Below, piece by piece: positions 1 through 64,000 of a stretch of 64,000 nucleotides of DNA. The position numbers and the translations under genes were made by a program. The number at the start of each line of letters is the position of its first letter. The first letter of the stretch is position 1. This DNA comes from Hirudo medicinalis (lineage: Eukaryota; Annelida; Clitellata; Hirudinida; Hirudinidae). The stretch lies in assembly GCA_011800805.1 (NCBI GenBank), contig MPNW01000054.1, positions 119,350 to 183,349 of the forward strand. Direction: 5' to 3'. Below the pieces are notes generated by a model, which saw nothing but the letters and a program-made list of their open reading frames with translations, was not told the DNA's origin and did no database searches.

Positions 1-76
1 TTTATTGAAATTTTGATTGAAAATTGTCATCCAAGCGACTGTTATACCATTTATAATTTTTTGCCCAGACATTTAG

Positions 77-1504
77 ATTTTGCCGATCGAAGTGTAAAAA
101 GGCATTCGCAAAGAAACGTAATCCCAGAAAGGTTAAGTGGACGAAAGCTTTCAGGAAGGCCGCCGGTAAGGAACTGGCGGTCGATCCAGTTTATGAATTC
201 GAAAAGAGACGTGACATTCCTATTAAATACGACAGAGCTCTCTTCCAAAAGACAAGTTTGTTCATGATTTTTTTTACCTGACTAGTTAATTACTGTGTCA
301 CGTTACTTAAGCATATTAAGGAGCTGAAATTACCAAAGTAAACTGTTTAATTTTATGCATTTAAGAATTATGATTCATAGTTGATATTAATTTCTAATTA
401 TTCCACAAATGGCATCTCAAAGTGAGGAATGTCATCTTTGTAATAGAATAATTCCAAAAAATGCTATAGAACTGAATTTTGGAAAACTGAAGCATTGCAG
501 TTACATTTGACTAAGTTATGCTAAAGGCAACCAACTGGTTTATTCTAACAAGTTGCATGGTCACATCAGTTAATATTTAATACTCAATTGAAAAATTGTC
601 TAAAGAAAACTGGAATTTTTATTTCTATGTTAAATATTATCATATATTCATCAACACACGGTCAATCATTTTAACAGTTGATGCAATGAAAAAGGTAACA
701 GCTATTAGACACAAAAGGGAGAACCAATTTATAAGGGAGAGGTGAGAATATTCACTTGCTTTTAAAAGTTCACTATTTCATAAAGTTGCTCTAGTGCCCT
801 ACCATTAAGGAACTAATTTTCAAGTCCTTAACTCGTGCTCAACATCTTATGGAGCTTGAATGTACAGTATTGATAAAACTAGAATTATGGCTATTGATCC
901 ATACAAGATAATAAATTATTACTTCAGAGACATATTGACCTTTTTAAGTTTTATATTATAAAGCTCATTCATTGGATGATTGAATGTACAATTGTGAGAT
1001 TGCATGAGGAGCAGTTTAGATTATGATTTTGATTTTATCTTTGAAATTAGCTGATCTTTTTGAAGACAATAACATATATAATTGTAATGGTCTTGTGCAT
1101 TGGCTAAGAGCTGCAGGGCACCCAACTCAACCAGAGATGATTTATAATTTAACATTTCATTTTTCTCAGACTCACAAAGGGTCTTCAACTGAAGGATTCT
1201 GAGAACCTCAAATTGGTTCAAGAAAACATGCATCTCATCAAGAACTCAGGTAATTTGTTGCTCATTATTGATGCTGTTGACTTTTGTGCTGTCGCAATCA
1301 TCTGCCATTTTCAATCTCGTTCCAATGTTTGGGGAAAAATTGGTGGAGGATCTGCTTTGATTGATTATTTAGGGAAGCAAGTAACACAAATTATACTATT
1401 TCTTTATAGTGAAAGAAAGAATGAAGGAAAAGAAGAAGACAAAAGTCAAAATTGCAGAGAGTGCTGCTGTTGCGGAAGACGCGTTCATGGAAGTTACAGA
1501 ATAA
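77..1504 (+). CDS. RSL24D1: RSL24D1/RLP24, pre-60S ribosome biogenesis protein (5' end outside window)
   Basis: Nuclear/nucleolar L24-like protein that sits on pre-60S particles and is later replaced by ribosomal protein L24. Exons by splice phase: 77-255, 678-741, 1170-1249, 1410-1504, ending at TAA. The first visible exon has a C-x3-C pair (RSKC) followed by [20 protein letters not shown], the highly conserved core of the family. The second gives [15 protein letters not shown] and the third a [12 protein letters not shown] segment, both matching the family in order and spacing. The tail is lysine-rich then acidic, as in RLP24. The N-terminal zinc-ribbon start is not in the window, so the gene is partial at its 5' end. 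A possible AATAAA lies near 1541. All phases join without a stop. Identity is from recognised family sequence, not from a search. Confidence 0.92.
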
Positions 1505-2022
1505 CACTTGACATGAGAATTGTTTTGGATTTTTTTCTCTAATAAACTTTAGAAATGCCCATAATTTTAGCTTGTTGGGCTTGATTTGGGGAGAAATAGG
1601 TGGAAATACTGTATTTCTGCTGTGGATCTGATCGGCCAACTTGTGAGGTGAATCGGAAGTAATGGTCCTGGAAAATCAATTAGGGTCTCGGTATGTTCGG
1701 GTGAAGTCCATCAGAAATCATCTTGTAAGGGATGGCATGATCACGAAGCGGCAGCAGTGTATGCGTGTTAGAAGCTTTTTTATGCGGAAGTTTTGCTTCA
1801 TAGAATAAATTTTGTAATTTAGTAGAAGTTTAAATTTTTACTCTATTAAAAATATCATAAACTAATTCTCAGAAATGAAAATAAAATACAGCCTTAAAAT
1901 TGTTTGGGCGACAAAATTAGCATAAATGTTGTCATGCAGCTGACTCATATCTTTGGTTCTGATTAATTTGTTTTGCAATTATTGTTTGGCCTGATCTCCG
2001 CATCGCCATTTAAATTTATTTA
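1505..2022. other. Intergenic spacer between RSL24D1 and the SHB-like gene
   Basis: About 0.5 kb between two genes on the same strand. It should hold the RSL24D1 3' end and the promoter of the next gene. I see no further coding signal or recognisable promoter motif. Confidence 0.5.
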
Positions 2023-5000
2023 ATGGCTAAAATATTAAAGCATTTTGGTTTGGGCAACAAGAAATCTACATCGTCGCCTGCACATAAATGTAAAATAGAC
2101 AATTCAGTCGATTCTCCGCAACTCTCTCGCTCCACCACTGCTAAGGAACAGATTTTAACGTCGAGCGACGGCTCGCCATCTGCAAATAGTCCGTCTTCAC
2201 CAAGCAAGTCTCCATTTGACTATCCTCAGAGGAACTACCCCTTGCTGTCTGCAGATATTAACAGGGAGGATCAAGATCTGGTCATGAACCTCAGTGGCGG
2301 TGGTCGCACGCCAGCCTCACCTCCAGATTCCGGCCATCAGCAGCCCGTGTATAGTGCTGTCATCAAGGAACGAATCACACCAGATTCTATCCTAAGTGAG
2401 ATTGCATCCAAACTGAGTGTCTCTGAGGAGAAAACTGGGGACAAGTTGTCAACATTTGGGAAAAATTCAAAGGTGAAATGCTTTTGCAAGTTTCAATTAT
2501 ATTTGCAAATTTAGGATATCACGTTATTTGCTTGTGTGTTAGCATTGTCTCCTGCAAGTAATTTTGCTTTTGTAAACAGATGGTAATGAAGGCAATTACA
2601 TAATGAGGCTGTTCCCTAAATTATCATAGTAAATAGACTTATCTGATTTGAAGATTTTGCTATTGAAGTTCTTTTATTCTCAATGGTTTGATTATTGCTT
2701 TGCTAAGTATTCTGCTACCAGTTTATGGTGAACACATTTTTTAGAAATGTGCAATTTGCCACTCATTTTAATTAAGAAGGCCATTATTGACAAAGTCAAT
2801 TGAGGCTTATAATCATGGAGGTCTAATTTCGTGGACGAGAATACAGAGATGATCCATAATCCAGTTTCTATGAAAAATGCTCCAAAAGAATACTGACTTA
2901 GGTAGTCAAGACTGCTGACTGTTTAATTTACATAACACTATTGAATGGATCAACTTATGCTAAGGAGTATCAGTTAGACATTTAAAATTGCAACATTAAA
3001 GTTTCTAATGTTGATAAGGTAAAGTTGCTGACTTAAATTCAATAGATACAATTGTGCAATTATCTTCCTCTATTAAGTGCCTCACAGAAGCCAAGAGTTT
3101 TCTTCTTGCGTTTGTTTTTGCCGATCACGAGTTTTGATAGATTAATTATGACGAACGCATATATTTTTTATCGTTTCAGAGTTATAAAGTAAGCTCTTTT
3201 TAAAATCCGTAATTGTAATAACAAGAGATGTAGACATGCATGTTTATTCTTTCTCGCATCTTTAATTGTCCTCTGCAATTTGTTTCACTTAAAATTCAAC
3301 TTTAGGTGACTGAAGCGAACAATTCCGAGGCCAAAAAATCAACAGCTGCAGATAGGACGAATGTTTCTGAAAAACTTCCTGATATAATAAAAGCTGGTCA
3401 GTGTATGTTGAAGTTTGTTCAACTTTGTTTCATTTAACCTAAAGGTTAAAGTCTTTTGTCTAATTCTCTGAAGTTATGACCTTTATTACTGCCATATTTG
3501 CATTAAAATTACTTACTGATCAGTTATTTTTGGTGAAACGAGTCTAAACAATTTAAATTTCTCGGGTGGAGGTCGGGCCGTTTTCTGGGTGTGGGGGTCG
3601 TTTGTGCAAGCGACAGTTGTGTCTTATCACAACATTGCGTGGCAGTCATTTGTTTTATTTTAGTCATTTAGTCATAGTATATTTATTTTTCACTCTGTAA
3701 GAAACATCTCACAAATGCTGACTGATGAAAAAGTCTTACCATTCTAATCTGCAAAATAAACTTTACGAAGTATTTATAAATGTTTGAAATAATTTGTTTC
3801 ACCTGCGAGCATATTTGACCGATTACAGAGAGGCTTACCACTTTCTCTCCAGTGAGCCTAATGAATTACCATTTGAAGAATTTGAACATACAATATTTCC
3901 ATTTAGATTAATGTAGGATGCTTAGCATCCAATTCCTTCCCGATAAGACATTACTTGTTGAGGATTATTCGATTTCGAGCATTGTCGGAAATCGTTGCCA
4001 GGTTCATTTTCCTGAAGGAAGCAGTTTGGATGAAATTATCATGATTAATCATAATGAAGTGTTAATATGCTCTTCTTAGGCATAATTAGCCGAGTGGGTC
4101 CTACGAGGTATGCTGGAGCTGTAGAAGCTCATTTAGGACATGAAGGCTCATTCACTCTACATGTTCTTGTTTACCTTCATGAATATTCATGTCGTGAATT
4201 ACTTTCATCCTTTAATGGCCTCGATCTCCTCTGGTTTGCCTTTCCTATTACAAAACCAGGGTTAATGTGTCAGTCACACATTTCACTGAAGTCACCATCA
4301 TCATCATCATAACTAGTGCTTGTTAGTGCACAATGGAGTGGAACTACAGGTAGAATTTGAAACTATTTCACCTGAATATATACTCACTTTTCACTCTCTG
4401 CTATGGAATGACTTCTCTGTTTTTGATAAATTCGTGTTCAGAGAAAGTAAAAGCAGTAAATTGATTTGCTGGAGTTTAAGATACTTTCAACATGTCTTTG
4501 TTTGGTTTGCGGTGTTAAAATGTCAATGGAAGATGTTTCAAATTCAGCTTCAGACTTTTGAAGTCTTGGGTCTAATTGGAGTTTTGATTTTTTTTTATTC
4601 TCCCTCTCACAGTCTGTAATTGGTGAAAGTGGGAAACATGTAGCAGTCTGATTTAATGGACAATTTTCATTTGTATTTAAATGGAAAAGTAATTAAAAAA
4701 TTAAAAATCTTAATGAATGAATTTTTGATAAAAGAGCAATTTAATCACATTCATCCATCGCAATTCTATTTTAAGTTTGTTTGCTTACTTGGTGCTCGTT
4801 TCAAGATAGGATTTGTTTTTCCAATTGAATTTATTTCCGATCGATCGTCTATCCAGATGTTACTGGAGAAAATCGGGTCATGGAGTATGATGATCCTTAC
4901 GAGGAGGGTCCCATAAAGGTGTCCCAGCAGCTCGACTCGGGCTTGTCGAGTCTCATGTCGTCCTCCACCACCCTCAACCAGGTCAGAAACTCCGACGACA

Positions 5001-8000
5001 CGTTGGAGAAGAAATCTCAGTCGACCTGTGTCGGGGAAACCCAGATAGGCTTCGAGACCCTCAAGTCTTGGAACTCCGATAGGAAATCGAAAACGGACGA
5101 AGACGGAGAAGAGAGCGACAACACTTTGGAGGGCAAAGACATTCACCCCCCACCAATACCAGCCAAGACCTACAATCTAGCCAATGAGCTCCCACCTCCC
5201 CCTCCAAATCTACTTCAGGATGGTGACTTAGCTGAAGGTCAGGCCATCCAGACTCCGGGCGTTGGCAGGGCACCTCGGCCTCTTCCTCCCGTTCAGCCCC
5301 TGCCTCGAGCTGGCATGCCCCTGCCGGAGGATCAACCGTGGGACTTATCTGCCAAGACTCCCGTCAACAAGAGCGACACTTGGAGTAACGGAAGGAGGTA
5401 CGACGAAGACATGCTCGTCATGCCAGCTGGTGAGACTCTGTCCATACATTAAGGCATTTTTAATATATTCTCTGCCTTGTTTGTGTAATTTCTAACTTAA
5501 TCTGTTCCCAACTGTTTGCATGCCATGTTGTTTATCTTTAAAAAGAAAACAAATTGGATTTCCTTTAATTGTTCGCTCGTCAGTTAATCAATTCTGTTAA
5601 TTGTTCGCCTAACATCCCATCTCGGGACTATTACATTCTATTCCATAAGAATCGACAAAATCAATGGCCTCTTAACCACTGTGACACACAGCAGATGCTT
5701 AAATCATCCTCGAGTGTCAAACATCCTTCTCAATTAATCATACAACCACATTAGTAAGAAGGACAGAGCAGAAATACCTTTGCAGTTTTTCGAAAGTGTC
5801 ACTTAGTGCGACACCTTTCTCTCCGCTCGAATGTTTAAACAAAACGAAGTGCAGGTAAGTCATTTCTAGGGCAATCACACATTCACAATTGATCGATATT
5901 ATTTGCTAATAAGTAAACATCAGGAATAAATGGTCATCCATTTCTATTTTGAACTTACAGTTAACTGATCGAACAATAAAAACACACCTCTAGATATCCA
6001 AGGCGACATGTTTCGTGTCATCGTTGCAGAGGTTGATTTTATTTCAACTTTCCACTTCACCAGGCCGGCCCCGAACCACCGATGCGTGAAAGTTGGCGTT
6101 GCGATGCTCCGAGGGGGTCTGCGGACGTGCGTTGCCGGCACGAGTCTCTGATGATGAGGAGTGCTTATGGTCTCGAGGCTTCCAACTACCCACAGGGCCA
6201 GTACTATTACCCCCACCAGCAGATGGGTCCTTCACCTCAGGTGAGGCACCACTACAGGTCGGGCAGCGTCAGGAGCGTGGACTACCGACCAGGTATCGAG
6301 TACGACGAACCCTGGGACCAGCAGCATCCGTTCTTCTGTCAAACTGGCTCCATGCGTAAGTTATGACGACAGTTATGCGACGGTCGATTCATTGTCTCAT
6401 CATTTCACAATCTTTGTTGAATCTGTTATGTAAATGTAAATGCTTAACTTTGACCTAGATACCTGCGATGCCATGCAGTAGAAGCAGTTCTTGCAATTGA
6501 AGATATTCGATGCTGACGTAGCTTAATGTTATCATTGAAGTCACATTTCAATCATCATCATCATCATCATCACCACCATCATCATCACCGTTGTTGTTGT
6601 TGTTATTGTAAAAGTTATGGATCAAAGTTCACTTAATTGATCGATTAGATTCTTCTTCACTGATGTGCTCATCGATGAGGGTGATGTGCCAAAAGTGAAT
6701 TTTAAAGTTTAAATTGCAGTTCACTGAGTTTTGTACTAGAAATCGCCAGGATAATAACATTACAGTTCCAACATCACGACTTACGAATGGAGTGTGCCTG
6801 ATGGGTTCATTGTATTGCATATCAATGCCGAATTCCTGCAGACATGTTTCCAAACCCATCGCACTAATGTATATATAATGTATACATCCTAACCCTAACC
6901 CAGTAATAAGTTAAGGAATCCAATCCTACTCAGCCACTGATGATCACCACCGATAACTAATGTGTTTAATAATTTACTAATATTATTAATAAGTCACCGA
7001 AGATGAATCGATCTAATGACATTGGAAACAACTGCAGCCCCTGACAGCATGAGGTGCTCGTACCAGATGATGCCGAGACAATACTCGAGTCGGGCCTCGT
7101 CGTCCTCCTGGATACACAGCATGGGTCCAGAGAAGATCGACCCCAGGATACCATTGGAAGAGCAGTTGTTAGTCATTGTTGTCGATAGCAATTATGCTAA
7201 TTTCTGTTGTGTGCAACATACTGGTGATATTGGTAATGATGACTGAAGTGACAATAATGACATTGGTGATGATGATGATGGCAATCATTAGTGGTGCCAT
7301 TGCCTAGGGAAGGATGACTATTGTAAGTAAACATGTTTTCCAAAGCAAGGAGAAAATCTTTATCTGAGGATTAACTAAGTTTAAAAGAAATAAATTTCTT
7401 CAGTGCTCCAGGAATTTTTAACTTAATTTTCTGGCATGCATATGTACTTGCTGTCGATGTACTTGATGGGGATCTGTTTCTGTTTAATGACTCCCCTGAA
7501 TTTCTCAAACCTCAACAGTTTGGTTGTTCATTTCTGATGTCCTTTGCTTATTATTATTATTTATTATTATTGTTATTATTGTTGTTGTTTTTTTAATTAT
7601 TATTGTTATTATTGTTGTTGTTGTTTTTAATTATTATTGTTATTATTATTATTACTAGGTGAATTCGTAAGTAAATTAACTGCGATTTTATTAACCTCAA
7701 CAAAGTTATCGGGCAATCGAGTATTTGTAAAAAATAAATCGGCCGCAAAGTCAAAGAATGCAACAATGTTTTCATGGCAGTTGGTTCCACGGGACGATAA
7801 GTCGCATAGAGGCAGAGAACATCCTCAGGATGCACAGGGAGGGAGGCTTCCTCGTCAGGATGAGTGAGAGCAACCGGTTTGACTTCTCGCTCTCCTTGAA
7901 GTACGGATTCTTGCTTCCTCTCGTTTAAAACATTTGTAATAACTTTCACGTCTGTTTTGCGATATTTCGACAGGAGTGCCAGGGGCTTCATGCACATGAA

Positions 8001-8160
8001 AATTGTAACCAATCCGGACGGCCGTTACATACTCGGTCAATTTAGTCAGCCGTTCTCCAGCATCCCGCACATGATCCATCACTACACCGTACACAAGCTG
8101 CCGATCAAGGGAGCCGAGCACATGTCGCTGGTCTATCCCGTGGGGATAGAACTACTGTGA
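2023..8160 (+). CDS. SHB-family SH2 adaptor protein (SHB/SHD/SHE/SHF-like)
   Basis: Cytoplasmic adaptor expected to bind phosphotyrosine receptors through a C-terminal SH2 domain. Exons: 2023-2472, 3306-3396, 4857-5429, 6064-6355, 7038-7167, 7781-7900, 7974-8160. The start MAKILKHFGLGNKKS resembles the SHB start, which fixes the ATG. Middle exons carry YDDPYEEGP and EYDEPWD, like the SHB-family tyrosine motifs, and a proline-rich stretch (PPPIPAK, ELPPPPPN). The SH2 domain begins WFHGTISRIEAENIL, has the phosphotyrosine-binding GFLVRMS, and ends KLPIKGAEHMSLVYPVG, almost the vertebrate SHB ending. Exon 3 ends in phase 1 but the 6064 exon starts in phase 0, so at least one small linking exon between 5430 and 6063 is unplaced. 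5807-5854 before a GTAAGT donor is a candidate but does not itself fix the phase. Roughly 615-630 residues. Confidence 0.88.
6547..6606. repeat. Microsatellite (ATC)n then (GTT)n
   Basis: Runs of atc/acc triplets followed by gttgttgtt, in an intron of the SHB-like gene. Confidence 0.85.
7548..7662. repeat. Microsatellite of ATT/GTT triplets
   Basis: Imperfect ttattatt / ttgttgtt tract of about 115 bp in the intron before the first SH2-core exon. Apparent poly-Asn reading frames here are repeat artefacts. Confidence 0.9.
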
Positions 8161-9300
8161 CAGGCTGAACGGGAGGACCCCCGTCTCCTTATTAACAACC
8201 TGCTGTCGATCGTCATGAGGAATGTTCTGCGTCGATTGAAGTCGAGAGAATTATGTTCTTGTAAATTACACACCTAGCTTTAAAATGATCGTGATCACTA
8301 TTCTCTGACATTGTGTTTATTTGTCGATCGAATTACATTGTCCGTCATCGTCTCTGTTCTCTGTTTCATCTTCTAGAAAATGGTTTAAAAGTTTCTTCGA
8401 TGCTTTATGGAAAAAAAGCTGCCATTTTAGTCAGCTTTGTCTGCCTGCTAGTCGGACATGAAGTCTTGATGTATCACGTATGTAATGCATTTGAAATATG
8501 TGCTGATATTCTTCGTGGTGCCACCTTTGTGAAGTCTGTCTTCTCACCGATGATAGCAACTAGATTGCCCAATTGCAAAATGGAGTAAAACAACTTTGCA
8601 CTTCTGACATCAGTGTCACAAGTAGTCTTTTCATTGGAGTTCTCCATGGGTGTTGCGAACAATTTCATCTGATTATGAGTGTCTTCTGGATGTATTTTAG
8701 TGATTTTCTGCCACTCTTTGCAAAACTGTAAATCGCTTTTGGCTTCTTTTACCGTCCTGGAGACAGGATCCATATAGGTAGTTATGTGCCATTTTATGCT
8801 ATTAACACCGAGGTTGTATGCCTGGTGGATGCGTGTGCGATCATGTTGTTGTTGCTGTTGTTTTATTCACTATTCTTAAAAATTCCTAGTCAGTCAAACG
8901 TCATCCTAACGTCGTCATCGCCGCCATCGTCGTTGCTGTAATTTTTTTTTGTTTTTTGCTCATTAAAGAAAGATATTTTATTAAATTTTAAAAACATTTT
9001 TTCTCCTTTTTCTTGTAATGACTTCCTTGTGTTCCTTTTGTTCTCGTATTGATTGTTATGAAACTTACTACGAAAAATAGCCACATGCTTTTATTTTCTG
9101 AGAGCCAAAGGTCACTCCATAACTGAAAAGCTATTTTGATGACTTAAGGGAGTAATAACACTAAAAGATTTAAAAATACCGCCCAACCTCCTGCCCGACT
9201 AGTGGATTCCCAGATGCATGTAGTCGCTTCTAAAGCTTAGAAAAGGAACTCCTCTTAAGAGTCTAATGAGCTTCGACAAGATGAAATATTCTTATTTATT
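8161..9300. other. 3' flank of the SHB-like gene; no supported gene
   Basis: Likely 3' UTR and spacer. A 99-codon open frame on the minus strand (8474-8773) has no splice or family support. Short GTT and AT-rich runs occur near 8845 and 8940. Confidence 0.45.
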
Positions 9301-9730
9301 TTTATTTAATTCACACGAGGTCAAAGGGCTTTCAGCCGCTTACATGACCAAGCAAAATGTAAACAAACAAAAAAACATTCGAGCAACAGACAAAAGGCAC
9401 ACGAAAAAGCTTAGAAATTAATTTGTCCCAAGAATTAAGTCATCTTAAAGTTCTTTAAATCTAAGGCATTGATTGAAGTTTAATTGCAGAGTTGAAGCGG
9501 GTTAGGGTTGTAGAGTTAACAATATCAGCCGGTAAAGAGTTCCATGGTTTTACGATACGGTTGCAAAAGAAGTGTTTTGAGGTCTCGCAACGGAATTTCC
9601 ATTCGGGTTGGAAAAACGCTGAGAGAAAAACCTTTTGGACTTGAATACAGTGATTTGGTGAAGACGTTTCGAATCATCATTATTGTTAAATGTTAATGGG
9701 GAGCGGACCTTGACGGCCTAAGGACTATTC
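9300..9730 (-). mobile_element. 3' fragment of a non-LTR retrotransposon (LINE reverse-transcriptase tail)
   Basis: Read on the minus strand, about 9640 down to a TAG at 9461-9463, the sequence encodes TSKHFFCNRIVKPWNSLPAD, then IVNSTTLTRFNSAIKL. This is the stereotyped end of LINE reverse transcriptases (F..R.v..WN.LP..iV...s...F...l). Upstream, about 9640-9730, is open but more degraded. AT-rich sequence beyond 9461 is probably the element 3' UTR. No endonuclease or catalytic RT domain remains, so it is a dead 5'-truncated copy. It lies directly downstream of the unknown gene ending at 9997. Confidence 0.75.
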
Positions 9731-9996
9731 CTCTGCTGTATTATATTTTTTGAGAGTCTTAAAAATCGGTGATCTTCCAGGACGTTATTCACATTCACAG
9801 GTTTGTGCTACTTTATAACTAAGTCAAAACTACTTTAACTATTGAAATCGTTAAATTCAAAAAGACTTTTTGAATTTCAAAATATTTTCAATTGAATTGA
9901 ATTTCAATATTCAAATAAGAAATTAATACTGATGCAGTTCATGCGATTAAAAGTATCTACCATATTAAAATAGCTGGTCGCCATCTTGTGTAGTAT

Positions 9997-12720
9997 TTAC
10001 GGCGAAGTATAGTCTTTCCTCCACAACCTGAAAACAATGAATAATTACCTTAAACTGTTTGAAAAGCATTTTATGTTCGGAAAAATTTTGCATTGCTTTA
10101 ACTCCACCTCGCCAACGTTTCCCCCTTTCAGCATTCTGACCAAGTCTTCCTTTAAGTGCTCCAAATGTTCAGATAGAACCATGAACGAGCTTTGAAAACA
10201 TGTGCATTCGAATGTTAGGATTGTTTTAGCCTTATTTTAGTCATTATAATTAACTTACCATTTTTCCACTGTTTTAATGATCCACCACGGAACTTTACTA
10301 GGTTTCGACCCTTCACTTAAAGCTTTGTTAATGCATTTCTTGATGGGGTTGTTATGTGCTCTTCTGAACCACTGCGCATAACATCTTTCATTAAGAGGAA
10401 TTGTCCATAAAATAATGATATATAATGATTCATTATCAGAGAGCATATTGAGTACCTCTGTATTCACCAAACATGCAGTATGCAGGATGTTCATCACTTC
10501 CAGACTTTTCATGAATTCCTCATAAACGAGGAACTTTTGTATTGTAAAATCTGATTTAAAGGAGGGTTCTTTTTCACCGTCAGAGCAGAAATTCTCCTTT
10601 TTCTGTACTTCGATGGTCTCATCAGTTAAATTAAAATTGCTTTTTGACAAATATGGCTCGAAATCGTAGTTATTGTATTTGTCAATATCATTCAGAAGAT
10701 CGTTCGAATAATGAACTTCCTAGAATTTCGTTAAAAATTAATTGATTAAAAATAGAACAATAAATTGCTTCTAAATTTCTTCTTACCTTCACTAGATATT
10801 CAAGGAAATAGTAAAAGTATTTGACAAATGAACTAAATCTTCTCGTCAAAAGGTCAGTTACTGTTAATCCATGTTGCTGATATGAATGGCTATCTTTGGC
10901 CGAATTTCCACATAAGATCTGAATTAGCAAAAGCTTTTCATATTTTTCCCGTGCTGATGTAAAATAGGCGTGAAGATGCTCCAAGTGAAATGTTATGCCA
11001 TCTTGTTTAAATCCAATTGGGAATAATACCGGATCGAATTCCAATTCAAAAGAAGTTGATTCTATCAATGAATTTATGTGTGCTCCAAATGTCGGCTCAA
11101 AATCTTTCTATAAAAGATTGAAGTTAGCTGAACTAAATTACCTTGATTTTTTGTTGTTTCACATTTTATGTAAATATTATTTTTATTTGTTCGTGTTTGA
11201 TACTCTTTATAATAAATATTAGAATTCGATAATTATGAAAATAACTTTTTCTTTCAAACCTTTTCTTTCGAAAGATAAAGTTCTATGTAATTATGAGTTG
11301 GAGTTTGACTTTTCAATTGAGCAATATCGACTTTCCCGAGTAAAGTGGCAGCTGGTGTGATTACAAGAATTATTCACTGGCATCCAACAAAGTATTAATA
11401 ATTTGCTTACAACTTACCTTGACTGGCCAACCACATGGTAACTCTCTTTTCGTCTGGATGTCTAGCTTGTGGAATGTCTTTCAGTTTCGAAAGAAATATA
11501 GCCTTGTATAAATCTATTGCGATAACAGTTCATTTTATTTCATATAATTGAATTCCTTCTAATGAAGGAGTCTTATTAATTTTTAGTACATCGTCGCTTC
11601 TGTTTCAGGAACTTTTCGAAGATTTTGTCCTTGAGAGCAACTTTCAGTAGCTTCAGTGCACGACAGACGTTGACGAAACATCTTGAACTCAACAATTTGT
11701 TTACACACCTGGGTATTAAAAATAATTTAAAATCAATACTGAAATGGGAATTACTTTGGGGGCTCCCAAATTCCTACAATAGCAATGCGCTGTAAGGATA
11801 TTCTCCTAAAGTTAATTCCGTTGGTATATGTTCGGTCACTTGGAGATATGTTGTATCAAGGGTGCGGTCTACAACTTTCATGACTGCTATCTAGATACAA
11901 TTAATTAATTACGTCAGTATGTAACTTAACGATACACACTTAAATGACATATTTTTGAAAATTTCAATCACACAGTATTTGAAAGAAATATTGTAAAAAC
12001 TGAACTCACTATAAAAATATGTATCGTGCAATAAGACTGCATACAATCCTGAACTTCACGCATCGTGTCTGCCGTTCCTGTTCCTATGCAAGTGAGCCAC
12101 TAATTATTACTAAATATACATTTTAAAAGAAATTTAATTCACAATTCGACATCAACCACAAAAAGTTGCATCAGCAGAGACGCCATAATTTGGGTACAAA
12201 AGATCGTCTATTTCGAAGAGTGTCGAATCTGAGACCCGAGGCAAGATAGAACTGAAACATACAAATTTTAATGTATTAATAGCATAATTGGCGAAATTAA
12301 TTTAGCTATTTAGATGATGAGATCGTATGCCCTGAATCCGATTTGCTACTGAAGATTATATAATTACAAAGTAATTTCTAATTATTATATTTGTCAAACG
12401 CAGCAAATGCCAACCTTAAAACTGACGAGACTTGCCTCAATGTTTTCATACTGTCTTCGGAGAGCTGAAATGAATTGCAAATTATTTTCGAAGAAAACAC
12501 AAATAAGATCATTTTAAAAGATGATTCACTTCAGAAATTCCCGACCTTTTTACTTTCCATAATTTCGGAGGTCAACTTTTTCAGAGGTTCGACCACCATC
12601 TTTGAAACTGAATATTCTATCAAAGGTGCCGTTAACTTGCAAATTGTTACAATATATCTTTATTGATATAAGAATATTACTTGATGGCATTTCTTTGCTT
12701 TCTTGATTGGCATCTGACAT
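9997..12720 (-). CDS. Unrecognised 12-exon gene, helical leucine-rich protein of about 519 residues
   Basis: I do not recognise this protein. Following splice sites and phase on the minus strand gives exons 12681-12720 (ATG), 12546-12616, 12415-12464, 12157-12251, 12010-12083, 11778-11890, 11590-11708, 11418-11461, 10787-11107, 10259-10719, 10049-10189, 9997-10027 (TAA). The total is 1560 nt, exactly 520 codons, with every junction in phase. Nothing resembles a signal peptide or clear membrane span. The middle is leucine/lysine helical (CRALKLLKVALKDKIFEKFL), followed by a longer segment with aromatic runs (RFSSFVKYFYYFLEYLVK) and a WFRRAHNNPIKK motif near the end. Introns are 53-330 bp. The two largest exons are solid and the small 5' exons are less certain. 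The neighbours do not suggest a role. Confidence 0.6.
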
Positions 12721-14680
12721 AATGACTTTGAATCTTTCGACTAATTATTACGTTTAATGAATTGAAAGGATAATTAAATTATTGTTTGGATAATTATTAA
12801 TGGTTGTCTTTCTAGTTTAATAAATTTATCAAATTCTATCCCGAATAAAATTATATTTTATATTTAAACGGTCGATTCTCTTTCTTATGCGATTATAATA
12901 ACATTTCAGATAAATCTCAAATAACGCTCAAAACATCGTTAAGACACAAGGGAGTTTATTCAAATAACTTCAAATAGTGTCATATGTCATAACGACGTAG
13001 ACAATCGTGGATACTTCTATTCGTGAATATGCACGCTGTGAGTACAATACTTGCAGGTAAAAAAGCAAGAAACTCGTATGTTATTTGTAAAGTAAAAGTT
13101 ACAGGTGAAGCGACCATCGAATGACCGGACGGAAGTGAAGCAGTTAGTCGACAAAAGAAAAACCATTTGAGCAGCCAACTAAATTAGAACCAATGGTATA
13201 AACGTCATTAACTTATAAATACTTTTTTCAATTGGAGATGAAACGAATCCAATCCAAAGTTAGAAAAAAATGGAATCGTTACCTTAAACGGATGAAGGAT
13301 GCCTTGAGGAAAAACCCAGACACTGTTCACACATCCAAGACAGGATTAACGTTTCCTGTTGTGATGTTCTTAGCAACAAAGTCTGCTGAGACAAATGGCC
13401 TAAAATACAATAATATATTATTTTCCTGACACATTTATCTAGTTTATTTATAGCAACAAATATAATAATATATTTAATAAATGAGAATTTCAATAAATCA
13501 ATATAAATAAACTGAATAACGAAGAAGTGAGACAATGAGGTGAATTGGGACAGTTATGAAAGAATGTGCTACCAAATAGAGTTTTGACAAATTCAATGAT
13601 TTGGACTATGATTAAATAGTCGACAAATCGTAATATTTACGTTAGTGAAACATCAAGAGATAGTTTGAACTTTTTTGTCGCACTTAACGGAAAGTTTGTA
13701 CTCGAATTATTAAATTGAAGATGTGAGAGTTGAAAGAAAAAGAAAGTTCCATGTCATCTTTCATTATTCATTTTTTTCTGATAATAAATGTATGTGGCTC
13801 GTCTCCTTTCATTCTTTTCTTGGAAATAGCTGAAACGAAATTCCTGCATTTCCAGGAAAGTGTATATTTATATCTTATAAAGAATTTTTCTACACGAAAA
13901 GATTTCTCTTAGCTAAAAGCACTAAATTACTTACATTTAGTTTGCGATTGTGTTACTTCATCTTAAGTTGAACTTCACCTCATCGACGTTTTCCCTCAAT
14001 ATATTGATCTTTGTCTTCTGCTTAGTCTATAAATGGTTCGATATGAATAGAATGCGAAATTTGTTTGATTTTTGATCATGTTTGGGGCTTTAATAATTAC
14101 CCATTTTCATGGTTTTATGAAACTACCGTTTCTCCATTGCTTATATACTTGATTAAAGCCCATTGCATAGCTAGGACGATTTGGACTATTTCTCCAATGG
14201 ATCGAGTGAAGCCTCATCAATAATATTTCTAAATGGGTCTCCACGCTCTGTTTGAAATAGTAGTTGGGAGCACCCGACTGATTAAAAGGTGTTGCCCAGA
14301 GAGCGGTAGGAGATTCAAGGAGCCAAAGGCTTAACGGGCTTCATGTTCCTTAGCTTTCTATGTGGAGTCTTACCTTTTTAAAACTAACTTAATTGTAATT
14401 AATTTTAACAGCGACATCTAGTGAAATGATGGGAATATTGAAATTAAGTAAAATGATGACCTGGAAACCTACCTCATCCAGTAGTATACTTCATTACGTT
14501 ACAATTATTTTGTCCGTAAACTGTAAACAATATAAACAACCTAGATCTTGTAAACCTAAATACATTGATTAATAATAATTCATAAAGTTTAAAAAATTCA
14601 AATATCATGCAAGAGAAAAAGTTAGTATTGAAATGTTGCTGTTGGTGTTGTTCACTAACGACCGTTACATAACTAGATGA
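12721..14680. other. Intergenic, no supported gene
   Basis: AT-rich DNA upstream of the minus-strand 12-exon gene, probably containing its promoter. A 65-codon basic open frame at 13232-13429 and a 60-codon hydrophobic frame at 13730-13912 have no family or splice support. Confidence 0.4.
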
Positions 14681-14684
14681 TTGG

Positions 14685-14767
14685 GACGGTGCTCGCGCAA
14701 CAGGATTCGAATCCGTGCTGCCATCATGAGAGGAGGAAAGTCTTAACCATCAGACCATGCGGGATTT
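14685..14767 (-). mobile_element. tRNA-derived SINE relic
   Basis: On the minus strand an A-box-like TGGTCTGATGGTTAAGAC (about 14740-14757) is followed about 30 nt later by a near-perfect B box, GGATTCGAATCC (14703-14714). This spacing is typical of RNA polymerase III promoters in tRNA-derived SINEs. The acceptor and T stems do not fold well enough for a functional tRNA, so I call a SINE or tRNA relic. Confidence 0.45.
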
Positions 14768-15763
14768 AATTTAATTAATTTTGAAAAATTTTACATCCGA
14801 ATTTACAGATTTGCACATCCAATAGATTTACCATCTCGTCATAATCTATCTGCCGAAACAAGGCAATCCCCTAAGACTCCAGATAGATCGAACATATGAA
14901 AGGTCACAGAAAATCTTAATTTCTATCGCATGCATGTCCATTCTGAGGAGCTAAGTTTTACAATGGCTTTTAATAAATGCGTTCCTTAGGACACGATTTC
15001 ACAAGATCGAATCACCTGTTTGTTACTCGTAATAACATGCCTTTCTACTTACAACCAATAGTCGATCGCAGAGATTCTTTTTTAAATTTTTAAATGTCGT
15101 GGCACGAGAGAAATATTGTTATCCTTTGATCTTTTTTAATAAACATCAAAATTTATTAAATGTTATATTTATGTTGATGTTCGGCAATATCAAAATATCA
15201 AAAAATGATGGTAAAGTGGAGAACTAAAGTTTTACAACTTCATCACGAGTTTTCGTGAGCATCGAAGGTAATTGTCCTCCAACGCAATTTGCGGGAGCCA
15301 GCGTTAAAGTAACTTCAACAAACCATATCACGACTTTGCAATTTGAATTTAGTTGCCAAAAACGGATTTTGACTATCTCAGATTTATTTGTTAATTCATA
15401 ATAAACATAAGAGTTTCAGGACCTCAACTCCTGCCACTCGTCCCCCAGCAATAAATAACGTGACCCTGACCTTAGGTGCGACCCTACTATTGGTTTATGT
15501 GGGTGGCTATGTAGGCGATGTTTTTTCACCTGTGGTTTGTTGTCGTGGGGCATTTGTCCTGAAACCACTCACGTCAATAACTTCTGAGTGTTAAAAATAG
15601 TAAAGACCTTGCTCTCGGCGATAAACAATCGTTTTTTTTTTTTTTAAGAAAAAGCAATTAACGAGACATGTTCGAGAAGTAGCTCCGCCATCCGGCTTTC
15701 AAGCTAAACAATTCTCTGAATTTTATAGCTAGAACTTCAATCTCCTGAACATCGGTCCAGGTC

Positions 15764-15846
15764 ACTGCTTTTCCGAGGAGGTCGAGTGGTCACTGACCGC
15801 ATTTACGATCCGATTTCGATACCCACGTCGGGAAGCCTCGAGCGCA
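15764..15846 (+). mobile_element. tRNA-derived SINE relic
   Basis: Plus-strand A-box-like GGTCGAGTGGTCACTGACC (from about 15779) and B-box-like GATTTCGATACC (15812-15823), with flanks CTTTTCC and GGGAAG that could weakly pair. The T arm does not form, so this is tRNA-like rather than a tRNA gene. It lies about 0.5 kb upstream of the nuclear receptor gene. Confidence 0.4.
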
Positions 15847-16068
15847 TGAAAAATAGACGAAACGAAACCTCAAATGCTATGTTGTGCTGATGGTAGAAAT
15901 TAAAATGTTTGCAAAAAATGTTTATTTACTTGAGCATTTTGTCCCAACGACTCTGCTTTCTGAGAGTTCGTGGTCCACTTGTTTCATAAGCTGCCGACGG
16001 TGTGTGCTCGCTGCGTATGCTCGGTGTGAGCTTGCATAGAACGGTGGGCACCAACCAGACGGCCCGGA

Positions 16069-16082
16069 TTATATAAATCTTA
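16069..16082 (+). promoter_or_regulatory. Candidate TATA box for the receptor gene
   Basis: ATTATATAAATCT lies about 300 bp upstream of the receptor ATG at 16373, within a locally GC-richer stretch. This is a motif match only; no start site can be seen. Confidence 0.3.
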
Positions 16083-16372
16083 GCGCGCTAAAATTTACAG
16101 ATCGCGTTTAGATGTTTGTATAAAATCGCGAATAGACTTAAAAGTCGAAAATTATTTTTAAACTAGCTTTTGATATTTTCACCCGGTATTAAAATTCCTT
16201 CCTCGGATGCCTTACAGTCGGACCAAGATTCAAGGTTGAAGTTACTCGTGAGTGAGAATCTACTTTAGAAAGAATAGGTTTAATCGAACTGACAGAAAAT
16301 CTCGCAACCACAAGAACATTTGCAGAGTCCCTTGTAATTAAATGAACGGATACGCAGGAACCAGTTACAGAG

Positions 16373-19300
16373 ATGGGTCCTTGCCACACTGAAAAAACAA
16401 CAAGGCAAGTTGATGGAGGTAAGCCATTTCATTCCAAGGGCAGTCTAGAATATGTCATGGCCAATTCGTCGCCTGCGCCTCACCAGATCAAACCAAAGCT
16501 ACTTTTCAATTTATTAGTTAATGATAACGAGGAATATCAAAGACCAAAGTCGGGATACCTGAAACCATTTGATGCCGATGCTCATGGTAGCTTCAGGCAA
16601 TCTTCAGAGTGCATATCATTCAATCCAGCAACCTGTAAAGAACCGACTAGTTTCAAACCTGAGGCCTTAAATCAACATTTCCGTAAAGACTTGGATCACA
16701 TGGCCAAAGTGGAAATGACAAGAAATAAATTGAAGATATTGCTGACAGAACCTTATGATAAAGGTACTGATTGCCTATCAAGGTCCTTCAGTGAACCCAT
16801 AACACCACCACCAGTAAGAAACATGCTCGAACTTGGTAAAAGAACAAATTCTGAAGGCAGCCAGTATAGGTCCCTGATTCTTAAAAAACGTCAGAAAGAC
16901 ATGATACTCAGTCCAACATCCAAAGAAAGCCCATTGTTGCCAGAAGATCAGCTCAAAAACAAAAGAATGAAAAACGGTTTAAATCACGTTGAACAATCTA
17001 ATTCTAGTTTCTCAGGTAGAATTCCAAGTCAATTTGAAAACATGTCAAAGAAACATGAAACATCATTACTGAAAAAACTTCTCAGTAGGGTGGCTGATGA
17101 CGATTCAGAGCCAGAATATCCAAGCATATCCGGTGGCATCTGCTGCCCCATGAGAAGGTTAGCTGACAATAGAAGATCTCTGAGCAATTCAGATATATAC
17201 TCAACATCTACTTTAACATCTTTCCTAACACCATATCTTTCCATGTCCCAGCCAATCAGAAGGGTAAATTATGCTGTCAAGTTGGCTAATTCTACCAATG
17301 ACTTACTTTTCAGTTATCTCTGCAACTCTGTGCAGTATGCTCTGCGTCTTCCAGGCTTTGATCTTTTACCTGTAGATGACAAGAGATCAATGATCATTAA
17401 GGCAGCTCCTAGACTTATTTTGCTTAGCATGGCAAAAGAAAATTATCATCTGGAAGTGTGCATATCTGAGGAACCAGATAAGGAAAACAATGGTGAAGAA
17501 AGTTCTAAGCCAACAATAGATTTTGTAGAAAGCCTGAAGCTGTTCATCAAAAGGTTTCAACAGCACCAGATAACTGACAAAGAGTTTTCCTACCTCAAGC
17601 ACATTGCCCTCTATCAATACAACGGTAAATTAATTTTTTTTAGAGTGTTCAATAATTTTTAATCAACAACATAATTTCTCCCTCCTCATTAAAAGTTGCC
17701 CGACTAACGCAATGGTGAGCTTTAACGAAATGTGCGAAAGGTTACATGAGAAATTGCATGTGATAATATGAATGTCATTAGACGATTTATCAAAAGAATG
17801 CAAGGACACGATTAATAAATAATAAGTCCCTAATGTTCGGATAGTTCCGAGCACGCGACCTTGACACACGATAGTTAAATTCATCGTCTGCTACCATGTT
17901 GGGAGCGTTTAAGAGTGCATCGCGTTCAAACAATTTAGTTTAAAATAATTGGTCTAGGAACTCCCCAAATATATGCGCGTTAATATTAATAGCACGGAGA
18001 GAAGCTTTAATAAGATTCAGATTCGAATACATTTAAGTAGTCCAGAATCTTCAAACTCTTATGTGAAACCGAAAATGCCTCATGAATCATGAGCTGCAAA
18101 GTGAAAGTCGTGTCAGTCTATTCTCAGTAAGAAACGAAAACGGTTCTTCGCATTTCTAAAGTTCGTCCTGATGAGCTCAACTTTTGTCCTTGGACTAACC
18201 GGACCTCGCAGTTCGTAAGGAGAGTCGTCTCGCATAAAATAACAACTATTGTTCTCAGCAGATAGTAATTGTTTCTGATTTGAGTGATAATCACTAAAGT
18301 CAAACCGTAGTCAAAATATTTGAAGCTTTAAGCAGCCTATAAAGTGTCGCTAGAAACTTGACATTATTTTGCCATCTATTATTTAGTCCAAATACCATTT
18401 CATTTCAGGATGGTGTCAATCTAAATTAGAAACATACAGGCAATCGTTTAGCTTGTGTCGAATTCATTAGCACTGAAAAGCATTTCCTCTTTTCATTACA
18501 ATTGCGACAAGGACGAATAAAAATGAGCTGAGACAGGAGGAGAAAGTATTTCAATGGCTTCTTTTAGCGTAGGAAATTGCTTTCAAGTCCGACTTGAGCC
18601 AATGACATTTCAGAAGGTTCGAGATTGTTTTGCAAGGTTGAACGAGTCCTTCAAACGACAATGGTCCACTAGTTCAGTGCTGCTCTGGCGGCCTCGGTTT
18701 CGTTCACCGACATCTTCGTACTCTCCTACGGCAAACTTTTAAGTCTACGCATCGCTCTGAATTCCTTCACGAAATCATAAATTACAAAGTTCGCGTTCTC
18801 CGATTATGCAGTCATCATTCTTCAGATGGTTGTAGCTTTTAAATAATACTCACTGGATAATCTCAAGTCAATTTACTCGGTGTAATCATTCTCATATCAT
18901 CTATGTCACTACGGGCCAATTTATTATTCATTTCTGACTTTTTATTCTCGGTAATAAACGTCAGTTCGCTGCGCCCAAGGACATTTGAAAACTTGTTTAC
19001 AGTCTGTTACGCCTAGCGACGCTGTTAGGAGAGAACCTTGTCGGCAAATGAATGGATGAATTAATGAATATTTGATAAGATGCTCGGAAAATAAATTATA
19101 CGACGGCCAGAACAAAGTCGAGTTTGTAAATAAAAAATCTGGAATTAGTGAAGTAAACTGATTTCTAAGTAGACTTCCAGCATTTACAGATTGTAGAGAT
19201 GATCAGATTTGAGAGATGAGGCGATGAATTTTTTCTTTTTTTAAACTTCAAAATACCGAATAAGGGTTTGGATTTCCATAAAGATACAATAAATTTCTCA

Positions 19301-21906
19301 GCTGGCAAGCCTCGGTGGGCTGGCAAATAATCATGTCATCCGTTCAACTATCCTTCCCACTATCGAGTAAATGATATTCCCCTCCTCCATTTTCTTTCTT
19401 TATAAGGTCAGAGGACGATGAGAAAGCACTCGGCGGTCTCTTGTGCGATGAAAAGTGAATTTCCATTTCAAATTAACCATGAGAAGTCATGGTTTCCAAT
19501 AAGAGCGGCTGTGATATTTCTGAATGATCTTTCTTGTCGGAGTGTTTAAAATTCAAAACCTCCTGCTCATTTGATAGCACATTTTTTGAGTTAGCTTCTG
19601 ATTCTTCGAACGTCATCGACGTCGTTCGTCCGGTCACAGCTTGAGTTTCCCTTTGTCTGCTCTCGTTCGTGCTCAAACATTTCACAAACTCGGCCCCAAT
19701 TATTGTGGAAGTATCCGTTTAAGCCATTGCTTTTAGTCACTCTTCAATTATTCAAACGACATTTTCTTGCTCCATAAAGTTTAAGTCAGGCTAGTTAATT
19801 AAGTAATTGATTAATTGTCTTCAAAGTATCAGAGCTTGTTCGAAACCCTGGTAATCATACTAACTCGAACCGATATAAAAACGGAACAGAATTTGAATTA
19901 AAATCTCATTACCATCACTCATCATTTCGTGTTCATCGCGATAATTATTTTTTTGCTAGTTTTACTTTCTTGGATTAGTGCCATCAAAAGAATCGATTCT
20001 GCGTAAGTGATTGAAAGAGTGAGAAAGTGAAAGAATGAGGGACAAAGAGAGATAAGTAGCGAAGCGAAAGGCTGAATCATGAGCTGTGAGTCACCGACCT
20101 GTCACGTGGCATTTGAAAATGGAATTACCAGAAAAAGTGGTTGAATGAGCGAGCATTACGACCAGCAGGTTGCTTAAGGAGATCCAAATGAGATAAGAAT
20201 GAGCGTCAAGATCTGACGTTAGCGTGCACGATAGAAAAAGAGTTCAAGCGAAACCCAAGGTACAGGAATGATTCAGTGTACTATATCGGCTGAATCCATA
20301 AATACATCGATAATTGTGGCCTCTTTCCAACGAGAACTGAATTGGACTTTATCCTGGTCCCCTTACCAAGCCACCCACTTCGTTAGGAAGAACAAGAAAC
20401 TCCGCGATGGTCGGCAAGATAAAGATGGACAGAATTACTCGTAATATCCTATTTCGGGAAATAACTCTTCTAAATTTATCGCATGAGTTCGAACCTAGTC
20501 GAATGTAACTTGAATGATGTCAGAAATGTGCCTTGAGAGTTTATAATTACGAGGTCTTCACTTAATTGTTAGGTAATCAGTTATTAAATTAAATTTGGGA
20601 GAGACGCTTAAGTTTCTGGTTTTTTTTTTATACTTCTGCTGTAATTTCAAAAACAACTTAATGGGTGGAGCAATTTTATCGATGAGTCGTTGTTTACGTT
20701 AATAAATTGTGCTTGCGATGACCTGGTTCGAAGAATGACAGCAGAATATAATTCATTGTTCGTCAGCAAATAAAAGTACTTGACAAGGATCCAGACCAGC
20801 AGCTAGCAAATTTAAGAATATAAGTATTATTATTTAATGTTGATATCATGACACAATTTCAACTATTTCCACAATGTTTTGCCAAATCATCCATTTAGGA
20901 ATTCGAACGATGCATCTGGACCTTTCCTTGAACCGTTCTAAAAATAGATAAAGGGCGGTCCTTCTTGACTTACGTCATTTCCGCCTACGGGCCAATAACA
21001 ATCTTCGGTCGTGAGCGAAGACAGCAACATGCGTCTGCATGAATAGGCGCCATCCTGAAAAGTGAGGACGCGTTTTTACCTGCGTCGATCCGAAAATATC
21101 CTGTCCTTGAAAAAGAGGAATGTTTGATAAACAACATGCTCAATAACAACAACAACGATTGCCACTACGAAAACAACAGCTGTGAGAAATGCGCGTCAGT
21201 CTTAAAAGAGGAAAAATATGCTGACGAAGATTCATAGCGAATCTCGACAACATGGCGCTGCTGATGTTTTTGTTTATCGATTGAGGAGAGGAATTTAATG
21301 TCGATAATGACCTTGATAATTGATTCATTTTTTCCTGTTCAATTTATCGGCTCTCGGAAATCAATAGCTCTCTATTTGGTTCACAGAAGACACTTTTATT
21401 GCATACTTGATAGAACAGTCAGCGACCTTTAACTCTTTTCTTCAAGATTTAAAGTATTTAACGCCTCTTGAGATTTTTTTAACTGCCTGTTAATTTGATT
21501 AATTACATCTAGGTTCAAAATTCTGACTCCAATTAGGCTGTTTAAATAAAAAAAATTCAAATCATATCCTAACCACAAGTCAGTTGCCAAATTCTCTATT
21601 TTTTATAAATTTTCTTTAGATCCAAACAAACCTCTGGCAGCCAGCGAGCAGGTTAAGAAGAAACTTCTGGAAGTCTTTGACGGTCTCAGGGATCTGACGA
21701 GCGAGGACAAGACTCGTCACAGTCAGCTGCTTCTTCAGCTGCACTCTCTCTTCCAGCTCGACCTCAAAACGTTGGAGACCCTCTTCTTCCAGCCACTTCT
21801 CCAGAGTGTGGAATCACTCAAGAAACTCAAGCACCTCTACTCGGACGGAGCCTGGATGCCTGCCGATGGAAAGAATCAAGAAAGGTCCATGATAGTTTCT
21901 TTGTAA
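16373..21906 (+). CDS. NR0B-like (DAX1/SHP-type) nuclear receptor without DNA-binding domain
   Basis: Two exons, 16373-17624 and 21620-21906, joined in phase 1, give 512 residues. Residues 1-290 lack any zinc-finger DNA-binding domain but hold three LxxLL boxes: LFNLL (44-48), LKILL (120-124) and LKKLL (233-237). From about residue 300 there is a nuclear-receptor ligand-binding domain. The helix 3-5 signature VQYALRLPGFDLLPVDDKRS is followed by LILLSMAKENYHLEV, then TDKEFSYLKHIALYQYND, and near the end LETLFFQPLLQSVESL, matching the LFFRPIIG segment of DAX1/NR2 receptors. NR0B proteins are known to lack a DBD, use LxxLL-like boxes to bind other receptors as corepressors, and have one intron within the LBD at about this place. 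The 4 kb intron here interrupts the codon just after LYQYN. The AF-2 helix is not obvious. Candidate AATAAA near 22427. Confidence 0.82.
17625..21619 (+). other. 4-kb intron of the NR0B-like gene
   Basis: Bounded by GGTAAAT and TTTCTTTAG. It contains no supported exon or transposon. Short open frames at 18554-18742 and 19473-19685 look like chance. It is the longest intron in the window and a plausible place for regulatory DNA. Confidence 0.6.
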
Positions 21907-22969
21907 TGGCATAACCCTCGAGAGTACTTCAGAGATCTCAAGGGCTGCCTCTTTAATGGCTCTGTGGCACTTTCATGTCATCGACTTCGTCAGTCTAGTT
22001 TTTTATCCTGAATTGAATTTCAGCGAATTGCAGCAGAGAATTATTTTGACGCCAAAGTGAATTATCGAGTGATTGCGATAGCTTTCCAGGAATTCAGTGT
22101 AATGAAGATTTGTGACCTCTTGAGGTCATCTCCTTGAAGTGAACTCCTCCCCTGGGTGCATCTTTTGTCAGACTTATTCATGTTTGTGTTGTTCATCTGT
22201 ATGTCCAGATACAGTATTCCACAGATAAACAGAATGATTTGGTAGTGTTCTTGCAAATGTTATTCCCACTGTGTTGTCAGTGTTGTCATCCTAATTTACA
22301 TATTGTAGTTTTAGTGAGTAGATGTTGTCATGGTTTACATCAAAGCATTTCTTTTTTTAAGGCCTTTTTTTTTATCTGATTGTGAAATGCGTGCATTAAG
22401 TTTCGAAGGTTTCAAATTATTTTTGCAATAAATAAAAGATGATACAAAGGTTTGAATATCCGAGGTTGTATTTTCAATGTTTGCTATTATTTTAGGGGAA
22501 TTTTGCTGATTCACTCTTTTGTCGTACGCATGTGTAGACCATGCTAGTAGACGTCAAACAATATCTGACAGATAAACGTTCGATTATATAGAATTAAAAA
22601 AAAATGTTCTCAAGAAATTGTCAAGAATGGCGTGCAATCGCTTCATTGGGAGGACAACACGAAAAGTCTGAATCGCTCTCGAGAGCAAGTCGAATCATAA
22701 GAGTTTATCACAAAGACTTGGGTCTTGTTGACCGGTATAAATAATTATGTTGTGTTATGGCAAAGAATCCCTACACCATACAGCTCATTGGTGTTAGAAT
22801 TAATGAGGTTCTCGACATTATTACCACGATTACTAGCATTTCCTAAGAGAACAAAGGTACATGACGAGCAAGAAACTCATTTTTTTTAATGAATTGAAGT
22901 TTATTTCAAGTCCATCGCCAGTTCAAATTCATGCTTCATAAAAAAATTCCCTTGTTTAAATCAGTTCGA
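21907..22969. other. Tail-to-tail spacer between receptor gene and PFAS
   Basis: The 3' ends of two convergent genes. Candidate polyadenylation signals are AATAAA near 22427 for the plus-strand gene and, for PFAS, AATAAA on the minus strand at about 22900-22905, some 65 nt after its stop. No other feature seen. Confidence 0.5.
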
Positions 22970-25900
22970 TCACAACTGCTCTTTGAGACACCAGAGGTAA
23001 GCGTTCTTAAACATGCACATCCATGGTGATGTCGTTACCTTGGCCTGCCATTCTGAATGGACGTAAGGCCACTGCCACATGAGGGTGCCTCTTTCAGGAT
23101 GAGGCATCATGGCCAAGTGGCGACCGTCGGGAGAGCACAGACCGGCTATGGCTTCCACACTGCCGTTGGGATTCATTGGATATTTCATGGTTGGCTGCCC
23201 AACGCTGTCCACATATTTCAGAGCCACCATCTCCTTCTGAATGCAGGCCTTTAAAAGGTCATCACTTCTAAACTGGAAGCGACCTGGAAAGTTCAAGGTC
23301 ACAGAGATTAGATGCAGAATGAGAATAGTTGATGGTTATCTCAACCACCCAAATAGTTCATTAATAACGTCATTAACGACTCCCTCAGATTCATTTTAAA
23401 AGTTAATGGTTTTATTATTACTATTAATACTATTATTAATATTATTATTCCATCTTCTGGATTAAAAACTGAACTTGAGCACACAATTACCAACTCACCT
23501 TCTCCATGAGCGACCCACACTCCAAGGACAGATTCCTGCATCCCTGAGAGCATGATGGATGGACTCCTCTCAATCTTGACACTCACAAATCTTGACTCAT
23601 ATCTTCCACTCAGATTTCTCTCCAACATGACTTCCTGATCCTTGTTCTCAGTCTTCTGAGGTTCAATATCAGTCCAACCCAAGTAGCTCATCAGTTGACA
23701 GCCATTGCAGACTCCCAGACTGAAAGTGTTGGATCTCCTGACAAAATTGGCAAACTGGTTCCTCAGACGTTCGTTGAATTTGATGGCCGTGGCCCAACCT
23801 GGAAGTCGTAAAAAGGTCTCGGTGTCATCAGGAAAGATTACGCAGCTATTTTAAATGCAGTGTATTTCGACAGTGTGTTCCACTTAATTAGGAGTCATAC
23901 ATAAATTATACAACAATAACAACTGAAATTAGGCACAATTAAGAACCATGCTCATGTGACTAACAAAAGTCCAGCCACACAAAAACAAGGTAATACGACT
24001 GTAATTAGGTAAAATAAAGGCATCTAAATGCATTACAAACATTTCAATTTGCTATTGGCAACTAATTAAATCACCCAACCGACCAACCTTTGCCCGACCC
24101 GAAAACATCAGCATAGCTGAAGCCTCCTACGAAGACCACGCCCCTAAATCGGTCAAGATCCACACTGCAGCCGAGCAGATCCTGCATGTTTATGTCCCAC
24201 ACTTCAAAACCTGCCATGAACAGAGAGCTGGCCATCTCTCTATCTCCATTGCTTCCTTCCTCTCTTATCACAGCCACCTGTATTACCTGACTTCTGTCGA
24301 TAATGCCTGTAAATAGATTGGAGTGTGTGTGTGTATGTGGAGGTAGTAAAAATAATTTAACTAAAAAATATCTTCTATGTCACAAGAGGGCACTTGAAAT
24401 AATAGCAAATCAACAGCACCATGGTAATGATACAGCAGCAATTACAATAAGGTTAGTAACAAAGGGGTCAAATATTCAAAGGAATTTATTGTTAATAAAA
24501 TACAGAAAACGTCCAAATTTAACCTGGAATGGTAACATTGATCAACTCCTCTGGGTCAAAGTTCAACTTGAACTGTGGATTCCTTGCCTCCAGAAGCCAA
24601 TCAACTTCTTGCTGGACGCAGAGAGGATTCGACTGCAACTTTTCCAGTTCGAAACTCGTTTCTTCCCAGATGTTTCTCAGCTCAGGGGTCTTACCCTGCA
24701 GCACCAGGCTGCCATTAAAGCTGACTTCGACCTATTAATTGGGAATACTTAATTTGAGGTTTTCAAAACGTGGAAGAATGTCTTTTGTAATGACAAATGA
24801 CCGTAATGCATGTCATTGCCACTCGAGGTTAATTTCATATAAAAGAAAATAAGATGATACTCGATAAAATTCTACAGAGAATCGGCTATCATGTAAATCA
24901 ATATTGATGATGGTATAAATAACAATAATAATAATAAAATCCAACAACAAAATCAACAATAACAATATTAGCACCAAACGATTAGTATTCAAACCTCAAA
25001 GGATGCAGAGGAGGACCATCCAATAACATGGCAGGGGATGCTGAGACTTTCAAACTTTTCCACAACAAACTGCAGATTCTCTTCTGAAACTTCGAGGAGG
25101 TAACCAAGCTCCTCGGCAAACAAGAACTCCATGAGAGAGGCTGTGAATATTAATATAATAATAATAATATAATAATTACTATAATATATTATAATATATA
25201 AAAATAATAAAATTATATTATTAATAATACATAATATAATTAATAATAATAATAATTTAAATAATGACAAACCATTATCAATGAGCTGTGACTCAAAGTG
25301 GAGGTGAAGTCCACAGTTGCCAGCGAATGCCATTTCAAGGGCACAGGTGATCAGACCTCCGTCGCTGACGTCATGACCAGCTGCTAACTTGCCATCTGGG
25401 GATTGAAATGTAATTTTAACCTGTTGATTTGATTAAAGTTGAATAATCTCCTTATCATAATAACAACAACAACAACAACAACAACAATAATAATAATAAG
25501 AAGAATAATAACGGTACTGTTACGGAACAACCTAGCGCTATTATGTAATACCAGTACTAAGCCGTAATGCCAAGGAACAGTAAACACAAGCATTACAAGA
25601 TATTAAATGATCCTGTATCAACATAGTTTCCTCTTACCTGCAATCAATTCCTGCATGGCTTTAAAAGACTTTGCAAACAATTCTGGGAGTTCAAGGTCGG
25701 GCGAAGACCTGCCAACGAAATTGAAGCACTGAGCGAGTGCCGATCCGCCGAGTCGATGCTTGCCGGGAGTGAGTGGAATGTACACAATCGATCCTGAAAA
25801 GCAAGTATCAAAATTATTATAAAAATACTACAGTATTAGCATCCAAACAACTATTGCACGTTGGCCAAAAATGAACAAAAATAAGAATCGCTTAAGAAAC

Positions 25901-28900
25901 GATCGTTTTAATTTCTGCACGACATTTCCCGTGTGCGTTCCGTTTAAATAAACAAATGAAATAATTTAAAATAAATAAAATAATTGATGGCAAACCTTTG
26001 CCTCCCGGACACTTCAAATCTGGAGTTACTGTCGACCTGACGTCCAAGCACGGCGCATAAACAGATATGACAAGATTGCCTGAAAATTGTAAACAAATTA
26101 ATTCAAATTAAACATTGCATTCAATAGAATAGAATTCCTCTACATACAAAAAATATTTATAAAAATTGGCGAGACCAAGTTTTATTAAAAAAACAGATAA
26201 CACTCAATTAAAATTATTAATTTCAAATTCTAAGTTGTAAAAGCCACAAATCAGTTTTGATTTTTTTACCTGGAGCCTTGACAATCTTTCCTTCGACTTT
26301 GGCGGCCATGCTCAACGAATCCTTGCCTCCGTCGACGGCAATTCCGAGCTTCCTCATTGTGGTCGTCATAGCAACGCAGGCGTCGAAAAGCCGGGCATCT
26401 TCACCGTCAAGCTTGGCAGGCCACATCCAGTTACCACTGCACTTGACGTCCTGCGATCGAACGATCATAGCTTTGACCAATCAATCAAAAATCAATCAAC
26501 ATGACCAACTTGAAAGAGACTTAATGTCGATCTCATGGTATGTACAAGTATAAGATTCTTAGACCCTAACCCTAACCCCTTTTCAATAATGTGCTTTGTA
26601 ATCACCTTGAGACAGCCAACAGAAGCAAACACAAGATTGGTCAGCGACTCTCCAACGGTCATTCTGGCTCCACTCATCGAATCGACAAGACATTTGATTG
26701 GCTGCTCTCCAATGGCCGTAGCAGCTCCTTTCTGAAATGCCAAACAAGTTTGTTTAGTTTGCAAATTATAAAGTAGATCAACAGGTAAGGGATAGAAATA
26801 TTCCTCACGGTATCAAAGTGAGACAGAGCAATAACAGCCACATCAGCCAACGGGGTATGGAGGGGCCCGACGCACTGTTGCTGAGCAATCAAGCCTGACA
26901 CCGACCTATCCACCTGGCGAATGAATTAAAAAAAAAATTTATAAAAGGATGAAAAACCAAAAACAACGTTTTCATTATTCCACTGTAACTGTAATCGTGT
27001 CTGTAATTTAACGCTCGCTCTAAAACCTCAAATGCATGCCCCAAAAGTCAATATCAAATTAAACGAAGTAGGTTGTGATAATCGTGTGTGCGCATAGCAA
27101 AGTAAGATGATCAAAACAGGCAGCTGCATAAACAATCTCGTGCCAAAATTTAGAAGACGGACTCTGAATATGACACCCAACCTTATTGGTCAAGAACCTC
27201 TTACTGGCCACAGAGGGCAGTCTGAGGACATTGTTGAGGGCAGTCATCAGGGACAAATTATCTGGGAGAGTGATTTCCTTGTAGATTGCCAACTTCCTTT
27301 GCACGTTGAACACCTGATGTGAAAAGGTAATTTCCAGTGAAAAGAGGCCGATGAAACCCAAATCAGAAATTTAAAAATTCAAAACAACAATCGAAAGCAG
27401 TAGTGACCGTAAATAAATGCGATTCCCTTAATTGAGGTAATTTTAACATCGCTCAGCACACAAATATCACAATCATCATCATCATCTAACTTACTTTCTT
27501 TGGCACGCTGCCAAGGACAAGCTCAAGGTCGAGATCGATGGGAAGTTGTTGGGTGGGGGGATGTGACTTGACCTTCACGTTGGTTGGCTCTTTATCACCG
27601 CTGTTGTTACGATCTCTGTCGTCGATGAACTTCATCTAGATGGCAAAAAACACAAAAGAAAATCAGCATACGTTTATGTGTTCGTGGTTACGTACATGCA
27701 AAACCTAAAAAGCAGAACACAGTAATTATTAGTACTAATAACAAATTCTTTAAAAATAAAATTGAAACAATGACATCCAATCACAAAAACTTTCACCAAC
27801 TTTTCCATCGCCGGTGACTTCACCGACGAGAGAGAGCGGACATTTCTCTCTGTCTGCAAGTTTCTGGAGAGTCGCAACTCCGTCCTTCTTGACGAGGAGG
27901 GCGTTGCTCTCCTGGTACTCGGCAGTCCAAACTTCGAGGGCGCTCAGGGTCGGGTCACCGAGTTGAAAACCGGAGAGATTCACGACAGCACCCTGGGGGT
28001 AGACTAGTTCCTTGAGGACGTTACCTGAAGACGATGACTTTATTGTTATTGAATGACGATTCATAATAACAATGGGGTGAGATAGATTATGTCACAAATA
28101 AAATGGCAATTATAATAAAATGAATAACATTCACCCACCATTTCCGCCAGCTCCTTGATCGTGAATGCTGCAGATCGGGTTGAGGTCTTTCAGCTCCACG
28201 CATCCTCTCACGACCCTGTTCATTTTCTCTCCCATCTCAGCATCTCCCCTCTGCACAGCATTGAAGTCCAACTCCTCCCTCTGGTCGCCTTGGACGCTGA
28301 CCGATGAAGCGGAACCTCCTCCGACGCCGATCCTCAGGACGGGTCCGCCGACCTTAACGACCTGCATACCTGCCGAAATAAATGCAGCATAGAGTCAACT
28401 GCTCCTCTTCGATGCTCCTTCATTTCAATCCAAATTGCCATCATCACGTCGTTTAAATTTAGCCCCATCTTTTAATTCCTCTTCTTCTTCCGACTCACCA
28501 ACTTCAGGGTCGAACTTGTGCACGTGCTCTGCATCCATGGACCCAATGCCTCCGGTGAACATGATGGGCTTGATCCACTCCCTCCTCTCGCCAGCCACGT
28601 CGGACATACCGAACGACCTCGAGAAGCCTGCAATGATAGGCTCGCCGAACTTGTTTCCGTAGTCGGAGGCCCCGTTGCTTGCCTCGATTAAAATGTCGAG
28701 AGGCAGTGCAAGATTGCTCGGGTACTTGGCATCCGAATCCTCCCAGGGCAACTTGTATCCTGTGGGAAGGAAATTAGTTGTTATAATAATAATAATAATA
28801 ATGATGATGATGATGATAGTCACTAATATATTTAACCATCAACAATGACCACATTATTAATCATCACAATCACAATCAATTAACATTACCGCATTTCCTG

Positions 28901-31243
28901 ACCTTCACACAAAAAATCTAATCAAAATAATTATAATGCAAGATGAAAGTGATTAATTGTTGTCATCATCATCATCATCAACTCTACCTTTGATGTTGAG
29001 ATTCCCCACGCAATACCCAGCAGTTCCAGCAATTACTCTAGCTCCTCTGCCAGTAGCCTGAACATCCCTTATCCTACCACCTGTACCTGTAGTGGCACCT
29101 GGGAATGGGGCCACACCTGGAAAAATAAAAATGCTTTCCAGATCTTCCTTTACCAAGTTGTAAACAAACAGTGTTTTCTCTTAGCAACGAAGACAACTAC
29201 ATTACCATCGACACCTGCACGTCACTAAGCTTAGCACCCCCGAAGGAATGAACCATTATCAACCTGTGGGAAAGTTATGGGTCTCCGCCGTGAAGACGAT
29301 GTGCTTCTTGGAAGGGGGGTTCAGCACGAATGGAGAAGGCTCGACAACGAGCTTTGCACTCAAAGTCTGCAAAATGTGGCCTTCTATGGCACTGCAAAAC
29401 CAGGATAGGTTAATATAATGATCAAGCAACATGATATCAGTGGCTGTAATTACCAATTAGATCAGTTGAATAACAATCAGATGTTAATGAGGTCGATGCT
29501 AAAAACTACAAAAAATAAAACCAGCCTGCTATTGTCTGAGAACTTGATGACATTGTTGGGATTGGTTGATTCCTGGGTGTCCATGACCATCCTGAGCAGA
29601 GAGGATTTCTGCTCCTCGCCATCGATCACAAACTTTCCCCTGAAGAACCAGTGACGACAATGCTCGCTGTCGAAAACAGGATCGACGAATCAATAAAGTA
29701 CAAATGTGCAAATGTGTTGTGTAAGAAATCATTGGGTGAGGTGAGTGTTCAAGTTCACATTAACATAACATGAATATTAATTACACACATCTGTAAGTTA
29801 CTCAATGTGTTCAAGCATGTCAAAGAGCATTTTCGTCTTTACAATCACCAGTCGTTAACCTGACAAGGCATTCTAACTAAGCTGCTAATCTAAAATATTC
29901 ACACACTGAAATATGTATACTTATTACAGGCCACCAACAAGCCACAATTACAATTGTAAAAGCTAATTAGCATAACAATGCATAATGCCTAGACCACATA
30001 CAGAGGAACAGCTAATCATAATGGCACCTTTAATTAGTCACACTCAGGACATAAACACCTGTATTGATTAGCTCACCTGTTGGACTGAGCAAGATCAAAG
30101 CATTCCACGCTGGTAGGGTTCCTCATCAACTTCTTGACAAAAAGGTCAGTGTAAAAGTCAAGGTCCCAAGAGTCAAAAGAAATTCCTAAAAAATAGTGAT
30201 AAATGTCAATGCTGAAATAATGTTACATAACACATTACATCATTAAACACTTCAATTAATAACATCACTTCAAGCAATGACGGTCATAAACTTAAATATC
30301 GGTTTAAAGGCTGGAATGAAAACACGAATGATCACAACCGATAGTCTCACCCAAATCGTGGCTTGCATCTTCCAAAGCTGACCTGCCATGATTAATAAGG
30401 TCGACCTCAAAAACAGGTTCAGGTGAGATGTCAAGGTTGAAAGTGGTGATTGGCTTCTCATAGTGCATTTGGGTCATACGGTCATGTAGAGCAGCAATTA
30501 AATGCTTCTTGAGATCTTCAGGATGTGTTACTTCCTGAGCGGTGAGGATAGAGTACCGGAAGGATTTCTCGATTCTGGAAACCCTGGTCAGTCCAACAGA
30601 GGAACAAATGGAAACGGCATTGGTGGAAAAGGCGGTGCTAAAGTTTAGCCTGGATTGAAATTAAATGTCGTCTGCTTAGTAAAAACGTTTTGTAAATACT
30701 ATTTGTTTGTAAATTCTCACATGTGATATTCTTAGTTTCTAAAATCATAATTACTCAATAAAGAAGCATTTCCAGCAAAGCCAATTGAAATTTCAGTTTA
30801 TGACCATCATTACATGAAGTGATGTTATTAGTTTAGTATTATAGAAAGCACTCACGATAGTGTCTTACCTTGGACCTATCTCAATTACTCCAAACGGAGA
30901 GTCATTGCCATTCAAAAACGTGGCCTCAGAGACATCAGAGGTTGAAAATGGACATCTTAATATCCAGAGAAGAATCTCCTTTTCGTCCTTTGTCAGAGCT
31001 TAATTACAGACAGAATTGACGATTTAAGAAAATAATGTATAGGGCACATTTCTGAAAAATAGACGACTTCTTACCTTCTCCTTTCACCTCTACGTAAAAA
31101 CAAAGTTCACTTTTCACATCAACGCTGGAATTCAGTAAAGTTCCAGCCGCGTGCTCTGCGAATGTGCAGGCGATCTTCTTGCAAACTTTGTCTTTTTCTT
31201 CATCAGTCAAGCCAGGATACCTGTAGAATCTAATTATAGCCAT
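22970..31243 (-). CDS. PFAS: PFAS, phosphoribosylformylglycinamidine synthase (FGAM synthase)
   Basis: Cytosolic step 4 of de novo purine synthesis: FGAR + glutamine + ATP to FGAM. Exons (minus, 3' to 5'): 22970-23283, 23499-23798, 24088-24306, 24524-24731, 24995-25140, 25273-25395, 25638-25793, 25996-26079, 26270-26450, 26606-26731, 26809-26913, 27182-27313, 27495-27635, 27801-28024, 28139-28369, 28499-28759, 28988-29116, 29264-29391, 29526-29666, 30077-30185, 30351-30649, 30869-30998, 31075-31243. Total 4056 nt, 1351 residues, the usual size of the single-chain eukaryotic enzyme. Landmarks in order: [67 protein letters not shown], then the glutamine amidotransferase domain with FVGGFSYAD, the catalytic cysteine in GVCNGCQ and the His/Glu pair in MMPHPERG. 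All catalytic motifs are intact. One intron appears to use a GC donor at 29525-29524. Confidence 0.97.
25440..25512. repeat. Microsatellite (AAC)n/(AAT)n
   Basis: aacaacaac then aataataat in a PFAS intron. Shorter AAT/ATC runs also occur near 24915, 25150-25260, 28785 and 28965. Confidence 0.85.
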
Positions 31244-32110
31244 TCTCTTTCTCTGCTTCTTGAACCGTTATCACCACCTTTATATCAAGATGCATACAAA
31301 GGCACAAAAGACCCAACAAATAATGACACAAATGCCTGGACAGAACTAACGACAATTCAAACCCTAAAACATGTGCAAGCCAAGATAAATGAATATTTTT
31401 TTTACACAAAATTTATCTGGATAAAGATTTACTAAGCTATACCTGTATTGTATTGTAATTATTTAGGTTACAAATCATTTAAAGTGTGAAATGTTTTAAT
31501 TAAAAATTATGTTTAATTTAATTTTAAAACACTTTTATATCTAAAATTATTTGTTATAATCAAACAGAATTAATTAAAAAAGTAATAGTATTTTTTTATT
31601 AGTACTTTAATAATTGTATTCACAAACATGAAATTAATTGTTATTTTTAAGTATTTACGGTTTTGAAATAAAACTAAAATTAAGTAAAAAACATTTCTAT
31701 AGTCTGCATTTAAAACATGCAATTGTATCTTCGGTGAAATCGAAATAAACATTGCGGACGGGGCGGGAGTTGCTCTAAATTGCCTCTTCTATAATATTAG
31801 ATTTTTTGAGTTACCGAATCACTGGATACCACCAAGGTTTATTTTATAGAGTAGAATTTGGAATGGCAATTTTGTTATTGCATGTATTTGACAAGTCGAT
31901 CTTAAGATTTGGTCGAATTTGGATCATTTGTTTACTGTGCAGAAACATGTGTTTTTACTAATTTCTTTAATTTTATTTGGAATCATAAATTGAAAAGACA
32001 TCTAGAGCAATAACTTAATATTTGTGTTCCTTAGCTACTTCGCACTTGGCTGATACTTGTCACTTGTGCCATTCACAACTAACATTTTTAAAATATATTT
32101 TAATTAGGCG
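31244..32110. promoter_or_regulatory. Divergent promoter region between PFAS and the Q/S/K-rich gene
   Basis: Head-to-head spacer of 867 bp between ATGs on opposite strands, so it should hold both promoters. It is AT-rich with no clear TATA box or CpG-rich core. A GC-richer island around 31756-31768 is the only compositional break. Confidence 0.4.
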
Positions 32111-34258
32111 ATGGAAACAGAATATGGCGTAATGGGAAATTTCAAAGTTATCGAGTCATGGATGAATGGAGTGAAGAGTGTTATTCACATACCCCTCGAT
32201 TTGCCTTCCTCCAAACTCATCTCTTCTGTTGACAACAACTCGATAATATCCAATAACAACATTCACCAAGATCACGTTATCCAGGATGGTGCCATGAACA
32301 ATGGGGAATTGGAGAAAGGCTCAGCTTCACAAACCAAATCACCAGCCTTGATAGACTTCAGACAATCGATGCAAGTAGCACCATCAGCGATTAATTACTG
32401 CAGAGGGACTGTGCCCTCTGTTCAAGCTCCTGTTGCAAGGCCCCCTGGACTGTCATCCTCTCTCAGACTAGTCTCTCAACAGCCTCAACCAATCAGCTTT
32501 CAACAGAACATCGCTCAGGTTCAGGCTTTCCTTTCTCCAGTGGAAGCTCGAGATGGTACCAAGAGGAGCAGGTTTGTCTTGCAGCCGACATTTTCCTTTC
32601 AAAAGGCCGGCCGATTGGAATTGCAGACGCCGATAACCTTTCAACCGTTGAGACCCCAGCTCCGATGCACTCTCCAAAGGAATCCTTTCCAAACAATGCC
32701 ACAGGTGGTTCTTCAGCAGAGAGTACAAAATGTGATGGCAGGAGCCAGGCTCTCCATTCAACCGCAACAGCAGCAACAGATGGTTCCTTTGTTTAATCAG
32801 CAGTTCAGCATTAACATCAACAACACGAACTATTATGATCTAAAACATTTAAAGACCTCCAACATAGCTTCTCCACCACCAAATGTCACCACCATCATCA
32901 TTGACCCAGTTGATGAGGAACAAATTGCCCAGTCAGGTGCCACCAGTCCAATTCCCATAAAGCCCAAAGTTTTGTCATCTCTCGATAAAGGCCACGGCAG
33001 TTCGGCAAAGGACAAATCGTCGTCGAGGAAAAATGCTACCAAGCGCAAAAAGGACCCGAACTTGGACTTGAATTCGGTTGCGTCGTCTCAAATCAGTGCT
33101 GCCGGAACCAGAAGCAATGAAGTTTCCACGAACAAAGATGAAGTGATCTTGATAGATGAAAACCTGTTGCCGACCGCGACGTTACCCTCAGTAACGACTT
33201 CGTTGACTTCTGGCAATCAGGTAAACGGCGTAATAAATTCACCCCTCGAGTCATCCACGCAGCTCAATGCAGTGACTTGCTCTACAAACTCTTTAAAACT
33301 TATCATAAGAGTGCCCAAACCTCAGGTATCTTCGACGGTCGTTCCCGAACCTTATGAATCTAATCTGCCCGCAAATACGGTGATGGAAGCCGAAGCTCGC
33401 CCGGACTGCACTCAAGATCTGCCACGAGAATCAGGTGAGCCGCTCTTCGCATTTTAAGCTTGTTGGGTTTTTAATAATTTTTGTGGCTCCATGTGCTTAG
33501 CATCAGAGGCACCTTAAATCTACTATTCGAATTAATATTTCTTCCAAGCAGGCAACTCTGATGCTGCAAGCGAGGAGGTTTTGCCAGGTAAGCCAGCGAA
33601 AAAGATGAAAAAACCGTCTGAGATTGCTGATTCCAAGAAGAGTTTGACCCCAAATGAAAAGCATGACAATGAAAAAGTCGAGTCAGATGATTTGAGTTTG
33701 GGAGACATTGTTGAAAGGGAAGTAATGAGGCATTGGAGTTCAGACTCCACCATTGAAGAGGTTTCTGATTCTAAAGCAAAACAACCTGCTCGGTCGAAAG
33801 AGTCTGACAAGGATCCTGCCATTCCCTCCAATTCTGGCAGCTGGACCTCGGACGACTCCGCGACCATCAGAAGGAATAAAAAGTCTCACTATGTTTCAAA
33901 GATTAAGTTCCACAAAAAGTCACACAATTCAAAATCTGATGTTGTCGATAAAAGATCTTCGACAAAAGCAGGCTCTCGACCGTCTGCTGTTTCAGAAAGG
34001 GTTCCTCGCAACACCACAAACCAACTTCTTAATTGCAGACTGCTCTACTTGGAATGCAAAGTGAGTCTGGAGAGACTGAAGATGAATGGTTTGACAACAG
34101 TCAATGTCGAAAATGCCAAGGACCTTCTCTGCTGTTCAAAGAAAGCCAGAAATGTTATTCTTGGCAAAGAACCAAAAGACAAGGCTCTGTCCGCAGGCAA
34201 AACGGAAGCTTATTGTTGTACGACCAAAAAAAATAGCAAGAAAAAGAAGAGAACGTAA
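32111..34258 (+). CDS. Unrecognised disordered Q/S/K-rich protein, about 676 residues
   Basis: Two exons, 32111-33434 and 33552-34258, joined in phase 1. I do not recognise the protein. The N-terminus (METEYGVMGNFKVIESW) is followed by a Q/P-rich region with a short glutamine run (QPQQQQQM), then a lysine/serine patch (KSSSRKNATKRKKDP) that looks like a nuclear localisation signal, and a long serine/acidic/basic tail. Low complexity and the basic patches suggest a nuclear regulatory protein, but that is inference. The 3' end is uncertain: a good acceptor (TTCTTAATTGCAG) ends at about 34039 and would shift the last about 70 codons into a frame containing a C-x2-C pair (QCRKCQG). No in-frame donor convinced me, so I extended the open frame to its stop. 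Confidence 0.6.
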
Positions 34259-36006
34259 AAAAATTGAAAAATCATTAGTCCCTCCGAACGACGAGAGAAT
34301 TATATTGATTATTGAAATTGTTCGGACGTTTTTTGTTTGCCTCGTTTATGTATAAATGTCTTGTTTTTTCCGAATTTTTCAGAGTTCATCGAGAGAGCCA
34401 CGTTAGGTTTGTGTGAATTAGGCAGGACTTTTCTCTGCCTTTTACCGTTAACATCGAACGTTTATTTTATGACGCGGGACTGTAATAACAACATGCACGC
34501 GATTTTACAATTCAAAGTTTTACTTTTGAAGGAAAATGCTTTTCGTCCGTTCGTTCGTTGATTTTATTCCGAGTTGTTTGGCGAATCAGTTTCTGTTCTA
34601 AAATGGCTTTCGTGGTGGCGATGAACTTCACAGTGTCTGTTTGGAACTGCAAGTGATTATAAGCCTGGTGCATTGGATGACTAACTAATTTGAGAATAAA
34701 TTCAAGTTAAATGTACTCCGGCGATGTTTCTAATGATTGAACAATAATTTTAACGATTTATGATAATAAGTATAATATATATTAATTATAATAAATATAT
34801 TAACAGTTTCTCGATATTTAATTGATGGTCAAAGATGAATAATAAAAAAACAGGAGAGAGGATAACGCTTGATATCAATTAATTGATATGCTCGACCATG
34901 GATTGTGATTTGGAGCTGGAGGTGCGTTCTTATTTCTGTGGTAATTGTCACAAATAAATCCCACCCGGTAATTGGAGCAGCTCTAAATTGTCTTGTCTTG
35001 TTATGAGCAAGACAAAAGGTCGTGAGTAAGTTGGTGCCATGTATTTACGTGGTATGGAAGGATAATTTCTCTTTATTTTCGCTAAAAAGAAATAAGTGAA
35101 TTACGTGTGTGGGCTTGTGGTAACAGAGTATCCCTAATGCCGCGTGCCTCATTGAGAGGCTAGATGGTTTTATCGGTTTCCATGGCGAGACCATGGCCAC
35201 CCTTAATTTTGAATCACAATAGTTACAAAAGTCTTGTTCTTGCGTAGCTATGCGAGGCTCGCGTTTTATATTCTTGAGTTTTTTCTTCGGTTTTCCCATG
35301 GATTACCCAATTTTCCAGCAAGCGGCCGTTTCTACAATCGCATCTCACTAATCTCGACAAGTGCTTTTGTCATTACCATTTCCGTCGGGCTTCATTAACT
35401 GCCTCGATTTCAAAATGGCTCTTGTCCAATATTTCCGAGAATTTTTTAAAGAGGAAATCCAAGAAATTTTCAAGAATTTCTGGCTCTAAGCGTATGATAC
35501 CGTACAAACAATTTGGTATTAATATATATTAATTAATTTGACTAATAAACCATAACTCAACTTGTTCTTTTACAACTAGTAGAGTGTCAGAATACTAATT
35601 ATATTTATTCAAAGACTACAGTTGAACCTGCCTAGCTAGAACTCCGTATTATTCAAGAGACTTCCAAACAATCAATCTACACAAACGAATGCTTGAAACT
35701 GCACCGAGAAACACTTTCAATATACCAGAGTTCCTTTTTAAACCTGACGTAAACATCTACCTTATCGCATTTCTAAAATCAACAAAAAACAACATCAAAG
35801 CCAATTTAACAAACTTTACTCGTTAAACTGGAAAATCGAGTCTCAAAAACAGACTAAACATCTACCTAGAACGCACTTATTTCATCGCAAAAAAAAGAAA
35901 TCGTTTTCCATTAAACTAATCGTTTGGAAAAAAATTAGCAAATTCCCTGTTTGAATCATAATCGAAACATCCTAAATCTCATTGAATGGACAGTGATTCC
36001 TGAGAC
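34259..36006. other. Intergenic, no supported gene
   Basis: AT-rich spacer containing the 3' end of the previous gene and the 5' flank of the TTLL10-like gene. Short open frames have no support. Confidence 0.45.
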
Positions 36007-37683
36007 ATGTCTGAGGAGGATGCCCTGCCCGACTATGGCACCAAAAACAGCGAGGATCCAGTCCAGGACAAAACCTACGTTATCTTCGGATCGAACGGAA
36101 ACTGGATGTAATTGGATTTGGGATCTTATAGATGGAAAACTCGTTTTTTTGTAAACTAAACTATTGTTGTTTTGCGATTTATGTAGCGCGTAACATTAAT
36201 TCAACCCGTCTGTCGACTAGATTATTAATGTAGGCTTCATGAGACTAATGTAACAATAGAGGTTTTTGTATTCATTTTAAATTTAGTATTTAAGTCTTGA
36301 ACTGATATGATTTTTTTTATATTTTGTGAAGAATTGAAAGGGTTTTGAGAGATATGGGCTGGAAGCCGCTACCTGATAAGTTTGCTCAGAATTTCACGCT
36401 CAAATGGGTCGAAAGTAGACTTAGCGTTAAGTACGATGCTTTCAAAGAAGGTCAGTATTTTACTTATCACGTGGATTATAATAAATAATTACTTATTAAT
36501 TAGGTTTTCTTAACCAAACTTCAAGCACTTGAATATCTCACAAAATATAAATATATCCACAGAGACCTTAAAACCATCAAATCTAAAATTTAAAAAAAAA
36601 TTACAAACAAATTCTAAACGAACACAATACGTCTATAAAAGCTTTATTCATTCCACTTAGACGAGCAGATGATAAACAGGATTCCAAACTGCTACATGCT
36701 CACCAACAAACTGGGCCTCCTCGTCAACCTTCACAAGTTCCAATCGGCGTGCAAAAACGGAGAGCATGCCGACATACCCAAGTTCAACATCTCCGACTTC
36801 TTCCCTGAAACGTACCGCATCGACGACGAAAGGGACAGGAAGTTTTTCATACAGCGCTTCAAACGTTAGACAATTTTTAGATTTCGCTGACGAGAGGTGG
36901 ATGCGATTGTAAACATCTTTTGACGATGTCTGATTTCCATGATTTATTTATTGTTGCTTATTTTAATTTGAGTCGGATTTTAATATTCATTTCAAATTTT
37001 AATGTTAAATGTCTCTTCGATTTCATCCGGGGTATAAAGGGCCATTTGTTGTCCATCATCCTAAACCCTAAATTACGGGTTCACTTCCCGGGGAAATTCC
37101 ACTGGGACGCAAACCAGTCCCGTTGCCACGGATATCATCTTTTAATTGACAGCATGTGTTGTCATGGCGACCGTTGCTATTGACAGCCGGCGAGGTGTGG
37201 ATTTCTAAGCCGATAGGACTGAATCAGGGCCGAGGGATCTACCTGGTCAGGGACACTGACGTTTACAAGGAACCGATCAAGGAAAATGAGAGAGATGCCA
37301 GTGGTTGTAGACTCATACAAAGGCAAAGTTTTCAATATGATTAAATTTTTAAAAGTTGTTTTTTTACGAAATTTAATTAAACTTAATTGATGTTACAATG
37401 ATTAATAACTTGTTATTCTCCTTTTTTTTAAAATAAAAGGATTCCTTTACAAAATACACGCCATTTTCAGACACACCCCATAAATTATACGTCGCCATCA
37501 CTTATCATAATCATCGACAATTCTACTTAGTTAATTAACTGGTTAATTGATTATCATCATCATCATCGTCATCTTTCTCGTTATCATTATCATTATCATC
37601 ATCAGTACCATTGTCGTTATCACTTTAAATATCGTTATCGTTATCATTTCCCCCATCGCCATCGCCATCGCCATCGCCATCGC

Positions 37684-37717
<34 letters not shown>

Positions 37718-40571
37718 ATCATCATCAACATCATCATCATATCATTACCATTTTCATTATCATTATTATTAGTAGTAGTAATATTATTAACGACATCACC
37801 TTTAAACGAATGCTCTGAAACATAACGATCTCAATTGACACAGATACATAACCAATCCACTCCTTATGGATGGCAAAAAGTTCGACATAAGGGTCTATAT
37901 GCTGGTTGCAAGTACCAGACCTTACCTCGTTCTTTTCAGAAAGGGCTACATTAGGCTCAGCCTCCACAAATATAACGTCTCTTCCGAAGATGTCACCGTC
38001 CATCTGACCAATCAGGTTAAGGGGCGGGATTAAAGGTCATATTAAGCGTAGAATATTAATTAGACATTTAGCTGCTGAAATTGGTCATGGCTGTAATCAA
38101 AAAGCCCGTCCGTCATCACATTTCTGCAATGATTTAATAACATTTTATATTCCGAAATGGACGTCTGAACTTTTTTGTAATTTCTATTTTGTTGATTTTA
38201 GTCATTAAAAATAGCTTCATGAACTCATTTGTGACAAAACAAATTCTAGTCCCTCAAAATTATTTGTCACACCTTAACACATCTTTGCCGTCCACTTTGC
38301 GCTAAAATTGGAAATTCCCATGACACAGTTCATTCAGCGGCGGTGCCTCTTCTACGACTCATGCAAGAACGAAACTATCTGTAGTTACGAAAAGTTCAAC
38401 GCTTACATCAACAAGAATGTTGCCCACGAGAAGAAATTGGAACAGGACTGGGCGCACAAAACTCTTTGGGTAAAAATAAATAAATCAACTGTAAAAATTG
38501 TCAGATTAATAATAGATAATAATGCCAATAACTTTTAATAAGTTTTTTAAATAACTAATTATCAAGAGAAATGACCGAAATCAATTATTCCTGGCAATAA
38601 GCCCTAAGAACTTTGTCTTAACGGCATACAAATTTGCAATTCGCCAAAACCGATCATCTTTTAATGATGGTAAATCATATGTAGTATAATGTAGTGGTGT
38701 TATTATTGTTGCCCTCAGCATCGCATGAAGGAAATATCACTCCTGACCTTCCTGTCAGTGAAAGACAAATTTAAGACGAAGGTCGGTTATTTTGACCTCT
38801 ACGGTCTCGACTTTCTTGTAGATGAAGATATGAAGGCGAGTTTTATTTCATTTAAATTATTTTCTACTTTCTTCTGACGAACTTATTTGCATCTTGAAAC
38901 CATAATCAATTTTAAAACTTCAATTATTGCGCTTAAAATTTATATAAACAAATGTGGCACCTTGAACGTAGTTTAAGATTATAATTCACTAAACAATTTG
39001 CATCCCCCTTCTTTTACACTGATAAAGATATGGCTGCTTGAAGTAAATGTCAATCCATGCCTTTCCACTAATTGTGACCATCTGAGATCAATCGTTCCAA
39101 GCGTCATTGAGGAAACTCTGCGTTGGTTTAAAATTCAATATTAACTTGATTATTAATCTATTATTTTTAAATAATAAATAAAATTAAAAGTTTAATTGTG
39201 ACATCTCCCACGCTTCTAAAATAATCTTTGGTCGCTCCCTCTTCGCTCTGAGCTGCCATCTTTTTTTTTTCATTTCATCGAGCAGACATAGCGATTGAGT
39301 GCTTCAGAAACTGTCAACAAAGGAAGCCCTTGTTACCATTAGAAGGCCAGAGGCACTTCGAGATAATTTATTACGATGGGCTTTACAAAAATTCACCCTT
39401 TGGATTTCCCCTGATTCAAGTGTGTTTATTTGTGCATTTGTCCGAATAGTCGACACGATCTAAAATTATTGTAACGATCATCTACTTGCAGAAAGCAACC
39501 GTGGCTCCAACAGTAACTCAGAACAGTTCGGCACTGTCAAGTTTGGTTCCCGCAACTAACCAGCCGAAAAAAAACATAATTTCTGTCGTCTTTCACCCTG
39601 AAAAGATCCCTCAAAGAGAGACAAAGTCCATGTTCGAAACGGTCAAGAAGAGCTCAAGTCAAGAAAAAAAGTCAATAAAAAGCGCCAAACCAGAAGACAA
39701 CTACGATGGAGATGACGAGCTAGATAACGACTCCGAAAACAAACAGAGAGTCAAGAAGGAAACCAAAGTCAATCCCCAGCCCTCGAAGAGTGCCTTCCAA
39801 CAGCCGCCTGCTGCCAAAGACACTCCTAAACCAGAAAATACAGAAGCTGCGAGAGAGTCAGAGCTGCAAAGCCCTATAACAACAGATTCGACACCCTCAA
39901 ATACAATAGCTGGAGACCAGAAGTCAACAAAGGAGCCCAGCAAGGTCGAAGAGACTGTTGAGCGAAAGCCTAGAACTTTAAAGCAAAACACCACCAAAGA
40001 ACCTAACACGAGTGATGACTCAAAATCTTCTAAACCAAAAGAAGTCAAGAAATTAGAGGTCAAGATCAGTGAAGATCCAGCTAAAGAGTCCACCTTGCCC
40101 AGCAACAGTAACAGCATCACCAACGCCAAGAAGGACTCTCCTAAAGAGACGCAATCCCTCTTTTTCAGCAACACCTCAAAAGCACAGTCACCTGGGAAAA
40201 TGGTTGACTCAACCAAGTCTGCCAATTCCAGCTTGGTTGTCCTAAAAAAGGAATCAACAAGATCATCCAAGGTGAGACAGACTGCAAAGGATCATGAGTC
40301 TAAAACATCTAAGTCCACAACTGGGGGCAACCAACTCCATAGGACTAAGCATAGTGGCAACTCATTTCAGGGAGGTCGCAATCAAGCTGGAACCAATTTC
40401 ATAGTGGCCAATAAGCTTTTGGTCCAAACATTGGCAAGGATGAATGCTGAGAAGAGAGTGAAAAACCTTCAGTCACGATTTTATGACAATTCAATTTCTC
40501 CCAGCCAGTTGGCTGAACAAGTTATTAATAGAAAGAAAGAAAGCATTCATCAAACGGAAGGACAAAAATAA
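36007..40571 (+). CDS. TTLL10: TTLL10-like tubulin polyglycylase (tubulin-tyrosine-ligase-like)
   Basis: ATP-dependent amino-acid ligase family; TTLL10 elongates glycine chains on axonemal tubulin and other proteins. Exons: 36007-36107, 36332-36450, 36661-36864, 37187-37322, 37844-38015, 38329-38469, 38719-38835, 39028-39121, 39286-39419, 39492-40571; 2298 nt, 765 residues, all in phase. Landmarks in order: TYVIFGSNGNW, FTLKWVESRLS, ISDFFPETYRID, EVWISKPIGLNQGRGIYLV (ATP-binding lysine and glycine-rich loop), RLIQRYITNPLLMDG, KFDIRVYMLVAST, VHLTNQ, VGYFDLYGLDFLVDED, and IWLLEVNVNPCLSTNC with the metal-binding Glu and Asn. The FFPETYR box and spacing are those of TTLL10. The single last exon adds a 359-residue low-complexity tail rich in K, S, E and T. 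Two introns use GC donors (37323 and 38836). The ATG at 36007 is the first that fits; an upstream coding exon cannot be excluded. Confidence 0.88.
37546..37772. repeat. Long ATC/ATT compound microsatellite
   Basis: About 225 bp of atc, gtt/atc and cgccat repeats in the fourth intron of the TTLL10-like gene. It generates long spurious reading frames on both strands. Confidence 0.93.
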
Positions 40572-40774
40572 CATGTACCAAGAATGTGCACTCATCAAGA
40601 ACTTAAAAAAATGCATAACTCACATCACTTGCAACTGAAATTCACTGACATATCAAGAGCTTCATCTCAAGATGTAATGCATTAAAATTGAAAAAAAAAT
40701 TTCTCCGAATTGAAATTGATTTGTTATATTTTACTACAGCAAATATGGTCGGCCTATCAACAGCGCTTGTAAAA

Positions 40775-43355
40775 CTACAAATCTAGAACGATATTTTCAT
40801 TGATAGCATTGATGTTAACATGATCGGAACTTTCAAAAGGTGTTGGGTTGTCTGCCATAGATGGCAAACTAGAGAGATGAGGAGCATCGCATCGAAGACA
40901 GTTGTCGGTGTCACCGATTCCATCGATCATTGAAAGCTGGCTGGCAACGTTGTTGGTATGGCCTTTAGAATCATGGGCAATGCTCTCATGCTTGCTGAGT
41001 TGGTGCCTTCTGGCATAGGCCTTCTTACAAATCTGACACACATGTGGCTTCTCGCCTGTGTGCGATCTCTTGTGTCGGACGAGAGAGCTCGACCTGGAAA
41101 AACTGATGGCGCAGATATCGCATATGTACGGTCTCTCTCCAGAATGAGATCGTTTGTGGACAATGAGAGCTCCAGAAGTCTTGTAGGACTTATTGCACTG
41201 ATCGCAGACATGCTCTTTGATTTTTTTTAGGCTGCTAGAAATGCTTGTGCTTAAACTACTATCTCCAATGCCAGTGGTGCTATCACTTTTCTGATGGTAG
41301 AGTTCTGTATGTTTCAAGAGTTTAGACTTGGATCTGAATTCTATTCCACACCAAGGGCATGGCAGGAATTTTTTTACGTCATGAGATGAAATGTGATCTT
41401 TCAGGCTCTCTTTATTTCCAAACTCTGAGGAACACAAGTAGCATCTGTTAATATCAAATGAAAATTTATTTAGCATTTGATTTACTTTTTTTTTTTTATA
41501 AAATTACATTCCAACCTGGTGGATTTAGCAATTGTTTTGATATCACAAGCTCATAGGTTCAGTCAGTGGTAAGCAAAATACCTAAATGATGGATCGTCGA
41601 GATGGAGTTTTTGATGTCTCTGCAGGTGGTTGAGCCTGGAAAAAGACCGGCCACAGATGTCGCAGTAGAAGGGTTTTTCTCCTGTGTGCACCTTGGAATG
41701 CCTGACCATGTGGGCATGTCTGGTGAATCGAGGCCACAGATGTCACACATGTGCAATCGTTCTCCAGAGTGCATCATTTTGTGAATGTTCAGGTCACTGT
41801 TCGTCACGTACGACTTGTGACATTGGTCACATTGATAGGGTTTCCTGCCTGTTTTAGGTCAGAAGTTTTAAAATGCAGTTAAGTACTCTCATGAAATATC
41901 TTTAACTGTTTTTGCTTCTTGATGTAGCCCTAGATCTCTAATTGGCTGGTCATTACCCACCTGTATGAATGATCATGTGACGAGACAGATGATCTGACTT
42001 GTAGAATCTTTTGTCACACGCATTGCAAGAAAATGGCCTGTGTCCAGTGTGGATCAAGGAGTGTCTGAGGAGGTGACAAACACGACTGAATCTCTTCCCA
42101 CACACTTTGCATTCCTTTTGCATTGCCTGAAAAGGGCAATGAAGATTGCAAAATTGTTGATAATAGTTCGTGGTACATTACTCTTCAAACTGCTGATTGT
42201 TGGAAATAATTGGATACATCATGAAGATAATCCCTGAGCATTAGTATAATATTTTATATTAAACTGTCAGACAGTTAGGATAACAAATCAAGAGGATAAA
42301 GATGGATGGATTAATAGATAAAAATGAATTCTTCTGAAGTTCATATGAGAAACTCAAGGAATTATGATAAATTTAATTCAGATTCACCTACGATCACCTG
42401 GCAAACGTCAACAATCAATTTCGATTTTCAATAACAAAAGATAACCTTGATGTCTCTATGAATCTGCACCTTGCTTTTGAGGTCAGAATTGGTGAACCCT
42501 TTTGAGAACTCCTCATGTTGTCGAGGCTCATCTGAATGAATGGTCTTATGAAGGCTCAGCTGATTGGCCAGATTAAATGTCTTATTGCATACTTTACAGG
42601 TGTAGGGCTTCTTGCCTGAAATGCAAAAATCACGAGCATTTAAAAGAAAGAAAAAGCTAATGAACGTTTTTTTCATTATGAATATTCAATCCAATCTAGA
42701 AACTAACCTAATAACAATATAACATCTGGCAAGAAAACCTCTCAACAAAAGCAAAACTGAAAGCCCAACATACTGATGTGGGTTAACAAGAGCTAAGACT
42801 AATGATAGTACATCAGAGTTTCTATTAGAAACTCAACCCAACCCCAATAAGAAACTAATTGATTTTGACCTATAACTTTAGTCCACCAATCAACTTACCT
42901 GAATGGATCCCAACGTGTCTGCAGAGTAGGCTGTAATTGCTGAAAGATCTGGTACATTTCGGGCAAAAATATTTTCTGGAGGCTATGCATTTCCGCTCAT
43001 TAGGCACCAAGGCACAACCGATGGTCGTTGCAGATCCATCGCTTTGGGGGGTAAGGGGAGCCCTTTCGACATCCCCAGCGAAGGAGGGCGCTTTCCTATG
43101 GCAGGAGGATAGGGTAAAATCTTTTGATGGAGAGGCAAGGCTCAACTTTTGTTTGAGGCAAGCAATCTCTTCCTGTAGGGCACATACTTGTCTCTGTAAG
43201 GTTTTGACCTCCTGCTTCATTCTCATCTTCTCAGTATTTCCCCGTCTTTTTGCTTTCTTTCTTTCTGAAGAGCAAATAAGAGAGCAGTAGACTTGCAATT
43301 GCACAGCATAATTCTGACATTTGAATGCTATTTTAGTTTCCTTACCATTGGTCAT
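40775..43355 (-). CDS. C2H2 zinc-finger protein with N-terminal coiled coil; one-base frameshift in this copy
   Basis: Probable nuclear DNA-binding transcription factor. Exons (5' to 3' on minus): 43346-43355 (ATG), 42899-43264, 42446-42615, 41961-42126, 41582-41848, 40775-41444. About 549 residues if one missing base is allowed. A basic, heptad-like coiled coil comes first (KQEVKTLQRQVCALQEEIAC). About twelve C2H2 fingers follow, e.g. YFCPKCTRSF, YTCKVCNKTF, CKVCGKRF, YQCDQCHKSY, FYCDICGRSFSR, HVCDQCNKSY and YICDICAISF, many with H-S/T-G-E-(R/K)-P linkers. One finger (EEFSKGFTNSDL) has lost its cysteines. In the exon 41582-41848 the reading frame breaks at 41729-41735: CDICG needs six bases before the finger Phe and has five. 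Fingers before and after are intact and the next splice phase fits only if one base is restored. Tail to tail with the TTLL10-like gene, 203 bp apart. Confidence 0.88.
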
Positions 43356-43509
43356 CAATATTAATATTGCAATTTTTGTTGTTTATATGCAGTGATGCCT
43401 CCAAGGGAGGTTTTGAGGGTTCTAACTCCCCAAAATTGTTCAATAACAAAAAAATAATTTTATTAACTGGTTTTAATTATCAACAAGTTAACAATGAATA
43501 TTTTAATGA

Positions 43510-43789
43510 ACAGTCATAAGTAGAAACTCATGATATTCCATTCAAAGATTCTTTTCTAAAAAGTTTACAGGAAAGATTTTCAAAACACAAATTCATTCTG
43601 GTGGGATTTCAAAGTTTATTACCATCTGATCCAAGTCAGCTTACAGATCATATTCTGGAAAACTGTAATTCTTTGGTTTTGTTCTACCAAAATGATTTAA
43701 GTGCTGCTCTTACTGATCTCATTGTTGAGCTTAGACTTTTTATAGAAGACTTGCAAGACTTGAAAAGGATGAATTACCAAAACATGTAA
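43510..43789 (+). mobile_element. hAT-like transposase C-terminal relic (tentative)
   Basis: An open stretch from about 43520 encodes IPFKDSFLKSLQERFSKHKF and then FQSLLPSDPSQL, ending near residues ALTDLIVELRLF before TAA. The pattern (interaction with 'F...L..RF..H.....F..LLP', then 'Y..DL......ElrlF') resembles the hAT-derived ZMYM/THAP52-type transposase region that precedes the dimerisation domain. No DDE residues or terminal repeats are visible and there is no start or splice support for a host gene. Probably a dead fragment upstream of the zinc-finger gene. Confidence 0.4.
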
Positions 43790-44491
43790 TAAGTGCTTTA
43801 TAACTTTGTAAAGATGACACAGTGTCAAATGTATTAGCCATATAGATTAAAAGGCTTAATTCTTCTGTATTTGTATAGAAACTTGGCACCAACAGTGGAA
43901 TAAATTCTATATAAAATGACTGGAAAACAAAGAAAATTGGACATTAATTTATAACTACACCTAATCTAAAGTGCTGTTTTGACATATTTGAAACTGTTTA
44001 TAATTTTGAAATAAGTGTTCAATTAGTTTGTGTCTTGTTTAGTAGATAAATTATGAAAAATGGTTCATTTAAATTTAAGGAATTGGCATATTGCATAACC
44101 TTAGAAGAATCTCTGAAAAGATAAAAACCTAAAAAAATGGTATCCAAAATTCGAAAGACACCCAAAACAAATTTCTGGGCGAGCCGCTGTTTATATGTTA
44201 ACAATTATTATTTCATGAAAGTTGTCTGCCATATTAGGGTGAATGTTGTATTATTGATATTATGAAAGAAATAATAATTGTGATGATAAATTTGGTACAA
44301 TTTGTTATTTCATTTAAGCACTAACATAGTTTTGACACTCTGAGAATGTGATAGAATATCGCGCAACGACATTGCAATGTAAATAATACCGGCATCAATT
44401 GTGTGCATCATTTCAACAAGGACAATTTAGTCAGACAATCAACATGATTGCCCAATTACCCTGCTGTTTTTCACATTCATGTTTCTCCTTT
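43790..44491. other. AT-rich spacer, nothing recognised
   Basis: Between the hAT-like relic and the end of the small minus-strand gene. It probably includes the promoter side of the zinc-finger gene. No coding or structural signal seen. Confidence 0.4.
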
Positions 44492-45432
44492 TTATTGCTG
44501 TTTGCCATGTTTTCCTTGGATCCAATGCCTAGACAACAGACTCTCCTGCAGCAAAAGTTCAAACAGTTTTTTTAGGTTTTAACCTTCATCATAGCCATCA
44601 TTTTTGTCATCACGACCAATCGTAGTGAGTCAAATGCATCTTTATCGCTCTCGCCATTGTAATCTAATTGTTATCATTAATAATATACTAAATATACGAT
44701 TCAGTTCAATATAATGATTGACAATTTATGTGACATACTTTCGGGTGGATTTTCTCAAGTTGTGAACCTGAATTCATGAGAAAATTGTAACAATTTTGTA
44801 AGTTAAATTAATTTATAAAAGAAAATTAGCTCAAGACATCTTAAGAAAGATTTAGAATTAAATGGATACATAATTTACATACATAATTTTTAAAATATAA
44901 AACATTACACAAGGAATATTCCTTTGATTCTGCTCAGAAATGCAATCCTGTTTGACTGTTTGTCCATCTTCATGAAATTTCACTGGTTCATTCTCATTTT
45001 TTTGCTTGCCCTGACCTTTACTTGATTGTACTTCTTTATTACTCAAATGACTTTGTGGACCAGAGAGTTCTGACAAACCACTATCAAAGTTACTGTGGGT
45101 GAAGCTAACAACAGAAACCACAGTGTCTTTTTCACCAGATGAATCTTGTCTATTATTGAGCCATCCCTCTTCTTTGTGTTTGTTATCTAGTAAAAATATA
45201 AGCCTGTTTACGCATCTTCAGTGTTGCATACGTGCCAAGAGAGTGGCAACAAAAACTTACTATTAATAAATTCTATGAGAGTTGTTGAATAGTTACTTCT
45301 TTTACAATCCGATTGCTTGAAATAATCATCACCATTAAAGTTAAAACTACCGTGTAAGTTTTCACAGCTATACAAGTTCATATGGTTATTTCCCTGGTCA
45401 TTATTAACACCCTGTTGTTTCAAATCCTCCAT
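44492..45432 (-). CDS. Unrecognised small four-exon gene, about 193 residues
   Basis: Exons on the minus strand: 45261-45432 (ATG), 44911-45186, 44584-44663, 44492-44545 (TAA); 582 nt, all junctions in phase. I do not recognise it. The first two-thirds is polar and probably disordered (MEDLKQQGVNNDQGNNHMN; SKGQGKQKNENEP). The C-terminus is a short helical, methionine-rich segment (SLRLVVMTKMMAMMKESLL) that could be a binding helix. It is transcribed divergently from the CFAP97-like gene and lies upstream of the zinc-finger gene on the same strand; a joined transcript cannot be excluded. Without a homologue the confidence is moderate. Confidence 0.48.
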
Positions 45433-46148
45433 TTTAAATGCTAATTTACGAATCAATTTACGAAACTTTAGGCAAAACAAAAGTGCTGCCGCTAATTACA
45501 TGATAAAAAATTATTAATAAATATACGCATCATAAATAAGAAAAAACTAGTGTCCGAAATCATCAACAAAACACCAGGCAAGCTACGAAATCGTCTAAAG
45601 GCCTTTTAAGGTAAGATGCAAGGTATTACTTTAAAATAAAATTGATATTTTTATATTTACATGTTGTTCTTAAATTTATTAAAAAAAATAATATATAAAT
45701 AAAAATGAGCGATGAAATTATTGAAATTATTACAATTGCAGATGTTGTATTGACAATTGCACGCGATCATATCGAACACATCGGTTGATTTCCTTACCTT
45801 GCATAAATTAAACATTAATTCAGGAGCAACGTTTGCGTGTAACTAAGGATACACGTCAACTTGGGCCGTAAGGAGTCTTAGCAACCGAGCATGTGTCAGC
45901 AAGTACACCAATTTCATTTCGATCCCATTCCATTGGCATTCAATATGACTTCTGAAGAAATTGTGTTCTAGAGTTGACCCCGATGCGATTTCTCTCGATT
46001 GCCATACGTAAACATCGAAATTAATCACTACTCGACACTCATGTGGTTGAAGTAAATCTTGTTACATAACAGAACTTCATTTAAACTGACCAAACCGCTA
46101 CGAAGTCCATTATCGTCAGAGCGTTTCAATAAAAGGTCGAATTAAAAG
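45433..46148. promoter_or_regulatory. Divergent spacer between the small minus-strand gene and the CFAP97-like gene
   Basis: About 0.7 kb head-to-head region expected to hold both promoters. AT-rich, no clear core promoter motif. Confidence 0.35.
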
Positions 46149-47661
46149 ATGAGTCAAAAAAGCAAAGAACAAAGAACGAAATCCAGATCAAGTTCAAGAT
46201 CTGAGTCGAGAAAAAGTGGATCAACCAAAAGGTCAAGAACTAGATCTAGCAGCAGAAGCAGGTCAAGGAGCAAGTCTAGGTCAACATCAAGATCGTCGAG
46301 AGTACGAACTAGGTCACGGAGCAGAAGCAGATCAAGGTCGCCCGTGAGCCACTCTGCCTCGAGTTCGAGGAGCAGATCCAGGTCTGACTCGAGATCAAGA
46401 AGTCCTTCGAGATCCTCATCGAGAGGAAGGTTTGAAAGGATCGATTGTTAAAATTATCTTAAACAATAACAATGGCGATTGTAATGTTGATGCCAAAATT
46501 TATTCAATTTACACGCGCGATACTTTAATATGAAATATGAGCTAGGTCGATCATTGTTGCGCAAAACGTCATTTGTGCATTTAAATTGAATCTCATATTC
46601 AACTAATTTTCAGTCAGAGAAGCAAGTCTGTGGACAGTAGCATAAAAGCAAGCACACATAAAGAGCAACATAGAAAAGGTGAAGACAACAGAAATCATCT
46701 AGCGTCTGGCTCTGAGCTGTCAGCGAATTCTAGTGCTGCGAGATGGAGGAAAAGAGAGCCAAAATACGAACCAAGATACCCAAGGTACGGCCTGGATCCG
46801 ATTAATGTTCAAGGAGTAAGCATTATTTTGTCTATAAAATATCTTTAAAATAAACTAATTTCCTAAGTTTCATAATATTTGCTGCATAATTCTTTCATTA
46901 TGAATAACAGATAAGAAGAGACACCACTAACTACCTTCTGCATAGAAGAAAGGTATTTAGGCATTAACCATAATTAGATTGCTTCATGCTTGTGAAGATG
47001 TTAGTTCATCATTAAAGATTGCTCAAGTGAAGTCTGTGGTGGATAACAGACCTCCCAAAATCTATCCTCATGTCTACTGCAACATGAAAAAGTTGAAAGT
47101 ATGCTCATAAACATTCCACATTTTTGTTAAAAAATTAGTAGATTTACACTAAAATACCAAACGATGAGAATGTTATCGTTTGTAACTAACACTTATTTAA
47201 TTTTTTTAGTATGCATTTTTAATATGAATTTTTAAGATTAAACCAGTTATTTCGTTGTTGCAAAGTATTGAGGCCAAAAAGTGTTATTACTCAGAGTTTA
47301 ACAAAATGTCACCGACGCGAATTCACGTACCCTTTAGAAACAACAGGAAGAGCAAGCTTTAATTGAAAGAAACAATCAGTTACTTTTGTCCAAGTTGGTG
47401 GTTGCGATGACGACAACAAGAATTGACAACATGCCCCAGGAACGGGATTCACATTTGTAATTTGTTTCTTTATCTGAAGTTGTTTTTATACTCTTTATTC
47501 AAATTAAACACAAACATTTAATCTTGACATTTAGGATCAACAGACGACGTCAGCAACAGAGATTAGAAGAGTTGAGACAATTCTCTAGTAACAGCAGAAG
47601 CCAGTCACAAAAAAATGCTTCCAGAAAGGAAAGCAATAAGAAAGAAGCGATGACTTGTTGA
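46149..47661 (+). CDS. CFAP97/hemingway-domain protein with RS-rich N-terminus
   Basis: Exons: 46149-46429, 46614-46815, 46911-46952, 47018-47098, 47338-47456, 47535-47661; 852 nt, 283 residues, all phases correct. The first exon is an arginine-serine repeat (TRSRSRSRSRSPVSHS and similar) of about 85 residues. From the second exon on comes the CFAP97 domain: NVQGIRRDTTNYLLHRRK, then KSVVDNRPPKIYPHVYCN, then MKKLKKQQEEQALIERNNQL. This matches the family signature 'A.avVDn.PP.tY.Hl..nlKKlkleeer...IerDN..Ll.km'. The protein ends with a basic stretch (NRRRQQRLEELRQFSSNS). Family members (Drosophila hemingway, vertebrate CFAP97 and CFAP97D1) act in cilia and sperm flagella. The RS block alone would suggest a splicing factor, but there is no RRM. 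Its stop is 243 bp from the start of the next plus-strand gene. Confidence 0.87.
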
Positions 47662-47903
47662 AACGAATAATGGATAAAAGTGAAATTGCTTTTAACATTA
47701 TAGACATTTATACTCAAACTTACAAACATTCCATATTAGCTTGCATTTACTCAATCGTATTGTGATGTTAAATTTACTTTTAATTATTTATTTTCGAATC
47801 TCGTTTCGTGGTTTCGCGTCACCGCCGAGCGGCTCGGTTTTCAAATTTTTTTGTCGATTGCCCACCAAATTCACCAATAAATCTAATTTCAATCTGCCTA
47901 AAA

Positions 47904-50813
47904 ATGTCACACTGCAATATAAAATTCGATAACACGTTGAACTTTCTGCCGAGTATCCAGCCTAAGAAGCCTCGAACCAGAAGTGTTAGCAGAACAAAAA
48001 CTCCTATTTCTACCAGCCGTTCCACAAGGAGGGGCTACTTAACTCCTCAAGAGAAAAAAGAAATGGAGATAGAAAATAACCAGATTGAAAGCGAAATCGA
48101 AAAGTGGGAAAAAATACGGAAAAATAAATTTATGAGAAACTGTCGCAAGTTGAAAGTCGAAAGCATGGCTCCGGCAGGCTTCGATTTGTTACTGGAAGAC
48201 ATTATGAGATTCGTCATCAGCGTAAAGCCCGGTCCTAAGGATATGATTCGTTGCATATCTTCTTTCTTGGATAAAAAGCTGGAGGAAAACGTAATGAAAC
48301 GATATGACCTGCGCGAAAACATGTATTATGATGGTAATATTAATTTCAGAGTTTAGTTCAAAGCGATCGATTGACTAAAATAGTTTTTTGTTTGTTTTCT
48401 AGATGACGATGACGATGGTAAGATATCTTCTATTGATTTTTGAATGATTTTAGATATTTTTATATCTCTTGCTGAACAATTCCCACTGCCACACCTGTTA
48501 GGCTTCTGCACTTTGGATGAAACTGCCTTGTTCTTGGAAAAGTCGGATATTGATCCTGCTCCTAGAGATATTTACCACATGGAGTACCAGGGGAAAATCA
48601 TACCTCCGTGGAACGAGAAACTCAGTGATTAATTTGAACGTTCAATTAATTAGTAGCTAACGTCCTTCAAGTTTAAACAATTTCGACCCTTTTCTTTACC
48701 AACCCTAGAACCGAAATATCGGGACGAGGCTGGATCATTCTTGGAAAGATCAAAATTTGATCCTGCTCCGATTGATTCCTGTCATCCTCGCTACCAGGGA
48801 GTTCTCCGACCTCCGTGGAACGAGAAACTCGGTAGAATTACCAAAGACATCTTCAAATTATAGCTCAAAGTATATTCTATTTTCTTTCGTTAAGGCGATG
48901 TTGACGAAACCACGACAATGCTGGAGGAATCAAAAATTGACGTCCCTCCAATCACTGAGTTTCAGACAGGATATGAAAAGGGAATCAAACCATCCGTGGT
49001 GATGGTGACAGGTATATTGTTAATTAATTATGTCAACACGATGGGGGTGTTGAAAAAGTTTGACAATTCTTAAATAGGTGGAGGAGGGAGTTTATGATTT
49101 TTTGACGTAAACGGTGTTATTATTTTATGATAAAAACCTAAACTGTACAGATGGCTATATAAAGTTATTGTTAGTAATTGTTAGTTATTTTATAAACAGT
49201 TACAAACTATAAAACTCGTGTTTACTCAACTCGTGTTTTATCAACTGTCTGGTTTACGGCATTTGCGTTTTGTCGAACGTTGGATTGACAGCAGCTAACA
49301 AGCAGGCTTCCCTTCTGATGAATACCTTCTGTTGAGTACCATGTTGTGTTGGCAGATCACGACTGGATTGTAGCATCAAGGCAAAAATTCATTCCATCGG
49401 TTTATTCAAAAAGATGGTCTAGGCAAACCTGAAGCTGTAACTTATTCTGGTGCAACTTACACAGCTATCAGGTCAGGCAAGCCTATGCTTAAGGACTGAT
49501 TATGAAAGGCTACTTGAATTGGAAGAATTCGACCTTATTTGATAAAAAAAGGATGAAAGCAATAAGTTGGTCAAACCTATTCTTATTATGACTGGTTGGT
49601 GGACCGAATGAAAATCCAGGATATCAAAACGTTATTATTATTATTATTATTATATTATTGTTTGACAAATTTAAAGTGGCGTAAGTCCTAAAGGACTTCA
49701 AGGCCACTGAACAAATGCGTCTTGAGTCTTTTTCTAAAGCTTTCAACAGTCGCAGCGGAAGTGACCTCTGGGGGAAGAGTATTCCATATTCTTGGGCCAG
49801 CAATCGCGAATCCTCTATCTCCAACGCTCTTCAGTCTACCCGCCGGCACGATGAGTTGAGAAGATGATGATGATCTCAATCTTTTTCGAGCCGGGATTTC
49901 TGATTTATTGATGTGGCAATTCATTTTCTGAAGCACAACCTCGATGCATTGCCCATTGTAACAAATGCACATGGTAGGTGTGCATTCAATCTAGTAGAAA
50001 GAAGGATGGCTCCTTTGAGTCGAGAACTGGAACTGTCAGATCTAATTTTACCTCACGAGTATTTTGGAAGTCACCTTGATTCACAAGATCGATCAATTCG
50101 GAGGCGTCATTGGATGGGCAACGGCCCCCCTGAATGCTAATGCCCCACCCATCCTGAATTTTGGCTGCCAAACGACAGAGAGTTGTTGGCAATTATTGAG
50201 CCCAAAGAAAATTCTGTTATTTTAATGTACTGAATTGGATGAAGATTAATTCGACTTAATTCGAAATTATTACAATAGAAGAACTTTTGACTTCCCCTTG
50301 GGAAAATGATAGAAGCTGACATAATAAAAAAAATTGACAATAATATTCAGTTTAACAATTATTTATTTTCAAAATAAAAGTCACAAATTCAAAGTGTTAC
50401 ATGATACAATTTAAAATTGTAAATAAAAAAAAATTGGGGATTGTCAATTTGTTTACATAATTTTATTAGGGGTGGTCTTTGGAAGTTTGACAGTTGTTGA
50501 CAAGAGGGAGGGGGTCAAAAATTACCTCAAATTACCTTGTTGGCATAATTAATGGACGACCCCTGAGGCTTTCAATCCAATTTAAAAGGGTGTTTTTTTT
50601 TTCTTTTATCATGCAGATCCGTGTTTAGCGGATGAAAATTCACCGGTAATGGATACATCAGAAATTGATCCTCCTCCGATCGATACCTGTCACTTGGGTT
50701 ATGAGAAAGGCAAAGCAACGGCAAAGACAAAATCTAGTTCCGCATGCTTCAAGAAGGACACCAAGAAGACATCTTCCAAGTCAAGAAGTCAAGTTCTCCC
50801 AGTTGTCCTATGA
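47904..50813 (+). CDS. RIIa-like docking-domain protein with four 'PPID' modules (tandem copy 1)
   Basis: Exons: 47904-48333, 48403-48417, 48502-48624, 48709-48831, 48895-49011, 50617-50813; all junctions phase 1, about 334 residues. A basic, serine-rich N-terminus and a charged helix (EIEKWEKIRKNKFMRNCRKL) precede a segment FDLLLEDIMRFVISVKPGPK...SSFLDKKL, which aligns with the RIIa dimerisation/docking fold of SPA17/CABYR/PKA-RII but is divergent. A 15-bp exon adds an acidic DDDDD run. Four exons of similar length then each encode one module: EKSDIDPAPRDIYHMEYQG, ERSKFDPAPIDSCHPRYQG, EESKIDVPPITEFQTGYEKG, TSEIDPPPIDTCHLGYEKG. The last exon runs on into a K/S-rich tail. A minus-strand LINE tail sits in the last intron. 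The module family is unknown to me. The neighbourhood suggests a flagellar role; that is inference. Confidence 0.68.
49012..50616 (+). other. 1.6-kb intron of RIIa copy 1
   Basis: Bounded by GTATAT and CATGCAG, much longer than the gene's other introns (64-85 bp). It contains the LINE tail at 49625-49940, which explains part of the expansion. No exon seen. Confidence 0.6.
49625..49940 (-). mobile_element. 5'-truncated non-LTR retrotransposon (LINE) with ATT tail
   Basis: The minus strand encodes ARKRLRSSSSSQLIVPAGRL, then GDRGFAIAGPRIWNTLPPEV, then FRKRLKTHLF, the stereotyped C-terminus of CR1/jockey-type reverse transcriptases. After the stop comes an (AAT)n run (plus strand 49632-49655), a typical simple-repeat 3' tail. 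Only the end of ORF2 remains, so it is inactive. It is antisense within the last intron of the first RIIa-module gene. Confidence 0.82.
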
Positions 50814-53440
50814 AACTTAACTAAAATTATAAAAAGTCTTTAATCAAATATTCTTAGTTGGTTGATAAGTGTCATTAAAATTGATGTTCTGCAGAAAGTT
50901 CTCTAATCCTAAGTTCACGTTTGTGCACATATACTTTTTAATAAACGCAAATAAAAACAGCAAATCTTATTAATTCTAACTTAATGTTCTATGGCGAAAC
51001 ATTCGTGGTGACGTAAAAATTGCTAGTTTTAATCGATGTGAACTTTTAATCAGCAAATGGTTGGTGATTTCATTAATTTCGTTTTTTTGGAGCCGAGCTA
51101 GGCCATTTGTCTACATTTGGATGGACTCTTCTAGGTTTCACAAACATTTATAAAATGGTCGCTGCACATAGATTAATTGCAAGGCAGATACTTGATCTTC
51201 CTTTTCAGCCATTTTCAATAAGTTATGAGAGCCGGTGTGGTTCATTTTTAACCCAGAATCTTTGAACTTTTAAAGGTAGTTTAATTTGTGCGTGTTAAAG
51301 TATAAGAAATCCAAATGCTTAGCAAAGATAGCCATATGGTATGATATGATTTCCATTCGGCCATTCTCTGGTCGGTTAAACATAGCCGTCATACAAACCA
51401 GCTTCTATTGCAGATTTTCTTCATAATGTTCATGCTCTGCAACAGCAGTTCCAACCAATTGTAACCAATGCTTATTTTAACTTATCGTTTGCGATGTTTA
51501 TTTATTTCGATAGATTAAATTATTTTGCAGGCACAGAAGCGCCTTTTAGAAGAATACATAGAATGTCTCAAAAATTCAAACCGTGAGAACATTCGATTGG
51601 CTTCATCGATTCCAACGAAGCCGAAAAAAGAAACCAAACGAAAACCTACAGAAGTTAAAAAAGAATATAAAAGAAAATATTTTGGTAAGAAGGAATTGGC
51701 GATAACAAAAACTAGGGAGAGAATGGGAAAAATAAGGCCTGTGTTTGTGGAACTCATCACGGAGCTGGAGAGAGCCATCTTGTGTCACAGACCAGAAAAT
51801 ATCAAGTCATTCTCTGCTGAATACTTAGAGTGCAAATTAACAAAGAGAGCTCTTTTCGAAGAAGCCTACGATGAAGATTTCGACCGTGATTAGTATTATT
51901 ATTGATGATGATGGAAGCGATTGCAATTGCACATCGATGTTCACTTAGTTTACAATGGTTACTCCAGGAACACAATTTGTGGGGAGGGGCAACGGCGCCC
52001 ATGAGTGGTTGTTGCTCCCCCTGGAAAAAGATGAAATGACGTTCCTGGATTAATCGACTTATTACAATTAAGATTGAAATTTTAAAAATGCTGTAAGAGG
52101 ACATCTGTAAATCTCATTAAATTAATGAAAATCCGAATTCTTGATATAGAATGGATTCATTTGAACTTGCAAATCTTAAAAATACTATTAATTTAATCTC
52201 AGTTTCATTCATTTCATCATTCCAGCTATGATATTCTGATCGTTATACTGGTAGTCTGCGAATGAAACATATCACTTACTATTTTTAGCATCAGAATGCT
52301 ATCAAGAAGAAGAAGAGGAAATTCCAGAACAGGAGAAAAAACACGTTAAGCCATGTGTTAGGTGTTCCTTCGAATCAGAATTGCGGACACTTTTCCGCTA
52401 CGAAATGACAGAACTCACTGGAAGAGAACCAGGAACCACAGAATCATATGAAGCAGGTAAATCATTTCCCTAGAGGTTCCACTGTTGATGACCAATTCAA
52501 GGCATGATTATTCTTCTGTCTCACGATGTAGCTCGGTGTTTATCGAATGTTGATAAAGCCATGGCAATGGAGGAAGAATCCAAAGTCGACGCCCCACCCA
52601 TCGACGCATTTCATGTAGGATATGAAAAGGAGGTCGAACCGTGTATGGCCGAAGGTAAATTGTTCCAGCCTCAAAGGCTAATTCAAATTTGTTGCGAATA
52701 AATAAATAATGATTATTTTTTGCCTTCATGACGTCGATAAACTTAGAGGATGAAAGTTCACCGGTAATGGAATCGTCAGAAATTGATCCTCCTCCGACTG
52801 ATCCATCGCACATGGGCTATGAGAAAGGTACACCATGAAAGCAAAAGTCTGGCCTGCGTAATAATTACCATAACTTTCTTAATTAAAAAGGAACGGAAAA
52901 GAAGGAAAGTACCAAGTCAAACAAAACGCCAACAACAGTTCAGCGCAGTTCCACAAGTCTCAAGGAAGATGCCAAGAAGACATCTTCCGAGTCAGGAAGT
53001 CAAGTCCTCCCAATCGCCACATGAAACTTAACCAAAGTTATAAAATAATTTTCATCAATTATATTTCTTTGTCGGATTAGCATGTTATATCATTAAAATT
53101 GAAGCTCTGTAGGAGATTTTCCATTTATAACAGCTCCCATTTGTGTGCATATCTCGAATTTTTTTTTAGAGTGAATAGCAAATAAAAACGGCAAATCTTA
53201 TTAATACTAACTTAATGTTATGTGGCGAAACATTCGCGTTGCCTAAAAATTGATGAAGTTGTGATCAATGTCAACTTTTAATCAGCGAATATTTGGTGAT
53301 TTCAATAATTTCATTTCTCTGGAATCCAGCCAGGCCAACCAGCTATGTTTAACTGCATCCTTTCACGATTCGCGAACATTTGAAAATGATCGCTACTGAT
53401 TGTTCAAAAAAAGGCAGATGTTCGGGTTTTTCAGCTTTCA
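50617..53440 (+). repeat. Tandem duplication of last exons and 3' flank (50617-51260 vs 52747-53440)
   Basis: The last module, K/S tail and several hundred bp of 3' flank recur about 2.1-2.2 kb apart. Shared non-coding blocks include GCAAATCTTATTAAT, CTAACTTAATGTT, GGCGAAACATTCG and AACTTTTAATCAGC in the same order (about 50960-51060 and 53190-53290). Non-coding similarity shows the duplication is fairly recent rather than ancient exon shuffling. Confidence 0.8.
51531..53024 (+). CDS. RIIa docking-domain protein with two 'PPID' modules (tandem copy 2; first exon not located)
   Basis: Exons: 51531-51885, 52289-52456, 52532-52654, 52747-52827, 52891-53024; phase 1 at all junctions after the first exon, which starts in phase 0 and needs an upstream start exon I could not place. 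A lysine-rich linker leads to FVELITELERAILCHRPENI followed by KSFSAEYLECKL, a clear RIIa dimerisation/docking signature (L..L.RE.L..qP.nI..F.A.Y.E). The next exon is acidic and holds CVRC. Two modules follow: EESKVDAPPIDAFHVGYEKE and SSEIDPPPTDPSHMGYEKG. The tail (KEDAKKTSSESGSQVLP) is nearly that of copy 1 (KKDTKKTSSKSRSQVLP). RIIa domains dock on A-kinase-anchor or radial-spoke-type helices, typically in sperm flagella. A 63-bp intron before the tail is absent from copy 1. Confidence 0.68.
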
Positions 53441-54637
53441 TTAATAATGAAAACAATAACATTAATTGTTGGTGTGATTATGCATGCCAGTTAAAATATT
53501 GACCCCCTACTTTGTCATCAAATAAAATGAAAAATGTGGATGCAGGAAAAGTAATGATAACCAACCGAAAAAATATTAAAGGCATACGTATTTGTAATGT
53601 AATTACTCAAAAAGTTACCGTGCTAAACATTTTCTATAATATATCATAATAACGATGATAATAATGTTTAAAAAAAATAACGCTGGGAATTCAAAATATT
53701 TTTTAATGACAAGGTAAATCATTTTTAAATAAAGGCCAATATTTTCAAATCAACAATTAAATCCAATGAATGAGATCTGGGAACATGAAAAACTGAAATA
53801 CAAAACAAGGAAAAGATAGTTTTTTGAGGAGCTCATTACGAGCTTGGAGAGGAAATTCTGATTCGTAGACCAGAAACATCAGGTACTTTTCTGCTCGCCA
53901 ACCCTCAATCCAAATTAACCAGTATTGTTGGGCTTGAAAAGGTCTTCAGTGTTGGTTTTTCATTTAAAAAAATTATTTACGAAATATGGTTTGAAATACA
54001 TTAAAAATTTCATAATTTCATAATTTTTGTATCACTCCACCATCCGGTCAGCTGGAAAGGTCACCATGACAACGGAATGATGGATGCATTTCTGCATTTT
54101 AAATAAATGCCAACCAATCAGAAATGTCACAGCGAATATTCTTCTCTTCATCTCTTGTAAATTTAATCCCGACTACCTCTGAGATCAGAAAATTCATTTT
54201 GATTTTTTTCTGCGTTTGAAGTTTTGCAAAGCGTGAAAAATATTTCATCAAAAATTAAAATATCGCGAGATGACGAGAGTCATAGAAGATGTATTTTTAA
54301 ATCATAGATTTATATTTTCTCATGATAAATATGAAAGAATTCATTTTTGCCATCAATTTGAAAAGACATTCAATAAATAATGTTTTAAAAAATAAATTTC
54401 TTAATAAGGCTTTTCGTTAGACTTTAATATCCTAATAATTTGTCTCTAAATTTGCTTAATGGCTACTTTAAGGTCGATGTTGATATAATTCATTCATCAC
54501 CGTGGTAACCATTTGTGAGACACGTGACAAAACACCAAACTCCAATTACAGTAAAGGTAGCGACATTGACGCTTTGTGAACTTGGGAAAGGCCGTAAATC
54601 ATCTGCTCTCTCGTCATCGTTATCTCACCAAATCCTG
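53025..54637. other. Spacer downstream of the tandem array
   Basis: Contains the duplicated 3' flank (to about 53440) and the dead RIIa copy listed separately. Otherwise AT-rich with no supported gene. Confidence 0.45.
53819..53933 (+). pseudogene. Decayed third copy of the RIIa exon
   Basis: Plus-strand sequence encodes FEELITSLERKF then a stop, and in another frame ILIRRPETSG and NPQSKLT. It parallels copy 2 (FVELITELERAIL-CHRPENI and the ECKLTK region) at the nucleotide level: GAGGAGCTCATTACGAGCTT here against GTGGAACTCATCACGGAGCT in copy 2. Frameshift and stop break the domain, and no flanking module exon is visible. It indicates the array once had at least three units. Confidence 0.62.
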
Positions 54638-55131
54638 ATGTTCAGAAGTCTGTCTGCCATGATGAAATCCGTATCGTGGAGGTGAGATTGAGACTTTAAA
54701 GTGAGTGGATGGACGTCACTGGATACTCAGAAGTCAATGAGGATTTATGTTTTTCCTTTGGAGCCTTTGTCCCGCCCGTCCATCAACTTCAACGTCCGTT
54801 CACACCATTAACAGCGATCTTAATCTCTTTTAATCATAATTGTTACTTAGTCATTTAATTAAATCAGGTAATAATGTTTGAAATTGATTTAGCAGTCAAT
54901 CTAATTAAGCAATTATTCCAGTCAAACAATCATGCTAATGAAACTAGCAATTCAATTTTCTTGAACAATTCAGTTGATTTTCTAAGGATGGGGAAACTAA
55001 AGATCTCTATAGGAATGAACGATTGCCTATAAGGCTACATTATCCACAGATGGAGTCAACATCAGGCTGATCCAAGCATAGAGACGAATATCAAGACGTA
55101 CAGGCACGGATCAAGGCAGGAGAACGTAAAG
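54638..55131 (+). other. Possible two-exon coding start (weak)
   Basis: 54638-54681 (MFRSLSAMMKSVSWR, GTGAGA donor) joins in phase to 55050-55131 after TATCCACAG (SQHQADPSIETNIKTYRHGS), ending at GTAATT. The join is open and the splice sites are decent, but I found no continuation and recognise no family. Could be chance or a non-coding transcript. Confidence 0.2.
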
Positions 55132-56190
55132 GTAATTTATGATCACGTATTACTCAGTTGCTAACAATCTTGGTTTGATGGATATTGCCGTCTCGACCTA
55201 ATTGCAATAAAATTTATTCCACCATTTACCGGGTATAGAAATTTTGAAATGAAAATAAATTTATCTAAATTAGTAATTAAACAATAATACAAAATTATGT
55301 GTTCGATTTTTGAACGAAACTTGTTAAAGTTTATTCGGTCAGAATTCAGAATTTAAGGCGCTGGAACGGCCATCTTGTAAACAGAAATGTGATTCGTCGG
55401 CCGCGAGAGAGGTCGGGTAAATTCGACCCTGTTCCGCGTAAATTGTTCTCTGCTCGGTAATTATTGGGTCAAGATGTCGGACATGGATGGTTAAGAGGAA
55501 GTAAAGGTGTCATGTTTGTGAATTAGGCTGGTCCAGACTTGTATGCGTAGTGTTATGTTTAACACATTGAATCCATCTTTTTTTGCATTTCTTTTTTACA
55601 ACTTGGTTTTGATGTCATTTGTGAAGAATTGGAAAGCTTTTCTTTGCGGAGGATCGCTGCCTGCCAAAATTCAATCGGATTGACAACACGAACGAATTCT
55701 AAGTTTTATTTTAAGAAATTCTTTATAACAAATTATTCCACATAATGTGAAAAAATAAACTCTGCTTGACAACTTGTCCCGATCAGGATATTCAGTTTGT
55801 CATCGTCGTCGTCACCGTCACCATAGTCACCGTTACCGATGAAATTAAGGTAATCTATCTAACAGAGGGCGTACAGTAACACAGCAACTGAAGTAACGGG
55901 ATATTAAACTGAATATAACGATGTTCCTATGTACAGGTAGCATGATTAGAATAGTTCATTTTGAAAAGTTTCAATCATTCCGCTCATTCGATCTCCCTTA
56001 ACACTTCGGGTACGAGTTGAGTGCGAAGAAGAGATACAGGAGCCTACATCAGACTTAAATTACGAGAAATTTAAAGATATTGCCAGACGTCTCTACTAAT
56101 AACAAAGTTTGACATAACAACACCACCTCTATCTTCGTCATCGTCATCATCCTGGGCTGACATGATCAGCGTCATCGCTACCAGTCTTCG
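55132..56190. other. Intergenic, no supported gene
   Basis: 3' flank of the GPCR gene on the minus strand and AT-rich spacer. Short CGTCAT/CGTCAC runs near 55800. Nothing else recognised. Confidence 0.4.
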
Positions 56191-59100
56191 TCATCCTGCG
56201 TAGTTGATGTGATTCGAACTGTCCGTTATGATTGACATGATGGTTTCATTCATTTCGGCCATCTTCACTCCATTCAAGGTGAGGGTGGCGTTGTTGCCGA
56301 GTACTGTCCCGATATTCACCCTGTTGTGAGGGTGCTTGCCCCTTCTCCTGCCCCCGATGCAAGACCACGCTCGTTGTTTGAAATCCTCGACCAATCCGCA
56401 GTAGATGAAGCCGGTACTACAGGTAGCCACTATCGTCATGCAGACGCCAAACAACTCCGCCCTTCTGAGGTTCGAGCCCTCTTGGCAAGTAGCGATGTGG
56501 TTCGTCCTTTGTGGGTTGAAGGTTATGACCATGGCCACACAAAGAACTGGCAACCAGCAGAGGAACCTGATGAGAGCAGTTGTGATAACGACCATAGTCA
56601 GCTCTTTCTTTCGTTTGGCATCGTTCTCCAGGTTCTGAATGATCTCGTAGTGGTGAGCTTGGCTCTGCGAGCGTGTCATGCCCCCTCTGTGATTGGTCAC
56701 GGTGACGGATGACGTAAGATCCGACTGATCACGTCTCCACACAAGGCCGGCGAAGAACAGGATGATGATTGTCGGGATGATAAAGGCACATGTCAGAAAT
56801 ATGATCTTAAATGAAAAGAATAAAAATCATATTCAGATATTTAATATTACAATTTGAATTTGCACAAGATTTTTGTGCAATGATCACGCGAGGTAGCATG
56901 AGAATTTTACATTTATGCAATTGAATTTTGGTTTATGCTTTTTTTGTTTTCTATAAGATGATCTCAAGAAATGAGTAAATTACAATGGCAAATCGGGAAA
57001 GTGCGAAGACGATGCGAGGAGATCTTCTCATCACTGAAGAACTCCAGAGTGGCACCGGCCGTTTTGAGATTATTTGAAAAAGAGAAAATTAAACATCTCA
57101 AAATATCTCGAGATTAAGCGATGCTGTCAAGACAGCCACGATACTGGGAGGTGTCTGGTTACTTGCGAAGCAGAAATTTTAAATGAAAAATAAAACATCT
57201 TCTAGCGAAAAAATGTCTGAAGACATTTGAATTGACGATGAAAAATTAGATTAAGAATTAAACAGGGCAAGGCAAATATTCTCCCATGATGGCCTCCTAC
57301 TAACCTCTTTTGGTCTTATTTAATCCCAGGTTTATTTAACATACTGCATGTGTGTGTTCCTATAGCCACGAGCCTAGAGCCCTCCCACAGATTAGATTAA
57401 CCGAATCCTGATAAGCTCCCAAGGTCGCGCCGGACCATTTGTTATACCAGAGGGCATTGTACCTTCGCGGGAGGAGAATTTACCCCTTTCGGGCAGACGA
57501 TGGATGCCAGGTTTATAAACAGACTTACTAGAAGGTGTTATGTAATCATAAATTAGATAACAGATTGTCAGTTCAAGAGACTTCATTAAGCATCATAACA
57601 TTTATCACGACATATCCAAATTTGGAGGCCACTATAGTTACCATTCTCTTCTGGGTTAATGGCATAACAGCAATTCATTGCTATTCATCAACAACAATGT
57701 AGATATTCATCACCATCATCATCATCATAATCATCATCATCATCATCGTCGTCACCATCATCATCACCACCATCATCATCATCATAACAAACATCACCAT
57801 CATTACCACCACATTGGCATCATTTATCGAAGGAGATATCGCCTCACAATAACTCGTGAACCTCGTCTCCTATTAGTGTTCATTCAACATCAGTCGGTAA
57901 CACGAGCCAGGTTCCCGTAGACTCTTTAATAGATAAATTCACAAACAAGAAGCGCCACCGGAGCCTCCATGCAAGCGGTGTTCGACTAATCTGAGACTCG
58001 CATCTCCACGGAGAACTCACGTCTCTCTCGTGTCCGTGTGGGTTGTTGTTCCGTGAAACCTTGTTCACAGATCGGTATGTTTGTTTGGATTAGATGTCCG
58101 AGATACGTGGGAGTATTCGTATCAACGTTCATCTGGGATTCATGATGATCATGCTGCTTCTCTCTCTCCGTCTTGGCGAAGTCATCATCATCATCATCAT
58201 CGTCATCATCGTCGTCGTAGTCGTCACCACCTTGGGGATCTATTAAAGATCCAAGTTACTTTCCAATGATTTCCAACCTGTAGCTGCTAAAGATGGTAAA
58301 GTGTTGACGAATCCCCATAAAATAGAGGCTTACCTCGCCTGCCGTTTTGAAACCGAATACAAGTTAAAACGGAGATAAGATTCAGGCCGCGACTTTCTTA
58401 ATCATACCGGTCCCATAATTCATGCCATCGGTCACAGGCGGTGTCTTATTTATTAGATAACACGGTGATAAAGAAGGGAATTATCATCGCCTACCGCGGA
58501 GTTGAGGCCGCTGCTTCATTTGAAGCTTTTGGTGTTTTAATCGTTTTTAATTAAAAGTAACCTTTTCATTTAAGCCCGACCGAGATAAGAGTGAACTCGC
58601 ACGGTACTGTAACGCATTCTTAAATGGTTTTAGGGTGGACCTAGGTCAACCTAACGATGGCTGCCAACATTGTCCTTACATCTTGTTGATTGCGAACATA
58701 TTAATAATGCATTAATTAATAACCAATGAACAGCATTACTAACAACGTACTAAAATGAATAATGTTTGATCGGAAAGGGTTGCGTTCCCTCAGTAATGTC
58801 GAGTTCGCAATGAGCGCCCATGGGAATAAGCGCTATATGAATGGTTGACAAAAGCGCTTGTAACGGTATACATACGGCGCTAAATAAATAAATAAATAAA
58901 CTACAAATAAGATAATGATTGGCCAAAAAATAAATAAAACAAGAGCGACAATATGATAATGAAGCTTCCATTGTTTACCCAAAGGGTTTTCATCTCCTCA
59001 GTCGATGGCGCCTGTTTGCCATCTCCTCCCCAAGTAACATCATCCATGTGGCAGAGGAAGTACTTCCAGTGCGCATAGGTCGGGTTTCCGTCATGGTTGG

Positions 59101-60380
59101 ATGATTGGATGAGGAGTCTGACGTGTGACAAGATGAATGCAATCCACACCACTAGGCAGAGAATACCGGCGTTGCACAGGGTCAATGACCTTGACAATTG
59201 AATAATCAATTAGGTTTATTTAAATATCACTCTGTGAATATTTAAGCGCAGCTCACTGATTTGATTGGATGAGCTTTAAGAAAAATTGGACTCAATAAAT
59301 TAACTAATCACAAAATTAAGTCAAGTAAACTCGGAACGTTTTGATCTTAAAATAGTCAAAAATAAAACCTTGACTTTCCCTTCCTAGAATCTCTGCCATT
59401 GCACCAAAGACACGAAAATCTGAAGAGACAAGCCACCACCAGAGTGTACATGGTGACGTATACAGTAACGAAGATGACGTAGTAGGCGCTGCGACACGTG
59501 GTTGGCTGGATTTGAAATGATGGAGAACCGTCTTCAACGGCATAGCTCAGCAGGGTGACGGGCACCAAGGAGAATACGTAGATGACGTCGGCAAACGATA
59601 CATTTAGCAGCATGAGGTTTTGGCCTGGGTGAGAAAAGCAGATTTTTTTTGTAAAATTGAAGTCGGATAAATTATCGAGAGCAAAATGTAAACAAATCAA
59701 AGCGCATGCATGCGTGTGGTTCCGTCTTGATAAGAAAAAAATCAATTTCGCCTTGAAATGTGATCTCTTTCTACAAGGTCTGTTCAGATGATCCAGCAGT
59801 TTCTTAGAAGTTGGCGCATACGTGGCCAAGTAAATATATGCAAAGATAATTTTTTTTCAAATACATACGGTTAAAATTTTAATTTAAACGAATCAATTTA
59901 TTATAATTCTAAGACCTTTAAAAAGATTCAAAACGCACCCGTTCTAAGTCTCCTTGACGACACGAACGAGACAAAAACAAAAGCGTTCCCTATGAGCGAG
60001 ATGAGTCCGAAAATGATGAGCAGCGTCGGGACCAGATATTGGTCGCTCTCAGAGTCGAATATGTACCAACACTTCTCCTTGGGGAAGAAGAAATCTGACG
60101 AATTCCTGTCCATCTGGAAGATTTTCGCCGGATTAAAGTCGCGGTGATGGTAGCGATGGAGGAACGAGTTATCGCTGCCGATGGGTATGTCCTCGGGATC
60201 CAGGACTGGGGGTAGTTTGGACTGATCTAGGTTCATGATGGCATAAACGCGGTCAGGGTCCAACTTCAACGAAGGAACGGTCTTGAAGGTCGTGCTGGAT
60301 TTGAGAGGAGATTCGGTCTTGAAGCGATTGGATGGAAACATTCGGACGGCATCTTCCGGAGAGTAATCGTCATCTGCCAT
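56191..60380 (-). CDS. Atypical class A (rhodopsin-like) GPCR, peptide-receptor type
   Basis: Seven-helix plasma-membrane receptor, perhaps related to allatostatin-A/galanin receptors. Exons (5' to 3'): 59939-60380 (ATG), 59414-59624, 58979-59189, 56191-56805; 1479 nt, 492 residues, phases consistent. A long about 120-residue N-terminus has NSS. TM1 holds the conserved Asn (LISLIGNAFVF), TM2 the Asp (NVSFADVIYVF), TM3 starts with the disulphide Cys (CRSAYYVIFVTVYVTMYTLV). TM6 has CWLP. TM3 ends CLFRFS where SLDRF is expected, so the Asp of the DRY motif is Phe. TM7 has CSTGFIYCGL where N-P-x-x-Y is expected, so NP is TG. The second intracellular loop is very short in this model (FRFSSLTLCNAG), so a small phase-2 exon between 59190 and 59413 may be missing. 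Cysteines in extracellular loop 2 are present. Confidence 0.88.
57696..57800. repeat. Microsatellite (ATC/ACC)n
   Basis: About 100 bp of catcatcat/caccat triplets in the long GPCR intron. The poly-His reading frame is an artefact. A second ATC run lies at 58175-58222 in the same intron. Confidence 0.9.
58755..58905 (+). mobile_element. Retroposon tail with GCGCTATAT motif and (TAAA)n end
   Basis: Contains AAGCGCTATATGAATGGTTG, AGCGCTTG and GGCGCTAAATAAATAAATAA, ending in (AAAT)n. The GCGCTATATAAAT-type tail also occurs at 63144-63156 in an element with polymerase III boxes, so I call both members or relatives of one SINE/LINE tail family. It lies in the GPCR intron. Confidence 0.5.
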
Positions 60381-61875
60381 CCTCGTGTTTTAAGATCCTC
60401 AAAATGTCTTGTGATGCTGACGATGAAAGTATTACACTTCTTTTCACCTTGTGTAGATGCAGGGGACTAGCGTGGCCTGATAGTGATGCCGATGGTTATT
60501 GCCGAGATCTTTGTCCGATAAGGATTATGCTTCTTTTGTTGCCGATGCTAACCAGACTCATTATCGGAGCATAAAGATATCTGTAAAAGATGTCAAGAAT
60601 GAAATGCTACTTGATGTTTTATTGAAATAAAAGTCGTTCTGACGAAGCAGTAGGCAGTCACCGCAAGTCTTACCGCTACTCGTTGCTCTCCATCACCATC
60701 ATCATCATCATCATCATCATCGTCATCATTATCAATTATCATCACCATCATCGTCATCCCCTCTTCAACAACTACAAAGCGCCAATAAAACGATTGACGA
60801 CAACAACAACAAACTCCGGCCAATAACAGCGTCATTAATGGCGGTCAATAAACGCACCGTAAAACTAAATCCATGCCAGCGATTGGTTAGGTGCACCTAG
60901 GAAGAAGCTCATAAAACGGCCATCAAAGACATCAACGCAGAAGAACATAAAAGGCTTCAATCCTGTGATCCATGGTTCTTGTTTATCGCTAGCACCACAT
61001 ATCCCCTTCCATCTGCACAATCATTATCATCGTCGTCGTCTTCAGGGGTCAATCCAAAATGAAGAAAAGCCGTAACGGAGATGAACCAAAACGTAGATAC
61101 GACAGAAAGAAAGATTCAATTTTGATTAGGACAACAATTGTTTTATGGACAAAACGAGTTGAGTTATCGATCCAGGGTAGGGTTGGAGTTAACAGGGGCT
61201 TTCGTTTTTTGAGAATTTCGGACAATTCAAAAAAGATTCGATTGTTGATAAATAAAAAGGACGTCGTCGTTATTTCTTGGAAATTTACTCACACAACTGC
61301 CGAAATGATTCCACTAGCAAATTTCTTACATTTTTCACATGGATGCCATTTGCAGAATTCGATCACATTTCCTTTCTAAATTTTCCTACAGGATGTCACT
61401 GGACTTTAAATCGATAGCTTCCGTTTATAAGTCAGGAAGTAAGTCTCCAATGGCAGAGTCAAAAGGATTTTCGAAGCTCCAGATCAGAGAAACCATCATG
61501 GAATTGCTTTTTAAAACTAGATACGATTTCTTGAGCACACAAACACAGAAAGGTAGTCTCAGCTTCTTGGTTATATTTGTCACATAGTGCAATGAAAGAA
61601 TCAGCAGCTTGATAACTTATTTTCAATCAGTGTCAATTTCTGATGAAAAGCTTTCACCTTGTACAAATCACAGAAGTAGTTTCAGTTTAACTCCGTATTC
61701 GAAAATTGAAATCATTGAGATGCATGGTTAGATCTCCTGAAAAGTCTAATTTCCAGAGCCATTCGACACCATTCTTGTTTAAGAATATTTCAATCTCACT
61801 GCGAATCTAAAAAAATTGAGACATGATTTTCCCACAGCTAAGCCACTGAAGTATGCTAAGGTAGGTCTGGAAACT
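60381..61875. other. Upstream flank of the GPCR; no supported gene
   Basis: Includes an ATC microsatellite at about 60686-60755. Open frames at 61059-61379 and 61339-61587 have no family, splice or composition support. The GPCR promoter should lie in the left part. Confidence 0.4.
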
Positions 61876-61877
61876 AT

Positions 61878-61945
61878 TAGAGACCTTGGAGGTCCGCATC
61901 CGGCCCGCGGGTCGTACTTTGGAGACTCCTATTCTGCATCATTAA
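61878..61945. mobile_element. hAT-type terminal-region relic (tentative)
   Basis: The stretch GGTCCGCATCCGGCCCGCGG plus CTTTGGAGACTCC resembles the GC-rich subterminal sequence (CCGGCCCGCGGGCC...TTTGGAGACC) that I associate with non-autonomous hAT elements in many animals. No partner inverted repeat or target-site duplication was found. Confidence 0.35.
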
Positions 61946-62317
61946 ATTTCCCTCTCTTATTGTTATTTTTACTTAATAATTGTTAATCCTTCAGATCGGA
62001 ACATTCCAAATAGTATCAGTTTCATATAGGGCCAATCAGAGCTTTGAGGCCCGTCTGTCAAGTTATGTCAATTTTGGTAGCAATGGAAAAGCAAAACAAA
62101 AGGTCATGATTCAATTTTCGAGGCCCCATTCGAAGCAGAGGTCAGGGCCTGACCCTCCCCCATTTTAGGATTTTAGGTCCTAGGTTCATATCGTCTGCCC
62201 TTTTACAGCTCACCTGTTCCAGGCACCGATTCACCTGGTTGACCCCAACTTTACAACTCGTACATCTGCTCTGCTAACGTATTGCAGGTGCGCTTTTCGT
62301 GAACTCTATTTCCTACA

Positions 62318-62740
62318 ACGGTGATGATGCTGGCGTTGATGATGATGATGGCGACGATGATGATGACGATAACGATGATGATGAAGGTTGTGTTGGTGAT
62401 GATGATCATGGTGGCTTGGTTGGTTAAAGTCTCACCCAAAACTCGTCAGAAAATTAGGACGTCTTACATTACGACATTCGTCCCATCCATCATATCTACC
62501 GCAGCATCATCTTCGCCATCGCTATCATCACCATAAGGTTTTTATTTTACCGTCGTCATCATCGCCATGCTCACCGTAGAAATCGTTATCATCATCAACA
62601 TCCTTCTTCTCCTCCTCCTCCTCCTCCTCCTCCTCCTCCTCCTCATCATCATCATCATCACAACCACTACCATCACCATCATCATCACCGTCATCATCAT
62701 CACCATCGTCGTCGTCTTCTTCATCATCATCATCTCATTG
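62318..62740. repeat. Clustered GAT/ATC and CTC microsatellites
   Basis: GATGAT runs about 62325-62410, (CTC)n about 62610-62645, then ATC/GTC runs to 62740. Open frames here (poly-Met, poly-Arg, poly-Leu) are artefacts. Confidence 0.92.
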
Positions 62741-62919
62741 TTCGACGGTTAGCGTCCGAGAGACGCCACACGAGATCAGGATGATATTTCTTGGAAGAGA
62801 GTAATTGTAAGATGATTTATCTTTACCTTTTTTTGCACCTTTCACTCATCCATCCTAGCTTCGTCATAAATGTCATCTAAGGCAATAAGAACATGTTCAG
62901 GATGGATGTTATGCCTTCA

Positions 62920-63015
62920 GACGACGACGACGACGTTGACGATGATGGAGATGGTGCGGTGACGATGATAATGATTAAGCAGTGACGGTGATGATGATGA
63001 TGACGATAATGGTGG

Positions 63016-63070
<55 letters not shown>

Positions 63071-63115
63071 AATGATGATGATGATATGATGATGATGATG
63101 ATGATGGATGGTAGC
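62920..63115. repeat. (GAT)n microsatellite
   Basis: Almost 200 bp of gatgatgat with a few gac/aat interruptions, nearly perfect from 63013 to 63070. Next to the single ambiguous base at 63141. Confidence 0.93.
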
Positions 63116-63140
63116 AGAAACTAACTGTAAGTGCTACACT

Positions 63141-63269
63141 NATTTATATAGCGCTCCTTCCCAAGGGCGCTTGCGGCAGTGCAGGCTGGGTTTCGAACAC
63201 GACACATTACGACTGTTGCCATTACCGCCGTATGCAGGAACGTAACCCATTCGGCCCACCTGCACGCCT
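63141..63269 (-). mobile_element. tRNA-derived SINE
   Basis: On the minus strand an A-box-like GGTGGGCCGAATGGGTTACG (63241-63260) is followed by a B box GTTCGAAACCC (63188-63198), then a body ending GGAGCGCTATATAAAT. Pol III boxes at tRNA-like spacing with a LINE-like tail are the hallmark of a tRNA-SINE. The base at 63141 is N. Confidence 0.6.
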
Positions 63270-63952
63270 TCATAATACAAATTATATATTGTGATGTACA
63301 ATTATTACACATATTAATATTTTGTAACACAGCGCATCGTTAGATCAAAATCGAAAGTTAAACAAATTTAGACACGGCAAATTAATATTTTAATTATGCA
63401 ATTATATATTTCTCACAAATTGAATGCCAAATAATTGTAATTAACAATGTAAATGATTAAAGAATGTAAATAATAATAAATACATTATAATTAATAAATA
63501 TCAAATTTTTTTAAATCCATTTTTTTTTTACAATAAAAACATAAATCATAATTCAGTTCTCATCAAAGAATTTTCAATACTCTCTCTCTACAACCTTCTC
63601 TCTCCTCAGAATGCTATTTGACCAAACAAAGTGTTACCTTTCAACATGTTGGTCACCTATTTCCACCCCTAACTCAAGGTCGTCTCAACCAGGTGTAATT
63701 ACCAGGTGTTGTTGTTGTTGTTGTTTTTCTACCTCAGTTTGCTTCAACATCACTCAGATATTAATCACCTGGTCGACATAAATTACGCGATATTGAAACC
63801 TTATGAATAGAATCTGATGTAATTGTGATTAATTATTTGGTAATAACAGTGAATTTAATTAATTATTTTATAATAAATAGACTGAAATATTTGAAATGCG
63901 GCCTCTTGTGAAAGGATGAAATGTTGAAGCGTCCTCATAAAGAATATTTCGT
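63270..63952. other. AT-rich end region, nothing recognised
   Basis: Very AT-rich with short ATT/TAA runs and a GTT run at about 63709-63725. No coding signal. Confidence 0.4.
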
Positions 63953-64000
63953 TATTATTATTATTGTTGTTGTTGTTGTTGTTGTTGTTGTTATTATCAT
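63953..64000. repeat. Microsatellite (ATT)n(GTT)n at the window end
   Basis: ttattattatt then gttgttgtt running to the right edge. Confidence 0.9.

What the first reader, a model, noticed from the sequence alone, without database searches (positions are those of the whole stretch)
47904..53024. Undescribed exon-encoded 'IDxPPID' module linked to an RIIa docking domain, in tandem genes
Two adjacent genes each pair an RIIa-like domain with acidic sequence and a row of phase 1-1 exons, each encoding one copy of E-x-S-x-I-D-x-P-P-I-D-x-x-H-x-x-Y-E-K-G. Six modules are visible, four in one gene and two in the other. Symmetric phase lets modules be gained or lost without frame damage. I know of no named family with this module.
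Basis: partly seen in the sequence, partly recalled or inferred. Interest (0 to 1): 0.78.

Follow-up and report, generated by a model that had tools for sequence, protein, structure and literature searches.

The report
Paired docking proteins with repeated exons
Two neighbouring animal genes carry a docking domain of a kind known from sperm tails and cilia, followed by two or four copies of a short module that matched no family searched here; they look like real, selected genes and probably scaffold proteins, but this has not been tested in the laboratory.

Summary
Two adjacent plus-strand genes (A 47904-50813, B about 51531-53024) can be spliced with nine GT-AG introns, all phase 1, and hold six related modules, four and two. 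A profile of any five finds the sixth at E 1.7e-8 to 2.5e-13; no seventh lies in the window. A and B are tandem duplicates under purifying selection (dN 0.29, dS 0.68 over 98 codons); a decayed third docking exon lies downstream. B's docking domain is SPA17-like (Pfam RIIa E 0.0097, below cut-off; human Sp17 E 0.025). A's is weaker: no Pfam match, but above all 1000 shuffles. The module matched nothing in Pfam, the PDB or a protein database that does hold lophotrochozoan proteins, and was found nowhere else in this genome. Best reading: divergent relatives of SPA17/CABYR that dimerise, dock on RSPH3- or AKAP-type helices in cilia or sperm tails, and present an array of short linear motifs. Docking partner, tissue and module function are inferred. 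New variant of a known kind.

The parts
47904..48333 (+). Gene A exon 1: basic/Ser-rich N-terminus, then a divergent RIIa-like docking (D/D) domain (about residues 88-126); ends in phase 1
   Evidence: (7.3 bits, 0 of 1000 shuffles reach it); no Pfam match
48403..48417 (+). Gene A exon 2: 15-base acidic microexon (poly-Asp), phase 1-1
   Evidence: GT-AG, frame kept; no transcript evidence
48502..48624 (+). Gene A exon 3: module A1, phase 1-1
   Evidence: leave-one-out E 1.7e-8
48709..48831 (+). Gene A exon 4: module A2, phase 1-1; nearest paralogue of A1 (14/25 residues)
   Evidence: (E 2.3e-9)
48895..49011 (+). Gene A exon 5: module A3, phase 1-1; counterpart of B1 (14/25)
   Evidence: (E 4e-10)
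50617..50813 (+). Gene A exon 6: module A4, Lys/Ser-rich tail, stop; counterpart of B2 (18/25)
   Evidence: (E 2.5e-13)
51531..51885 (+). Gene B first recognised coding exon with the RIIa-like D/D domain (Pfam-matched part 51750-51827); start may be ATG 51723 or further upstream
   Evidence: Pfam RIIa 16 bits, E 0.0097; 23.4 bits; human Sp17 E 0.025
52289..52456 (+). Gene B exon 2: acidic (EEEEE) linker, phase 1-1
52532..52654 (+). Gene B exon 3: module B1, phase 1-1
   Evidence: E 4.4e-10
52747..52827 (+). Gene B exon 4: module B2, phase 1-1
   Evidence: E 2e-12
52891..53024 (+). Gene B exon 5: Lys/Ser-rich tail and stop, homologous to the tail of A
50736..51163 (+). 3' end and flank of A, matched by 52947-53394 (73% over 450 columns)
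52947..53394 (+). Second copy of that 3' end and flank
53823..53895 (+). Decayed third copy of the B docking exon (matches 51744-51818)
   Evidence: score 44; best of 500 shuffles 36, best of 48 other window stretches 30

Best explanation
A and B are functional tandem paralogues encoding small docking-and-dimerisation (D/D) proteins, divergent relatives of the R2D2 group (SPA17, CABYR, ropporin). Shown by sequence: open, spliceable gene structure, homology of the six modules, tandem duplication, purifying selection on the duplicated exons. Supported: D/D domain in B; weaker: D/D domain in A. Inferred: the D/D domains dimerise, with each other or with another R2D2 protein, and dock on an amphipathic helix such as that of RSPH3, CFAP91 or an AKAP in cilia or sperm flagella. 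Behind an acidic linker each protein carries two or four copies of a short module, in most copies D-E-x4-[LM]-[ED]-x-S-x-[IVF]-D-x-[AP]-P-x-D-x-x-H-x-x-Y, read here as a linear motif that binds one partner repeatedly. The invariant S-x-x-D has the form of a casein kinase 2 site (consensus recalled, from no call) and could regulate binding. Phase-1 exons let module number change without frame damage, and the paralogues differ in exactly that.
For: Open models with 9 of 9 GT-AG, phase-1 introns. Module homology by leave-one-out profiles. Selection on the A3-B1 and A4-B2 codons (98): dN 0.286, dS 0.682, pN/pS bootstrap 0.38-0.76; A1-A2 (41 codons): dN 0.456, dS 1.027. D/D of B: Pfam RIIa E 0.0097, 23.4 bits against a shuffle maximum of 5.0 in 1000, human Sp17 the best PDB sequence at E 0.025, PKA-RII, SPA17 and DPY-30 D/D structures leading the Foldseek list. 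B carries the R2D2 hallmark, a hydrophobic residue (P-E-N-I) where RI has its second loop proline, as defined in PMC8339350 (section 3, part 1 of 3). D/D of A: in register in the alignment, 0 of 1000 shuffles reach its score, 9 of 12 Foldseek hits are PKA-RII or RSP11 D/D structures (RSP11 named). The genome holds RSPH3 at two places, CFAP91, ropporin-like and SPA17-like genes. RIIa and DPY30 domains dock on RSPH3 and CFAP91 in mammalian axonemes (PMC11779644, passages).
Confidence: 0.5

Rival explanations
1. Real tandem genes for D/D proteins, but not ciliary: they anchor signalling elsewhere, like PKA-R subunits, or have an unrelated lineage-specific role.
For: The D/D fold also serves PKA-R and DPY-30 proteins (PMC8339350; DPY-30 structures among the hits). 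At up to one mismatch no RFX-type site was listed just upstream of A or B; the nearest, at 54060 and 54496, lie downstream of B.
Against: B's best PDB sequence match is Sp17 from the human respiratory axoneme; Pfam shows no cAMP-binding or DPY-30 domain in A or B.
Confidence: 0.25
2. The module is a known domain or motif too diverged for these searches, for example one shared with other axonemal proteins, so that only the combination is new.
For: The module is short (about 25 alignable positions) and the protein search needs shared 5-residue words; 5648 and 77 candidates were scored.
Against: No Pfam hit at E up to 10 for any of 6 modules; two PDB hits only, E 0.75 and 1.4; the element that follows the D/D domain in SPA17 does not match clearly.
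Confidence: 0.25
3. Decaying remains: the locus was duplicated and at least partly pseudogenised, so the modules no longer matter.
For: A third docking exon is decayed; A's docking domain is degenerate; B's first exon has no settled start codon.
Against: Frames and splice sites are intact over 11 exons; pN/pS is below 1 in 999 of 1000 bootstraps of the 98 A/B codons; poly(A) signals are present.
Confidence: 0.1
4. The modules bind calcium or another metal through the conserved D, D and H, as CABYR is described to bind calcium.
For: D13 is invariant; D18 and H21 stand in 5 of 6 modules; CABYR is calcium-binding (PMC11276731, passages).
Against: No Pfam match of any kind in the modules; the prolines and the invariant Ser and Tyr are not explained.
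Confidence: 0.06

Closest known systems
SPA17 (sperm autoantigenic protein 17 / Sp17)
   Same: Best PDB sequence match for B's D/D domain (E 0.025); a phase-1 intron follows the D/D exon of the SPA17-like gene of this genome (read by eye)
   Different: SPA17 has IQ motifs (Pfam of hits) and a DPAxxGxxxEDRFYNN element, and no modules; the modules do not clearly match that element
CABYR
   Same: R2D2 D/D domain that binds AKAPs (PMC11276731, passages) with a long tail behind it (tail recalled)
   Different: Described as an addition of higher animals (PMC8339350); no CABYR sequence was compared here; I recall no exon-borne module of this kind in it
ROPN1L / RSP11 and RSP7 (radial spoke D/D proteins)
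   Same: RIIa domain plus another part; RSP7 and RSP11 form a heterodimer in the spoke (PMC12399478, passages); RSP11 chain 7jtk_U is among the Foldseek hits
   Different: Other C-terminal parts; ropporin-like exons lie elsewhere in this genome
AK8-EFCAB10 dimer on RSPH3
   Same: Working principle: a D/D heterodimer carries a payload to a spoke (PMC11779644, passages)
   Different: The payload is an enzyme, not a motif array; R1D2 type (PMC8339350)

Membership tests
Pfam RIIa (PF02197) | Score over the curated cut-off of 22.4 bits | tested here: not met
   B 16 bits, E 0.0097 and 18.8 bits; A no match. Called RIIa-like, not a Pfam member
PKA-R D/D superfamily | Two-helix D/D fold that dimerises into a four-helix bundle | tested here: inconclusive
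R2D2 subgroup | Second proline of the helix I-II loop replaced by Ile, Leu or Val | tested here: met
   B: P-E-N-I. Feature as in PMC8339350, read in alignment A3. A has PGPKDM with a two-residue insertion, so A is undecided
[quoted passage not shown]
   A has the glycine (PAGF) but FL; B has YL and no glycine
R2D2 subgroup | Binds an AKAP or RSPH3 amphipathic helix | not testable with these tools
   Needs a binding assay or a complex model
SPA17 | C-terminal IQ motif and DPAxxGxxxEDRFYNN element | tested here: not met
   No IQ family in Pfam for A or B; the element scores no better in B's stretch behind the D/D domain than in shuffles (63 of 500 reach it; no score for A)
CABYR | Sequence similarity over the CABYR-specific region | not tested
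   No CABYR sequence was compared; none was among the hits

The most novel reading that the evidence does not exclude
A lineage-restricted family of axonemal adaptors in which a D/D domain fixes a copy-number-variable array of a previously undescribed, phospho-regulated linear motif to radial spokes, with module number tuned by exon gain and loss between tandem paralogues. It would be an animal invention that adds a payload-array class to the D/D superfamily.
Probability: 0.25. Interest if true: 0.6.

Novelty: new variant of a known kind. Interest (0 to 1): 0.42.

Why it matters
The PKA-R D/D superfamily is inventoried at 18 human members (PMC8339350). A member with a modular array of short motifs, one per phase-1 exon, would show a simple route by which sperm or ciliary scaffolds gain binding sites, and tandem paralogues with two and four modules give a natural comparison. 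It may also expose an unrecognised short motif in the axoneme.

Tried and rejected
Module copied from the SPA17 element behind the D/D domain: not supported. Of 11 comparisons, each against 500 shuffles, the best were A1 (8 shuffles reach it), A2 (12) and P0001 (17); the others ranged from 27 to 500; hhalign E 0.06 over 6 columns (one search was the same script, which failed). A remote link is not excluded. Further copies in the genome: none beyond this locus by protein or DNA; these searches score only the best candidates (5, 7, 1 and 2). Module as a known family: Pfam none for 6 of 6; PDB two hits, a phage lysin at E 0.75 and a ribosomal protein at 1.4, taken as chance. Whole A against PDB: two homeobox hits, E 1.5 and 2; whole B: none. 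Other Pfam hits (IS66 transposase 0.26 for A; GDH motif 0.18 and SOTI 0.22 for B) are under their cut-offs and taken as chance. Third-gene module: a KFDPVPR string near 55.4 kb has E of 3.9 or more, not claimed. RFX sites: 6 found, 2.25 expected, 3 of 100 shuffles reach 6, not used. Literature: no paper held IDPPPID, SEIDPPP or DPPPIDT; others (15 of 25 papers listed; none; 7 of 7; 20 of 51; 6 of 6) showed no such protein in titles and abstract openings; passages of four papers were read. Only open-licence PMC papers are covered.

Full report
What is there. The window is a piece of an unnamed 133.0 Mb genome in 1557 contigs. On its plus strand two genes lie head to tail. Gene A spans 47904-50813 in six exons (334 residues); gene B runs from about 51531, or from an ATG at 51723, to 53024 in five exons. 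Exon borders were chosen by hand; all nine introns are GT-AG and all are phase 1. Both genes have the same order: docking domain, acidic stretch (a 15-base microexon in A, a 168-base exon in B), modules, and a Lys/Ser-rich tail with a shared SQVLP near its end. AATAAA signals follow the stops at 126 and 136 bases in A and at 156 bases in B.

Are the modules real? A profile of any five finds the sixth at E between 1.7e-8 and 2.5e-13 among 2055 window ORF pieces; the best other real piece has E 0.47 and the best shuffled piece 0.15. The invariant columns are D1, S10, D13, P16 and Y24. Five of the six module exons are symmetric; the fourth module of A shares the terminal exon.

How the locus arose. 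The 3' part and flank of A (50736-51163) match 52947-53394 at 73% over 450 columns. Over 25 aligned residues the closest modules are A4-B2 (18), A3-B1 (14) and A1-A2 (14). So a gene with at least two modules was duplicated in tandem, and A has gained, or B lost, modules. A 73-base relic of B's docking exon lies downstream at 53823-53895 (score 44, best of 500 shuffles 36), the remains of a further copy. Pooled A3-B1 and A4-B2 codons (98) give dN 0.286 and dS 0.682; the pN/pS bootstrap interval is 0.38-0.76, with 1 of 1000 at or above 1. The flank after the stops is also well kept (274 of 346 aligned bases identical, 28 gap positions, best local alignment), so the duplication may be fairly young or the flank partly converted.

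Relatives. Searching about 5.8 billion proteins with the A/B alignment gave 5648 candidates, none at E up to 10; the module part of A gave 77, none. As a control, a SPA17-like protein of the same genome found 18 hits among 33 candidates; the three with names are from Magallana gigas, Paralvinella palmiformis and Bulinus truncatus. So lophotrochozoan proteins are in that database and close relatives of A and B would probably have been seen, if their species are held; distant ones could be missed. Within the genome the modules were found only here. Its RIIa matches (8, 5 over the cut-off) read as two PKA-RII, two PKA-RI, two SPA17-like, gene B itself and one chance match (labels by eye). Ropporin-like exons were found on C299 (three, E 5.5e-8 to 4.9e-4; read) and one D/D exon on C141 (E 0.0016) (query from memory); RSPH3 on C150 and C27, CFAP91 on C39.

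How it may work. In mammalian axonemes, proteins dock on RSPH3 and CFAP91 through RIIa or DPY30 domains, for example the AK8-EFCAB10 dimer on RSPH3 (PMC11779644, passages). SPA17 alone binds AKAP18 weakly, but with nanomolar affinity when paired with ROPN1L (PMC8339350, abstract). B carries the R2D2 loop signature defined in that paper (section 3, part 1 of 3). By analogy, A and B would be adaptors that sit on such a helix and present two or four copies of the module. The module, with prolines, acidic residues and an invariant S-x-x-D, looks like a linear motif with a casein kinase 2-like site; that consensus is recalled, and no call shows phosphorylation or binding.

Verdict. A real-looking gene pair with a recognisable docking domain and a module without a known family: a new variant within the D/D superfamily. 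The structural part is firm; the ciliary role and the module's function are inference.

Noticed in passing
49691-49990 (-), inside the long intron of gene A: An ORF ending in a VGDRGFAIAGPRIWNTLPPEV-type stretch looks like the C-terminal end of a LINE reverse transcriptase (by eye); no Pfam match at E 0.01.
   Followed up: partly
L018 (G000:C112:25937-29008): A second SPA17-like gene of this genome has a frameshift within its docking exon: a pseudogene or an assembly error.
   Followed up: partly
46146-47661 (+): A small Arg/Ser-repeat gene, apparently with several exons, lies just upstream of gene A (by eye).
   Followed up: no
22973-31267 (-), 16346-17659 (+), 40778-43382 (-), 56194-60389 (-): Neighbours: of 10 ORFs scanned, 5 had Pfam hits: GATase_5 (a FGAM-synthetase-like gene, by eye), a nuclear-receptor ligand domain, C2H2 zinc fingers, and rhodopsin-type receptor in two ORFs (one under its cut-off). 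Gene extents by eye.
   Followed up: partly
54060-54073 and 54496-54509 (+): Two RFX/X-box-like sites, one mismatch each, lie downstream of gene B; 6 in the window against 2.25 expected.
   Followed up: no
about 55410 (+): A KFDPVPR string at chance level (E 3.9 or more) lies downstream of the decayed third docking exon, roughly where a third gene's module might have been.
   Followed up: no
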